Translations under genes and position numbers: made by a program
NCBI GenBank assembly: GCA_949987565.1
Contig: OX465117.1
Span: forward strand, 3,204,214 to 3,268,213
Origin: Luidia sarsii
Taxonomy: Eukaryota; Echinodermata; Asteroidea; Paxillosida; Luidiidae
Length of the DNA stretch: 64,000 bases
Direction: 5' to 3'
Shown: in pieces, positions 1 through 64,000 of the stretch
Layout: the number at the start of each line of letters is the position of its first letter
How positions within the stretch are numbered: the stretch's first letter is position 1
The notes under the pieces: generated by a model
Databases searched by the model: none
What the model was told of the DNA's origin: nothing
What the model saw: only the letters and a program-made list of their open reading frames with translations

Positions 1-2394
1 GACTATGGCTAGACAGGTATGTGGTTCCTAGGATGGATTGACCAATGTCAGCTACAGGTTGAAGCAGACTATGGCTAGACAGGTGTGTGGTTCCTAGAAT
101 AGATTGATCAATGTCAGGTACAGGTTGAAGCAGACTATGGCTAGACAGGTGTGTGGTTCATAGAATAGATTGATCAATGTCAGGTACAGGTTGAAGCAGA
201 CTATGGCTAGACAGGTGTGTGGTTCCTAGAATGGAGTGACCAATGTCAGCTACAGGTTGAAGCAGACTATGGCTAGACAGGTGTGTGGTTCCTATAATGG
301 ATTGACCAATGTCAGCTACAGGTTGAAGCAGACTATGGCTAGACAGGTATGTGGTTCCTAGGATGGAGTGACCAATGTCAGCTACAGGTTGAAGCAGACT
401 ATGGCTAGACAGGTGTGTGGTTCCTAGAATGGATTGACCAATGTCAGCTACAGGTTGAAGCAGACTATGGCTAGACAGGTGTGTGGTTCCTAGAATGGAT
501 TGACCAATGTCAGGTACAGGTTGAAGCAGACTATGGCTAGACAGGTGTGTGGTTCCTAGAATGGATTGACCAGTGTCAGCTACAGGTTGAAGCAGACTAT
601 GGCTAGACAGGTGTGTGGTTCCTAGAATGGATTGACCAATGTCTGCTACAGGTTGAGGCAGACTATGGCTAGACAGGTATGTGGTTCCTATAATGGATTG
701 ACCAATGTCAGGTACAGGTTGAAGCAGACTATGGCTAGACAGGTGTGTGGTTCCTAGAATGGATTGACCAGTGTCAGCTACAGGTTGAAGCAGACTATGG
801 CTAGACAGATGTGTGGTTCCTAGAATAGATTGATCAATGTCAGGTACAGGTTGAAGCAGACTATGGCTAGACAGGTGTGTGGTTCCTAGAATGGATTGAC
901 CAATGTCTGCTACAGGTTGAAGCAGACTATGGCTAGACAGGTGTGTGGTTCCTATAATGGATTGACCAATGTCAGCTACAGGTTGAAGCAGACTATGGCT
1001 AGACAGGTGTGTGGTTCCTATAATGGATTGACCAATGTCAGCTACAGGTTGAAGCAGACTATGGCTAGACAGGTGTGTGGTTCCTAGAATGGATTGACCA
1101 ATGTCTGCTACAGGCTGAAGCAGACTATGGCTAAACAGGTATGTGGTTCCTAGAATGGATTGACCAATGTCAGCTACAGGTTGAAGCAGACTATGGCTAG
1201 ACAGGTGTGTGGTTCCTAAAATGGAGTGACCAATGTCAGCTACAGGTTGAAGCAGACTATGGCTAGACAGGTGTGTGGTTCCTAGAATGGATTGACCAGT
1301 GTCAGCTACAGGTTGAAGCAGACTATGGCTAGACAGGTGTGTGGTTCCTAGAATGGAGTGACCAATGTCAGCTACAGGTTGAAGCAGACTATGGCTAGAC
1401 AGGTGTGTGGTTCCTAGAATGGATTGACCAATGTCTGCTACAGGTTGAAGCATACTATGGCTAGACAGGTGTGTGGTTCCTAGAATGGATTGACCAATGT
1501 CTGCTACACGGTTGAAGCAGACTATGGCTAGACAGGTATGTGGTTCCTAGAATGGATTGACCAATGTCTGCTACAGGTTGAAGCAGACTATGGCTAGACA
1601 GGTGTGTGGTTCCTAGAATGGATTGACCAATGTCAGCTACAGGTTGAAGCAGACTATGGCTAGACAGGTGTGTGGTTCCTAGAATGGATTGACCAATGTC
1701 AGCTACACGTTGAAGCAGACTATGGCTAGACAGGTGTGTGGTTCCTAGAATGGATTGACCAATGTCAGCTACAGGTTGAAGCTGACTATGGCTAGACAGG
1801 TGTGTGGTTCCTAGAATGGATTGACCAATGTCAGCTACAGGTTGAAGCAGACTATGGCTAGACAGGTGTGTGGTTCCTAGAATGGATTGACCAATGTCAG
1901 CTACAGGTTGAAGCTGACTATGGCTAGACAGGTGTGTGGTTCCTAGAATAGATTGACCAATGTCAGCTACAGGTTGAAGCAGACTATGGCTAGACAGGTA
2001 TGTGGTTCCTAGAATGGATTGACCAATGTCAGCTACAGGTTGAAGCAGACTATGGCTAGACAGGTGTGTGGTTCCTAGAATGGATTGACCAATGTCAGCT
2101 ACACGTTGAAGCAGACTATGGCTAGACAGGTGTGTGGTTCCTAGAATGGATTGACCAATGTAAGCTACAGGTTGAAGCAGACTATGGCTAGACAGGTGTG
2201 TGGTTCCTAGAATAAATTGATCAATGTCAGGTACAGGTTGAAGCTGACTATGGCTAGACAGGTGTGTGGTTCCTAGAATGGATTGACCAATGTCTGCTAC
2301 AGGTTGAAGCAGACTATGGCTAGACAGGTGTGTGGTTTTTAGAATGGATTGACCAATGTCAGCTACAGGTTTAAGCAGACTATGTCCAGACAGG
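1..2394. repeat. 66-bp minisatellite, about 36 copies
   Basis: Head-to-tail 66-bp units (core GACTATGGCTAGACAGGTGT, then GGTTCCTAGAATGG) run from the window edge to about 2394, where the last unit degenerates. The left end of the array is outside the window. It lies upstream of the CHEK1 exon at 2647 and so is intronic if earlier CHEK1 exons lie to the left. Because 66 is a multiple of three and the common unit lacks stops in one minus-strand frame, a long 22-residue-periodic ORF appears at 158-1453. I regard that as an artefact of period. Confidence 0.97.
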
Positions 2395-2646
2395 TCACAA
2401 GTCCTCTATTGACCCCTAACCTCTGGTCTTTTGATTACTAGTATTAGAAGCAATGGTCAGGTAGATAAGAGGTTCCTAGAATTGATGAACCTTTGAGCCC
2501 GCCTCTTGAAGCAGATACTGTCTGGATAGGAGAGTGAGTTTTGTTTTCTATGTGAATTTATTTGCTATATCCCCAATCTACACTAAAGTCTGTTATAGCT
2601 CATTGGTAGTTTTCTTATTTTTATGCATTTTGTTTGATTTGATCAG

Positions 2647-2748
2647 ATAACAATCACTTCTTTGGATCGTCGGAAGAATAAGTTGATCTTTAAAGCTCAT
2701 TTGCATGACATGGATAGTATCGTTCTTATTGACTTCAGACTGTCCAAG
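2647..2748 (+). CDS. CHEK1: CHEK1 penultimate coding exon (KA1 domain)
   Basis: This exon of 34 codons is flanked by ..TTTGATCAG and GTAAGT and is open in phase 0. It begins ITITSLDRRKNKLIF, a KA1-domain strand, and ends in FRLSK exactly at the conserved junction before GDG. Confidence 0.9.
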
Positions 2749-3673
2749 GTAAGTACAGTGATATGGCTATAGATTTATTTATTATATGGCTAGATGCATA
2801 TGTATGATATGGCTGGATGCATATGTATGAAATGGCTGGATGCATATGTATGATATGGCTATAGATTTATTTATTATATGGCTAGATGCATATGTATGAT
2901 ATGGCTGGATGCATATGTATGATATGGCTATAGATTTATTTATTATATGGCTAGATGCATATGTATGATATGGCTGGATGCATATGTATCATATGGCTAT
3001 AGATTTATTTATTATATGGCTAGATGCATATGTATGATATGGCTAGATGCATATGTATGATATGACGATGCGTATGTATGATATGGCTGGATGCATATGT
3101 ATGATATGGCTGGATGCATATGTATGATATGGCTATAGATGTATGTATGATATGGCTGGATGCATATGTATGATATGGCTGGATGCATATGATATGGCTA
3201 GATGCATATGTATGATATGGCTATAGATGTATGAATGATATGGCTAGATGCATATGTATGATATGGCTGGATGCATATGTATGATAATGGCTAGATGCAT
3301 ATGAATGATATGGCTAGATGCATATGTATGATATGGCTGGATGCATATGAATGATATGGCTGGATGGATGCATATGTATGATATGGCTAGATGCATATGT
3401 ATGATATGGCTATAGATGTATGAATGATATGGCTAGATGCATACATGTATGTATGATATGGCTGGATGCATATGTACCGTATGTTATGTCTAGATGTATA
3501 AATGATATGGCTATGAATAATTGGCCGTCGCTGTTCTACAAAAGGGTAATTATAAATTATTTCACTGTCTTCCACAGGGTGATGGTATTGAGTTCAAGCG
3601 TCACTTTCTGAAGATAAAGGGGAAGCTTGCACACATCACCACAAAGGGACCCCCGCTCACCCCCTTTCTATAG
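2647..3673 (+). CDS. CHEK1: Checkpoint kinase 1, 3' end (last two coding exons)
   Basis: CHK1 is the Ser/Thr kinase that carries the ATR signal to CDC25 in the DNA-damage checkpoint. Exons 2647-2748 and 3578-3673 join in phase 0 and encode the end of the C-terminal KA1 domain. The run VLIDFRLSK|GDGIEFKR, followed by HFLKIKGKL, is nearly invariant among animal CHK1 proteins as I remember them. After it the reading frame ends with a short lineage-specific tail (ITTKGPPLTPFL) and TAG. Splice sites are GATCAG/exon/GTAAGT and CCACAG/exon. The kinase domain must lie left of the window, beyond the 66-bp minisatellite. Identity is from remembered family sequence, not a search. Confidence 0.92.
2758..3515. 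repeat. About 23-bp tandem repeat in the last CHEK1 intron
   Basis: Units of the type GATATGGCTRGATGCATATGTAT repeat through most of the last CHEK1 intron. Longer spacer variants (CTATAGATTTATTTATTAT) give a higher-order pattern near 2765-3020. Copies vary and some are truncated. Many contain the palindrome ATGCAT. Confidence 0.95.
3578..3673 (+). CDS. CHEK1: CHEK1 last coding exon
   Basis: The exon follows CTTCCACAG and encodes 31 residues plus TAG at 3671-3673. GDGIEFKRHFLKIKGKL is the terminal amphipathic element of the KA1 domain. Confidence 0.92.
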   Translation, partial: GDGIEFKRHFLKIKGKLAHITTKGPPLTPFL

Positions 3674-4854
3674 AATGGTTTGAACCTGTAAGGTCAAAGG
3701 TCCCCCATTAAAAAAATAAAAAAACATGACGATTATCAACTCAAATTCAGTAAAGGTTCAAACTTTAATTTGTGTTTTACTGAAAAGGATGAGCATGGAA
3801 TGTATTTGCCAATGCCAAAGTCAACGACCTAAAGCAAACACAAATTAATGTCCCAAAAGAAAAGATCAATTGAAAATCTTTATGATTAGTTTCACTGACC
3901 ACACAGTACCAGATAGACTACAAACATCTATGGATTCTTCTCCAAAGAAAAAATATCTTGGGCCAAATCTGTTACCCCATACTATCCACTAGGACCGAAT
4001 TTCATGGAATATGTCTAACAAGAACAACAAGACCATATTTTGTTTGTTAACTCAAACGCCTTGCTTTCTTATTAAATAGACAAAAGTTACTTGTTCTGTG
4101 CATGACTGCATACCGGTAACCACCCGCATGGAGTGTGGATCTGAAAAGAGCCGGGAACTCTTCAGATAGGAAAAGAAAGGAAATTACTGTCCTTTCAATT
4201 TGCCTTTGAGAATCAAACCACCTTTTACGTTTTAACATTTGTGTGCTTTGCTATGAATGCATTCCATTGATGGCATTCGCAAAAACAACCTGATAGAATC
4301 AACCAAAGAACATGTCTTGGAGCATTTCACTCAGTGTATTCCCAGCTCCATTTTTTTTTAAATTTTAAAGCCATCTGTGAATCTAAAATGGATGCAAGAA
4401 AGGGAGGCATTCGCTGAGCGAGGCTTTCCTAAAGCCCATTTGTGTATTTCTAAAGTGTCTCATAAAATCTGTTCTTCCTGACTTTATGGATATTAACCAG
4501 GAGTTTATTTTTGTAATTTTGTACGGCTTAGTTACAAATGCATTAAAACTTTCAACTTTGAATTCAAGGTAGTTGTTGATTCATTTCTATTTTGGGTTAG
4601 ATATTGCAAGGCACTGCAGAGTGTAGTGTTCGGTTGGTCTTGGAGTCCAAATGTTTGATTGTTTAATTGCAGAGTTCCACCATGATCAATGCCGTCTGTA
4701 AGGATAACATTTAGTGGGACGATTGCATTTATCCCAGTTTATAACTTTATTAGCCCAACTCGTCAGGCAAGTTATGAGATTCCTGGTAAACAAAGCATGA
4801 TATTAACTTGACTTCATTGAAACCAATATGCCATAAACCCTTCCCGCAGCCCCT
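3674..4854 (+). other. CHEK1 3' UTR and downstream, no other gene seen
   Basis: Candidate polyadenylation signals are AATAAA at 3715-3720, only about 45 bp after the stop, and ATTAAA at 4542-4547. The second would give a UTR of about 0.9 kb. I see no coding sequence until the retroelement similarity begins near 4855. Confidence 0.5.
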
Positions 4855-5640
4855 TGCACTCAGACACAGTGAAATCTGAAATGGAATCAATGCTAGAAAT
4901 GGGAGTTATTTAAAGGGCCGATTCACCGTACGTTCTGGTTAAAAAGGACGGATCTCAAAGATTCTGCATTGACTTCAGACGACTGAATCTAATAACCGTT
5001 TTTGATGCTGAGCCGATGCCAGACCCTGAGAAATTAAATTCTTTGCCAAGCTCTCTGCCGATATGTTTTTCTTGAAGATCAACCTCAGTAGGCCTATTGG
5101 ATATTGGCAGATTCCCCTCCAAGAGACAGCTAAGGAGAAGACGGCATTTATAACACCATGCAGACAGTCTATACATGTGCCAATTTCGTACTGTGCCGTT
5201 TGGTTTAGTCAACGCACCAGCGTCATTCGGTTGCATCATGCGAATTATGCTTCACGACATGCCGAACGTTGATAATTTTATCGACGACATTTTGATTCAT
5301 ACGAGGATTACGAGGACATGGGAAGAACATCTAAATTCTCCTGATGATTTTTTGAGGCGATTAGCACAGTCAGGCCTAACAGCTCGTCCATGCTTTGTCA
5401 GATTTGACAAGCTGGAGTATTTAGGACATAAATTGGCCAAGGACAGTTAGAACCACTCCCAGATAAGTTGACTAGGTTCATCCCAAATTATTCCACCATT
5501 GCTGCACCATTAAAGGACAAAACCAAGAAGCGTGAAGCTAATCACATTGTGTGGGATACAGCCAGGTATTGTCTTTCCAAACCTTGAAATGGAGGTTAAC
5601 TGCCACTCCGGTTCTTTGACGCCTCGGATATAGGAATAGG
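4855..5640 (+). mobile_element. Decayed Ty3/Gypsy-type retrotransposon, reverse transcriptase part
   Basis: Recognisable reverse transcriptase segments lie on the plus strand in shifting frames: a [12 protein letters not shown] strand, then a GYWQIPL block near 5100, FRTVPFGLVNAP near 5180-5220 and the catalytic FIDDI near 5278-5292. This order is typical of Ty3/Gypsy pol. Frameshifts and stops interrupt it, so it is non-functional. The end of the similarity (..DIGIG at about 5640) continues exactly at 11249, on the other side of the P-like transposon. No LTRs were found. Confidence 0.85.
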
Positions 5641-5823
5641 CCGTAGAGCTCTATAAATAAACGCGCCCTATCAACGCGCGATACGAACGTGTGCTGACCA
5701 TTGATCTCCATAATAAAGACTGGATAGGACACCGCCCGTTGCTCGTGCACAAAATACGCGGTCGAACAATGACTTGTGTCTGTTAGAGTTAACTCCCTTG
5801 CTTATTTTTCATATCCTCTTTAT

Positions 5824-6137
5824 TTAAAGCCCCTAAACAATATTGGTAAGATCGACACCTCGCACTTAAATATTTCTGCCTAAAATGCTGTATTTTGGGA
5901 AAATGAGTCAAAGAAATCGTTTACGTGTCACCGAGATCTGAACTATTTTTCGGAACAGTACGGTGTTGAATGCTGCATTTTCGCGAAACAAATTAAACGG
6001 TTTTCACGGTTTTCTCGAAGCTCAGTTTACGGATTGAGCTGAAATTTTCACAGGTGTGCTATTTCATGCATGTGTTGGATCAGACAACGTATGGGTGCTA
6101 TTCTTTGACCTCGACCAATGTTGTGTAGGGGCTTTAA
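5824..6137. mobile_element. MITE family 1, copy 1
   Basis: A 314-bp element ends in TTAAAGCCCCTA and its inverse TAGGGGCTTTAA. A second copy lies at 20400-20777 with long stretches of near identity (for example TTTTTCGGAACAGTACGG). The TTAA at both ends fits a TTAA target duplication, as in piggyBac-type elements. Confidence 0.85.
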
Positions 6138-6971
6138 GTATCAATAATTCACGGTGCTTTTAACATTGTCTCGGAAGGAGCATAACGCGCTCACACGTAT
6201 TTTTATTTAAAAAAAATTAATTTCTTGAATTAAATTTTGTTTATAACTACACATTGGTTTGCCGGTGATTACCTTAAGTTTTCTAAGCAACTTCATGATT
6301 AAAAAACAAAGCACTACCGAAGAGACATTTTTGTTATGCATTCATTCAACACTTGCAGATTTTATTGTAAAATTACAAAAAACAATGAAGATTTATTTCA
6401 ATCTTGTAATAAGATCCGACAGGTTGCCTAAAGACGAGGGCGGTGAATGTGCCAATTTTAAACACGAAAAAACAGTGAGAAATGACCTGGTCAAGAGAAC
6501 GAAATTTAGGCCTATGGCTGAAACTTGTATAGGCCTGCACCATCGGTAAGTTGTTGTTTTTTCTGCTTAGCCTGTTGACAGCATATTGTAAATTTAAATT
6601 TACTTTACAAGAAGAACCCCAACAGAAACAACTGCTTTGGATTTAAGCAATAAAGCAATAGTATGATGCATTTAATCAACTACGTGAATGCTTAAGTATA
6701 CTATAGGCCTACACGTATTTTTTAGCAATGCTTACTGGTTTTTGAACAATTTGTTTTTGGTTAGCTTGTGTCGAATTCCATCTCCCTGTAGATTTTCCAT
6801 TGTAATTATTTGCAGCAAAGAATCGCCTCATCTTCAAATAGACCTTTACAATATGTCTCAAAAGCAAAAGCCAGTGATTCTGTCTTCGGAATCAAACAAT
6901 GATCAAGCAAGTCGGGGAAAACACCTTGTCGGCATATGAACCTTTCCATATTTGCTGTCTCTAACTTCAGT

Positions 6972-7440
6972 TCAGTCCCCAGTTTCCTTTACGTGTCTTG
7001 AGGTTTGACAAATCAACTGAAGCCCGAAGCATTCTCTCAAAGACACAACGTTCCTCAAACTTTCCGAAGGACAGATTAACCCACCTCTTGATTTTATGTT
7101 AAGTAGAGTGGTATACAATGTGTCTTCTTGGCCGTGATTGATCAGTGCATATTTACATTGGTCACATACAAGCACTTCTGTCAATTTCCGAGCAACAAAT
7201 CCAGAAATGTAAGTGACCACATTCTCAACGAATAGTGTGAGATTCCCTCCACCTATGGCGTGAGGGTGGTCCTCTAGATGCCAAGTGGACCCAATTGATG
7301 AGGAATCTGAAACCTCTTCATCGACAGATCTGTCTGCCAGTTGGTTGACATCAAGGAGGCATGTGGTGTCAATGGACGATACATTCCCTACTGAGTTTGA
7401 TCCAATTGAAACACCACAGCGGGAAAGTACTTTCTGTACG
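6972..7440 (-). CDS. Transposase C-terminal piece
   Basis: The frame is open on the minus strand to TGA at 6972. It contains VTYISGFVARKL, a CDQC pair and a GGLICPSESL segment, as in THAP-type transposase C-termini. The upstream limit is uncertain; GTACAG|AAA near 7440 is a possible acceptor. Confidence 0.65.
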
Positions 7441-7524
7441 TTAAATGAGATTTGACGGTTTGCATGGTGAGAATATCAGGATAAATAGGTTTGCGGAGAC
7501 ACCATGTAAATTCTCTTTTGTGAC

Positions 7525-7554
7525 TAAGTGTGGTTCTGAAAAGAACCACACTTA
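7525..7554. repeat. Perfect short hairpin
   Basis: TAAGTGTGGTTCT and AGAACCACACTTA are inverted around GAAA. The same GTGGTTCTGAAAAGAACC core occurs at both ends of the palindrome at 43701-43845, so it is a dispersed repeat end. Confidence 0.85.
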
Positions 7555-7767
7555 CTCACTGTTTCTGTACGTTGCCCCAAATTGTCTACATGTTGGATTA
7601 TTGTTATGACCTCCAGTAGCTCTAATGGCCCCAAAATACAACTCCCTGTGAAAAGGGGATTTCATCTTAAAGCAGTAGCGTACGTGAGAGCCACTCTAGA
7701 CTCTCAATATCAAGCAAAAGTCCAACAATATGTAGGCCTATGACTGAATCAATTTCATCGAAGTTAC

Positions 7768-7878
7768 CTTCTTAATGATCTTTGATAAGGAAGACGGTAA
7801 TGCTTGCAGACGAACTCATATGCCTTCGGGGAATATATGTATAGCGTAGTTGCAAATTGGCGCAAGTTATCAGAACAT
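7768..7878 (-). CDS. Transposase exon 5: conserved P-transposase block
   Basis: It joins in phase 2 and reads NLRQFATTLYIYSPKAYEFV, ending SLRR. A Phe-Ala-x-Thr-Leu...Tyr-Ser-Pro-Lys-Ala-Tyr motif at this position is a hallmark of the P/THAP9 family. Donor GTAACT. Confidence 0.75.
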
Positions 7879-8030
7879 CTGTTATGGTGTTCATCAGATG
7901 GGGCACACATATCCAGGTGAAGTTCTATGACAGTACACAGAAACATAATTTTATAATGCAGTTAAACGTGTGGTCGACTCAAATACAGATTAGAAAAAGT
8001 TCAGTCTTGCGAATATTAATTGATACGTAC

Positions 8031-8236
8031 CGGAAAAGGTCTCCGTCAACGTGCGCTTCTGGTCTCTGTTGATTAGACAAACAACTTAAGGCATACAACT
8101 TCTCAGTCACGCACTCCAGGGATTGTTCACGTCTTTTCAGTCGTTTTTTCGTTGCATCTAGCTCCCGCTTCATGGTTTTCATTTTATCCTTCAAGTCATT
8201 AATCTGTCTTACAGCTGACGTGGCGTAGGTATGTTC
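8031..8236 (-). CDS. Transposase exon 4: coiled coil
   Basis: The exon reads INDLKDKMKTMKRELDATKK and continues in charged heptads, consistent with the dimerising coiled coil that follows the THAP domain in P-type transposases. It ends in phase 2 at GTACGT. The acceptor (TTTAAAG) is weak. Confidence 0.6.
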
Positions 8237-8239
8237 CTT

Positions 8240-9415
8240 TAAATTTTAGAACAAGAGGGATATCAACCATAATTATAATAATAATGATTTACTGAACATT
8301 TAGTGGGCCTGACGTTTCGATTTGCATTTTTAGTAATTTTAGTCAGTAAGCAGTTTGCAACATGTTTGTATATCACAATAATGATTTACTCTCATAATGT
8401 AGTGGGCCTGACGTTTCATTCCCAGCAGGACCTTTCTCAAAGGCAGAGTGACCAGGACAAAACAGATACATGTACACGAAGGAAGGGGGAAGAGTGAATA
8501 GGACACGGATGAGAAACAAAGGACAAAGAGTGAAGCTGGTAGGGAGAGATCAAAGGGAAGGGCACGGAGTAGGGTAGGGATTAGTGAGAAGAGGGGGAAA
8601 GATCAAAGAGAGAAGTGCGGAGGAGTGAACACAAAAGAAGCTGCATGGTGTTAGTCATTACCCTCCTGGATGTTGAGACCATGTGGTTATATAGTCCGAA
8701 GACGCTTCATCCACATTTTCTCACGGCTAAGACGGACAGCATTACTAAGGTGACCAAGGGATTCTATGCCCAGTACACTCATATTGATATGGAATGATCA
8801 GGGAGATTGAAGTGATACCCAACAGGGGTGTCCATTTTACCGGTCTTGATCGTAGACCTATGACCATATATACGTTTTTTGAAGGTGTTTTGGTCTCGTC
8901 AACATACTGAACATTACAAACTCTACAAGAAATGAGGTATATGGTGTTTGAGGTAGTGCACGTGATAGAGCCATAGGTCGTGTGGGTAGTTCCAGAGGAA
9001 TGTCCATTGAAAGAGTCTATTTCCTTGACATGTGTCTTGCAAACAATGCATTTCGAGGTACACTTAAATGTACCAAATTTGGTTGGGGGTGAAGAGTCCA
9101 AAGGGGGAACCTCTGCTCGGACAATTAAGTCACGCAGGTTACGGGGGCGCCTGAAAGCCAAAACATGCGAATTTGGAATGGCATCAGCCAGACGATCTGA
9201 AGTGTGGAGGATATGGTGGTTTTCCTTAGTTATCTTCCTGAGAGGAGGAAGAGAAGGGTGGTAGGAAGTAACTAAGGGAACCTTGGGATTGTCCTTGGGA
9301 CCTGGTGGCTTTTGTTTGAGTGCCGAACTTCTGGGAACTTCTGGGAACTTGCAAGACACATGTCAAGGAAATAGACTCTTTCAATGGACATTCTTCTGGA
9401 ACGGTGCATGTCTAT
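8240..9415 (-). mobile_element. Penelope-like retroelement fragment
   Basis: The minus strand carries the 3' part of a Penelope-like element: RT C-terminus, then a GIY-YIG-type endonuclease region, then a tail with two TAGTGGGCCTGACGTTTC motifs (near 8301 and 8399). It sits in an intron of the P-like transposase. At its 5' side about 55 bp are present in inverse (9346-9403 against 8990-9043), as in the inverted 5' ends often seen in this class. Confidence 0.8.
8745..9359 (-). pseudogene. Penelope-like polyprotein C-terminal fragment
   Basis: The 204-codon open frame contains HPSLPPLRKITKENHHIL and LAFRRPRNLRDLIVRAE, then a Cys-rich segment (CTSKCIVCKTH) and TIYLISCRVCNVQYVDET, which is the GIY-YIG endonuclease block of Penelope elements. 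Start and downstream frame are broken: the final IPWSP block is reached but the central endonuclease helix is shortened. No intact RT motifs are present. Confidence 0.8.
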
Positions 9416-9435
9416 ACACAAACTGTTGCACTCAC

Positions 9436-9534
9436 CTGTTGGATTTTCCTGTCAAGACTCTCAGGCGTAGGTGGGGCTTTGGATGGCGGAGCATCAGCCA
9501 CGATGGAGGTTAATGTGCTCCGTTTAGGAGCAAC
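9436..9534 (-). CDS. Transposase exon 3: linker
   Basis: This 33-codon phase 0-0 exon lies between CAATCAG and GTGAGT. It is low in complexity (Ala, Pro, Ser, Lys) and has no recognisable fold. It is supported by splice sites and phase only. Confidence 0.55.
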
Positions 9535-9640
9535 CTGATTGGTTTGAAACAAGGTTTATATAAAAGTAAATTGGTCTTTATTCTGATTGACCATGTTTTA
9601 TATAATGACATTAGTCATCGTTAATTCCTTACTGAATTAC

Positions 9641-9848
9641 CGTGTTTGTGACGTCATTCAGTGGAAACAACGTTGGTTCTGCTGCCCTCTTCAATTTTCT
9701 GATTTTTCCTCCATCGTGGAAAGACCCTGGCTCAAAATGATTTGAGCACAGATAACTGCATTTCGTTGTCCACAGCTTTTTAGTTTCAGGGTCCACACGT
9801 CGAACACGCACGAGCCATTTCTTTTGTAGAGCCCGTTCTTTTGGAAAC
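9641..9848 (-). CDS. Transposase exon 2: second half of THAP domain
   Basis: It follows TTTCCCAG and joins in phase 2 to give HKFPKERALQKKW. The remaining ligands are in CSNHF and the AEPTLFPL end is THAP-like. The donor is ACG|GTAATT, which keeps phase 0 into the next exon. Confidence 0.82.
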
Positions 9849-10374
9849 CTGGGAAAGTTAAAAATACACACAGGAGGTAGCGAGATCTTGTTTAGAATTT
9901 GCCCAGAAGGCCTGTAGGCCCTATGAGTACGAACTGGTTATCATTCCTATCATATCTTTGGAAAACTTAAAACCGATCGCAATTCACTATAGGCCTACGC
10001 GGGTAACCCAAAATCAAAGCAATTACAATTACAAGAGTCAATGATTAATCAAGTTTTAAAGTTGTTCAGTCATTACACTTCATCCGAAGTTGGTAAATGA
10101 TGATAATAACCGTTGCCTAAGTAAATGGTAGGCCTATAACTATAAGGCTATAACTTGCCTATCGCTATGCGGGGAGGGGAATATGCTTGGCCTTCTCCTG
10201 GAAAAATCCTTCTTTGGTTATGATTCTAAGGCCTATAATGTTAATATTGCCTTCATTCTATGGCCACTGCTCGAACAACACTGCAATGGTCATTTGCCAT
10301 AAATTGAAAATCTCAGTAAGCATTATGCAGTACTAAAGAGTACAGCTGTCCATCTGGGCTAACCAACAACTTAC

Positions 10375-10454
10375 TTGTGAAAAGTTATTCCTTTCTTCCG
10401 GCTCACTTTTCCGTCCCTCTCCGGGCAATTCACTGCCGCGCACACTTTGACCAT
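10375..10454 (-). CDS. Transposase exon 1: first half of THAP domain
   Basis: The exon starts at ATG 10452-10454 and reads MVKVCAAVNC, with the first two zinc-ligand cysteines of the C2CH THAP finger. It ends GITFHK in phase 2 before GTAAGT. Confidence 0.85.
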
Positions 10455-10616
10455 TGTACTTTGCGAATTTTCCTATTTTATTCGTGTATGTTTATGTTTT
10501 TCAAAGGATGACTATTTGAAGGAAACAAATGCGTTCACTTCTGTTAAATGTCCATTCAAATGTGTGCGCGCAGCAAAACGACACGTTCGTTTCTTACCTT
10601 CCTGACAAAACGCACA

Positions 10617-10722
10617 CGCGGACGCGTATTTGACGCGGACGCGTATTTGACGCGGACGCGTATTTGACGCGGACGCGTGTTTGACGCGGACGCGTGTTTG
10701 ACGCGGACGCGTATTTGACGCG
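10617..10722. repeat. 17-bp CpG-rich tandem repeat, about six copies
   Basis: Units GCGGACGCGTATTTGAC repeat six times with A/G variation. Each contains the palindrome ACGCGT. The array abuts the inner inverted arm of the P-like transposon (10720-10757), so it could serve as a subterminal binding array. Confidence 0.93.
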
Positions 10723-10775
10723 GTGTCCTATCCAGTCTTTATTATGGAGATCAATGGTGCCGACATGGACGCGCA

Positions 10776-11180
10776 TCCGCCATTACCAAAGAGGGCAACT
10801 TCAGCTCGAAGTGCCCGGATGTCTGTAGCAATCGCACGTAATATGAATGGGGAAGAAAGGTTGTGAATGCGTAAACTAAAATCTTATAGAAATGGTTTTT
10901 AGTAATGAACGGAAAGGCCATCAATACCTCAAGAGATTGGCGAATTATAATGTCCTACTTTCTTTGGTAAAAATTGGGATTTCTTGGAAGAAAATACTAA
11001 AGTAGGCCTACTGCACTGATACCAAACGACTACCGTACTATATAGAGACATTCAACTAAACTTTTCTACAGAGATGCCGCTTTAACAAGCGCATTTGTCT
11101 TCTCTTTTAAAAATGTATTAGTTGTGAATGTTGATATGTTGCTCGTCGGTCCATGCATTTGCCCTCTTTGGTAATGACGT
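10776..11180. mobile_element. Small inverted-repeat element inside the transposon end
   Basis: CATTACCAAAGAGGGCAA at 10782-10799 is perfectly inverted at 11158-11175. Similarity is imperfect outward for another 20 bp (GTGCCGACAWGG). It explains why the right end of the P-like element is about 430 bp longer than the left. Confidence 0.6.
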
Positions 11181-11248
11181 CACAGTCCCCTTGTCGGCAC
11201 GCGTCACGCGATGAGTGCGCACACTGGTTTATTTATAGGGCCTAGGCC

Positions 11249-11587
11249 TAGGTGCTGTTCTCTTTCAGAAGCACGATGGTAACAATTTCCCGATGGCGTA
11301 TGCCAGTAGAAAACTTCTGCAGAGAGAGAAGGCTTACCCCACCATCGAACGCGAATGTCTTGCCATTGTTTGGGCTGTTCAGAAGCTTCAGACCTACTTG
11401 TATGGTCGAGAATTTGTGTGGGAAACTGACCACCAGCGTTTGACATAATCTTCAACAAGCGAAAGTCGCAAATGGGGGTATGCTCCGATGGGCATTAGCT
11501 CTTCAACCTTACCGCTTTAGGATCGAGTCAATTAAAGGAAGTAAAAATGTAGGTGCTGACTATCTCAGTCGTATTCATCTATGTTAA
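11249..11587 (+). mobile_element. Ty3/Gypsy-type remnant, RNase H part (other half)
   Basis: The plus strand encodes the retrotransposon RNase H region: a GAVLFQ start, MAYASRKLL, the IERECLAIVWAV helix, a YLYGREF strand and an ETDH motif, ending in a GADYLSRI-type block before a stop near 11587. One frameshift is visible around 11445. It is the direct continuation of the fragment ending near 5640, so the two were one element before the P-like insertion. Confidence 0.85.
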
Positions 11588-11880
11588 TTGAAAGGGAAAG
11601 TATTCTTTCATATTTTTTTTTTCGTGCACTTCGTAAATTCTGAGGAAAACGAAGAAATCGCAAATGCAATTTCAGTCCACCGGCAGCGATACTCGGTCTG
11701 GAAACGTCTGTATTCGCCGCCGAGTTACCCCCAAGTGACTTTGCTTTCACGCTGACTACGGGATTTGCCTGAAGCCACCCGCCAACGAAAGTATACACGA
11801 GTCTATGGAAGTCGGCAACAAGCGGCTCCAGACAGTTCCCATGGCGTTGCGTGTTACTTCCAGCCGCAGTCATTATGTTC

Positions 11881-12093
11881 GGGCCCTTTCCCCAAACCCG
11901 GCTTAGGCTTCGGCTCCGGCTTCGTCTCTGTTATCCAAAAGCTGAAAACACAGTTTGGAGTTCTTTGTTGAAGTTAAAGCTTTGGATTATTTTTCAAAGC
12001 ACAGTGTAACATTCAAAACGGACTTTAAAATGGATGTAAGAAATGGAGACAAAGCCTGAGCCCGAGCCTAAGCCGGGTTTTGGAAAAGGGCCC
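11881..12093. mobile_element. MITE family 3, copy 1
   Basis: The termini are GGGCCCTTTCC...GGCTTAGGCTTCGGCTCCGG and an inverted GAGCCCGAGCCTAAGCC...GGAAAAGGGCCC. Related copies are at 33178-33418, 43294-43512 and 48884-49123. Confidence 0.8.
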
Positions 12094-14046
12094 CGTTTTC
12101 CTTTTCCTCGGTGAGGGCGCTCTTTGGCTTTGTGGCGCCTGCTGTAATGAGTGCGTTCTGGCTGTCATATTCATATTCATACGGAAGCCGGAGAATAGTA
12201 TATATTTGTGGAAGTCGCCGCAATAAGTGTCAGTCACCACTTATTATGCCTCTGACGCGTTTACAAAAGACGTTTACAAAAAACTGGCATTCTCCGGCTT
12301 CCGTAATTATAGGCGACCGCCAGATAAATAGTGGCGGTTTCCGTATTACACTCCAGAAATTGGCTTTGCTGGTTCTGTTTAGCTTGGTGTTACGGAAATG
12401 TGTGCACTTCACCCAGTGTAACTCTGACCTAACTGAGATGGAAAATATCAGTGGAATGGTATCCTCGGCTATAGAACCGCCAATACGCACCCTGTGTAAC
12501 AGTCACGGGTTCCGAGGTTCATCGATGGGCATGGATATTTACACTCGTGTCTTGGTAACCAATGTTGCATGTTGAAAGGCTTCGGTAATATTTCCCTTAG
12601 CCGTTATAATGTAGCAGGCACCCTTCCGCCATGATGGTACCCACCCAGCAACAACAATACAGCACAGCGCATGCGCCCTTCAGGAGTTTTCAATAACACA
12701 CGTGTTAAGACATTCTCATCCGATCACCTCAGGGTTTGTTATTTCTACTGGCCAGAAATGTGTACAATAGGGCCATAGGTCACATGATACACTTTGAAAT
12801 TTGAAGATCGCTCGAAGCATAAGAGGAATGTTAATCAAAATGGTAGCACTCGGACATACAGTATCAAAATATAAAAACAATTTTATGGTATCCATCGATA
12901 ATACAGAATATTTCTTTTTGCCCCAAAACCTGTTAACATATTTCAGAAATTCAATTCGGCAGTTAAATTATACATCTGATAATATTACTGGTGTAAGGAC
13001 ACTATTTATGTTACTCTGAGACCAACAGACAGGACGTTTCATTTATATAATTTAGAAATTCTTATTTTTTTTCATGTAATTATTTCCTGACCAGTGCATT
13101 ACACTCTTTACCCACACACATCAATGCCTCTGATAATGGGCGGTGATATATGCCTGGCTGGAAGTTGATTTCCAGTTTGTACGTTTGCAGTTTGAGTGAT
13201 TTTTCCATACAATAACGAACAATCGTTTTGTCCCAATTTGCTCATGCATACACAATACACATATTTAAACTGGTAAACTTTTAAATGCAGTTCTCCATCG
13301 TTTATCTCAAGAAAACGATGAAAAGTGAGAATAAATACACTAAGTAGAAATTAAACCTACTGCTTACAGTATCTGAAAGAGGTCTATAAACAGTAAATAA
13401 AATCACGTAGTTCCCCTCCTTAGACAATTCGACATTCTGACATTAAGGGATCATTTTCTAATTGTAGATGTGATACCATATCCAAATCTTACATTGCTTT
13501 AAAAAAGGTTTTTGTTAATTTCAGAGCGTTGTCACACTTGATACATTTTCAACATTGATAATCATCAGAGCAATCATCCAGCCAGCCAAATGTATCCAGC
13601 TGAACAACATTACGAGAACAAACTATTTACAATAATTCATAATGATGATTTACCCTTATCTTTTTTTAGACATACAATCAAAGGTGCAGCTGTAACCCAC
13701 AGTAAGTTTTTTTGGTATAGCGCTAATGATTTAATGTCGTACATGCATCGAAACGAAAAGTATGTTCTCGAGTAGCACCACGTCACACGTACGCCATTGC
13801 TCGTACGTCATGACTTTGTGCGGACAAGACATTTTTTGCAGATTTTAGATCCACACGTCACGTGACTGGTAACTGCAGTGCAAACTTTGTGCATCGATAT
13901 GACCCAGTCAAAGGACATTTTGTAGTCATTAACTTTTCGCTTGAGATAGAAAGGTTAACAACGCCCATACAGTCATACACTTTGGTTTCATAGCATATCT
14001 GTATTGAACAATTCTTTATCATTGCATCTATCCAGCAGTTCACGGC
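12094..14046. other. Intergenic, nothing recognised
   Basis: AT-rich stretches and short chance ORFs only. The left half is intergenic; the part next to 14047 would hold the 3' UTR of the Ig/FN3 gene, but I found no convincing polyadenylation signal. Confidence 0.5.
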
Positions 14047-14156
14047 TCACGTGCAAAGACTGGCGAGAACAATGGGGATGATGAGAATGGTCAAGATGGT
14101 TGGAGGAATTCGGTGTGCTGTTTGTGATCCTGATTGCAAAGCCTTCGGTGTTACCT
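14047..14156 (-). CDS. Ig/FN3 gene exon 10: GPI signal tail and stop
   Basis: Acceptor TTTGCAG, 35 residues, TGA at 14047-14049. A hydrophilic linker (TPKALQSGSQTAHR) leads to a hydrophobic terminus with no charged residue after it. Confidence 0.75.
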
Positions 14157-17100
14157 CTGCAAATAAAAGATATACTCATCGGTCAAATTTTCATGAGGAT
14201 GTTATGCCTTCTATTCTTCCACTACTAAAATAAAGATGACTTACCTATCAACTGAAATATCTACTCCAAAATACCTAACTGGATTTGTTTGGAGTGCTAG
14301 GATTATTAAGATAGGAATTAGCAGCTGAAATATGACCAAATTTGATCAGGTAATCACACTATTCCAAAACAATTATTTAGCTTACTTTTTGCCTCTGTTT
14401 GCGGGACAGTCGTAGTTTGGTATTTTGGAGTTGAGGGCGCGTTTTCTGCAACCAAACATAATTCAATACAGATGAGTTCTTCACTCAATCTTTTTCCGCC
14501 TTGGTATTGAGTCTGCTTGAAATAAAAAATATCCTTTTAGAAACTTGTTTTCTCGAGATAAAGAGCAGTGCTGTAAATTGTAAAACGTATCTTTTCATTT
14601 AATTTCAATATTGCTTGAATTTTCAAAATGCCTTGACCGTAAAATTTTTCAACGTACGTTTTTATTTCTATGACGATAACCATTTCCTAAAAACCCATGA
14701 AGTCACTTCATCCGAATTAATGATATTCATGTTACATACATGGAAGATATAGCTTTCCATACCATGAAATTATCTTAAAGAAAGATAATCACAATGTAAG
14801 AATATCTTTTACATTTATCGCTTTACTTAGTCATGTACAATAGAAAAATAGCCCATGGAACTGACAGAAAAGAAATACTGTACTCAAGTTTCCATAGGCC
14901 GTGGGGCGCCATAGAAAAATAGGACTGCGTTAATAATCAGTACTAAACAAGCTCAGGCTAAGTGGAATAAGTTGAATTAATTTGGACACAATAGGACGGT
15001 GAACTGAAAGTTAGAAAACGCCATTAATTTCATTTTGGAAATAAATTCTCCGTTTGAAAATGGACTCACCATTTGCTGTATAAAAGGTGAATGCCGTTCT
15101 TTGCCCGTCGCCATATTGGTTTCGTCCATAAATGACTAATTCATAAGTTGTATTCGGCCTGAGGTCGCGTATAGTGTAACGATATCTGTCCGTGCCAACC
15201 GTGGTCAGTACCATTTCCCTCAGAGGGTTTTCGTGAGTGTAAACTACCCTTTGTAAAGCCCCGTATCTCTACAAAAAGGAAAACAGTTTGATATCATTAA
15301 ATTCAGAAGTGCTACAAAACTACTTTCTTACTTAATGACAACTAAGCCATTTTCACGAAATAGAACGGGGCTGAATTTCCTAATGTTCAACTCATCACAC
15401 GTCATAATAACGAAGGGAAAGTGTTAACAAAGGGGAATATTATTTTTTAGTAAGACGTGAGGATTGTGCGATTAAGAAGAGATCTGTAGCCGAAGCGCTT
15501 GAAACCACATGATTCAAGTAAACAGCCATAGCCTTAGCTAAAGACATTGAGCTGGATCATACCCAATGCACCAATTCATGACTTCATCCGTTTTCCTGGG
15601 TCTAGTCGTCTGGTACCACATGTCCAGTGGTTAACTGAGAGAAGATGGTTCTTTCTGGAGTACATGTTCGCGAGTAATAGTCTGACTATATAGATCGTCA
15701 CGTATCTTAAATATCACCCTTCGGCAATGTCATAGAAAATAATACGATATCCCAACATATATGCACAGTTTACTTGCCTCTATCCACCATCCTCTGAAGA
15801 GAATGACGTAACTTCTAACTGGAATCTCCTGACGGGGTTGACCACCAGAGGGCGCCCCATGCATCCATGACAGTGTGTAGGCATGGCGCCTACTGGAAAC
15901 CTTGCCACTGGTTACTCTGGGTGCGAGTGGTCGACCTGTGAGATAGGGCAATGACCCAAGTTTTCATTGGACAGTTTATATTCAACACTCACCCTCAAAT
16001 TTGGTGTCTTCTTGTACTTCAGAAGATAGAATTTACACATCTGTACTCCTAATTGAAAGTGCAATAATTATGAATGAAATCCATACAGTCCACAATAAGT
16101 GACCTTCCCACGTGTATTACGTGGGTTACGTAACGTTGCAGGAAGGAAAACTTGTTCAGTATTGGGAATTCTGTATAATTATATTTATTATAATTGTTTT
16201 TAAAGAGAACTCTTCGTTTCATTCAGGCAGTAATATTAATGATCTCATGAGTCAGTCAATGGACCAGACAATCTCTGGAGCAAAGCGTTGCTGTGTACAG
16301 TATAGTGACCACTAACCCGGTTTATGGTTTCTCTTCCCGAGTCTTCCAATCAGTTAGGAATACTTACTTTGCTAAAAATGTGAGATGAAATTGCTAAAGA
16401 AATAGATAGGGGTCTGACTTTTTCTGGCAGGGTCTTTCTTGACGGCTGGTTATGGAATAATTTGGCTGATTCCTATAGAATAGTCATGAGTGGGCATTGA
16501 TGTGATACGTTCTACTGACTCCAATTATTAATCCCATTGCACCGATCATCATCAAAAATCTTAATGTAGTTTTTGATGTAGTTAACGCCATTTTAAGCTA
16601 CTTTTCAAGATACAGTAGGAATTGGTGCCCTTAACCTTCCTAGGAAAAGACAATCTGCGGTCCGTCAATGTCCACCTACACTTAGTATTCTGCCCTTCTC
16701 CTACTGAAAGCCATGCTCTAGCCTTTTTATTTTATGTAAAGACCGAATAAGACAGTGTGTGGACTGAATATAGAGTCTTTCACTTCCCAACGCGACCTAC
16801 TTTCTGACAATGGTCAGAGTTAGGATTAACCAAGGGTTGTGTATGACCCATTGAGATGTCATGCAGCGTGGTATATAACCCCTTAGTGTTTGTTCAATTA
16901 CCGATCTGTTAGACTAGCCACCTGGTGGCTTGAGCAGGTCAAACTCTCACTGATCCACTCCTACATGTGCATTGTAACAACCTCTCATGCATACATTCAT
17001 TTGCCCTTAAAGGTACAACATTGGTAAATGTCAAAAGATTGCCACAGTTTGTGTTTTAAACCATGGAGCTATATAGCTCCATGGTTAAACCATTAAACAG

Positions 17101-20100
17101 TCCAAAAAAGTAATAGTGTATTGCGAAGGTTTTAGCTGAAAATAATGGTAATCTGAGAAAGTAGAAATATTGAAGAAAAAAAAGTCACGGTTTACGCACC
17201 AGCCAGTAGTATATGAAATAGGTTATTACTCGCGAGTGGTAAACTAGTTGTCGATGTTTGAGTGAAGATTTCTCTAAAAGTACAGCATCCCAGACCGTAA
17301 GATTTCAACATGAGGATTCTATCATGAAAAACTGTGTAAATTAGAAGGAAATCGGTGAACATCGATGTTTTCGGAACTTCCCAATGTTGTATTGGGCCTT
17401 TAAGTGGAGGAATGCAAATAAGACAAACACAGATAGACTGGTATGACTTATAACTCCGACTCGGACTCGAGAGGTTCTCGGACTCAGACCGGGACTCAAG
17501 ACTTTGTGGTTCAACAAGTCTGATTACACACAATGTTACCATTATCTTTTCAGATAAGTGTCCACGTTTATTGCAGTATAATCGTGCTTTTTAAACCTAA
17601 CTAATTGTCAGAACGACAAATAAATCTTTCAAGTATGAATGCTTTGGATATTCATTGAAGCCGTTTATTTCTTTACTTACCATGTAATTCAATGGTCAAC
17701 TGCGAAGAGCCTATGGTATTGCTGGCTACACACGTATAGTTGCCATAGTCAGTATCCGGATCAACACGCACGATTATATATCTAAAATATATTATTTTAA
17801 AATAAGGAATATTTTTAGCATTTATCTGGACAAAAGAGTAATCGAATGGTCAACTACTGGTTATTGGAAGGCTGCACATGCATTCAATGCATTTATTTCG
17901 AGATGACATTTCTACACTTTTTAGTAAAATTCCATTCTATATTTTAGCCAAATCTGCCCATTTCATGCAAACGTAAGCAAAGTCATGACCAAATCGACCA
18001 GGAAATCCACTTATATCCTTCCATGTACACAGAATGAACTTTTTAAAAAGGACACTTTTATCCCTTTCCGATACTAATGGATAAATACCCCTTTTGTAAG
18101 CAAACTAACTTTTTACATTGTGGTTGATATTTTCAATATTGATGTTTTTGTCGTTAAGTTCCTGTAGAAGAATATAACTCGCATTCCAAAATGCTGAGGT
18201 ACCGAGCTCTTTGCGGAATCACAAATTCACATAAAACCGTTTTGGTTAGCTCACTCCATCTTGACATTTTTCTTGAGCTTATAGGAAATATTTGCGGGTA
18301 GGTTTAGATGTCATTTCTAATGGTTGGCGTATGGTAACTTCCAGGGCGGCTCGATAACATTTATTACCTTAGGCCTACCCAAGTTATCCCAGACGTTTAA
18401 TATCAAATGAAGTCTAGATTGTTGGACGGATGATATTTCGTCATTATCCTTGATAAATGGTAATGTACTGACGCCTTAGTGCCGGGCATACTAACTAACG
18501 AGCTTCCTCTGCGTCACGGAGGTGTAGCACGATCCTGAGCAATCCACATCGGCTCATATATTAGCAATTAAACACTCTGTATCAAACTACATCATTTTGA
18601 ATATTCAAAGGCGTGGTACAAAGATGGTTGATTGTAGTGTGTTGTGTGTCTGTGTGTGTTGAGTGTTTCAGGGTTTGTTCAGAGTCTTTTTGATCGCCTT
18701 TTTTGTTTTTCAAAGCAGATTGGATTGGCTAGGGTTAAATTTAGATGGGACTGGACTGGGCTGGGCTGGGCTGGACTGGACTGGACTGGACTGGACTGGA
18801 CTTGACTTGACTTGACTTGACTGGACTGGGTTGGACTGGACTGGACTGGACTGGACTGGACTGGACTGGATTGGACTGGACTGGACTGGACTGGACTGGA
18901 CTGGACTGGACTGGACTGGACTGGACTGGACTGGACTGGGCTGGACTGGACTGGACTGGACTGGACTGGACTGGACTGGACTGGGCTGGGCTGGACTGGA
19001 CTGGACTGGACTGGACTTGACTTGACTTGACTTGACTGGACTGGGTTGGACTGGACTGGACTGGACTGGACTGGACTGGACTGGATTGGACTGGACTGGA
19101 CTGGACTGGACTGGACTGGACTGGACTGGACTGGACTGGGCTGGACTGGACTGGACTGGACTGGACTGGACTGGACTGGACTGGGCTGGGCTGGACTGGA
19201 CTGGATTGGACTGGACTGATCTGGATAAATATCATACAAATCAGAATTAAAAGCTGCCATGAGTACATTTAGGCGCTTTGATCGTATCATTTCAAAATCG
19301 GCAAAGTTCACTAAGTTTTACGATCGACAATCCGATGACTCGCAAAATCAATACATAGACCTAAGACTTGAACGTAACTTACGAGGTGTATTGTTTGCTG
19401 TTCCTGTCAGAGCCTTGCCCAGCATTCAGTAAGGGCATCTTGTCTCTCTTCCAAACGATTTCAGCCCTGGGTATAGCATCGATCTCACAGACCAATGTGG
19501 TATACTCATCCCGTCCTGCCCGTATGCGTGTCTGAGGTGACTTAATAGTTGGTTTGTCTGTAATGAAAAGCACAAAACCGCATAGCATTAAAAACCTAGG
19601 AATGCTTGTATATCTTACGTACATGTACACCAGCGTTACGCTAAGGTGTTGGTAGGATATGTGACTCTCATAATCAATAGGTTATGGGGGCAAATAATGA
19701 CACATTGATGTATGGTATTACACAGCGGCAATGGGACACCACATCTGATAGGCTATTTAAAGATGAAACTTGTTTTTTCCATGCTTTGTTCCTAGACTTG
19801 GTCTAATTTTCACCGAGCGTCTACAGGGCCAAGACATGCTTAGCATGTAAAACCACACTTGTTTTGATGCGGTAGGAACCAAGTCCAGATCGGCGTGTGT
19901 GGATGAATCTCAATAAGACACATTCACTTGGGTGTAACCCGATTCCATGGTTGACCTTAACACATGGAATGATTTGATTGTACACTGTACATCATTATAG
20001 GCTAAATATCGGGTAATTGCGCACGCGTGGATTGAAAAAGACGAAGGAAAAAGCATATCCATTAACTTATTTCGATGAAATTCCCTGCATCCACTTCGTG

Positions 20101-23100
20101 GGACACCAGAATTATTTACTGTCTGCATCTGCATGAAAATGGTGTCGTGATCCCTGGAGATAGAGTTAGGCATAATGGTAAAATGCTTCTGACTGCCGCC
20201 CCTACCCAAGCGAAGATAGAATATTCGGGAAGGTCTAGATGGTAAAACGCTGGCACATGAAATATCACAGGCTTTGCATCAAGTCCCTGTCCAGTATTTC
20301 TTGTTAATGTAATTGATGAAATGTTATACATTAATTCATCTTCCTTGATTAAACTCATGTAATTTACATAATATGGATATCCATTCAACTATCAGCGACT
20401 TAAAGCCCCTACACAACTTTGGTAAGATCGAAAAAAATAATTATATGAAACAGATTTATATGAAACTTATACAGTTTGAAGATGGTTATGGTAGGAACTT
20501 CACACTGAAATATTTCTGCCTAAAATGCTGTATTTTGGAGAAAAGATTCAAAGAAATCGCTTACGTCTCACCGAGATCTAAAGTATTTTTCGGAACAGTA
20601 CGGCGTTGAATGCTGCATTTTCGCGAAACAAATGAAGCGGTTTTCACGATTTTCTCGAGATTCAGTTGGCGGATTGAGTTTAAATTTTCACAGGTGTGCT
20701 ATTTCATGCATATGTTGGATTAGACAACGTATGGATGCTATTCTTTGACCTCGACTAATGTTGTGTAGGGGCTTTAACGAAATACAAAAATGTTACAAAC
20801 TTTATCCAAATCTTAACATTTCTAAATGTCTGTCCTAGCTGGACCTTTACCAAACGCAGACTGTGTTAGGTTAGAAAGTCTGTGTTAGTCTGTGTTCGAT
20901 TAGTGTGCAGGAAGTCAACTGCGGTCGCTCCGTATGTTTCATCGGGGCTGTCGCATGAGCACGAGACACTCCAATCGACATGCAATACAATATTCAAACC
21001 TTGTGTAGGCTACAGATCGTTTTGCCGATGTGTTTATAGCAATGGTTAACCTGCTTGGAAACATTCCACAGCAACTTGTGAGTAGGATAGAAATATAGAG
21101 TGAGGGATGGCTGAGGAACATTTCATGCGACCCCAGGGGTTTTGCCCTGAGACGCGGTGACTTGGACGGCTCGTTCCCGGGCAGGGTGTGAAAAACCTCA
21201 CGTGGACGGCGTGTGGTTGGCTAGGCTCCACCAGTCCGGACTTGTTGGCAATCGGTCATAGGGCACAGAAAGAGTACAATATTATTCATCCCCAGCAAGA
21301 CACGAGGTGGGCCATGTATCTGCCACATAATGCCTCCTATGATATTAATACGTGTTGGGTTGTGATCAACAGCAGTGGAGACTAATGTCACGTGAGTCTC
21401 ACGTGACTTGATTCATGGAGGATAATATACCAAATTAACAGCATTAGGCCTACAGAACAACGTCTGCCATTATTTTCACGCCTGAATGTCAAATATGCTT
21501 TAATAAATGTCGATATTTGTTACAGGAAATGGAATAAAGAACACTCTGACACACCGACTTTCTTTTGAGATACAATTTTTGCAATAAACATAATCCTTAA
21601 TTATTTGCGACAAAATTTATCTCAACGTAGACTAGCCACATATGCTCGATTTGTTTTCTTCTGTGAGCTTGATCAGGGCGGTATCGATAACAAGAGACGA
21701 TCCTTGGCAGCGGGTCCTGAATTCCCTACAATGCGCGCCTCCATTAACAATTCAGTCACACAATTGTGCACATGTAACTGAAGCGAAGTGTCATGTAAAT
21801 TAAAGCGTGCACTTACATTGCACGATGACCTCCATAGATCGCTCCACTTTCCCTACACCGTTCGAAGCAGTGCAGTTATATATCCCAGCGTCCCATTTGG
21901 AGATATTTGCTAACAGCACAGTATCTCCCCATTGGGGTATGGGTACTCCGATTGGGTCCATCCCTGCCTGTACTTTTTCCCAGGCAACGGACGGCTCTGG
22001 GGATCCCGTTGCGTTGCAGTACAGTTCGACATCTGAAGTGCGATTAAAATACCTCCGATCGGGGTCAACGGAGCTGTAAAATGGCGCTGTAAGTGGATCC
22101 ATGGATATGATGATTGGTAAAGCTGTAAAAAAAAACCCCAGTCATACCAGTGATTGAATAGAATAATTGACAGCAGAATGTATTTGTAACCAAATTGTAT
22201 TTATACGATTGTAAAACATCGACAACGCAAATGGAGACTGAGACAAAGACAGGGTGAGGATGACGAAAATGACGATGAAAATGATCGCGAAGACGAGGAG
22301 GTGAAGAGCGAAAGCAAGAAGATGAATACCACGAGGAAATAGACAGGACTAAAATACACTATATATAAAGACGAAGACGATGATGAAGACAACGAAAAAA
22401 CGGAGAATCGCGTACATGCAGGCAGGGCGAAGATGAAGACCATCATGGAGGAAGGGAGACATTGAGTAACTACAAGCATGGGTAATAAAGGATTCTTGAC
22501 TCACTTGGCACTTCTAGTTCCACAATGCGTTCAATCTCCGTCCCACTCCTCTTCGCCCTGACGCCACATTTATACTTGCCCGCGTCCCATTTCTCCACTC
22601 CCTCGATGCGAATATTGAATGTAGAATCCAGGGACTCCATCTTGAAACGTCGATCTGGTGTATACATATCGCTCATACGACTCAGTTCTTTTAACAAAAA
22701 GGAGAGAATAAATATTAAAGTCGAACATTAGATTAAATATTACGTGGTTAATAATTCTCTATACTTCATAACATCGCCATCTTGAAATATGCACAAATAT
22801 GTACGATTGATTTTTAACCTCGTGTTGGGAACGCCCTGCTCGTGACGTCATTCCCCTCTTTGTCATAATAGTCTAGTGACAGGACAGTTCAGTCACTCAA
22901 ATGTCCCGAATTAAACTTAAGAGTCTACACTCTGGCACATTATGTATATCACTGGCAATTTATATTTTCATAAAGTTTTGCCCATTCATCACTAAGTGTA
23001 CAGTTTGTGAAGGTGTCTGAGTCATCTTTTTAAAACTGGACGTAGTATCAATAGACAAAGGATCAATTCACACTGGAACGCTTCCTATCAAAAGATCCAG

Positions 23101-26100
23101 TAATCTAATTTCTGCCCAATCCAACGGGTTGTATACTGCTATTAAAAAGGCAAATAGGTCGACACATTGGTGGCATAAGACTGATGACAAGCGATCCATC
23201 GGGGGTCAACAAAGCGTCAGATGAACAGTAACTGTGATGCCTCATTGCACATGAACTCATTTACATATACACGAGGCTTCCTCACGGCAAGATAATTTGG
23301 TACGCATGTTAAATTGATTATTATGAATACGATGCGCCCATGTCTTTAAGCGGAACAACATGACCTATAATATAGTTTCAATAGGAAATCAGCAGGAATG
23401 AAGGACAAGTTCAGAGGACAACCAATATTCATTTGAATGTTGCCAGGATTTACATTGTTCATCTTTTAAAGTCGTCCTTCCCCCATCGTTCTAAGTTACC
23501 TTGTAGCAATTTGTATGCAATGATTGTGTTGTACCAGTCACAACGAGATACCATCTATAAATCAACGGATTTTGTTATCAAAATATCTGTGTTTCCAAAC
23601 CAGGTCAAGAGTGTGTCAATGTCTTCAGTTGTCACCAGGCAATTACAATTTCCATCCTTGTGCGATGAGCTTCAATGACAAGCTAATCGTGGCACCTGAT
23701 ATACGGTATCATATTCACAGCAATGACCATTGCTATTAGCTGCCAGGACACTACTCCTAGCTGAATAGCTGCCCCATGTAACCATTACTCCATAATGTAT
23801 TGGTTGATTTTGACGGGTAGTGTATCCTATAGGCCTACATAGTAGAGAGGTTTCGCACGCAAACGGATACGCGTACATATAATCATTAGGATGTATCAGT
23901 GATGCTGTTTGCAACCCCAACGCTGTGTTAAAGAAGTCTAAAATTAAGTCTATTTCCGACCTCAAGCACCCGCGTTTGATACCCTACATTGAGACTAAAC
24001 TGTTTGTATTCCAAAGTCTTTGAAACTCGCAAAAACGGCCCGTATATATATTCAGCGTTTACTCATTTCTGGACAACACCATCCATATGGACCGATACTA
24101 GAAAATCCCATACGCGTTTCTTCCTCACGTGTAATGAACGAGATCCCCTCCACTACTCGAGATATCCGTGTACATTTCATAATAAACAGAACAATAGAGG
24201 TTATGCAAACACTTTTTGAAAATACATGAATTAGGGCAAATATGCATGAGGTCGCTGAGGACTGTGTGGGTGCGGACTGTATTGTTGCGGACTGTGTTGT
24301 TGCGGACTGTGTGGGTGCAGACTGTGTAGGTTCGGACTGTGTGGGTGCGGACTGTGTGGGTACGGGCTATGTGGGTGCGGACTGCGTTGGTGAGGACTGT
24401 GTGGGTGCGGACTGTGTGGGTGCGGACTGTGTTGGTGCGGACTGTGTGGGTGAGGACTGTGTTGGTGCGGACTGTATTGTTGCGGACTGTATTGGTGCGG
24501 ACTGTGTGGGTGCAGACTGTGTAGGTTCGGACTGTGTGGGTGCAGACTGTGTGGGTACGGGCTATGTGGGTGCGGACTGTGTTGGTGAGGACTGTGTGGG
24601 TGCGGACTGTATTGTTGCGGACTGTGTTGGTGCGGACTGTGTGGGTGCGGACTGTGTAGGTTCGGACTGTGTGGGTGAGGACTGTGTGGGTACGGGCTGT
24701 GTGGGTGAGGACTGTGTGGGTGAGGACTGTGTAGGTACGGGCTGTGTAGGTGAGGACTGTGTGGGTGAGGACTGTGTGGGTGAGGACTGTGTGGGTACGG
24801 GCTGTGTAGGTGAGGACTGTGTGGGTGAGGACTGTGTAGGTACGGGCTGTGTAGGTGAGGACTGTGTGGGTAAGGGCTGTGTGGGTGAGGACTGTGTGGG
24901 TGAGGACTGTGTAGGTGAGGACTGTGTGGGTGAGGACTGTGTAGGTACGGGCTGTGTAGGTACGGGCTGTGTGGGTGAGGACTGTGTGGGTGCAGACTGT
25001 GTAGGTACGGGCTGTGTAGGTGAGGACTGTGTGGGTACGGGCTGTGTGGGTGAGGACTGTGTGGGTACGGGCTGTGTGGGTGAGGACTGTGTGGGTGAGG
25101 ACTGTGTGGGTACGGGCTGTGTGGGTACGGGCTGTGTGGGTGAGGACTGTGTGGGTGAGGACTGTGTAGGTACGGGCTGTGTGGGTGAGGACTGTGTGGG
25201 TGAGGACTGTGTGGGTACGGGCTGTGTAGGTGAGGACTGTGTGGGTGAGGACTGTGTAGGTACGGGCTGTGTAGGTTCGGGCTGTGTGGGTACGGGCTGT
25301 GTGGGTACGGGCTGTGTAGGTTCGGACTGTGTGGGTGAGGACTGTGTGGGTACGGACTGTGTAGGTTCGGACTGTGTGGGTGAGGACTGTGTGGGTACGG
25401 ACTGTGTAGGTACGGACTGTGTAGGTTCGGACTGTGTAGGTGAGGACTGTGTGGGTACGGACTGTGTAGGTACGGACTGTGTAGGTACGGGCTGTGTGGG
25501 TGAGGACTGTGTGGGTACGGGCTGTGTAGGTGAGGACTGTGTGGGTGAGGACTGTGTGGGTACGGGCTGTGTAGGTTCGGGCTGTGTGGGTACGGGCTGT
25601 GTGGGTACGGACTGTGTAGGTGAGGACTGTGTGGGTACGGACTGTGTAGGTTCGGACTGTGTAGGTGAGGACTGTGTGGGTACGGGCTGTGTAGGTTCGG
25701 ACTGTGTGGGTACGGGCTGTGTGGGTACGGACTGTGTAGGTTCGGACTGTGTAGGTGAGGACTGTGTGGGTACGGACTGTGTAGGTTCGGACTGTGTGGG
25801 TGAGGACTGTGTGGGTACGGACTGTGTAGGTTCGGACTGTGTGGGTGAGGACTGTGTGGGTGAGGACTGTGTGGGTACGGACTGTGTAGGTTCGGACTGT
25901 GTAGGTTCGGACTGTGTGGGTACGGGCTGTGTGGGTACGGGCTGTGTAGGTTCGGACTGTGTGGGTACGGACTGTGTAGGTTCGGACTGTGTAGGTTCGG
26001 ACTGTGTGGGTGAGGACTGTGTGGGTACGGACTGTGTAGGTTCGGACTGTGTGGGTGAGGACTGTGTGGGTACGGACTGTGTAGGTTCGGACTGTGTGGG

Positions 26101-29100
26101 TGAGGACTGTGTGGGTACGGACTGTGTAGGTTCGGACTGTGTAGGTGAGGACTGTGTGGGTACGGGCTGTGTAGGTTCGCACTGTGTGGGTGAGGACTGT
26201 GTGGGTACGGGCTGTGTAGGTTCGGGCTGTGTGGGTACGGGCTGTGTGGGTACGGACTGTGTAGGTACGGGCTGTGTGGGTGAGGACTGTGTGGGTGAGG
26301 ACTGTGTGGGTACGGGCTGTGTAGGTTCGGACTGTGTGGGTGAGGACTGTGTAGGTTCGGACTGTGTGGGTGAGGACTGTGTGGGTACGGACTGTGTAGG
26401 TACGGACTGTGTAGGTTCGGACTGTGTAGGTGAGGACTGTGTGGGTGCGGACTGTGTGGGTACGGACTGTGTAGGTACGGGCTGTGTGGGTGAGGACTGT
26501 GTGGGTGAGGACTGTGTGGGTGAGGACTGTGTAGGTGAGGACTGTGTGGGTGCGGACTGTGTAGGTGAGGACTGTGTGGGTGAGGACTGTGTGGGTGCGG
26601 ACTGTGTGGGTGAGGACTGTGTGGGTGAGGACTGTGTGGGTGAGGACTGTGTGGGTGAGGACTGTGTGGGTGAGGACTGTGTGGGTGAGGACTGTGTGGG
26701 TGAGGACTGTGTGGGTGAGGACTGTGTGGGTGAGGACTGTGTGGGTGAGGACTGTGTAGGTACGGGCTGTGTGGGTGAGGACTGTGTGGGTGCGGACTGT
26801 GTGGGTGAGGACTGTGTGGGTGAGGACTGTGTAGGTGAGGACTGTGTGGGTGAGGACTGTGTGGGTGAGGACTGTGTGGGTGAGGACTGTGTGGGTGAGG
26901 ACTGTGTAGGTACGGACTGTGTGGGTACGGGCTGTGTAGGTGAGGACTGTGTGGGTACGGACTGTGTAGGTTCGGACTGTGTGGGTGAGGACTGTGTGGG
27001 TACGGACTGTGTAGGTACGGGCTGTGTAGGTGAGGACTGTGTGGGTGCGGACTGTGTGGGTACGGACTGTGTAGGTGAGGACTGTGTGGGTGAGGACTGT
27101 GTAGGTGAGGACTGTGTGGGTGAGGACTGTGTAGGTGAGGACTGTGTGGGTGCGGACTGTGTAGGTGAGGACTGTGTGGGTGAGGACTGTGTGGGTGCGG
27201 ACTGTGTGGGTGAGGACTGTGTGGGTGAGGACTGTGTGGGTGAGGACTGTGTAGGTACGGGCTGTGTGGGTGAGGACTGTGTGGGTGCGGACTGTGTGGG
27301 TGAGGACTGTGTGGGTGCGGGCTGTGTAGGTACGGGCTGTGTGGGTGAGGACTGTGTGGGTGAGGACTGTGTGGGTGCGGACTGTGTGGGTACGGGCTGT
27401 GTGGGTGAGGACTGTGTGGGTGAGGACTGTGTGGGTGCGGACTGTGTGGGTGAGGACTGTGTGGGTGAGGACTGTGTGGGTGAGGACTGTGTGGGTGCGG
27501 ACTGTGTGGGTGAGGACTGTTTGGGTTCGGGCTGTGTGGGTGCGGACTGTGTTGGTGCGGACTGTATTGTTGCGGACTGTGTGGGTGCGGACTGTTTGGG
27601 TTCGGGCTGTGTGGGTGCGGACTGTGTTGGTACGGACTGTATTGTTGCGGACTGTGTGGGTGCGGACTGTTTGGGTTCGGACCTTGTGGGTGCGGACTGT
27701 GTGGGTGCGGACTGTGTGGGTAAGGGCTGTGTGGGTGAGGACTGTGTAGGTTCGGACTGTGTGGGTGAGGACTGTGTGGGTGAGGACTGTGTGGGTGAGG
27801 ACTGTGTGGGTGAGGACTGTGTAGGTACGGGCTGTGTGGGTGAGGACTGTGTGGGTGCGGACTGTGTAGGTACGGGCTGTGTGGGTGAGGACTGTGTGGG
27901 TGCGGACTGTGTAGGTACGGGCTGTGTGGGTGAGGACTGTGTGGGTGCGGACTGTGTAGGTACGGGCTGTGTGGGTGAGGACTGTGTGGGTGAGGACTGT
28001 GTGGGTGAGGACTGTGTAGGTGAGGACTGTGTGGGTGAGGACTGTGTAGGTACGGGCTGTGTAGGTTCGGGCTGTGTGGGTACGGGCTGTGTGGGTACGG
28101 GCTGTGTAGGTTCGGACTGTGTGGGTGAGGACTGTGTGGGTACGGACTGTGTAGGTTCGGACTGTGTGGGTGAGGACTGTGTGGGTACGGACTGTGTAGG
28201 TACGGACTGTGTAGGTTCGGACTGTGTAGGTGAGGACTGTGTGGGTACGGACTGTGTAGGTACGGACTGTGTAGGTACGGGCTGTGTGGGTGAGGACTGT
28301 GTGGGTACGGGCTGTGTAGGTGAGGACTGTGTGGGTGAGGACTGTGTGGGTACGGGCTGTGTAGGTTCGGGCTGTGTGGGTACGGGCTGTGTGGGTACGG
28401 ACTGTGTAGGTGAGGACTGTGTGGGTACGGACTGTGTAGGTTCGGACTGTGTAGGTGAGGACTGTGTGGGTACGGGCTGTGTAGGTTCGGACTGTGTGGG
28501 TACGGGCTGTGTGGGTACGGACTGTGTAGGTTCGGACTGTGTAGGTGAGGACTGTGTGGGTACGGACTGTGTAGGTTCGGACTGTGTGGGTGAGGACTGT
28601 GTGGGTACGGACTGTGTAGGTTCGGACTGTGTGGGTGAGGACTGTGTGGGTGAGGACTGTGTGGGTACGGACTGTGTAGGTTCGGACTGTGTAGGTTCGG
28701 ACTGTGTGGGTACGGGCTGTGTGGGTACGGGCTGTGTAGGTTCGGACTGTGTGGGTACGGACTGTGTAGGTTCGGACTGTGTAGGTTCGGACTGTGTGGG
28801 TGAGGACTGTGTGGGTACGGACTGTGTAGGTTCGGACTGTGTGGGTGAGGACTGTGTGGGTACGGACTGTGTAGGTTCGGACTGTGTGGGTGAGGACTGT
28901 GTGGGTACGGACTGTGTAGGTTCGGACTGTGTAGGTGAGGACTGTGTGGGTACGGGCTGTGTAGGTTCGGACTGTGTGGGTGAGGACTGTGTGGGTACGG
29001 GCTGTGTAGGTTCGGGCTGTGTGGGTACGGGCTGTGTGGGTACGGACTGTGTAGGTACGGGCTGTGTGGGTGAGGACTGTGTGGGTGAGGACTGTGTGGG

Positions 29101-32100
29101 TACGGGCTGTGTAGGTTCGGACTGTGTGGGTGAGGACTGTGTAGGTTCGGACTGTGTGGGTGAGGACTGTGTGGGTACGGACTGTGTAGGTACGGACTGT
29201 GTAGGTTCGGACTGTGTAGGTGAGGACTGTGTGGGTGCGGACTGTGTGGGTACGGACTGTGTAGGTACGGGCTGTGTGGGTGAGGACTGTGTGGGTGAGG
29301 ACTGTGTGGGTGAGGACTGTGTAGGTGAGGACTGTGTGGGTGCGGACTGTGTAGGTGAGGACTGTGTGGGTGAGGACTGTGTGGGTGCGGACTGTGTGGG
29401 TGAGGACTGTGTGGGTGAGGACTGTGTGGGTGAGGACTGTGTGGGTGAGGACTGTGTGGGTGAGGACTGTGTGGGTGAGGACTGTGTGGGTGAGGACTGT
29501 GTGGGTGAGGACTGTGTGGGTGAGGACTGTGTGGGTGAGGACTGTGTAGGTACGGGCTGTGTGGGTGAGGACTGTGTGGGTGCGGACTGTGTGGGTGAGG
29601 ACTGTGTGGGTGAGGACTGTGTAGGTGAGGACTGTGTGGGTGAGGACTGTGTGGGTGAGGACTGTGTGGGTGAGGACTGTGTGGGTGAGGACTGTGTAGG
29701 TACGGACTGTGTGGGTACGGGCTGTGTAGGTGAGGACTGTGTGGGTACGGACTGTGTAGGTTCGGACTGTGTGGGTGAGGACTGTGTGGGTACGGACTGT
29801 GTAGGTACGGGCTGTGTAGGTGAGGACTGTGTGGGTGCGGACTGTGTGGGTACGGACTGTGTAGGTGAGGACTGTGTGGGTGAGGACTGTGTAGGTGAGG
29901 ACTGTGTGGGTGAGGACTGTGTAGGTGAGGACTGTGTGGGTGAGGACTGTGTGGGTGAGGACTGTGTAGGTACGGGCTGTGTGGGTGAGGACTGTGTGGG
30001 TGCGGACTGTGTGGGTGAGGACTGTGTGGGTGCGGGCTGTGTAGGTACGGGCTGTGTGGGTGAGGACTGTGTGGGTGAGGACTGTGTGGGTGCGGACTGT
30101 GTGGGTACGGGCTGTGTGGGTGAGGACTGTGTGGGTGAGGACTGTGTGGGTGAGGACTGTGTGGGTACGGACTGTGTAGGTGAGGACTGTGTGGGTGAGG
30201 ACTGTGTGGGTGAGGACTGTGTGGGTGAGGACTGTGTGGGTGAGGACTGTGTGGGTACGGGCTGTGTGGGTGAGGACTGTGTGGGTGAGGACTGTGTGGG
30301 TGCGGACTGTGTAGGTACGGGCTGTGTGGGTGAGGACTGTGTGGGTACGGGCTGTGTAGGTACGGGCTGTGTGGGTGAGGACTGTGTGGGTGCGGACTGT
30401 GTAGGTACGGGCTGTGTGGGTGAGGACTGTGTGGGTGAGGACTGTGTGGGTGCGGACTGTGTGGGTTCAGACTGTGTGGGTGCGAGCTGTGTAGGTACGG
30501 GCTGTGTGGGTGCGGACTGTGTGGGTACGGGCTGTGTGGGTGAGGACTGTGTGGGTACGGGCTGTGTGGGTGAGGACTGTGTGGGTGCGGACTGTGTGGG
30601 TACGGGCTGTGTGGGTGCGGACTGTGTAGGTACGGGCTGTGTGGGTGAGGACTGTGTGGGTACGGGCTGTGTGGGTGAGGACTGTGTGGGTGAGGACTGT
30701 GTGGGTGCGGACTGTGTGGGTACGGGCTGTGTGGGTGAGGACTGTGTGGGTGAGGACTGTGTAGGTTCGGACTGTGTGGGTGAGGACTGTGTGGGTGAGG
30801 ACTGTGTGGGTGAGGACTGTGTAGGTTCGGACTGTGTGGGTGAGGACTGTGTGGGTGAGGACTGTGTGGGTGAGGACTGTGTAGGTTCGGACTGTGTGGG
30901 TGAGGACTGTGTGGGTGAGGACTGTGTGGGTGAGGACTGTGTAGGTACGGGCTGTGTGGGTGAGGACTGTGTGGGTGCGGACTGTGTAGGTACGGGCTGT
31001 GTGGGTGAGGACTGTGTGGGTGCGGACTGTGTAGGTACGGGCTGTGTGGGTGAGGACTGTGTGGGTGCGGACTGTGTAGGTACGGGCTGTGTGGGTGAGG
31101 ACTGTGTGGGTACGGGCTGTGTGGGTGAGGACTGTGTGGGTGAGGACTGTGTGGGTGAGGACTGTGTGGGTGAGGACTGTGTGGGTGCGGACTGTGTGGG
31201 TACGGGCTGTGTGGGTGAGGACTGTGTGGGTGAGGACTGTGTAGGTTCGGACTGTGTGGGTGAGGACTGTGTGGGTGAGGACTGTGTGGGTGAGGACTGT
31301 GTGGGTGAGGACTGTGTAGGTACGGGCTGTGTGGGTGAGGACTGTGTGGGTGCGGACTGTGTAGGTACGGGCTGTGTGGGTGAGGACTGTGTGGGTGAGG
31401 ACTGTGTGGGTGCGGACTGTGTGGGTTCAGACTGTGTGGGTGCGAGCTGTGTAGGTACGGGCTGTGTGGGTGCGGACTGTGTGGGTGAGGACTGTGTGGG
31501 TGAGGACTGTGTGGGTGAGGACTGTGTGGGTGCGGACTGTGTGGGTGAGGACTGTTTGGGTTCGGGCTGTGTGGGTGCGGACTGTGTTGGTGCGGACTGT
31601 ATTGTTGCGGACTGTGTGGGTGCGGACTGTTTGGGTTCGGGCTGTGTGGGTGCGGACTGTGTTGGTACGGACTGTATTGTTGCGGACTGTGTGGGTGCGG
31701 ACTGTTTGGGTTCGGACCTTGTGGGTGCGGACTGTGTGGGTGCGGACTGTGTGGGTAAGGGCTGTGTGGGTGAGGACTGTGTTGGTGCGGACTGTATTGT
31801 TGCGGACTGTATTGTTGCGGACTGTGTGGGTGCGGACTGTTTGGGTTCGGGCTGTGTGGGTGCGGACTGTGTTGGTACGGACTGTATTGTTGCGGACTGT
31901 GTGGGTGCGGACTGTTTGGGTTCGGACCTTGTGGGTGCGGACTGTGTGGGTGCGGACTGTTTGGGTTCGGACCTTGTGGGTGCGGACTGTTTGGGTTCGG
32001 GCTGTGTGGGTGCGGACTGTGTTGGTACGGACTGTATTGTTGCGGACTGTGTGGGTGCGGACTGTTTGGGTTCGGACCTTGTGGGTGCGGACTGTGTGGG

Positions 32101-35100
32101 TAAGGGCTGTGTGGGTGAGGACTGTGTTGGTGCGGACTGTATTGTTGCGGACTGTATTGTTGCGGACTGTGTGGGTGCGGACTGTTTGGGTTCGGGCTGT
32201 GTGGGTGCGGACTGTGTTGGTACGGACTGTATTGTTGCGGACTGTGTGGGTGCGGACTGTTTGGGTTCGGACCTTGTGGGTGCGGACTGTGTGGGTGCTG
32301 ACTGTAGGTGCGGACTGCATGGGTGCGGACTGTGCGGGTGCGGACTGAGGATGTTTTGGTTGGCCGGCACTGAACCTGCGGTGGCTGTCGGTTAGGAGTG
32401 GCGACTAATGTCTAGCTTTGCATGTCATTACTCGCATCCATTGCTTAGATGATAGCAAGAGCTGGCTCATTTCTTACCTTCTCCACGCCTCGTCCATGAT
32501 ACCTCTTTACCTCCAAGATTCATTACTTGACACTCGAGAAGAGCCGTGCTTCCCTCCTCGGCTACAAGAAGTTCCCAATCCACATTGTTGAAGTATGTTT
32601 CATTCGGAGCTAAGCAAGAATACAATACAAGGGGATTCATTTCAAGTAATACATTTTTACATTTGAAAGTCAAGAATGTTACCGGTACGTATTTTTTTTC
32701 AAATCCAAGTTGATATGGTATAGTTCACCCGCAGTACATTGCCGGAAATGTCATAGGATCACAGGGGGGTAGACTTGTCTCTAGAAATGTAAGTCAGTTC
32801 TCTGTTCTGTGTGTTCGCTGGTCTACAAATGCATTGTGCAGTGTCGTATGATTGGGATGATGCTCAGGATGGAGAGGATGGGCACGAGTATAGGAAGGAG
32901 GGAACAAGGGAATAGCTGTATGCTGATTTTGTCGACGTGATTTTGTTTAAGATAGAGGCGTTGGTCGCCCATAACCCTTTCCGTAAAGTGACCTATAGTC
33001 TCCCTAGTTTTAGTATTAAATTAATCATATGTGTGTGATCGATTTTGTACCAGAGCAAAGCACGGTTGATCGAATGTAATCAGCGTCGTCCCCACGATTT
33101 ACACCAAATTGCACGAATATAACTGATAATAACATCAGATTCTGCCTCCTTGATCTCTTGAGAACACGATATCATAGACCGCTTACGAAATGAAGGCTTG
33201 AGGCTCGAGCCCAGGCTTCGGTCACATCTCACTCACCCGTTATTACGTCACAAACATCTAGAACCAAGCGTTTGACCCCAGTTTCTTGGTAAATGCTCTG
33301 TACTTGTCAGGTCAACAAATTTTCAACTTCGGCGAGAAACCACAACCTGAATTTTAGGTTTTGTCAGACCAAGGCGAAGACTGAGCCTGAGCCTGATCCA
33401 TAGATTCGTGAAGGGCCATATAGTACGAGTCCATGGCATGATTGGATAATAGCGTTCAAAGTGAAATTTACCGCGAGTCGTTGTTCTCAACTGGCGGAGA
33501 CATTTCCTCATATCACCGCCTGGATTTGTACTCCTGCTGACCCCTAACCCAAGGATATCCAGACATTTCTGAACTTGATCCGTCAATGGAAATGTAGTGG
33601 AGCCAATTACGATATACGGTGGCCTGGCCTCTGAAATGAGAGAGAAACAAAGCGGACTTGTTAGGAATGTTTCCTACGAATATTCAATATAAATGACAAG
33701 ATGAAAGATGCAAACACGACGGTACAAAATAGAATTGCTCACCAAACAGTGTTTATTGAAATATCAGATAGTGGAACTTGATCTTTTAAAGTTTCACCCT
33801 GAAACTACTGACCAATTACCCTTTATCAAATTAAACCCAACACAAACTATAGGCCTACACTACATATATACTACGATCTTGTGTATTTTCATTAATAATA
33901 AGGATACCAACCACTGATGATACGAAATTTCATTCATTAGTAATTTAGTAAGGCCAGGCAATGTTATCCGATGTCCTTCACATTGACTTTCTGACTCGAT
34001 CTGTTTCTATTACCTGAACTATGCTAGGGTATAAAATCATCTTGTATCACTGGAAATTCTACAGCTTCAATTTCGTTTGTAATGGTCTATTTTTTTTTCA
34101 TAAGCATTCCTTTCGATGCTTTCTAAGTTGTGAACCTAATCTCACGATAGTCAATATACTAAAACCTGGATCAGGCACACACGGTGGCTTATTGCAAGCC
34201 TACAAAACGCTTTAATTTGTGCCCAAATGGTTCAGTGACGCAGGCGCCAGTGGAGCATGTCATTGGGTCGTCCCACAGCGAAGAGCCGAATCCTTCGCTG
34301 ATAAAGGAGGTGTGAACCGCCATTTGATTTATAACTTAGTATAGGAACAGCTACATGCTCAGCTACATCCATTTCACTGTCCCGTGTGCAAAAAAGACCT
34401 GAAATATTCAAGACGAGCCAGGCTCAAGCGTGTTCGATCATTTATGGTATGGGAATACTGAACACGATATTCGGTTTCTCTTCACATTTCTATAACTTCA
34501 GTCAAAGTAATCTAAGAGGATCGTCCAAATCCTGTTTTTTTTTAGTCGTGAACAAGCACTGTAATTAGCTTTGATTCCCAAGTTCTTATAAAATACACCA
34601 ACGATGAAAGCATTTCAACTTAGTTCCTTGCTGACAGCGGAACGTCCTGCAGTAAATTTCCCACCTCGCTAGCCTTCCAAGTCTGCCCATTGACGTTATG
34701 CATGCACATTATTTATAACACTCTTGTTCCTATCCATTATCGAACGGCATTGCATGTATAAATTAGGCTGGGGGATTCTGACCGTTGTTTCTCTAATACA
34801 TCATCAGTTTTGCTTCTTACATTTTATATTTGGATTTCTAAAGAATGCAGGTCAATCTTTCGGGTCAATAATAACTTCAACTATTGATGTGTTTACATCA
34901 GTAGACATATTTCTTCCTGGCGTCTTGCTACCAACTTAGACGATACAAAAATTTGTAAGATATCTTATTATAAAAAAATACACAATTTTACAAACGGTTT
35001 ACTGACTTCAAATGAACGAAATGCAAATCTAAAACATGACTTCTAATCTCATCAGGACCATACAAAGGCAGAATAGATATTGGATCATGTCTAATCTTTA

Positions 35101-36997
35101 AAGGCAAAATGTATGAACATTCGAGAAAAAGTGATGAGTTGTGTGTGATTTGTGCATTTAGATGACAAATCATTGTATAGCTTTACTTTCTCGCAAGGAA
35201 TTTACAAATATAATTATCATTACAATAACTGTTGCGGGAGATTAAAATGCTCTGCCATGAAGTTTCCTGATTACAGTATACAGCAGTAAACGCTTTAGAT
35301 GCGATGCATTTTGAATTGTTGTTTTTATGTCACAGTGTAACCCACTCAGAGTTGCAATAGTTCTGTGTTCAGGATTTTCAAATTGATGCATTTTCTTTGT
35401 TTCCCTGTTCAAGAAAAAAACATCACCGGCATTGAGCTGATTACAATGCAGAACTGTGTTTGTATGCGTTGGTTCCCCTCGGCTAATGGTCTGCTAGCAA
35501 TAACAAGCGCGGATATTCGCCGTTTGCCAAACCATGACAAACTCGCCTGTGCCATCAGCATTGTACCAAATATGGACAAGCAAATGTGACATGAAAATGA
35601 TCAGCATTTTTGGAGGTAACATAAAGAAATGACCGGGCCTGGATGTGACCCCGTGACCCTTGGGAGGTCAAGGCCTGGTCCAGTCAAATATTCTTTTCCA
35701 TTTCCATAATCAATGGCTAATCTACTTGAACCCTCACAATACCAGGATTGTATTTTATTCATGAAGTTTACATTTGAAATATTTAGCCAACATTATCATT
35801 GATGACAACCAAAAACGTTGTTATTATATCAAATACCAACTTTTGAATGATGTTGGTCAAAATTTATTCCGAACGAGTTACCGATTCTTTTCAGAGCCAC
35901 ACCCAATCTCAAAGAGATGACTTAGGCCATACATGTTGTCACCGCAAGTTCTTCACGAATTTTTCAAAACCTCCACCATTTCTGATTGAACAAGACTAAG
36001 TGTGGCCGAACAATTATAGTGTACGTTTAGATAATGTACGCTGTCTATAAACGCTGTTAAATGTGTTAACCCAAATCGCTTACTCAATACTAATATGATC
36101 ATAAAATGTTGGGAATTTGCGATTTGTATATGCCTATTACATACAATGGTTGGGATTTTATTGACCGAAAATATTTTTGTAATTTTAACCAACGTTGTTC
36201 AAAATGTTGATTGAAGATTGCCCAACATTTACTACAGTGCGGGCCTTATAATTATACGAAATTCTTTCCACGTGCATGTCGTCTCTTCAAACTGCCTTCT
36301 ATTTTCTGATTGCTTCATGCATGTCTCCAAGCCATCTGTCTTCGAGAAACATTCCTTCCCGGGTCATCTCTCTGTTAAACACTAAGCAGTCTCATTGACA
36401 GTCTGTTCCTTTTTCCCTCTTTCTGCGCCATGTTTCCTTTGATACTCGCCAATTCACCATTTCATTTTGTGATTTATTTAAAGGCCCTATATACAACATA
36501 GGTAAAGGTCAAAAGATTGCCACACTTTGTGTATTAAACCATTAAACATTCCTTTAAATTCAACGGGTGATATTCATGCTGGGGAGAAAAAAATAATGAA
36601 TTATATGTCCGATCAATTCTCATATTTCCGTTTTTTTTTATTGACATGAGTATATGTGCTTTCATATGGTACAAATTGAATGAATGTTTTTTGACACTGA
36701 ACCCCGACCGTCCATCTATTCTTATTCAGGTACAACCGACCCGTTTCACCACAGCACTGTTATTATCAGAGGAAAATGTGTATCTGATAAATGATTCCAA
36801 TTAATGTCTAGTCCCGGACATCATATCGGTGTAATTACATTTAATCATAACAGCTCCGAATGCAAAAAGAAAGCATAAAGGCACTTACCCGTAGCAAAGC
36901 ACAGCGTAACAGCAACAGCTGCAAGAACAATCGCCGGTCGAATATCCATCCAGTTGATATTAGGACGGTTCATGTACCGAGCAATGCACCGTGTCAT
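14047..36997 (-). CDS. GPI-anchored Ig(3)-FN3 cell adhesion protein, Klingon/Wrapper/lachesin-like
   Basis: Ten exons encode 543 residues and all splice phases agree: signal peptide (1-36), unassigned exon (37-89), Ig1 (about 90-194), Ig2 (195-296), Ig3 (297-388), FN3 (389-507) and a tail (508-543) ending in the hydrophobic stretch PPTILTILIIPIVLASLCT right before TGA. A hydrophobic C-terminus with no cytoplasmic residues indicates a GPI signal; SGS near residue 517 is a possible cleavage site. Each Ig has Cys, Trp and the DxGxYxC motif. Three Ig plus one FN3 plus GPI is the plan of Drosophila Klingon and Wrapper; vertebrate IgLONs lack the FN3. Function in cell-cell adhesion is inferred from family. 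Introns total about 21 kb and host large satellites. Confidence 0.85.
15070..15268 (-). CDS. Ig/FN3 gene exon 9: FN3 second half
   Basis: RYRYTIRDLRPNTTYELVIYG with NQYGDG is the classic E-F strand region of FN3, including the tyrosine corner. Phase 0 in (TTTGTAG|AGA), phase 1 out (G|GTGAGT). Confidence 0.88.
15778..15935 (-). CDS. Ig/FN3 gene exon 8: FN3 first half, GC donor
   Basis: Encodes the A-C strands of an FN3 domain (LSWMHGAP.., SYVILFRGWW). The only donor that keeps the frame open into the next exon is GAG|GCAAGT, a consensus GC donor. Confidence 0.8.
15936..17006 (-). other. Intron sequence, no feature
   Basis: Left part of the intron between the Ig3 and FN3 exons (15936-17680). 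I see no coding or structured element here. Confidence 0.6.
17007..17403. mobile_element. MITE family 2, copy 1
   Basis: Ends TTAAAGGTACAACATTGG and CCAATGTTGTATTGGGCCTTTAA, with a TTAA at each side. Contains the perfect palindrome ACCATGGAGCTATATAGC/TCCATGGT near 17058-17087. Copy 2 (50353-50657) matches in the opposite direction. Confidence 0.85.
17681..17781 (-). CDS. Ig/FN3 gene exon 7: Ig3 second half
   Basis: DYGNYTCVASNTIGSSQLTI completes Ig3 with the DxGxYxC motif. It enters in phase 2 and leaves in phase 1 at G|GTAAGT. Confidence 0.88.
18746..19226. repeat. (CTGGA)n pentanucleotide array
   Basis: About 95 units of CTGGA with CTGGG, CTTGA and TTGGA variants. The variant block CTTGACTTGACTTGACTTGA occurs near 18801 and again near 19016, showing a roughly 215-bp higher-order duplication. 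It lies in the intron that splits Ig3. ORFs on both strands are by-products of the repeat. Confidence 0.97.
19383..19557 (-). CDS. Ig/FN3 gene exon 6: Ig3 first half
   Basis: YTTLVCEIDAIPRAEIVWKR gives the first Cys and Trp of Ig3. Acceptor CATTACAG, donor phase 2 at C|GTAAGT. Confidence 0.88.
19558..21816 (-). other. Ig2-Ig3 intron
   Basis: About 2.3 kb of intron. Apart from the MITE at 20400-20777 I see only unique sequence, including a short palindrome GTCACGTGAGTCTCACGTGAC near 21387. Confidence 0.6.
20400..20777. mobile_element. MITE family 1, copy 2
   Basis: Same family as 5824-6137, flanked by TTAA, but with about 60 extra internal bases near 20430-20500. Termini TTAAAGCCCCTACACAAC and GTTGTGTAGGGGCTTTAA are perfect inverses. 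Confidence 0.9.
21817..22122 (-). CDS. Ig/FN3 gene exon 5: complete Ig2
   Basis: One exon of 102 codons, phase 1-1. ELYCNATGSPEPSVAWEK and WDAGIYNCTASNGVG give both cysteines and the Trp. Donor T|GTAAGT. Confidence 0.9.
22225..22420. repeat. Purine-rich low-complexity tract
   Basis: GA-rich stretches such as GATGACGAAAATGACGATG continue for about 200 bp in the intron beside the Ig1 exon. No unit is strictly repeated. Confidence 0.6.
22505..22687 (-). CDS. Ig/FN3 gene exon 4: Ig1 second half
   Basis: DRRFKMESLDSTFNIRI followed by WDAGKYKCGV supplies strands D to F with the second Cys. Acceptor GTTAAAAG, donor A|GTGAGT. The intron before it (22688-32477) is 9.8 kb and mostly satellite. Confidence 0.85.
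22688..24256 (-). other. Intron sequence left of the satellite
   Basis: About 1.6 kb of apparently unique intron. No coding exon or repeat family recognised. Confidence 0.6.
25216..27150. repeat. Satellite segment, left copy of internal duplication
   Basis: This block recurs 2790 bp (186 units) to the right at 28006-29940. In the several lines I compared the only difference was TTCGCACTG (near 26176) against TTCGGACTG. Confidence 0.85.
28006..29940. repeat. Satellite segment, right copy of internal duplication
   Basis: Near-identical partner of 25216-27150. Beyond 29940 the match resumes after a six-unit indel. A second, smaller pair is 27511-27720 and 31546-31755 (offset 4035). Confidence 0.85.
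32478..32609 (-). CDS. Ig/FN3 gene exon 3: Ig1 first half
   Basis: Contains STALLECQVMNLGGKEVSWTRR, the B-strand Cys and C-strand Trp of an Ig domain. It ends at G|GTAAGA, phase 1, in the middle of the domain. Confidence 0.85.
33178..33418. mobile_element. MITE family 3, copy 2
   Basis: TACGAAATGAAGGCTTGAGGC...GGCTTCGGTC on the left and GACTGAGCCTGAGCCTGATCC...TTCGTGAAGGGCC on the right, inverted. Intronic, just left of the unassigned exon at 33472. Confidence 0.75.
33472..33630 (-). CDS. Ig/FN3 gene exon 2: unassigned 53 residues
   Basis: A phase 1-1 exon between TTTCAG and GTAAAT. The sequence (ARPPYIVIGSTTFPLTDQVQ..) has no Ig core and I do not recognise it. It is symmetric, so skipping it would keep the frame; it may be optional or a false exon. 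Confidence 0.45.
33631..36477 (-). other. Large first intron, nothing recognised
   Basis: About 2.8 kb of AT-rich intron after the signal-peptide exon. Only short chance ORFs. Confidence 0.55.
36478..36560. mobile_element. MITE family 2, truncated copy
   Basis: TTAAAGGCCCTATATACAAC followed by AAAGATTGCCACACTTTGTG matches one end of the family at 17007-17403. The other end is absent. Confidence 0.7.
36889..36997 (-). CDS. Ig/FN3 gene exon 1: signal peptide
   Basis: ATG at 36995-36997. The hydrophobic core AIVLAAVAVTLCFAT follows a long N-region, so the in-frame Met17 (MDIRPAIV..) could be the real start. Ends GCT ACG G|GTAAGT, phase 1. Confidence 0.8.
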
Positions 36998-38256
36998 TTT
37001 AAGAGTGTGTGCACAGTGACTGTGTAAGATGCAGTTGGGGATAGTAGTTAACCCGGATCTTTGTGGATATGCTCACAACGACTTCTCGAAGACTAAAGCA
37101 CATTAGATTCTGAAGACGTTCGGAGCCAGCACACCACACGTGCTTGACAAGAAGTACACTTCCATGCCAACGTGTGAAATACCTGCAGAAATTGGCCAGT
37201 TGTTGCCGATAACATGCCCGCGTGATCATGGCACGGTGCTAAGTGGCATTGCAACGGTCTCTAACTTGGCAGCGTTTGAAGACGCGCATGCCTGGGGACT
37301 TGCTCCTTGTTTAATTCATAAGACAATGCCTGGCCAATCAATCCCAACACCTTCTGACAACTCTAAACCCCTTTAATTTGTACCTATTCGGTGCGGATGA
37401 AAGGACAGGACAAAATCTTGTAGGCCTAAGTAAAAACGTGCCTGCAATGCCTTAATTAAGATGAAACTCTCCCCAAACAAAGCATCGTACGAGGCTGACC
37501 GATGGTTCTCAACTATATACGGACCCAACTGCTAGACCTCGCTTCTACCTCGCAGAATTTGCCATCGTAGAAAAATAATTTTAATATTTGTCTTTTTCCC
37601 ATCGGGTTTAGGTCCAGTATTTTTGTTACAAACTGCATAATGATTATTCTCATGATATTTTAACGAAATTATACAGGAAAAAAAATCATCATTTTTAGGC
37701 ACATAAAAGGTATCATTTTACGCACATTCTGAGCGAAAGAGTATTTACAATGACATAAGGGTATATAAAGCTTTGAGATGAATCTCATTTGAACAAGTAA
37801 CTGCTATCCTGCATACAATAGCATCAAATAACCATGTCTTGCTAATCACATTTTAAAAGCAAGAGCTACTCCCATTTTAATATGTGACTTCCTGAGTCAG
37901 GTGGTATCCATCAAACCCACCAATCCCACACGGGGCTCCACAATGGTGTCACTTTATTCATGTACTACTTGCAGTCTGAAAATCGGCCCTAAGCGCTTGA
38001 ATAAATTATGGGTTGTATCGTTGCATCATTAAGCATACTATGTCGCTCTGAGCTATTCCACACAGTGCACCGCAGGTTCGAAGACACCGTACTTAGCACA
38101 TCAACTCGTCTGCCTGGCGCGCCCAGTCTTGCCACAACATCAATTTCCCTGTCCCCCTTCCCTGCGGGGTCCCAGTGACGTCACCGATCACGTGTCTGAC
38201 TCATTGGATGGATGCTAGCTCTTCCACGAAGTCACCGTGACTGGTGTTTAAACATA
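36998..38256. other. Upstream region of the Ig/FN3 gene
   Basis: Should contain the 5' UTR and promoter for the minus-strand gene, but I see no clear TATA box or initiator. No ORF here looks real. Confidence 0.4.
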
Positions 38257-38305
38257 GGTTCCGGTGTGGCGGACTTAGCTGTCCGCCGGACTCAGATGTC
38301 CGCGC
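38257..38305 (+). repeat. Left terminal inverted repeat
   Basis: CCGGTGTGGCGGACTTAGCT then GTCCGCCGGACTCAGATGTC pairs with the right end at 42097-42144 with few mismatches. Confidence 0.85.
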
Positions 38306-40625
38306 TACCCACACGGACACGTGAGCCCGTACTAGTCACGGTATTAATAGTCCGGCGGGCCAAAGTGTCCGGCTGACGAATGTGTTTTTATGACCAATTG
38401 AGGGCGCTACATAAAGAATATTCCTTTGCGCCGTGGTTTTAATGGTACACATGTATCAACATAATACGTACATGCTTCTTGCGTGGAGAACACAATGACG
38501 CAAGCATATTTAAAAAAAATAATGCTGATATTAAATTAGATACTGGAACTGAGTGGCGGATGGATTTATATCATTGTAAAATTGACAATCACAATAATTA
38601 TGACGAATCGATTGGATTTCTTCTTCTTTTTTAAAGGAATACACTTACTTATTTAATTATTGGCAAGAAAACTTCATTGCGAAACAAAAAAATAGCTTCC
38701 AAAAGTTGCCCAACTGACGCAGACTTCAAATAACTATTATAAGAAGAATCTAGGGAAAATAAAGAGCTTTCTCTTGATGTCGTTCCCAGGATGATTAAAA
38801 TTTCCCCGGCTGCCCACAGAGAGGTCGACAACTAGACCCCGGCCCATAACCATAATGTTCTAAACTCACCTGGAAACTGTCATGCCAATCATCACGGAAA
38901 TTCCAGATGTTGATGTTTATTAGAGATGCAGTAGCTAGTTTACTAGAAATTGTGAGGAACTAGAAGTAACACTGATATGTATTGGTCGTGAAAAGGCATT
39001 TGATAAAATCAACCTGACATTAATATTTTTGGCATACAAATTAGACAATAAAGCTACTGGTTACTCCATAATAGGTCGCCCAGTTCCGATAAGTGGCAGT
39101 AAAAAAAGCAGACAAATATTGAAACAGTCTTGTTTGTGATGCCTCAGCAAGGAAGATTTATTTCAGACACAGCAGGCACAATGTCTTGAGCACCGAGAGA
39201 ACATAATCTCACAAGAACTTACTATAATACACTAAAATTATATGTGCCATTACTCTCAGCTCGAAAAACTCCATCCAAGCAAAAACAGACAAGGAAAAAC
39301 TAAAGTACATACACTAAATCATTTTGATTACGTAGCAGGGGTGCCTGCTACATGTATAATGTACAGGCTACAGTACATGTACTTTGTTTTTGTTCTTTTC
39401 TTTTATGTTACATCTATCCACTTTGTTTTGTTTTGTTTTCTAAGTTATGTATGTACATGTACTTCGATGTTGTTTTGAGTTACTTACTTTGCCCTTGACT
39501 GTTCACTAGTAGAGATAAGATCGAGGATTATCTTTTTGGGAGGAACCGTTACACTTACAGATAGAACACCCTGTGTTGGTGGCTTGGTGCCCAACACAGC
39601 AGCTGTTATGGGCATTGTAGACATAAGGTGTGAGACTGAGTAACGTCATCCCATTAAGTGCTGTGTTGTATACCCCTTTTGTTGTTTTGATATAGAGTTG
39701 TGTTGTATTGGGTTATATTTATGGTTTGGTCTATCTCTTGGTTTGGTCTATCTCTTGGTTTCGTCACTTTGTTGTTTAGGTTAGGTCTGGATTTGGTCAA
39801 TTGGTTTAAAAAGGTCTGAGTCTAAGGTTCTTGGTCATTGGTTGGTTTGGTCATGGAACGTGTCAGTTGGATTTTGTTTTCATAGGATTTTTTTTGGGTT
39901 AAATTAAGTTAGTCGGATCGTGTTTGGCTGAGTCATTTCATTTTTTTGGAATTTGTATTTTTGGGGTTTATTAAGTTGAATAAAGTAGCTAGTGAGTTAT
40001 TTCCATGAGCCAAGATAGCGTTGCAATTTTTGTTTTCCAGAATACCCTGTGTTTTCTCCTCCGATCACTGGATGGTTTTTTACTTTTTATTTAGTTTTCC
40101 CCACATTGTGTAGGTTTTCCGGGTTACAATTACATTTGTGAAGAACGAACAAAAAATAAAGATGCCATCACGTGTTTCAAACCTATACCCTCCATGCCTA
40201 CCCCAAAACACACACATTCTGTGAACAATGTCTGTGGGACTTGATAATAATTTTAAACATTTCATACTTATTCAAAGCAATGGTCAATCAGATCCAAACT
40301 TAAGATTTTGAATGTTTGGCTCAACAACTAATTGGCCCACCAAGTTTCAAGGTCATTTGCCCCTTTAACGCACTGTCATGTGACAACATCATGACATTTT
40401 CAAGGTTACTGAGCATAATTTCAGCATGGACGTATTTTATTATATTCCAAGTGCATTCAATGGCCAAAGTGGCTTCACAAACCCCTTGTTATTCCAAACA
40501 GAAGCAGCGGAAGAGCTAATTAATCATACAGAACTCAAGGAAAAATGGACTGAACACCCCTGATCTTGACCAGTAGCTGTAGAGTGTGGAGTGTTTGTCA
40601 GAAACAACTTTCTGTCTCAGGGGCC
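38306..40625. other. Interior of the Ulp1 element, unassigned
   Basis: 2.3 kb with T/G-rich low-complexity parts (TTTGGTCTATCTCTTGG repeated near 39720-39760) and no recognised coding region. Confidence 0.5.
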
Positions 40626-40730
40626 CTACACATGAGACAGAAACTTGTTTCTGACATGCATTCTGAAGTCCCTTACGTGGCACTGCCGAAGTACACTCGG
40701 AGGTACACCACCGAGCAGTTGCTTGGCAAA
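40626..40730 (-). CDS. Ulp1-like protease, last exon
   Basis: Joins in phase 0 after ..VFVLM to read FAKQLLGGVPPSVLRQCHVR and ends at TAG 40626-40628. It corresponds to the helix after the catalytic Cys in C48 peptidases. Confidence 0.65.
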   Translation of the reverse strand, partial: FAKQLLGGVPPSVLRQCHVRDFRMHVRNKFLSHV

Positions 40731-40829
40731 CTGTAAAAAATAAAAACATATAAACAAAACATGGTGAAAACATGGTGATTCCATGTTCTGGGTTACTCAA
40801 GAAGAAAAAAATTGACATGAGTTGCTTAC

Positions 40830-40947
40830 CATAAGTACAAACACTCCACAGCTACTGGTATCCTGTTGGATTGAATTAGTGTAGATCTTCGTGGTCCATG
40901 CAGAAGGGGTGTCTGGTACTGTTCTGGCCCTGACATTCATATAGTTA
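40830..40947 (-). CDS. Ulp1-like protease, catalytic Gln/Cys exon
   Basis: IQQDTSSCGVFVLM contains the oxyanion-hole Gln and nucleophile Cys of the C48 (Ulp1/SENP) signature QxDxxSCGV. Acceptor TATTATAG, donor ATG|GTAAGC. The His and Asp catalytic residues would lie in upstream exons I could not find. Confidence 0.75.
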
Positions 40948-41816
40948 CTATAATATCCAAAATAATAAACAAATGCAAAATATATGAAATACAGACAAAA
41001 TATTTAAAAGTGAATACATGCATGCACAAGTATTGAAATCTCTTACAACATTGGAAATAGTACTCATGGTATAACAAAATATTATGATGAATATGTTGAG
41101 TTTTTAATAATTATGATTGATACTAATCAAGTAAGTCTGCCACTTGATAGGATTTAAAAAAAAATTGCCTAGCCATACTTAATTATTTATAACTTTATTT
41201 ATAATTTAGTACTTAGTATAAGGCATGACATTGACAGATCAGCAAAGGACCAGCCCCATGTAGTGTGCCTGGTCACTCATGATACAGAATAGTATTACTA
41301 CTAAGTACAGTACTAGTTTTAGCATGGTTTTAGTGAGTAGTGGTGGTAAATATGAATGGCTGATAACAGCTAGCAGTGTGTAAACATCCTGGATCAGACC
41401 ATGAAGGAAGATTGTATTGTTTATGTTCATTCTGAAAGCATAAGATTAGTGTGCCAAGTGTGGAATGCACCAAGCTGTGGCATTGTCTGGGCAAGATCTA
41501 ATACTATACCCTCACTGTTAATTACTGTTAGTCCCACTTACTACTACTAGGCAGTTAGGAGCTCTTCTTAATTCTTAAACGACAAATAAAAACAAAACAC
41601 AAACTGTTTATTAAGAGGAGAACGGCCCAGTAAGTGGGACTACCTCACTGTAAAAAGTCTGGGGAAAAAACTAGACAACATTCCATGGTCTGGTACAACC
41701 ATTTGCCGAAAAAAAATGGACTTACACTGTTAGTAGCGGCCCAGTAAGTGGGACTAAGTCAAAGTCAGACTCTGATCTGAGACTAAGTCTCAGACTGTCA
41801 GAAATGATCTACTTAC

Positions 41817-41985
41817 TGGCCTCATCGAGCAAGTAATTCTGCGATTTGCGCCGAAGAACCCTCTTCTCAGACACCGTCGCATCAGATCCATACGACCCAC
41901 TTCTTATGAAGTTGACCAGCTTCGAAATCGCCTCGCGATGCTTAATAAAGCGATCCGCACGCGTACTGCTTGTGGGCGCCGCCAT
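41817..41985 (-). CDS. Possible first exon of the element's gene
   Basis: ATG at 41983-41985 (MAAPTSSTRADRF..), basic and Ser-rich, ending GCC A|GTAAGT in phase 1. No family recognised. Its phase does not match the 40947 exon directly, so at least one exon between is missing or unseen. Confidence 0.4.
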
Positions 41986-42096
41986 GACACTTGTAGCACA
42001 GCTGCTTGGCGGATATCTCAGTCCAGCCGAAAACACGCACTGAATTTGATCGCTGTGCGCAGGCATGGAGTGACGTCATAATGCCTTATATGGTAA

Positions 42097-42144
42097 TGCG
42101 GACAGTTGAGTCCGGCAGACAGCTGAGTCCGCCACACCGGTACC
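42097..42144 (-). repeat. Right terminal inverted repeat
   Basis: GCGGACAGTTGAGTCCGGCA then GACAGCTGAGTCCGCCACAC then CGGTACC, the inverse of 38257-38305. Confidence 0.85.
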
Positions 42145-43293
42145 GGACGCTAATAAGGTCATTTAGTCTTAAACTGAATGATATCAAAATGATACGTTTG
42201 GGCGACAGTTTGAATGTTGCTGATCTATTTTTGAAGAACAATGCCGCTTGTTGGGGGATGATGCCGGAACACTTAGCTCAAGTCATTTGTTTTTTCTTTC
42301 GAAAATACCAAACGGAAAAAGTGACTGTAACAATTGTATTTGTCAGCTCTCATGAAGACGAACTGATTAAATTGTATGAATCCAAACACAAAATGGCACA
42401 AATTGGAGCAACTCGCGTGAATGATTAAATCAAGGGAGGGTGCTAGACAGCACCATTTGGGTGCAACATTCCCATGCCCGTAGCTTGCGTGCGTACAGGT
42501 CTTGTGCCAGCCTTTTCCTGGTCCGTAAACAAACGCCGTGATGGTTCTGTGTAAAAACAGCGCAAGTCTCCACTTACATGCCACTACTCGACGTGCTCCC
42601 AGGACGACTGCGTACACACCCGTATACATAGTACGCACATAATAACATTAGAAGTGTGTGGGATGGCAACGTCATGCTGTGCATGCCGTGTGCACATTGG
42701 ATCCGGCATGGCATATTGCGTGCCAGGTTGTGGTTTGCGTGAGTTTGGCCTGGATCCCTTGGACAAGGATAGACCTACCCCAAACCACATCGTCTCCATT
42801 CAGATCACCAGCCCTTGCCGAACAATCCATTCTTTTGTTTCTTTTCGGCCCCAAGTCACTGACCCAATCGATAATAATCAGATTTTTTAGGCATATGTCC
42901 TAATTTTTTTAATCAAAAGTTTCCAGTAGGTTTAAAATTAATCCACAAATAATGCAGCTGTCTGGAGTATTGAACATACATCAAGATAATGTTATTCACG
43001 GGAAGAAATTTCTTTTTTACAAAATCAAGAAAGATTAAGAAAATCTTTATTAGGTCATAAATTTCGGATGAAATATGACTATTTCAAAGAGCAGTAAGAG
43101 TGCATTCATAGTAAAAAATAATGTAATTAGAAAAAGATTTCCTTGTACACTAGAATATGATGATAATTATATCCTTTAGTTTGAGAGTCTTACGATGGAA
43201 TTTGCGTTGATGAACAAAAAACGTTATTTGACCTCATCACTGCGCATGCTTGCTATTTCATTCGCGCACGCGTTGCGTGGTCATTTCCTAAAG
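42145..43293. other. Intergenic, unassigned
   Basis: A plus-strand open frame runs 42006-42428 across the transposon end (..EHLAQVICFFFRKYQTEKV..). I do not recognise it and it has no splice support. Otherwise nothing is seen. Confidence 0.4.
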
Positions 43294-43512
43294 CCTTTAC
43301 GAATCCATGGATCAGGCTCGGGCTCAGGTTTCGTCTCAGTCTAACAAAACCTGAAAATTCAGGTTGTGGTCTGTCCCCGAATTTGAAGGTTTGTTCGCTT
43401 GATAAGTATAGAAACTATAGAAGGTATAGAAGAAACTGAGGCCAGACCCTTGTTTCTAGATACCTGTGACAATACACCAGCCTGTCGGTAAGCCTTCATT
43501 TCGTAAACGGCC
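43294..43512. mobile_element. MITE family 3, copy 3
   Basis: CAGGCTCGGGCTCAGGTTTC on the left, CTTCATTTCGTAAACGGCC on the right. The interior (GAATTTGAAGGTTTGTT.GCTTGATA) is shared with the copy at 48884-49123. Confidence 0.8.
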
Positions 43513-43700
43513 AATATTCGTGATTGGTCCAAGTTTGAATGACGTCCGCAATCAACACATACCGACCTCCCACTACGCCCACGTGTTGGGCAAGCATGGT
43601 ACGTCATAATATAGTAATAAAAACAACCTATTGACTGTTATATATAATTTAGGATAATTGACTACAATAATTATATAAAACTTTATAGGAGGGTTTTAAA

Positions 43701-43845
43701 GAAGAGGTGTGGTTCTGAAAAGAACCTGAGTGGTAACGCGACGTTTCGACCAGTATGCTCTGGCCGTCATCAGGAGAAACGGCCAGAGCATACTGGCCGG
43801 AACGTTGAATTACCACTCAGGTTCTTTTCAGAACCACACCTCTTC
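43701..43845. repeat. 145-bp palindrome with hammerhead-like core
   Basis: GAAGAGGTGTGGTTCTGAAA at 43701 is inverted at 43826-43845. The minus strand, 43773 to 43743, reads CTGATGA, a stem (CGGCCAG...CTGGTCG) and GAAAC: the conserved core order of a hammerhead ribozyme. The other arm has lost CTGATGA. Such motifs are carried by Penelope-like elements. Confidence 0.75.
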
Positions 43846-45055
43846 TTAAGAGACCTTATACATGGTGTCAACGCGAACCCTCCTATATCATTTCACCCAC
43901 CATGCAAAGCCTTGTCTTATTTATATACAGCTTGGTGCATGGCTCTAATGATAAAACGTTTTCATGCTCACTATGTTAGTTATTATTCTTGTTCCTGTTC
44001 GTTCACATTCATCTAAAAAATCAAATACTTTTTATTCTTTAGCGGCCTTAATTATTTACGACTATAGACTAAAACACTATCGATATAAGATCAGAACAGT
44101 ACTGAAACGATCTTTGGACATTATATTGAACAAAAAGTTATTAAAACATTGATTTTTTTTATACTTCATTCAAATTTCAAAGTACAAACAGTTGCAGATT
44201 TTCGATTCGTAGGAAATCAACATAAAGCCTTTGCAACCAATAGGTCAAAATGATTATAGAAAACTCCAAATCTGTAATGATATCTTACAAAATTATAGAC
44301 TCACCCTTTTTTGCTCTGGACAAAACGGAAAGGCAATCCCAGCACAGAAATGGCGTGATTTGCAATCTTCTATCACATAGCAGAAAGCGCCTTTTATCAA
44401 AAACTTTCCGCTTAACATAATGTATAAAACAAACATTCACGACACTTAATTTCTTAATATCGTGATTAATTAGTAATGAGTCGATAAACTTTAAATAAAT
44501 CGAGACAGTAAAGCACCGTGAAGGAACCCAAGGGCAAAATGAAGAATCAAGTAATGTTTGAAATAAAGCCAATTAGAAGCGTGGATTTTTGTCACATTTG
44601 TGCACTTCTATGTTCTGACTAAAAATCTATGTTTGCTTTTAAAAACTCGTCCCATGGATTAAGAGGATTATGATATTCGTAAACACTGTGCTTTTGTACA
44701 TAGGCACTGTGCTAATTAAAGTTGTCCTAAGATCAAATTCGGCAAAGTTGGAAAACGCTTGGCATTCTGCCAATAGTACTCAATTCCCGTTGAAATACGA
44801 TCGGTTATGCAGCGATGTATAGGCATACGTGATAAACGCTGATGCTTATTATGTCTGCTTTAATAAAAGATTTCCCAAATAGTTACTAACCACTGCCTCA
44901 ATAGATTGTATAACGTCAGTAAAAGGAAGGTTGACTCTCGATCGATGTATCGGTCGATGTGTTCAGTATTACATACAAATCGCCTAATCCTAATTTGCTG
45001 ATAAAATCAAGAGAATAGTCCGTTGACTCATCTCAAACTATAACTCAAATAAACA
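43846..45055. other. Region downstream of the EGF receptor kinase gene
   Basis: Probably contains its 3' UTR (minus strand). ATTAAA on the minus strand at 44859-44864 lies about 190 bp after the stop and is a weak polyadenylation candidate. Nothing else recognised. Confidence 0.4.
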
Positions 45056-45160
45056 TCAACCTTCGTTCACATCATCAGCCGTATTGATACTCTTGGTATT
45101 GATGTTTGGCTCCAAGTATAAGTAATCATCTCTGTTAAGGTCTGACATAATCAGATATCC
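45056..45160 (-). CDS. EGF-RTK exon 19: C-terminal tail
   Basis: [18 protein letters not shown] then a Ser/Asn-rich end; TGA at 45056-45058. Tyr767 and Tyr769 are possible docking sites. Confidence 0.88.
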   Translation of the reverse strand, partial: GYLIMSDLNRDDYLYLEPNINTKSINTADDVNEG

Positions 45161-48100
45161 CTGAAAGAGTAAAGAGAAAAGGTCAATTAATTGCAGATAA
45201 AATCCTAAATAGGAGTGAAAGTTTCGCAGAATCGAATCGCAATTCATTTGTTGCTGTTTTGAAGAAAAAAAAATCAAAGTTTTCTTTGCCATTTTACAAT
45301 TTGTTCCCAGTCAGTTTTTCCTTTTGACTTTCAGTGAAATTCTTTGCAATCGATAAAACTTCATCGATTTGAATAACATTGCGAAATCGTACATCTTGCC
45401 CAAACTTACTTTTGCGGTATTGACGATTCGATCCTAGACCTTTGTTAAAGTTATTCTGCCTTTGGAGAAGGTCACGCCAAGATCGAAATGCCAGGCCCTA
45501 ACTTTTCAATTTGTATAGTTCATGCAATTTTAGTCAACAAGTAGTACTATTTGTATTGCCAAAAACGTTGGCTTCTTTATACGTTATCTAATCTGAATGC
45601 ACTTACGTTAGCGTCCGCCATCATGTTATCCAGTATCTTACAAATCTCAGTAAATGTCGGCCTGTACTCGGGTTTGTGTTCCCAACAATTTTTCATCATT
45701 ACGTAGCTGTGAATATGACAAATAAAGTGTATGTTTGCATCATAATGGTCACAACCAATTCATGTCCCGAAGACAGGACGGATAAATCTGGAAATGGCAG
45801 TTGCAATTATTTTTTTAATATTATGCCTTGGAATAATGCTATAATACTACGAACACTACACATTTAGATTATGGGGAATTTCTGTTATAACGTATTTTGA
45901 TTAGTAAAAAAACCTGGTGGACTTTGAATGCATTTCCCCCAATAATTAACAAATTAAAAAATGCATTTTGCAAGTTCAAGTATATTGTTAGGTTCGGATC
46001 CACATTAGTTTGCACACGTGTATAATGTGAAATACCGTAACCGAATGTCTATTGTTGCGATTACAACACTGGGACTTACATATCATCACTGCAGCTTTCG
46101 GGTTTGGGCAGCCGATATCCAGCCGTGATCTCGTCAATAACTTGCTTGGATGACATGCCTGGGTAGGGATGTGAACCTGTAACCATAGAATAGAGCTTAA
46201 TCAGCATGTCCATTCTCTTTAGAGCCTACTATTGTTGCATCCAAGTAGTTGTTCTGTTTGTCCCTTACAGTCACCTTTTGGACCTATTGGTGGCTGTTTG
46301 TGCCCATACGATGCAGACGTCAGTATCTTTCCCTGTCAATGGACTAACAATTACTTGTACCGACCATGGTGTTTTATATGGATAACACAGGACCTCTCTG
46401 TCATTTCGCTTCAGTACTGGTCTCTGAGAGAACATAATTACAAGTCAATGTGGCTTCACGCAATGCATGAGTTAAGAGACCTCCACCACTGACGCCATCA
46501 TAGCGAAATGTTGCACAGTGTACAGGATTGGCGCGCAGGATCAGCCAATTAGCTGTCTGCATTTAATCTTCAGCCGTTAACACACATGAAGCCTGCGTCT
46601 GTCATTTAAAACCGTATGCAATGTGAGTGAAGAGAAATAAGTCGTCGAGATGATAAGACTGTATATCTGGACTTACCCAAAGTGACTAGTTCCCAAAGCA
46701 GCACAGCAAATCCCCAAACATCGCTCTTAGTGGTATACAAATTATCAAGAAGTGACTCGGGCGCCATCCAACGAACTGGTACCCGTCCCTTTGATTTCAT
46801 CTCGTACTGGCTAGATTCCTGCACGTCCCTGGCCAGGCCGAAGTCTGACACCTTAGCAACCAGGTCATCACCAAGGAGAATGTTGCGAGTGGCGAGGTCA
46901 CGATGAATACACTACATTATAAATAAAATAAAAAAGATTGACGTTGAACTAGGGGTCTGTAATTAAGGTCAAAAAATAGCTCTGCTGCAAGAAGATTTCT
47001 GGCAATAAGTGACATAAGATATATAGTACAGATGTAGAGATTGTAGAGATAAAGATAACAAGCTTTGCAGAAGGAAAGTGTCAGACGACAATAGCAAAAG
47101 AACTTCATCAACGCACCGAGTTGGATGCGAGAAACTCCATTCCATTGGCGATTTGGCTGGCGAAAGATAGAACTTCACTCGGTAGCAGGAAGTTCCTGGT
47201 CTTCTTCTCTTTCAGGTCGCAGTATTGTTCTTCATTTTCACTCCGTATATATCGTAGGTAAGACTGGAGATTGCCATTTGGCAAATATTCCATAATCAGG
47301 AAAAACGGTTCTGAAAATTTGTAAAGAGTGTACATTACAGTAAACAAAGTAAATATATAAACAAAGTAAAGATCTAGCTAAACAAGTTAAATAAAGGAAT
47401 TTTTAAAAAGAATTGAAAATGGGCAAAGAAAATTATACTAGACCGGGACTTGAAGCCGAGACCTGCAGCCGATTTCAAGAAAAGTTGCGTAAGTTACGCA
47501 ACGTACAAATGTTGCGTAAGTCGTGCGCCGCTATGGCTCTTTTGTGCACTATTGAGAAAAGGCAGCGAAATGTTGCATACGTTACGCAACAAAATGTTGC
47601 GTACGCAACATTTGAAGTTTCGTGAAATGGGCTGCTGTGGCTAAAAGGACCAACAGTCAATTTCACCAAACTCATCGTAACTTACGACGATGCACAAACC
47701 ATACGGCCTATCACAACTAACGATGGGTTATCCATCGTATAACTATAAGTTGAGTTACGATGCATCGTAAGGATTTGTGAAATCCAGCCCAGCACATTAG
47801 CACCTGTGCTACCACGCTTGTAGATGGCAGACAAAATAGTCAACTATCTATGCCAGGTTGGGAGAGGGAGACAGTCAGAGACATCCAATCATTAACTGTC
47901 ATAGTCCTCCAGGGATCATGCCCCGTTTTCAATCAGATGCACACAAACAATTGACCGATTGCGCCTATAGGTCACGTGACCAATAGTGGGTATCAAACAA
48001 TAAGAACATGGCGTCCCCATATCAAGGTGCCGCTGAAGAACATTACGGAGTTTGAACCCACCTAGTACCTTACCGTAATACCCACTATAAAGGCCGCCAC

Positions 48101-51100
48101 CCACGAGAGCTATCTGCTGAGCAAAAATTCTCTCGAGGTAATTAGCTCAGCACGTAGCTCACCGTGTGCGCTGAACTTTTGGTGAGATTTCTGCCTCAAG
48201 AGGCCGTGAGACCAATATGTATCCTGGGTTTTTTTCGCTTCTCGTGGGTGAAAACTCATCGTGTGCGGCGACTTGAGCTACGTGCTGAGCAAAACATATA
48301 TATTTTTGGAAGCCATCACGTGAACAGAGCGTGCGCTTTTATTGGCCAGTTGTTATTTTTGTTGTTATAAGGAAAACTGACTGGGAAATTGTGAAATAAT
48401 TTGATAATCGGCGAAGAGAATTTGAGTGGACAGCCAGGAGAAAGTTCAAATTACAATGAATTGTTTGGATCTACAGGTGCTTAAATGTGTGAGAGAGTTT
48501 TGAGAGACTCAGTTCAAGAACGATAATACGTAGGCCCCCTATAGATTTTAATTCATTTCAATTACCTGCGTTAAATAATTATCTGGAGAACATAATTAGT
48601 TCAGTTTCAGATAACTTGGGTTCTTTTTACATGTTTGCGTAGATCTTTTCAGGCCATGGCAATCCACTTTGCATAATCGTCAAGATTATTTTTTTTTTCA
48701 GGTAGCTTTCTTTGATGGGTCTCTGACAGAAACACGAGAATCGAGCCATAGAACTCTTTCTTTTTGCCAATGCTCGTCTATCTTCAGGGTGGACGACACA
48801 GATACGAACAGGCCTAATTACAGACAGACAACAGCGGGCGCAGGGGCGTAAGAACGCCAATTTGGAAGAACGGACAAATCTATGGCCGTTTTCGAAATGA
48901 AGGCTTAGACTCGGGCTCAGGCTTCGTCTCCGTCTGACAAAACCTAAAAATCCAGGTTTTGGTTTGTTTCCGAATTTGAAGGTTTGTTGGCTTGATAGGT
49001 ACAGGGTATTCCCAAGAAAATGGTCCCAAACGCTTGTTTTAGATGCCTGTGATATTACATCGAGTAAGATATATATGACCGAAGCCTAAGCCCGAGCCTA
49101 TAGCCTTCATTTCGAAAACGGCCTAAAGGCACCAATTAACTTGACGTAATTTGTGTAGGGCGCCCTTTTCCAGGAGACAAAAGAAGATACGTCTTTTTAA
49201 TTTCCAATCTTGTGCGCCAGGTGGATTAACAGCGCAACTGCCATCGTGTCGGGCTGTCATAGGGTTGGCAGCATAGTCACTTGATACAAAGTCCATTATG
49301 TCAGATAAAAGATATAATGAATCGTGTTACCTTTCTCCGTGCAATAACCCAACATGGTGACAACGTTGGGATGGAAACCCAAAGATATGTACATTTGTCT
49401 TTCCTTCTCAAAGTCTTTCTTGTCGCCCTCGCTTGCTGTGTCTGTTCAATTGAAATGAATATCACATCGTAAAGATACATTTGTGTTGCTTTCACCCGCC
49501 ATTATTTTATGTATTAAAAACAATTTTCATACCGTTTAGGTTGTCGTGGTATTTGTGCTTAACGCGATTGCAAGGGTTGCTGCTGTGGTAGTGTGTGCTC
49601 ATAGTTGCTAATGTGGTTGTAGTTGTGGTTGTAAATGCCATTATGGATGTAAATGGATGTAAATTCCGTTGTGGTTGTAGTGGTTGCATGTTTACATCCC
49701 CATTTACATGACTGGTAATAATTGGTGATTATAATAATAACAATAGTAATAATAGTAATAATAATAATAATAAGACACTGAAGAAACAACCAAAGCTTAC
49801 TTTTAAGCATCTTGACGGCAACGGTAGACATGATTCCTTTCTTAATAATCCCTTCTGCCTCCGCTCTGTGTACAGTGGCGAACGAGCCGGCTCCGAGCTG
49901 TTCCATTATGTGGAGTTGCTCCCTCGGGAATTCTTTGTCACCGGGTTCAGAGGTCATCCTGTCGTTCCGTTTGGATCCGGAAGCTCCGGTATGATTTTCG
50001 CTGTAATCATTTGAACTTGTCTGCAATGTTCCCAAATGAAAATAACCGATCTCGTTATCTGAGACCCCAATGTTTTCATTCTAGTACCACCATTCTAAAA
50101 CATAAAATACTTTGCAAATTGTTTGCTTTACCTCATATGAAAATATTCCAACCGATATTTGTTATAGCACAGTTTGATGGATATTCGTGCAAACAACATG
50201 CTTTGTTACATAGTGCATTTTTAACATGGGACCCAACTGGGGGTAGTGCAAGGCAAGGGTTATCAATAAAAGTTAATTAGGCAAATTCCTCTCTATACAT
50301 TAACATAAATTTGTTTGTACATGAACATTCTACATATTCAAACAGTCTTTTTTTAAAGGCCCAATACAACATTGGGAGCATCGGAAAACGTCGATGTCCA
50401 CAGATTTCCTTCCAATTGACACAGTTTGTAGATGGTCGTGATAGAATCCTCATGTGAAATCTTACGGTCTGGTATGCTGTACTTCGCGAGAAATCTTCAC
50501 TCATACAACGTGAGTAATAAACTATTTATTATAGAACGATGCGTAAGCCGTGACTTTTTTTGCCTTTTTCTACTTTCTCAGATTACCATTTTGAGCTTCA
50601 ACCTTCGCAAACTGTGGCAATCATTTGACCTTTACCAATGTTGCATAGGGCCTTTAAAGGGATAATATTTTCATAAATTGAATGCAGACAATTCAATTCG
50701 ATTTTCTAATCGATCTTCTAATCGGTGTTACTTTAAGGTGTAAGCCCTATAACAATTATATACAATTTCTGAAAAAAATTAAGAGATAAATCTTGGAATA
50801 ATGTTTACTCTTTTTTCTGCCATTTCAAGTTGGTGAGCATCAACTGGTTTCTGATATCGTCTCCTTTTCATGTATCTTCGTACCATAATAATGAGTACAA
50901 TAACAAGAATCAACAGAATGACAACGGCTACCACGGATACAGCGATTACGGTCACACTCAATGGTTCCTGTGCATCTGGGGTAAAACAGTGAACAATGAA
51001 AAGTGATTGACTCTGTTATTGATTTATTGATTGATCGATCGATTAATTAATTGAATAATCAAGGAGGTGGACAAGTGTATAACGGATAAAAATAATCTAA

Positions 51101-54100
51101 ACAATAAAATAATAGACTCTGATCTCTGTTTTACGTAATAAGATAATAAATACGCAAAATGTAAACAACTTTTTTTGCGTACTATACGAAATGTTTGATT
51201 GATGAGAAAACGATCAACTATCTTGAATTAAAAGTCACCATCGCTTATAGGAGCCTATTGATTTCAGAGAGTTTTCTGGAGACTGGCTCCAAACTGTGTT
51301 TATTTCATCCATTGTTCTACTCTTACTTGTTTGGCAGTGCTGTCCCGTGAAGCCATCGACGCATTCACACAAACCTTCATCTACATTACATATCCCTCCG
51401 TTCTGACATTGCCTGTCGTTTTCGCAAGCTAAGGTAGGAGTTCAAACATGAACAAATACTATAAAACCACATGCCGAACAGGTTTGATTTTAAATATTAT
51501 ACATTTTGAAAGCGATGTTTAGACATCCATTCCTCGTGTTAGAAATAATTCCATGAACCTTGCTTACCTATCTCACATCGCGGACCTTCAAACACATTCG
51601 AACATTCACACAAGCCGTCTAGACAGAAGCCGCCGTTTGCGCATTCTCTGTCCTCCTTACACGGGCTAGTCTCTGTTAATGTCGGGAAACAGATTAATAG
51701 AAATTATCGTATCACACACTGGCTTATTCATCTTCCTATTCTAAATCTCAGAAAACTATCTGCGAAGGGAATGAATCTTTTCTCTTTTCTAAGTTTAAAG
51801 TTTGCCTCGGGATGATTGCCAGCAAATAAAGATATTGCATGGAGTCTCACGCGCGCGTGAGAGCGGTCCAGCCTGCGTCACAGGGATAAGACGCGTCCTT
51901 CATCGGTGCACACACGCGCGTCACGGAGGATTCGCGTCACGGGATGACATCAAATGGATCGGTGCGTATCATTATTATTTGATGTAGGCCGAGACGATAC
52001 AATTACCAAGATATATATTTGCCTATGTCACGCAGTATAACCGGCAAATGGCGTTTGTAATGGAAACAAATTGTAACGCCGAAATGTAGTGACGTAATCC
52101 ATCTATTCCGCTACGGATCGGAGAGTGATTTAAATATGATAAAACTAGACGCTTGAAAGAGTGAAGAAGAATAGAATATGCAAGGGAAAAGACTCAAAAT
52201 GAATCTAAACTGCAACGCAAGAATAAATCAAAGGAAAATAATGTAAGGAAATGGTCAAAATTCTTTTAATCAAAAATCTAGTAAGATAGCAAAGAAATAT
52301 TTAACGTCCCCTTGATAATATCCCTTGTAAACATCAATAAATTGGAAGATAAAATCGAGTGTTCAGTTTTACTTTGACAGTGTGGTCCGATGAACCCATT
52401 AAGGCATGAACACAAGGCTGAAGGGAGGTCACAACTTCCGCCATTCCTGCAATCCACGTGCTTTGAACAAGCTGAAGTTTGAATTTGAATAAATCAAATA
52501 TCAATTAACTACCTTTCCTCGAATTATAAATCATGAAAAGCTGAGGGCTGAAGAATTTGAAATGTGCCCAACCCCTCACAGCATATTCCAAATGAGCTAT
52601 AAAGCAATATACAAACCCAGCTATAGGATGGAAACCCCTAGCTTTCTGATCATGCATATTTTGGATCTTCGAGTCAGAAGGTAGTTCACGATATCGAAAA
52701 GGGCGCTTACCGATTGTACATAATTGACCTGAGAAATTAGGCCTACATTCACACTGTCCACTATAACAGCTTCCACCGTTAAAACAGTCCGAGTTCTCGA
52801 AACATTCCTCTGCAAGAATCCAAATGATAAACGCAATATTGTCAAAACTAAGCATAGACAAAAGAAGTTCAAATCGTGTCTGTGTACATGTATAAATAAA
52901 CTGCATAGAACATATTAGCCACACCCTGCCCGATACTGGTTAAGGTATCGACAGCATAAGTCCTTGTGTAAAATTTGACCGATTCAGATTGGAAAGTTCT
53001 TCAATACTCTTGTCAGCATACATAACGTGAGTATATTCAAATCAATGGTCATGACGTGCGTATTTTTAAATCAATGGTGATGAGAACCTAAAGTTGAAGC
53101 AAATGTCTTTATTTCTGGCTGGCGTGTTTTAATCTGTTGCCAATCTGTTTCAAGTAACTAGGATACATTAACTTTGACACGTAGAAATATATATTCTATT
53201 CACAAGGAATGCTACAGTAGGTATAGTGCTCGTTGCTTTAACAACGCCACTGCCTGGATTTCCAAATGCCACGTCCATGTTTGGTTTAGTTTACTGGTTA
53301 TATACATGTATTGGCGAATAAAGGAAGCGAATTTTTGTCAATATTCTTCCGATCTTACCCGGAATTTCGCATCTCCCGCCTGTAAATCCCTCAGGGCAAA
53401 TGCATTGATTTTTCCCCGAGCAAAAACCTTCGTTCATACAGTCATCATTGCTCCTACAAGCTGTGGTAAAAAAATCAAAACTTTAATCAAACAAATGAAG
53501 GCGCAAATGAATGGAAACCTTTAGAAGAATTTTGAAAAAAAGCAGAAAAAAATTGACTGAACCGGGACTTGAACCCGAAATCCCTGGTTTGACGTACCAG
53601 TGCTCTGAGCTTTTCAGCCCTTTCAATGGCGGCCGTCCCAAATTGTCAATTTAGGCTATGTCATCTAAAGTCGTTATTTCCTGTCGCATACAGTAATCTG
53701 ACCTCGTCGTTAGACATCATTGTTCTTTAACCACACAACATCTCAGTAACACAGATTCATGTCCTGATCGTAAGCATAAAACATGGAAACACCTGGCTTG
53801 CCTTGATTATTAAGGGGGGACATGTTTACAGTCGTTACAAAATACATTTTGCTAAAATGTTGCAAACTGCATAGACCCTACTGACTAAAATGACCAAAAT
53901 ACAAATAGCAAAGACCAACCCTATAGCATGCCCTTTCCCAAAGGCAGATCGTTCCAAAATGGCAAATAGCTAACAATATTGTTGATGTTATCTAAAGCTG
54001 CCAAGTATTATTATACCGTGGATGTCATTCTACTGCATCTTGGTTGAATTGAATTAGTTACGTCCCAGTATATAATAATCTCATATATTGGATAACACAA

Positions 54101-57100
54101 TAATATTCTTCTACTTACCTTTTTCACAAAGGATACCTTCATAGGGTTCCGTACATATGCACATGCCTTGCTCACATCGGCCACCATTCAGACAACGGTT
54201 GGTGTACGAACATAACTCTGCAAATGTTGACAAAATAACAATGGTGATAACTTTCTATTTGCATCTGGTTTCTCATCTTAGTGCAATGGTCGGAATGGCA
54301 ACATATCGCCTTTACATTTCTAAATCCAATAAACATTTGACACTGATAATAGAAATAATTATGCTTAGAAATTTAAAAAAAAAAGATTTCTCAGTGATAT
54401 AGAGGTTCCGTTAAGTAGTACGGCATACCACTTAAAACTAAACTGCAAGGATATCGATATAAGAATTACCAAGAAAAACGTACTGTGCACTTCGCATAAA
54501 GGCCCCGCAAAGTTTGGTCGACAAGTGCACTCGTCTCCCAACATGCACGAGCCGCCATTCAGACATATGCCTTGCTCCTGTCTCCTACAAAACGAATCAA
54601 AGTCTGCAGGGAAAAAAGAAGGACCACTCGGAACGTAAACAATGTATACATCATGTGTATGTGTGGAGTAATTTGACGATTCTCTTAGTGGGCTTCACTA
54701 CATCGGTACTCCAGCAACACAAATTGGACATAAAGGGGGCGCTGTTTACAAAATAGTCAACAATAAAGGCGACGAAGTGACTGGCAATGGCTTGTGTGCC
54801 ACACGGTTTACGCATAGAAATATACTTGTATCTCCAAAAAGTGGAGGGTGCAAAGTTTCGATCCAATAGCAAGACCTTGTACAGGCAGAAAATAAACTGA
54901 ATCTCATTTTGGGTGGAAGACTTAGCCATGAAATGCATAGGAGACTGCTTAGGCTCCGAATTACTAGCTTGATACTTGCATCGGCGTGTATTTATCACAC
55001 TGGATTTGACTGACTATAGACTGCGCATAGATGCGCTTCAAGTAACAGCCATAGCCGTATCTGTAATAGTCATTTCTGATCCAGTCATACATGACATGTT
55101 ACCTCGTACCTCGCTTTTCTATTCATGGTTTCAGTATATAAAGACTGTAGTATTCTTAAAGTTATGAGCTAAGATTCTTCCAAGGAGTGATAAGATTCTC
55201 ACCGTATTCACAGAATGGGCCAGTCTTCCCCGGTGGACATGAGGTACATATATTATTCTCTTCGACCTCATCAATCTGGCACGTTCCACCATTGCAGTCC
55301 TCTTCAGAAGTGCACGCTTTATATGAATACATATATACAGTTCGTTGGATTAGACTATTATCCAAAACATATATACCGTATAGAAATAATTAACTTATAG
55401 AACCACACTCGCTCGCAGAAGACATCATAAATCTGATATTATTACCAAAAACGTCAACTGTTTATTGAAGTGCTCAACTACTAAACCAACATTTTTAAAC
55501 GAACAGAGGAAGTGATACATGACAAGAGAAATTTAAACCTTTTTCTTTAAAAAGCGAGAGAAATTTGCAAGCCATTTTTTTCGTTCGTAATAAAAAACCT
55601 ATTGATGAATACTTACTGCGTCTATCACAAACAGGTCCGAAAAATCCTGGCTCGCATTCGCACGTTTGGTCATGAGGTGGATATTCCGCCGGACATTCTC
55701 CATTCAAACACTCCGATGGGACACAAGGCTTATCGGGTACTGAATATTCATGAATTAAAACGGAATTAAACCTCATGTCATTAGTGATAGGAATAGATTT
55801 TTTTTCAACGTGCATCTTTTTACTTCACATAGAGAAGACCCTTTTTAGGGATCTTGTTCTAAGAATAATTTGCACTTGAATTTCATTTCTTTTGCTGGAT
55901 GTTATTATGTGTACCGATGCCGAAAAGTGGTAATATTTTCAGTCACAGAGACAAAAGTGACCACAATGCAAATATCAAAGATCAACTGACAGACAGATCG
56001 TTCCAAAATGGCAAATAGCTGTAGCAGTATTCTTGATGTTATCTAAAGCTGCCAAATACCGTGGTTGTCATTCTACTGCGTCTCCATTAAATCAGTAACG
56101 TCCAAGCTAATACTCCCAGTATATAATCATTTCATTTATAGGTAAGGTTTTCGATATTGCACTAAACCTTAACTTGTATCTTCTTATTTTCGTCGCCAAA
56201 ATCCTCATTATAAACAAACTGACAGGTGGCATTCTTTGATTGATATTTGTCACTGTCTGGTTTGTTTCTTTGTTGGTATATGATCGCTTCTTTTGAGTTT
56301 ACTTTATCATTTACAATATTATCTTTTCATTACAGTATTATGTTTATATCAGATAAAACAACCATATGTTCAAACACTCTGGTGAGACACATGGCTTATC
56401 GGATACTGAATAATCATGAATTATAACGGAATTATAGCATTAGTGATAGGAATAGAATTGATGTTTATTTCAACATGCATCTTTTCTCTTCACCTAAAGG
56501 CGACCATTTTAGGGGTCTTGTTCTAAATTCTTTTGCTGGATGGGAACCGATCCAGAAAAGTGGTCATATTAATTTTCAATTTGAAGTCCCATAGACAAAA
56601 ATGACTACAATGCAAAAATCAAAGATCAACCCTAGCATGACATTTCTCAAAGGCCCAAAAGGTAGTCATATTTAGGGCCCAATATTTCAGTTTCATGTCC
56701 AAGAGACAGGGATTAAATATGACCTGTAGGACAGGCTTTAAGTGCCACTTTGTTTACTCAGTTGAATACGAATAATTGATAGCTTCAATTAGGAATGGTT
56801 GAATATACATTGTAACGCCAAAGATTCATATACCCATATACTATCTAATTCGAATCAATTAGTTCCGGCTTGTGACTCGTAATTATAATGAGTATGGTCA
56901 TGCAGCTACCTATGGGCCGTGGTAGTAAGCGCATATACTTACCGGATTTCTCACAGTAGAAGCCAGTGAATCGCATGGCACAATCACAGGATCTGTAGCC
57001 AAACTCACTTACTACACACTCGCCTCCATTTAAGCAGTATAAGTTATCGCAGGGTTCTTGACCTGAACCTTTAACCACGGAATAAGCACAAGGTATGATT

Positions 57101-59283
57101 ATTGAGAGAGAAAAAAATAGGCATGATCTGCGGTGAATGAGAAAAATGGGACAAAGCAAAACAAAACAATGAAAAAATTACTAGGTCATTTTTTAAAGCC
57201 AAAAACATCATTTGGAAGTATTTTTGATAGCTGTAAGGTTGGCCATGAATCATTAAATCGTTCAATGAGCATGAGCATGGGATGATACTTATTCACTCGG
57301 CTTATATACGAGCAAGATTTCAACAACAAAAAATCGTGCGAGATGAAACCGGCCGAACATTTCAGAGCAATCATTGGTGCTGATATTTGTCCCGCTATAC
57401 ATTTGAAGCTAAACTTAATTCGAGGTTTGGAATCTTCCTCTCCGGGCCAATCAAATCCCGACCATGGTCAACGAACCTCGTTTTACTGACTCGGTAGTCT
57501 TTTTCAGATTTTGGAATTTGAATGAATTAGTTCACCCCTTTTATACAGTCGATGTATGACGATCGACACAATGACGTCATTAGACCAGTAACCTTAGGTG
57601 ACCTCGACAACTTTGAAATGGCAGGATAACCAGTGATATTGACGATGTTCACACCCACGTACAAGTACAACGTACATGGTCATTTCCTGACCGTAATGGA
57701 AGTACCACCCAGGTAAAGACTACAGTAGACTAGTTGGCTATATGGGAAGGCCGCAAAATCAGAGGTCCTGGTCCAATCCAAGTTTTCTCTGCCTTTTGTC
57801 AAAATTGCTCAAAGGATCGCAGTTAGTTTGTATTTTATTTGTTGACTTCCAAGTCAATTACAGACAAGAAGGACGATTGCAGGTTGCCAACTTGCCAATA
57901 CAATTAGTATTTAGCCGCATACTGATTTTAAATACCATTACCAGTATGAGCCGTGATTGGTTATTCTGTGCAGCAGACATAATGGCGTCCAAACCCTCAG
58001 AATGCGTTCAATGCACAATAAAAACCCTTGTAGGTTTGTGGTCTATGAGTTTTAGAAGCAACCAACCGCTCGGTTTATATTTCCGAAGCGTCGAACTGTT
58101 TCCTTTGTTCGTCATAATTTACACAAGGCTAGATGGCTTGTACACTGTAGGCATGGGAGTTCAAAGATGCACCCTACTTTTGTACGGTGTATAATATATA
58201 CTGGGACTGAAGCCAACCAAATAGTTAACTTTTACCATCATTGCATATGCTATTGATATGTATGGGGACCTTACATTGAATGAACAGTGATTTTTTAATT
58301 TCAGTCTGTCTGAACATGAACATGAGCTAACCTAAGGCTTACGTGAGGGTTAATACTTCCTATTTATGATTGTGTCCATCGATGCCATGCAAACAAAATA
58401 CAGATTTTTTTTATTTTTATTTATCAATAATAACAAGTTATAACGATTAAGTAATGGATCCTTACAATACCTTTTAGATTATTGCGAGGGTTGATTTGAA
58501 ATAATTATGTCTTCGTTGGAATTATGGATTCTTTCTAGTCAGCAAAAGTTTAATCCGTTATACGTCACTTTGAATCATTCGTTTTATATGTAGTGGGCCT
58601 GACGTTTCGATCCTAGCAAGACTTTTCTCAAAGGCCTTTGAGAAAGGTTCTGCTAGGATCGAAACGTCAGGCCCACTAAATTTTGAGATTTGCATTTTGG
58701 TAATTTTAGTCAGTAAGCAGTTTGCAACATTTTTGCATATCGCATTAAACATGTAATTAACAAATTAATTTTAAAAATCTCACGGTATCCAATGTATAGT
58801 GCTATATGAACCATAGGACGTCATCTTCATCAAACACGACACACGACATTATTCACTTGTAAAAAAGGTCATCTTTATCAACAGTTTATTGAGAAAGGTT
58901 ACCCTTTTTTACAAGTAAATAATGTCGTGTGTTATTATCATCGGTTCCCATTGCATCAAACCTAAATAAAGTTCAGACTGTATTGAGAGTGAGACGTGCC
59001 TGACATTTAAATCGCGTGCAACTATATGAAAGTTAAAACATAGAAATTGTCTTGAACGAAAGACCGTTCGTAGCATTAAGTATTTTATCAAGTTTTGGTA
59101 CATGAAAGTGACACAAATCTTCGAAGCAACATAGGCTATACAGCATATACTTTATGCTTATCTTATCGGATGTAATGAATAACTCTGTCAACAACTAGTG
59201 CTAACAGACAACAAGTGTGGAATAGTCAGCTTACCTCTTTGGAAGACAAGAACAGCGACCAGGCTGAATATCAAATTGCCCAT
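45056..59283 (-). CDS. Receptor tyrosine kinase with ten EGF-like repeats
   Basis: Nineteen exons encode 788 residues and every splice phase closes. Order: signal peptide (1-16), EGF1-10 (17-379, one exon each, all phase 1-1), membrane helix (about 386-409) with a stop-transfer RRYMKRRR, tyrosine kinase (about 465-750), short tail. Kinase residues present: P-loop GAGSFATV (478-485), Lys505 in VAVK, Glu522, HRDLATRN with Asp615, DFG 633-635, APE 660-662. The tail has DDYLYLEP, possible SH2 docking tyrosines. By kinase it resembles the FGFR/VEGFR/Tie/Met side of the RTKs; an EGF-only ectodomain matches no standard vertebrate family. Tie receptors have EGF modules but also Ig and FN3. The ligand is unknown. 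Confidence 0.9.
45607..45706 (-). CDS. EGF-RTK exon 18: helix H-I
   Basis: [20 protein letters not shown] with the invariant Cys-Trp and Arg-Pro. 100 bp, equal to its paralogue's exon. Confidence 0.92.
46080..46176 (-). CDS. EGF-RTK exon 17: helix G region
   Basis: [20 protein letters not shown] then [10 protein letters not shown]. 97 bp, the same size as the matching exon of the neighbouring kinase gene. Confidence 0.92.
46677..46911 (-). CDS. EGF-RTK exon 16: catalytic and activation loops
   Basis: [17 protein letters not shown], a single activation-loop Tyr in [21 protein letters not shown] and [13 protein letters not shown]. The last motif is usually [12 protein letters not shown]; Ser-to-Gly and Gly-to-Ala changes are seen here. 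Confidence 0.93.
47117..47310 (-). CDS. EGF-RTK exon 15: hinge and kinase insert
   Basis: [18 protein letters not shown] is the hinge/helix D, followed by a short charged insert and [17 protein letters not shown] (helix E). Ends in phase 0 at GTGCGT. Confidence 0.9.
47440..47470 (-). repeat. tRNA-like SINE fragment
   Basis: GACCGGGACTTGAAGCCGAG on the plus strand is the inverse of a B-box region and matches the start of the tRNA-like unit at 53555. Confidence 0.45.
47472..47628. mobile_element. Small snap-back element A
   Basis: 157 bp bounded by ATTTCAAGAAA and TTTCGTGAAAT, full of TTGCGTAAGTTACGCAAC-type palindromes on both sides. Confidence 0.55.
47660..47783. mobile_element. Small snap-back element B
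   Basis: 124 bp bounded by ATTTCACCAAA and GGATTTGTGAAAT, with ATCGTAACTTACGACGATG inside inverted to GTTACGATGCATCGTAA. Same end motif as element A, different interior. Confidence 0.55.
47784..48883 (-). other. Intron between helix C and hinge exons, no feature
   Basis: Part of the 1.9-kb intron 47311-49330. Unique-looking sequence with no recognised gene. Confidence 0.5.
48884..49123. mobile_element. MITE family 3, copy 4 (best ends)
   Basis: GGCCGTTTTCGAAATGAAGG and CCTTCATTTCGAAAACGGCC are perfect inverses; the next 20 bp on each side pair nearly as well. Confidence 0.88.
49331..49441 (-). CDS. EGF-RTK exon 14: helix C
   Basis: [20 protein letters not shown] then [12 protein letters not shown]: helix C with its Glu and the HPN/VV strand. 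Phase 1-1. Confidence 0.9.
49731..49774. repeat. (TAA)n microsatellite
   Basis: Interrupted ATAATAATA/AATAGTAATA tract of about 44 bp just inside the intron next to the P-loop exon. Confidence 0.9.
49801..50020 (-). CDS. EGF-RTK exon 13: juxtamembrane, P-loop, VAVK
   Basis: Ser/Asp-rich juxtamembrane, then [20 protein letters not shown] and TVAVKMLK. The third P-loop glycine is Ala. Confidence 0.92.
50353..50657. mobile_element. MITE family 2, copy 2
   Basis: TTAAAGGCCCAATACAACAT at left and ATGTTGCATAGGGCCTTTAA-like right end, flanked by TTAA. In the intron between membrane and P-loop exons. Confidence 0.88.
50809..50975 (-). CDS. EGF-RTK exon 12: transmembrane
   Basis: [20 protein letters not shown] plus LIIMV is a 23-25-residue helix followed by RRYMKRRR. 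Phase changes from 1 to 0 here, marking the end of the EGF exon cassette. Confidence 0.9.
51327..51428 (-). CDS. EGF-RTK exon 11: EGF10
   Basis: [20 protein letters not shown] then [11 protein letters not shown]. Acceptor CCTTAG, donor A|GTAAGA. Confidence 0.88.
51568..51672 (-). CDS. EGF-RTK exon 10: EGF9
   Basis: [20 protein letters not shown] then [10 protein letters not shown]. The acceptor AACAG|AG is the one that keeps phase 1; a nearer ACTAG would shift the frame. Confidence 0.86.
51842..51960. other. CpG-rich palindromic patch in an EGF intron
   Basis: TCTCACGCGCGCGTGAGA is a perfect palindrome, followed by ACACGCGCGTCACGG. Stands out in an AT-rich intron; no function assigned. Confidence 0.5.
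52373..52471 (-). CDS. EGF-RTK exon 9: EGF8
   Basis: [20 protein letters not shown] then [11 protein letters not shown]. Donor A|GTAAAA. Confidence 0.87.
52711..52809 (-). CDS. EGF-RTK exon 8: EGF7
   Basis: [20 protein letters not shown] then RPNFSGQLC. Acceptor TTGCAG, donor G|GTAAGC. Confidence 0.88.
53359..53460 (-). CDS. EGF-RTK exon 7: EGF6
   Basis: [19 protein letters not shown] then [12 protein letters not shown]. Acceptor CCACAG, donor G|GTAAGA. Confidence 0.87.
53555..53620 (-). repeat. tRNA-derived SINE head
   Basis: The minus strand folds roughly as a tRNA: B box GGTTCAAGTCC intact (53565-53575), anticodon stem CTGGT/ACCAG. The position before the anticodon is C instead of U and the acceptor stem does not close, so it is a pseudo-tRNA. 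Confidence 0.55.
53905..54110 (-). repeat. Intronic segment duplicated with the EGF cassette, copy 1
   Basis: GATCGTTCCAAAATGGCAAA..GATGTTATCTAAAGCTGCCA also occurs at 55930-56140 and partly near 56600. Confidence 0.85.
54119..54217 (-). CDS. EGF-RTK exon 6: EGF5
   Basis: [20 protein letters not shown] then [10 protein letters not shown]. Acceptor TTGCAG, donor G|GTAAGT. Confidence 0.87.
54484..54603 (-). CDS. EGF-RTK exon 5: EGF4
   Basis: [20 protein letters not shown] then [12 protein letters not shown]. Acceptor CTGCAG, donor A|GTACGT. Confidence 0.87.
55203..55316 (-). CDS. EGF-RTK exon 4: EGF3
   Basis: [31 protein letters not shown]. The fourth-fifth Cys spacing (CTSC) is laminin-EGF-like. 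Confidence 0.85.
55617..55739 (-). CDS. EGF-RTK exon 3: EGF2
   Basis: [26 protein letters not shown]. Its 5' part and flanking intron are duplicated as a fragment at 56368-56490. Confidence 0.88.
55930..56140 (-). repeat. Intronic segment duplicated with the EGF cassette, copy 2
   Basis: Matches 53905-54110, including the following CATTCTACTGCRTCT and CCCAGTATATAAT. Unlike copy 1 no intact EGF exon follows it. Confidence 0.85.
56368..56490 (-). pseudogene. Relic of a duplicated EGF2 exon
   Basis: GTTCAAACACTCTGGTGAGACACATGG then CTTATCGGATACTGAATAATCATGAATTA matches the 5' part of exon 55617-55739 and about 80 bp of its upstream intron. The exon's 3' two-thirds are missing, so it cannot encode a module. 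Confidence 0.8.
56943..57068 (-). CDS. EGF-RTK exon 2: EGF1
   Basis: [27 protein letters not shown] has the six-cysteine spacing. Acceptor TTAAAG, donor G|GTAAGT. Confidence 0.88.
58591..58678. repeat. Palindrome from Penelope-like ends
   Basis: TAGTGGGCCTGACGTTTCGA then TCCTAGCAAGACTTTTCTCA is inverted around 58635. The adjacent TTTTAGTCAGTAAGCAGTTT also lies beside the motif at 8301, so both belong to one family. Confidence 0.85.
58841..58930. repeat. Long hairpin
   Basis: ACACGACATTATTCACTTGT then AAAAAAGGT is inverted at 58899-58930 with few mismatches. Confidence 0.85.
59235..59283 (-). CDS. EGF-RTK exon 1: signal peptide
   Basis: ATG at 59281-59283; [17 protein letters not shown] is a compact signal sequence. 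Donor G|GTAAGC, phase 1. Confidence 0.8.
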
Positions 59284-61123
59284 TATATTTCCTCGCAGAT
59301 GGAAAGGTTGACCAAGTGTTCACCTTAGAGGTCAAATGTCCAATCATTGGACTATCAACACTTCAGCATGTAATAATTTTAGCCTCTGTAAACAGTGACG
59401 AGCTGTAATCTGTTCGCCCGTCACTCTCTGAGCTGAGGAAGTCAGTCGTCCCTTTACTAGTGTGCACACAGCGTATCAGGACTGCACAACCTCCGCTAAG
59501 GGTACACACTTTAGATAGATTTAACACCAGGTAGAAGCTGCGTTGCCCTTTACCGATTACCACTGTCAGGAAAGCGTACCGGATACAACAGCACTGTGGT
59601 GTCCCGAGTTCAGTTCTATTTCGTCTGCAAAACATTGCTACTTGCTCTATGCTCACACGAATACGCACCTCCAACGCGTCATTGTGATGTGGCCTTGAAC
59701 GACGGAAAGCCGTGAGGTCAATGGTGCTGGTACGCCTGATAGCATTCCTATGAAACCTTTACAATCGCATGGAAAATTGAGTCCACCGAAAATCTGGTAG
59801 AATAACAGGCGTTGGTAAATACAAAGACGTAATGTAACTTTTTATGCAGACTCAACATTTTAGACCTAGGGCCTAAACGTATAAAAAAAAATGGACATTT
59901 GGATAATGTTTCATCCATTTATTCCACATTAATACCAATACATACTAAAATCATTTAACCCCAGTTTACAAAGCTAATCGAGGAAAACGTACTGGCAAAC
60001 ATCTAAAAAAATGCACAAGAATCATTCCTATTTGACACGGGTTGTTATAATTAGGAACATTAAATGTACCCGGTACCCTAATACCAACACACAGCACCCC
60101 GCCTAACCCTGTATACCACTACTAGCCACTGTCACTTAACGTCCCGTAATGTTTTATTTAGTGCCTGTGGATTTGAGTTATGCTTGTGATTCATCAAATA
60201 ACCCAACTTAAAAGTGTTTGCTTTTTGACATGGGCCTGTTGATAATGGTGTTTGGTCTTCCCTAATGCGTTTGAAATATGTATAAAAAGCGTCCTCGGGT
60301 GTAAGGTCTGAAAGCAATGTCTCCGTTCATTCCCATAATGAGTTCATATCCCCTGGGCTTCCATGTCAAGCGATATTAACTAAAAGCAGTCGAACTTGAT
60401 ATTCAAATGTAACCTTTTAAAACAAAAGAAAGGTGAAAATAAATGTCAGTTTGAACAAAGCAGACGACGTTCAAACCTTGGATTACGATTTAATTATTTT
60501 CGTTACTTGTTATGTGATCATTACACATGACTGTATATTATTAGTTGTTTTACAAAAGTAGGCAAATATCTATCTATACGTTTTTACCACGATAAAAAAT
60601 TAAGATTTCTAAGAATACAAGAAATTACATATCTAATTTATACTCCTGGAATTCGAGCAAAATATTTCGTAAAATGAAATACTTAAGCTTCACTTAAGTT
60701 TCCAATATTTCAATTATTAGTTCAGAAATAAAAACATGTTTTATTCTTTTCCGCGATGCTTAGATCAACTGCCACAGCGGCCCGAAAAATAACTGCAAGT
60801 AAAAGGAATATCAAACACTTGATACATGATTACACATATACTTATGTATACTTAACCGACCGAAATGACAATGCTGAAACAAACTAAGGGGCCTGCATGA
60901 CGTTCCGACCCTGTACCATTGAGAAAGGTCGTATAAAGGCACATTATTATATGCGCACTACTTTTCAAAGACAATGTAAAGGTTTCAAATACATCTTCAT
61001 GCTAGCAAGAAACTACACAATGCTATCTGTGTGGCAATCGCCCTACGCACTGAGCATTGACTAGCAAGAGCAGAGGAGGCATTAGCCAACCCCATAATCC
61101 TCATTGAAATGACTGCCTTGTGT
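59284..61123. other. Intergenic between the two kinase genes
   Basis: Should hold the promoter of the EGF-RTK gene and the 3' UTR of the next gene. AATAAA on the minus strand at 60740-60745 is a candidate polyadenylation signal. A Penelope-like scrap (GGGGCCTGCATGACGTTCCG) is at about 60890. Confidence 0.45.
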
Positions 61124-61207
61124 CTAGTCGGAGTCTGTACTTGTCGGCTGACCGGGTTCCAAGTACGTGTAGTCATCTGGGTTTAAACTTGCCATCTCCA
61201 GATATCC
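61124..61207 (-). CDS. Kinase 2: C-terminal tail
   Basis: [20 protein letters not shown] then PTSTDSD and TAG at 61124-61126. Confidence 0.88.
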   Translation of the reverse strand, partial: GYLEMASLNPDDYTYLEPGQPTSTDSD

Positions 61208-63949
61208 CTGGAATAAAAACACATGAACAAATATAAACAATGAAATCAAATCATCATAGGTGGCGAGAGAGATAAGCACTAAAATGGAATATCATTGCTT
61301 TAACAATCGAGACGGGAGAAAGGTTAATGACAATAACCAACTTGTTCGATGGTACCGGTAAGCCATTTTGATTAGAGTTGCAGTCTCATCAAAATATTTT
61401 ATAGGCTCGGGTTGACTGAAGTACATGTATTTTTTATTTAGTATTTTTTATTAGTATTTTTTACTACCGAGAGGTCATTTAAATCTTGATTAACTCCATG
61501 GTGTTTTTTTAACAACAGTCGACTTGTCATCATTTCAATTGTGTGATTATCGTGGGAGAGATTTTCCATTGTGGTTGAATAATAAATGCAAGGAATGAGT
61601 TTAACTATGAGTATTAATACCGTGGCGTCTGCCAGCAGGTCGTCTAGCTTCATATGAAGTTGAGCGAAATCTGGTCGAGCATCAGGCCTCTCCTGCCAGC
61701 AATCCGTCATGACCTTGTATCTGCAAAACAAGAAAACGCATCCAGGCCTATACATTCCTGCTCCTTCGATCTCTAATGAGATATTATAACGTTACAAGAT
61801 TTAATGTTAAAAAAACAGTGAACACTCAAAACGGGTGATAGGCCTAATTAGAGAACATTTTGACAACCATTGTTGAATGTATCGAATGATAGCATAACCG
61901 TTCAATGAAAGCCAAGCCGATGCATTGTGGGTTTTTAAAACAAATCAATCAGAAATTTTCAGCATCCCTGATCAAAGCAGACCAACCCTTCGGCAAACGA
62001 ATTCTTTTTATAGTGTAGACTATTAAGTTCGCCAGGCTGTTTTGGTTTTGCAATTACTCCATTCTAATTAATTGAAGTTCATAAGGTAATACATGTAGAT
62101 GAATAATGCGATCTGCTTACTGACGAGAGAGACCTGAAATATGCAAATGAGTATCAGTGTTAGATATCTCGGTCCCTTCCCAAAGGATTTCCTCCTAGCT
62201 GCCTTGAGTTTCCACTAATAAGAAATCTTTCGTTTCTTACATGTCTGGACTACAGTGGTCTGGTTTCGGAAGACGGTATCCTTTCTTGAGCTCACTAATC
62301 ACTTTCTGGGATGACATACCGGGATAAGGATGAGATCCTGTTGAAGTCCAGTAAAAATCAAAACAGAATATAGATCTTATCAAATGTGCTTCATGTACTA
62401 TGTGATACAATGTGAGCGATTCACAAGAGGGCGCCCTCTAGAGCTTGCAACACGTTGGGCAATTACAATGCAAACTCTTGAGGGCGCACTATTGCGAATC
62501 GCCCGTATTATCGGCGTTTTTACGAAATAGCGAATTAATCCGCGCGCACAACACAGACGATGTATTTTGTGTGGAACGATATAGCTCTGCACGATCCGAA
62601 CATCCCGCAATTCAATGTTTCGCAAAAAGTGTGTCAGAAAGATCTGACTGATTCTGACCGCTGCCCCACCACCACAAAGAGATGGATTTTTGGGGGGAAG
62701 GCCGCTGTCTAAGCGCTCGATAGCTCAGATGGTATATAGATCTACAGAACCGGTACTTTAGACCAGAGGTCTAAGTCTTAGTCTTAGTCCAGTCTTTGTT
62801 TGTTTGCCATTTTTCTTTCTTTCTTTCAAAACTGAAGTAAAACGAAAATAAAAAATGTAAAAAGAACAAAAAAGAAAACCCCCCAAAAACAATCATTATG
62901 CAAACTTACTTCTGTGGTTTATATTTCACGCCCTCTTTAAACACAGCATTGGATGATCCCAGGCTGTAATATTTCATCTTATACACTTGAAATCAGAGAT
63001 TCACGTGCTATCTTTACCTAATGTGACGAGTTCCCAGAGCAGAACCCCGAAGGACCAGACATCGCTCTTAGTGGTGTACATGTTGTTGATCAATGACTCC
63101 AGCGCCATCCAGCGAACTGGTACCCGTCCCTGCTCATATCAAAGGGCAAGAGTTGATTACCAATCCATCAAAGTAATGAGAATCCCGCCACGGACTCGGT
63201 GTGGCTGTCAGGTAGAATGAAGTGATTGTACATGTACTCGTTTGTCCACCGTACATGTATAATGGATGACAGTCGCTAGCACTCATTAACGAAGGACAAG
63301 AAATTATCTTAGCTGGCTCAGAATTAAATCATGTCACATTTGAGGCAAAGAATTGCACGTGTCTTGATTAGTACATTTTGGGGTTAGGTTTCAATTGTCC
63401 TTTGCAGATTTTGAAGATTTCTGAATGTTCGTTGGTATATGATGATGATGATGAATTTATTCAAAGGTAAAGATATAGAACATGATAAAGGAAATGATGT
63501 TTGATTCTCGATCGGGGTTAATGAAAATGTCAACGCCGCCATGTTGGTGTATAATATTACATTGGATGGATTGAATTATGATACTTTTTTCAAATTCCAA
63601 AATTGGGAAAGACAACTATTAGCTTTCTTCGCCAATTTTTAAATTTCTTCAAGAGTTCCCAGTCAGTTATACTTCTGTTTGTTTAACATTTTTGTTCATT
63701 TAAAGATATTTTGATTTACTTCATCACACATTAATGAAAGAGCCTTCTGCAAACATGCATGGCACGATGACGAAGCGCGAGAGAGCGCTCGCAACAGCGC
63801 CCTCTCACGTCATAATACGAGTATACCTGTGATTGCATTTCGTACTGATTTCCCTCGGTGATGTCCCTGGCCAATCCAAAATCGGACACTTTGCAGATAA
63901 AACCCTCTCCTAGCAGAATGTTACGTGTGGCTAGGTCACGGTGGATGCA
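61124..63949 (-). CDS. Second receptor tyrosine kinase, 3' half (cut by window edge)
   Basis: Five exons in consistent phase encode the kinase from IHRDLATRN to the end: 63827-63949, 63018-63129, 62241-62337, 61621-61720, 61124-61207. DFG is present; the APE motif is ALE (WMALESL), as in Met-type kinases; [13 protein letters not shown] is standard. The tail DDYTYLEP parallels DDYLYLEP of the EGF-RTK. Exon sizes 97 and 100 match that gene; this one has an extra intron in the activation loop. P-loop, Lys and ectodomain lie to the right of the window. Probably a tandem duplicate. Confidence 0.9.
61621..61720 (-). CDS. Kinase 2: helix H-I
   Basis: [20 protein letters not shown] then [13 protein letters not shown]. 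100 bp; donor GTATTA is weak. Confidence 0.9.
62241..62337 (-). CDS. Kinase 2: helix G region
   Basis: [20 protein letters not shown] then LPKPDHCS. 97 bp, phase 1 to 2. Confidence 0.92.
62414..62503. repeat. Imperfect inverted-repeat element in a kinase 2 intron
   Basis: GCGATTCACAAGAGGGCGC pairs with GCGCACTATTGCGAATCGC. About 90 bp, probably a small MITE. Confidence 0.6.
62713..62775 (+). repeat. tRNA-derived SINE head
   Basis: CGCTCGATAGCTCAGATGG has a good A box (TAGCTCAGATGG). The B-box region (ACCAGAGGTCTAAG) is degenerate and a T-rich tail follows. Confidence 0.45.
63018..63129 (-). CDS. Kinase 2: end of activation loop, helix F
   Basis: [20 protein letters not shown] then [18 protein letters not shown]. 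The intron before it (63130-63826) is absent from the EGF-RTK gene. Confidence 0.92.
63827..63949 (-). CDS. Kinase 2: catalytic loop, DFG
   Basis: [16 protein letters not shown] then VSDFGLARD and NQYEMQSQ. Phase 0-0, acceptor CCGCAG, donor GTATAC. Confidence 0.92.
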
Positions 63950-64000
63950 CTGCGGAAAAGAATGGTTAGAAACCACACCATTAGACATGGTGAAAAAATA

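What the first reader, a model, noticed from the sequence alone, without database searches (positions are those of the whole stretch)
45056..59283. A receptor tyrosine kinase whose whole ectodomain is ten EGF modules
All 19 exons splice in frame to a full signal-EGF(10)-TM-kinase protein. From established knowledge no vertebrate RTK family has an EGF-only ectodomain; Tie has EGF with Ig and FN3. One exon per EGF, all phase 1-1, explains how such an array could grow. It may be a lineage-specific signalling receptor that binds ligand through EGF repeats.
Basis: partly seen in the sequence, partly recalled or inferred. Interest (0 to 1): 0.78.

Follow-up and report, generated by a model that had tools for sequence, protein, structure and literature searches.

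The report
Starfish EGF-repeat receptor tyrosine kinase
This starfish gene encodes a cell-surface signalling receptor whose outside is nothing but EGF repeats, and it belongs to an echinoderm family that keeps one signalling engine while exchanging the outer part.

Summary
On the minus strand, 59283..45056, 19 exons splice in frame to 788 aa: signal peptide, ten six-cysteine EGF modules (one exon each, all phase 1-1), one TM helix and a tyrosine kinase with intact motifs. The genome is a starfish, not a vertebrate: the kinase is 75-82% identical to Acanthaster, Patiria and Asterias proteins that are also EGF-only. It is not Tie: joining it to human TIE2 is rejected (p-AU 0.013 and 0.0045). It is one of 33 echinoderm rows forming one kinase clade (100/99), sister to Ig/FN3 'FGFR2-like' echinoderm receptors and near arthropod Cad96Ca/Stitcher. 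Ectodomains differ within the clade: EGF, F5/8C+WSC+EGF, Calx-beta, LDLa+EGF, Ig. All 40 family tails read carry Y[LV]xM (PI3K-type YxxM); at that place 0 of 29 outgroup tails do, though 4 of 15 Cad96Ca have a YxxM further on. Likely mechanism (inferred): ligand binds the EGF array, the kinase trans-phosphorylates, and the YLIM tail recruits PI3K. Ligand and expression are unknown. A new variant of a known kind; relatives already sit in databases as automatic models.

The parts
59235..59283 (-). Exon 1: start codon and signal peptide ([16 protein letters not shown]), phase 1 donor
   Evidence: in-frame stop upstream of the ATG
56943..57068 (-). Exon 2: EGF 1 (residues 23-55)
55617..55739 (-). 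Exon 3: EGF 2 (64-96)
   Evidence: (acceptor corrected to ATTCAG)
55203..55316 (-). Exon 4: EGF 3 (101-135)
54484..54603 (-). Exon 5: EGF 4 (143-174), O-fucose-type motif
54119..54217 (-). Exon 6: EGF 5 (180-208)
53359..53460 (-). Exon 7: EGF 6 (212-241)
52711..52809 (-). Exon 8: EGF 7 (247-275), O-fucose-type motif
52373..52471 (-). Exon 9: EGF 8 (279-309), O-fucose-type motif
51568..51672 (-). Exon 10: EGF 9 (315-343)
51327..51428 (-). Exon 11: EGF 10 (347-377)
50809..50975 (-). Exon 12: transmembrane helix (about 387-411) and start of juxtamembrane
49801..50020 (-). Exon 13: juxtamembrane, glycine loop LGAGSFATV (477-485), VAVK lysine (K505)
49331..49441 (-). Exon 14: kinase N-lobe
47117..47310 (-). 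Exon 15: kinase hinge and D-E insert
46677..46911 (-). Exon 16: HRDLATRN (613), DFG (633), activation-loop Tyr 646, APE (660); one exon here, two (123+112 bases) in the neighbour gene
46080..46176 (-). Exon 17: kinase C-lobe
45607..45706 (-). Exon 18: end of kinase
45056..45160 (-). Exon 19: signalling tail [18 protein letters not shown] (YLIM from Tyr 756, YLEP from Tyr 769) and stop
61124..63949 (-). Second family gene, 3' part only: exons 63827-63949, 63018-63129, 62241-62337, 61621-61720, 61124-61207 (171 residues); kinase from HRDL on and tail GYLEM...DDYTYLEP; runs off the window at its 5' side, so its ectodomain is not seen

Best explanation
An intact receptor tyrosine kinase gene of a starfish, a member of an echinoderm receptor family. 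Shown by sequence: a ten-EGF ectodomain, one TM helix, a kinase with its catalytic motifs, a tail with YLIM and YLEP, orthologues in three other starfish, a head-to-tail paralogue, and a kinase clade sister to the Ig/FN3 'FGFR2-like' receptors of echinoderms. Inferred origin: an Ig-type receptor of the Cad96Ca-like lineage was duplicated, and copies exchanged the ectodomain by gaining phase 1-1 modules (EGF, F5/8C, WSC, Calx-beta) while kinase and tail stayed. Inferred mechanism: a ligand, perhaps an extracellular-matrix or cell-surface protein or a glycan, binds part of the EGF array and brings two receptors together; the kinases trans-phosphorylate Tyr 646; tail Tyr 756 in YLIM becomes a docking site for PI3K p85 SH2, and Tyr 769 in YLEP possibly for a Crk-type SH2.
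For: Gene model. Orthologues P0004, P0005, P0006. Clade of 33 echinoderm kinase rows with WINDOW: 91/99 (62 rows), 100/99 (59 rows), 99/97 (59 rows, tail columns left out). Sister to five echinoderm Ig-type receptors: 76/96, 99/95, 99/97. Ectodomain variety inside the clade: precomputed domains, ten proteins scanned. Tail motif Y[LV]xM in 40 of 40 family rows read (rows include near-copies and isoforms) against 0 of 29 outgroup rows at the same place, with 12 different residues at the x. Tandem neighbour. Some family members share a contig length with Ig-type receptors in Patiria (28030815), Amphiura (67122163) and Strongylocentrotus (53101916). Stitcher/Cad96Ca, the nearest studied kinase, activates PI3K in Drosophila by an unknown adaptor (PMC3720245, passages).
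Against: No transcript, protein or activity data. PI3K docking rests on a motif; YxxM is not confined to the family (4 of 15 Cad96Ca rows have YYNM at the next tail tyrosine), and P0094, a likely Asterias relative not in the trees, has FLQM, no tyrosine, at the place. The ligand is unknown, and array length is not conserved (7 to 11 EGFs), which speaks against one fixed ligand footprint unless it lies in a few modules. In the first tree, with long human outgroups, the forks around the clade were partly unresolved. Not all family members share the contig of the Ig-type receptor: in Patiria P0036 and the P0043/P0053 group, in Amphiura P0029 and P0058, and in Acanthaster the FGFR-like P0071 lie on other contigs. 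The EGF ectodomain's top-scoring match is an Octopus EGF protein (P0194), so ectodomain similarity alone says little about descent. Replacement of Ig by EGF is the simplest reading, not proven (at least 6 ectodomain changes on the tree). Faster ectodomain than kinase change is also seen in FGFR-like controls, so it is no sign of special diversifying selection.
Confidence: 0.72

Rival explanations
1. A Tie receptor that lost its Ig and FN3 domains and kept the EGF modules.
For: Tie is the vertebrate RTK known for EGF modules (recalled). In the trees human TIE2 lies just outside the large group that holds the family.
Against: Holding TIE2 together with the family is rejected: p-AU 0.0129 and 0.00454. 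Family kinases group with Ig-type echinoderm receptors and Cad96Ca to the exclusion of TIE2 (100/97). Only one Tie, human and on a long branch, was tested.
Confidence: 0.06
2. The echinoderm orthologue of Cad96Ca/Stitcher, with the cadherin domain replaced by EGF modules; it would then act in epidermal wound response and growth as Stitcher does.
For: Apart from echinoderm and multi-kinase rows, arthropod Cad96Ca proteins head the listed matches. A 51-row group of the family, Ig-type receptors and Cad96Ca has support 100/97. Stitcher activates PI3K (PMC3720245), is called Ret-like and wound-activated (PMC11908783, passages), and a review table lists collagen as its ligand (PMC6982143, passage). 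Some Cad96Ca tails also hold a YxxM (4 of 15).
Against: Family plus Cad96Ca alone as one clade is weakly rejected (p-AU 0.040); Ig-type echinoderm receptors and a hemichordate receptor lie between them. At the family's YLxM place Cad96Ca rows have YIEL or YIDL (15 of 15). No cadherin domain here.
Confidence: 0.15
3. An innate recognition or adhesion repertoire: a tandem family with exchanged ectodomains that reads diverse surface or matrix ligands rather than one growth factor.
For: Several kinds of ectodomain on one kinase chassis; a tandem copy and many Patiria members with one contig length; changing EGF number.
Against: Ectodomain change is not out of proportion to kinase change when compared with FGFR-like orthologues; no expression data; the own genome could not be searched.
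Confidence: 0.2
4. A gene-prediction artefact: exons of an EGF gene and of a kinase gene joined by mistake.
For: No RNA evidence; one long first intron (57069-59234).
Against: The same order signal-EGF-TM-kinase in three separately predicted starfish proteins, and EGF-plus-kinase proteins in sea urchins, brittle star and sea cucumbers; all phases agree; the TM exon follows the last EGF exon directly.
Confidence: 0.03

Closest known systems
Starfish orthologues: Acanthaster planci 'Ret-like isoform X2' (P0004), Patiria miniata 'FGFR2-like' (P0005), Asterias amurensis uncharacterized (P0006)
   Same: EGF-only ectodomain, TM, kinase 82, 80 and 75% identical, tail YLxM...YLYLEP
   Different: 11, 7 and 10 EGF modules; ectodomain 35-40% identical; database names disagree
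Other EGF-bearing echinoderm RTKs of the family (P0015, P0016, P0018 starfish; P0021, P0025 sea urchin; P0033, P0035 sea cucumber; P0019, P0031 brittle star)
   Same: Same kinase clade (P0025 was not in the trees) and tail motif
   Different: 2 to 11 EGF modules; P0025 also has LDLa
Family members with other ectodomains (P0014 F5/8C+WSC+EGF; P0026/P0028 Calx-beta; P0034/P0036 Ig)
   Same: Same kinase clade and YLxM tail
   Different: Different ectodomain
Echinoderm Ig/FN3 'FGFR2-like' receptors (P0044, P0046, P0051, P0054, P0056)
   Different: Ig or Ig+FN3 ectodomain; tail YLVL or YIVL, not YLxM. PMC8180256 (passages) describes Fgfr1, Fgfr2 and 'Tk9' of echinoderms in one FGFR group, Tk9 without the full FGFR domain set; whether Tk9 belongs to the present family I could not check
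Cad96Ca/Stitcher of arthropods
   Same: Next kinase group out (51-row group 100/97); PI3K output shown in Drosophila (PMC3720245)
   Different: Cadherin ectodomain (PF00028 in many listed rows); tail YIEL/YIDL at the YLxM place, YYNM further on in 4 of 15
Tie receptors
   Same: EGF modules outside, tyrosine kinase inside (recalled)
   Different: No Ig, no FN3; kinase not with TIE2
EGF-ectodomain tyrosine kinase receptor of the ichthyosporean Creolimax
   Same: EGF ectodomain on a tyrosine kinase (PMC4739763, figure legend)
   Different: Unicellular holozoan; kinship not tested here; probably convergent

Membership tests
Echinoderm YLxM receptor tyrosine kinase family (defined here) | Kinase inside the 33-row echinoderm clade | tested here: met
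   91/99; 100/99; 99/97
Echinoderm YLxM receptor tyrosine kinase family (defined here) | C-terminal Y[LV]xM after the kinase | tested here: met
   YLIM in this gene, YLEM in the neighbour; 40 of 40 family rows read, truncated P0032 and P0052 not read; likely relative P0094 has FLQM; the clade holds without the tail columns
Echinoderm YLxM receptor tyrosine kinase family (defined here) | Absent outside echinoderms | tested here: inconclusive
   Only the best 120 of 2309 and of 6765 proteins were seen. Crinoid P0051 and hemichordate P0153 fell outside the clade; hemichordate P0122 and the multi-kinase rows, some ranking among the family by summed score, were not put in a tree; no crinoid or hemichordate genome was searched
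Tie | EGF modules together with Ig and FN3 in the ectodomain | tested here: not met
   No Ig or FN3 in the protein. Of 68 tblastn hits of 21 related ectodomains outside the exons, 4 lie inside the gene, all at E 1.7-3.0; the strong Ig/FN3 matches are at 15053-22670, beyond the stop codon
Tie | Kinase groups with Tie | tested here: not met
   p-AU 0.0129, 0.00454; human TIE2 only
FGFR | Ig ectodomain | tested here: not met
FGFR | Kinase groups with human FGFR1/2 | tested here: not met
   p-AU 7e-28, although FGFR1/2 are the best single-domain matches among the 60 PDB sequences shown of 2494
RET | Kinase groups with RET; cadherin-like ectodomain | tested here: not met
   p-AU 0.0003; no cadherin
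Cad96Ca/Stitcher | Cadherin ectodomain | tested here: not met
Cad96Ca/Stitcher | Exclusive kinase clade with Cad96Ca | tested here: not met
   p-AU 0.040, weak; wider group with Ig-type receptors is supported
EGFR/ErbB | Receptor L and furin-like domains outside | tested here: not met
Active receptor tyrosine kinase | Catalytic activity | not testable with these tools
   Motifs VAVK, HRD, DFG, APE intact; third glycine of the loop is Ala, as in many family members
PI3K-coupled receptor | p85 binds the phosphorylated YxxM | not testable with these tools
   Motif only; consensus recalled

The most novel reading that the evidence does not exclude
Echinoderms own a modular receptor system: one kinase chassis with a built-in PI3K docking tail, duplicated partly in tandem near its Ig-type relatives, onto which at least five kinds of ectodomain (EGF arrays, discoidin-like F5/8C with WSC, Calx-beta, LDLa+EGF, Ig) were exchanged, in the EGF case by phase 1-1 exons, so that one intracellular output (growth, survival or repair) is wired to many different extracellular cues.
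Probability: 0.4. Interest if true: 0.68.

Novelty: new variant of a known kind. Interest (0 to 1): 0.47.

Why it matters
It is a clear natural case of ectodomain exchange on a constant receptor tyrosine kinase, with exon phases, a tandem copy and the likely Ig-type parent group all visible, so the order of events can be tested. The echinoderm RTK work read here centres on FGFR and VEGFR; this family, with a YxxM tail and Stitcher-related kinases, is a candidate for growth or wound signalling that would not be found by looking for vertebrate families. The database names (Ret-like, FGFR2-like, Cad96Ca-like, MuSK-like, EphA1-like) are misleading and need mending.

Tried and rejected
Tie origin: rejected by trees and AU tests. 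FGFR membership, suggested by the PDB ranking: rejected. RET membership, suggested by a database name: rejected. Extra ectodomain exons hidden in the introns: of 68 tblastn hits of 21 related ectodomains outside the 19 exons and gene 2, 4 lie inside the gene (one at 48460-48564, three at 50378-50443), all E 1.7-3.0. A special burst of ectodomain change: not supported, since FGFR-like orthologues show a larger contrast (ectodomain 57-73%, kinase 91-95%; starfish EGF orthologues 36-52% and 78-87%; three pairs each). One-to-one descent of single EGF modules: only partly visible (reciprocal best matches with P0004 for 5 of 10 modules, two of them off the diagonal). Origin of the EGF array: the search with residues 17-385 listed (120 of 489) mostly Notch-ligand, SNED1 and fibropellin-type proteins, and of the starfish orthologues only P0005; uninformative. 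Sea cucumber papers that name 'Cad96Ca': passages read in PMC6037860 (a phosphopeptide of a Cad96Ca-like protein in regenerating intestine), PMC9854957 and PMC12784826; the peptide is in none of the proteins held, so no link to this family.

Own slips: the ectodomain count of 8 changes used a wrong label (P0022 as Calx-beta, not borne out) and two fragments; corrected to 6 changes over 48 coded rows. In one search one family row (P0028) seemed to lack YxxM because of where my script cut the tail; one search shows YLRM there.

Rows left out: from the 120 rows each I put 52 database proteins in the tree, with 9 human kinases and the window. Choanoflagellate-like and other multi-kinase proteins, truncated P0032 and P0052, P0025 (insert), P0094, near-copies and most Cad96Ca rows were not used. 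For some searches I dropped human MET, EGFR, MUSK and P0058 because of long branches and added gene 2; support rose after that. The tail count takes the 33 family rows of the second tree and adds P0025, P0030, P0049, P0055, P0058, P0060 and P0062; it counts rows, some of them isoforms or near-copies.

Nothing usable: the genome search did not complete. The two papers most likely to have described such genes (sea urchin RTKs, Lapraz 2006; sea urchin kinome, Bradham 2006; recalled) are not held. Ten paper searches listed none whose title or abstract start names this family; 'Tk9' in PMC8180256 may be a member. That does not show that it is unpublished. No structure was predicted.

Full report
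WHAT IS THERE. The minus strand of 45056-59283 holds a 19-exon gene. The introns are GT-AG. Exon 1 is a signal peptide ending in phase 1. Ten exons of 99-126 bases follow, each phase 1-1 and each carrying one EGF module with six cysteines; a pattern count finds ten modules and 60 cysteines before the TM helix, so no cysteine need be unpaired. Then come a TM exon and seven kinase exons. Pfam finds EGF families and a tyrosine kinase domain (9e-90, residues 471-745) and no other ectodomain family. The kinase motifs [15 protein letters not shown] and APE are intact. The tail reads [18 protein letters not shown].

WHICH ORGANISM. Three starfish proteins have the same architecture and the highest identity: Acanthaster planci (P0004), Patiria miniata (P0005) and Asterias amurensis (P0006) (P0001-P0003 rank above them, of which P0001 and P0002 were seen to hold several kinase domains whose scores add up). 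Kinase identity is 82, 80 and 75%, ectodomain identity 39, 40 and 35% (for P0005 over 287 columns). The vertebrate comparison in the finding does not apply.

NOT ALONE. The search list (best 120 of 2309 proteins) goes on with echinoderm kinases at 49-66% identity whose precomputed domains differ: EGF arrays in other starfish, sea urchins, sea cucumbers and brittle stars; F5/8C with WSC and EGF; Calx-beta; LDLa with EGF; Ig. Pfam scans of ten proteins bear out EGF in P0004, P0005, P0006, P0016, P0021, P0022 and P0033, F5/8C, WSC and EGF in P0014, Calx-beta in P0026 and Ig in P0034. Cysteine counts give 11, 7 and 10 EGF modules in the three starfish orthologues and 2 to 8 in nine other proteins with EGF as the only ectodomain family seen (P0015, P0016, P0018, P0019, P0021, P0022, P0031, P0033, P0035); these are database gene models and may be incomplete.

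NEIGHBOUR. tblastn of the window protein and ten relatives against the window found a second kinase on the same strand, upstream. Its five last coding exons (63827-63949, 63018-63129, 62241-62337, 61621-61720, 61124-61207) splice in frame to 171 residues ending in a tail with GYLEM and DDYTYLEP. It groups with the starfish EGF2/F5-8C subfamily, not with the finding's gene (99/96; 100/99). Its exons of 123 and 112 bases correspond to one exon of 235 bases in the finding's gene, so an intron was lost or gained. Its ectodomain lies outside the window. In one search, P. miniata P0005, P0011-P0015, P0026, P0030 and P0032 share one contig length (28030815) with the Ig-type receptors P0054 and P0061; Amphiura P0019, P0022, P0027, P0031 and P0052 with P0046 (67122163); Strongylocentrotus P0025 with P0073 (53101916). 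I read equal length as the same contig. Other members lie elsewhere: Patiria P0036 (19347424) and P0043, P0053, P0055, P0060, P0062 (38186250), Amphiura P0029 and P0058, and Acanthaster P0028, P0034, P0048 and the FGFR-like P0071 apart from P0004 and P0016.

DESCENT. Tree 1 (62 kinases) put the window gene with its three orthologues (100/100) and all 33 family rows together (91/99), with open forks around and human MET, EGFR and MUSK on very long branches. After those three and P0058 were dropped and gene 2 was added (59 rows), the family of 33 rows had 100/99, its union with five echinoderm Ig-type 'FGFR-like' receptors 99/95, with three starfish Ig/FN3 receptors and one hemichordate Ig receptor added 98/83, and with nine arthropod Cad96Ca 100/97, leaving TIE2, RET, human and insect FGFR, VEGFR2 and KIT outside. 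Leaving the tail columns out gave the same picture (99/97, 99/97, 97/84, 100/97). Forcing human TIE2 next to the family is rejected (p-AU 0.0129; 0.00454), as are RET (0.0003) and human FGFR1/2 (7e-28). Family plus Cad96Ca alone is weakly rejected (0.040). The family was delimited on the first tree, so the tests are not wholly blind; Tie is represented by human TIE2 only, and only 9 human kinases were used. Since the sister and next groups carry Ig or Ig/FN3 domains, replacement of an Ig ectodomain by EGF and other modules is the simplest history (at least 6 changes of ectodomain kind over 48 coded rows); it is an inference. Echinoderm Fgfr1, Fgfr2 and 'Tk9' have been placed in one group with a weak relation to chordate FGFR (PMC8180256, passages), and sea urchin FGFR1 and FGFR2 have separate roles (PMC4549668, passages).

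TAIL. In 40 of 40 family rows read, the tail has Y[LV]xM, with 12 different residues at the x. At the same place 15 of 15 Cad96Ca rows have YIEL or YIDL, 10 of 10 echinoderm FGFR-like rows YLVL or YIVL, and 4 of 4 Ig/FN3-type rows YIxI or YIxV. Against uniqueness: 4 of 15 Cad96Ca rows have YYNM at the next tail tyrosine, and P0094, a likely relative that was not in the trees, has FLQM. A fixed Y and M around a free residue is what selection on a YxxM (PI3K p85 SH2) site would leave; the consensus is recalled and binding is untested. 26 of 40 rows also have Y-x-Y-[LMI]-x-P further on. The nearest studied kinase, Stitcher/Cad96Ca, drives growth through PI3K and TORC1, and its adaptor was unknown (PMC3720245, passages).

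MECHANISM. Shown: architecture, intact motifs, conserved tail. Inferred: the EGF array binds a ligand, dimerisation activates the kinase, Tyr 646 in the activation loop is phosphorylated, Tyr 756 recruits PI3K. Three modules (E4, E7, E8) have the O-fucose-type motif C-x4-[ST]-C (motif recalled), so Notch-like glycosylation is possible. The varying number of modules suggests that only part of the array binds. A review table gives collagen as ligand of Cad96Ca (PMC6982143, passage); for this family that is no more than a lead.

CONTROLS AND LIMITS. Ectodomains change faster than kinases, but FGFR-like orthologues show the contrast even more. Ig and FN3 matches exist in the window at 15053-22670 on the same strand, more than 22 kb beyond the stop codon of the gene and without a kinase exon nearby: a separate gene. 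Inside the gene the related ectodomains give four matches at chance level. No RNA data, no own-genome search and no structure prediction. Prior print: passages of PMC8662651 discuss ectodomain shuffling in RTKs, with no hit for 'echinoderm' or 'Cad96Ca' in its main text; PMC4739763 mentions an EGF-ectodomain tyrosine kinase receptor in Creolimax. The two sea urchin RTK papers are not held, so earlier notice of sea urchin members is likely but unchecked.

VERDICT. The gene is a new variant of a known kind: a starfish EGF-only receptor tyrosine kinase in an echinoderm family with exchanged ectodomains.

Noticed in passing
window 15053-22670, minus strand: Pieces of an Ig/Ig/Ig/FN3 gene (I-set 6e-12 in a piece at about 21812-22117, weaker Ig at 22497-22670 and 17682-17774, fn3 3e-6 at 15053-15262), matching echinoderm FGFR-like ectodomains in tblastn; no kinase exon found nearby.
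   Followed up: partly
window 24259-32347: An 8-kb tandem array, 45-base unit made of a 15-mer (GGACTGTGTGGGTGC), about 180 copies, GC skew about 0.6 and GC 0.58-0.60 against about 0.40 around it; it makes a spurious 2113-residue open frame on the minus strand.
   Followed up: no
window 18748-19218: Tandem GGACT pentamer, 94 copies; the pentamer is the first five bases of the 15-mer of the large array 5 kb away.
   Followed up: no
window 1-2395 and 2776-3501: Satellite-like arrays of 66-base (36 copies) and 23-29-base units at the window's left end.
   Followed up: no
window 46677-46911 against 63018-63129 and 63827-63949: Exon of 235 bases in the finding's gene equals two exons of 112 and 123 bases in the neighbour; an intron lost or gained between tandem paralogues; 118 bases of this stretch are still 80% alike.
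   Followed up: partly
protein residues 477-485 of the finding's gene: Third glycine of the kinase glycine loop is Ala (LGAGSFATV); so it is in many family members, while P0034, P0035, P0043, P0048 and P0058 keep Gly.
   Followed up: partly
window 58588-58681: Directly adjacent 47-base inverted repeat, 91% complementary, in the first intron; might be a small palindromic mobile element.
   Followed up: no
window 8748-9362, minus strand: Open frame of 205 residues, not searched.
   Followed up: no
P0122 (Ptychodera flava), P0010 (Culex), P0001, P0002: Proteins with two to five tandem tyrosine kinase domains; their summed scores push them up the lists ahead of true relatives.
   Followed up: no
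Apostichopus japonicus, PMC6037860: A 'Cad96Ca-like' phosphopeptide changes in regenerating sea cucumber intestine; the peptide is not in the two Apostichopus family proteins held or in any other held protein.
   Followed up: partly
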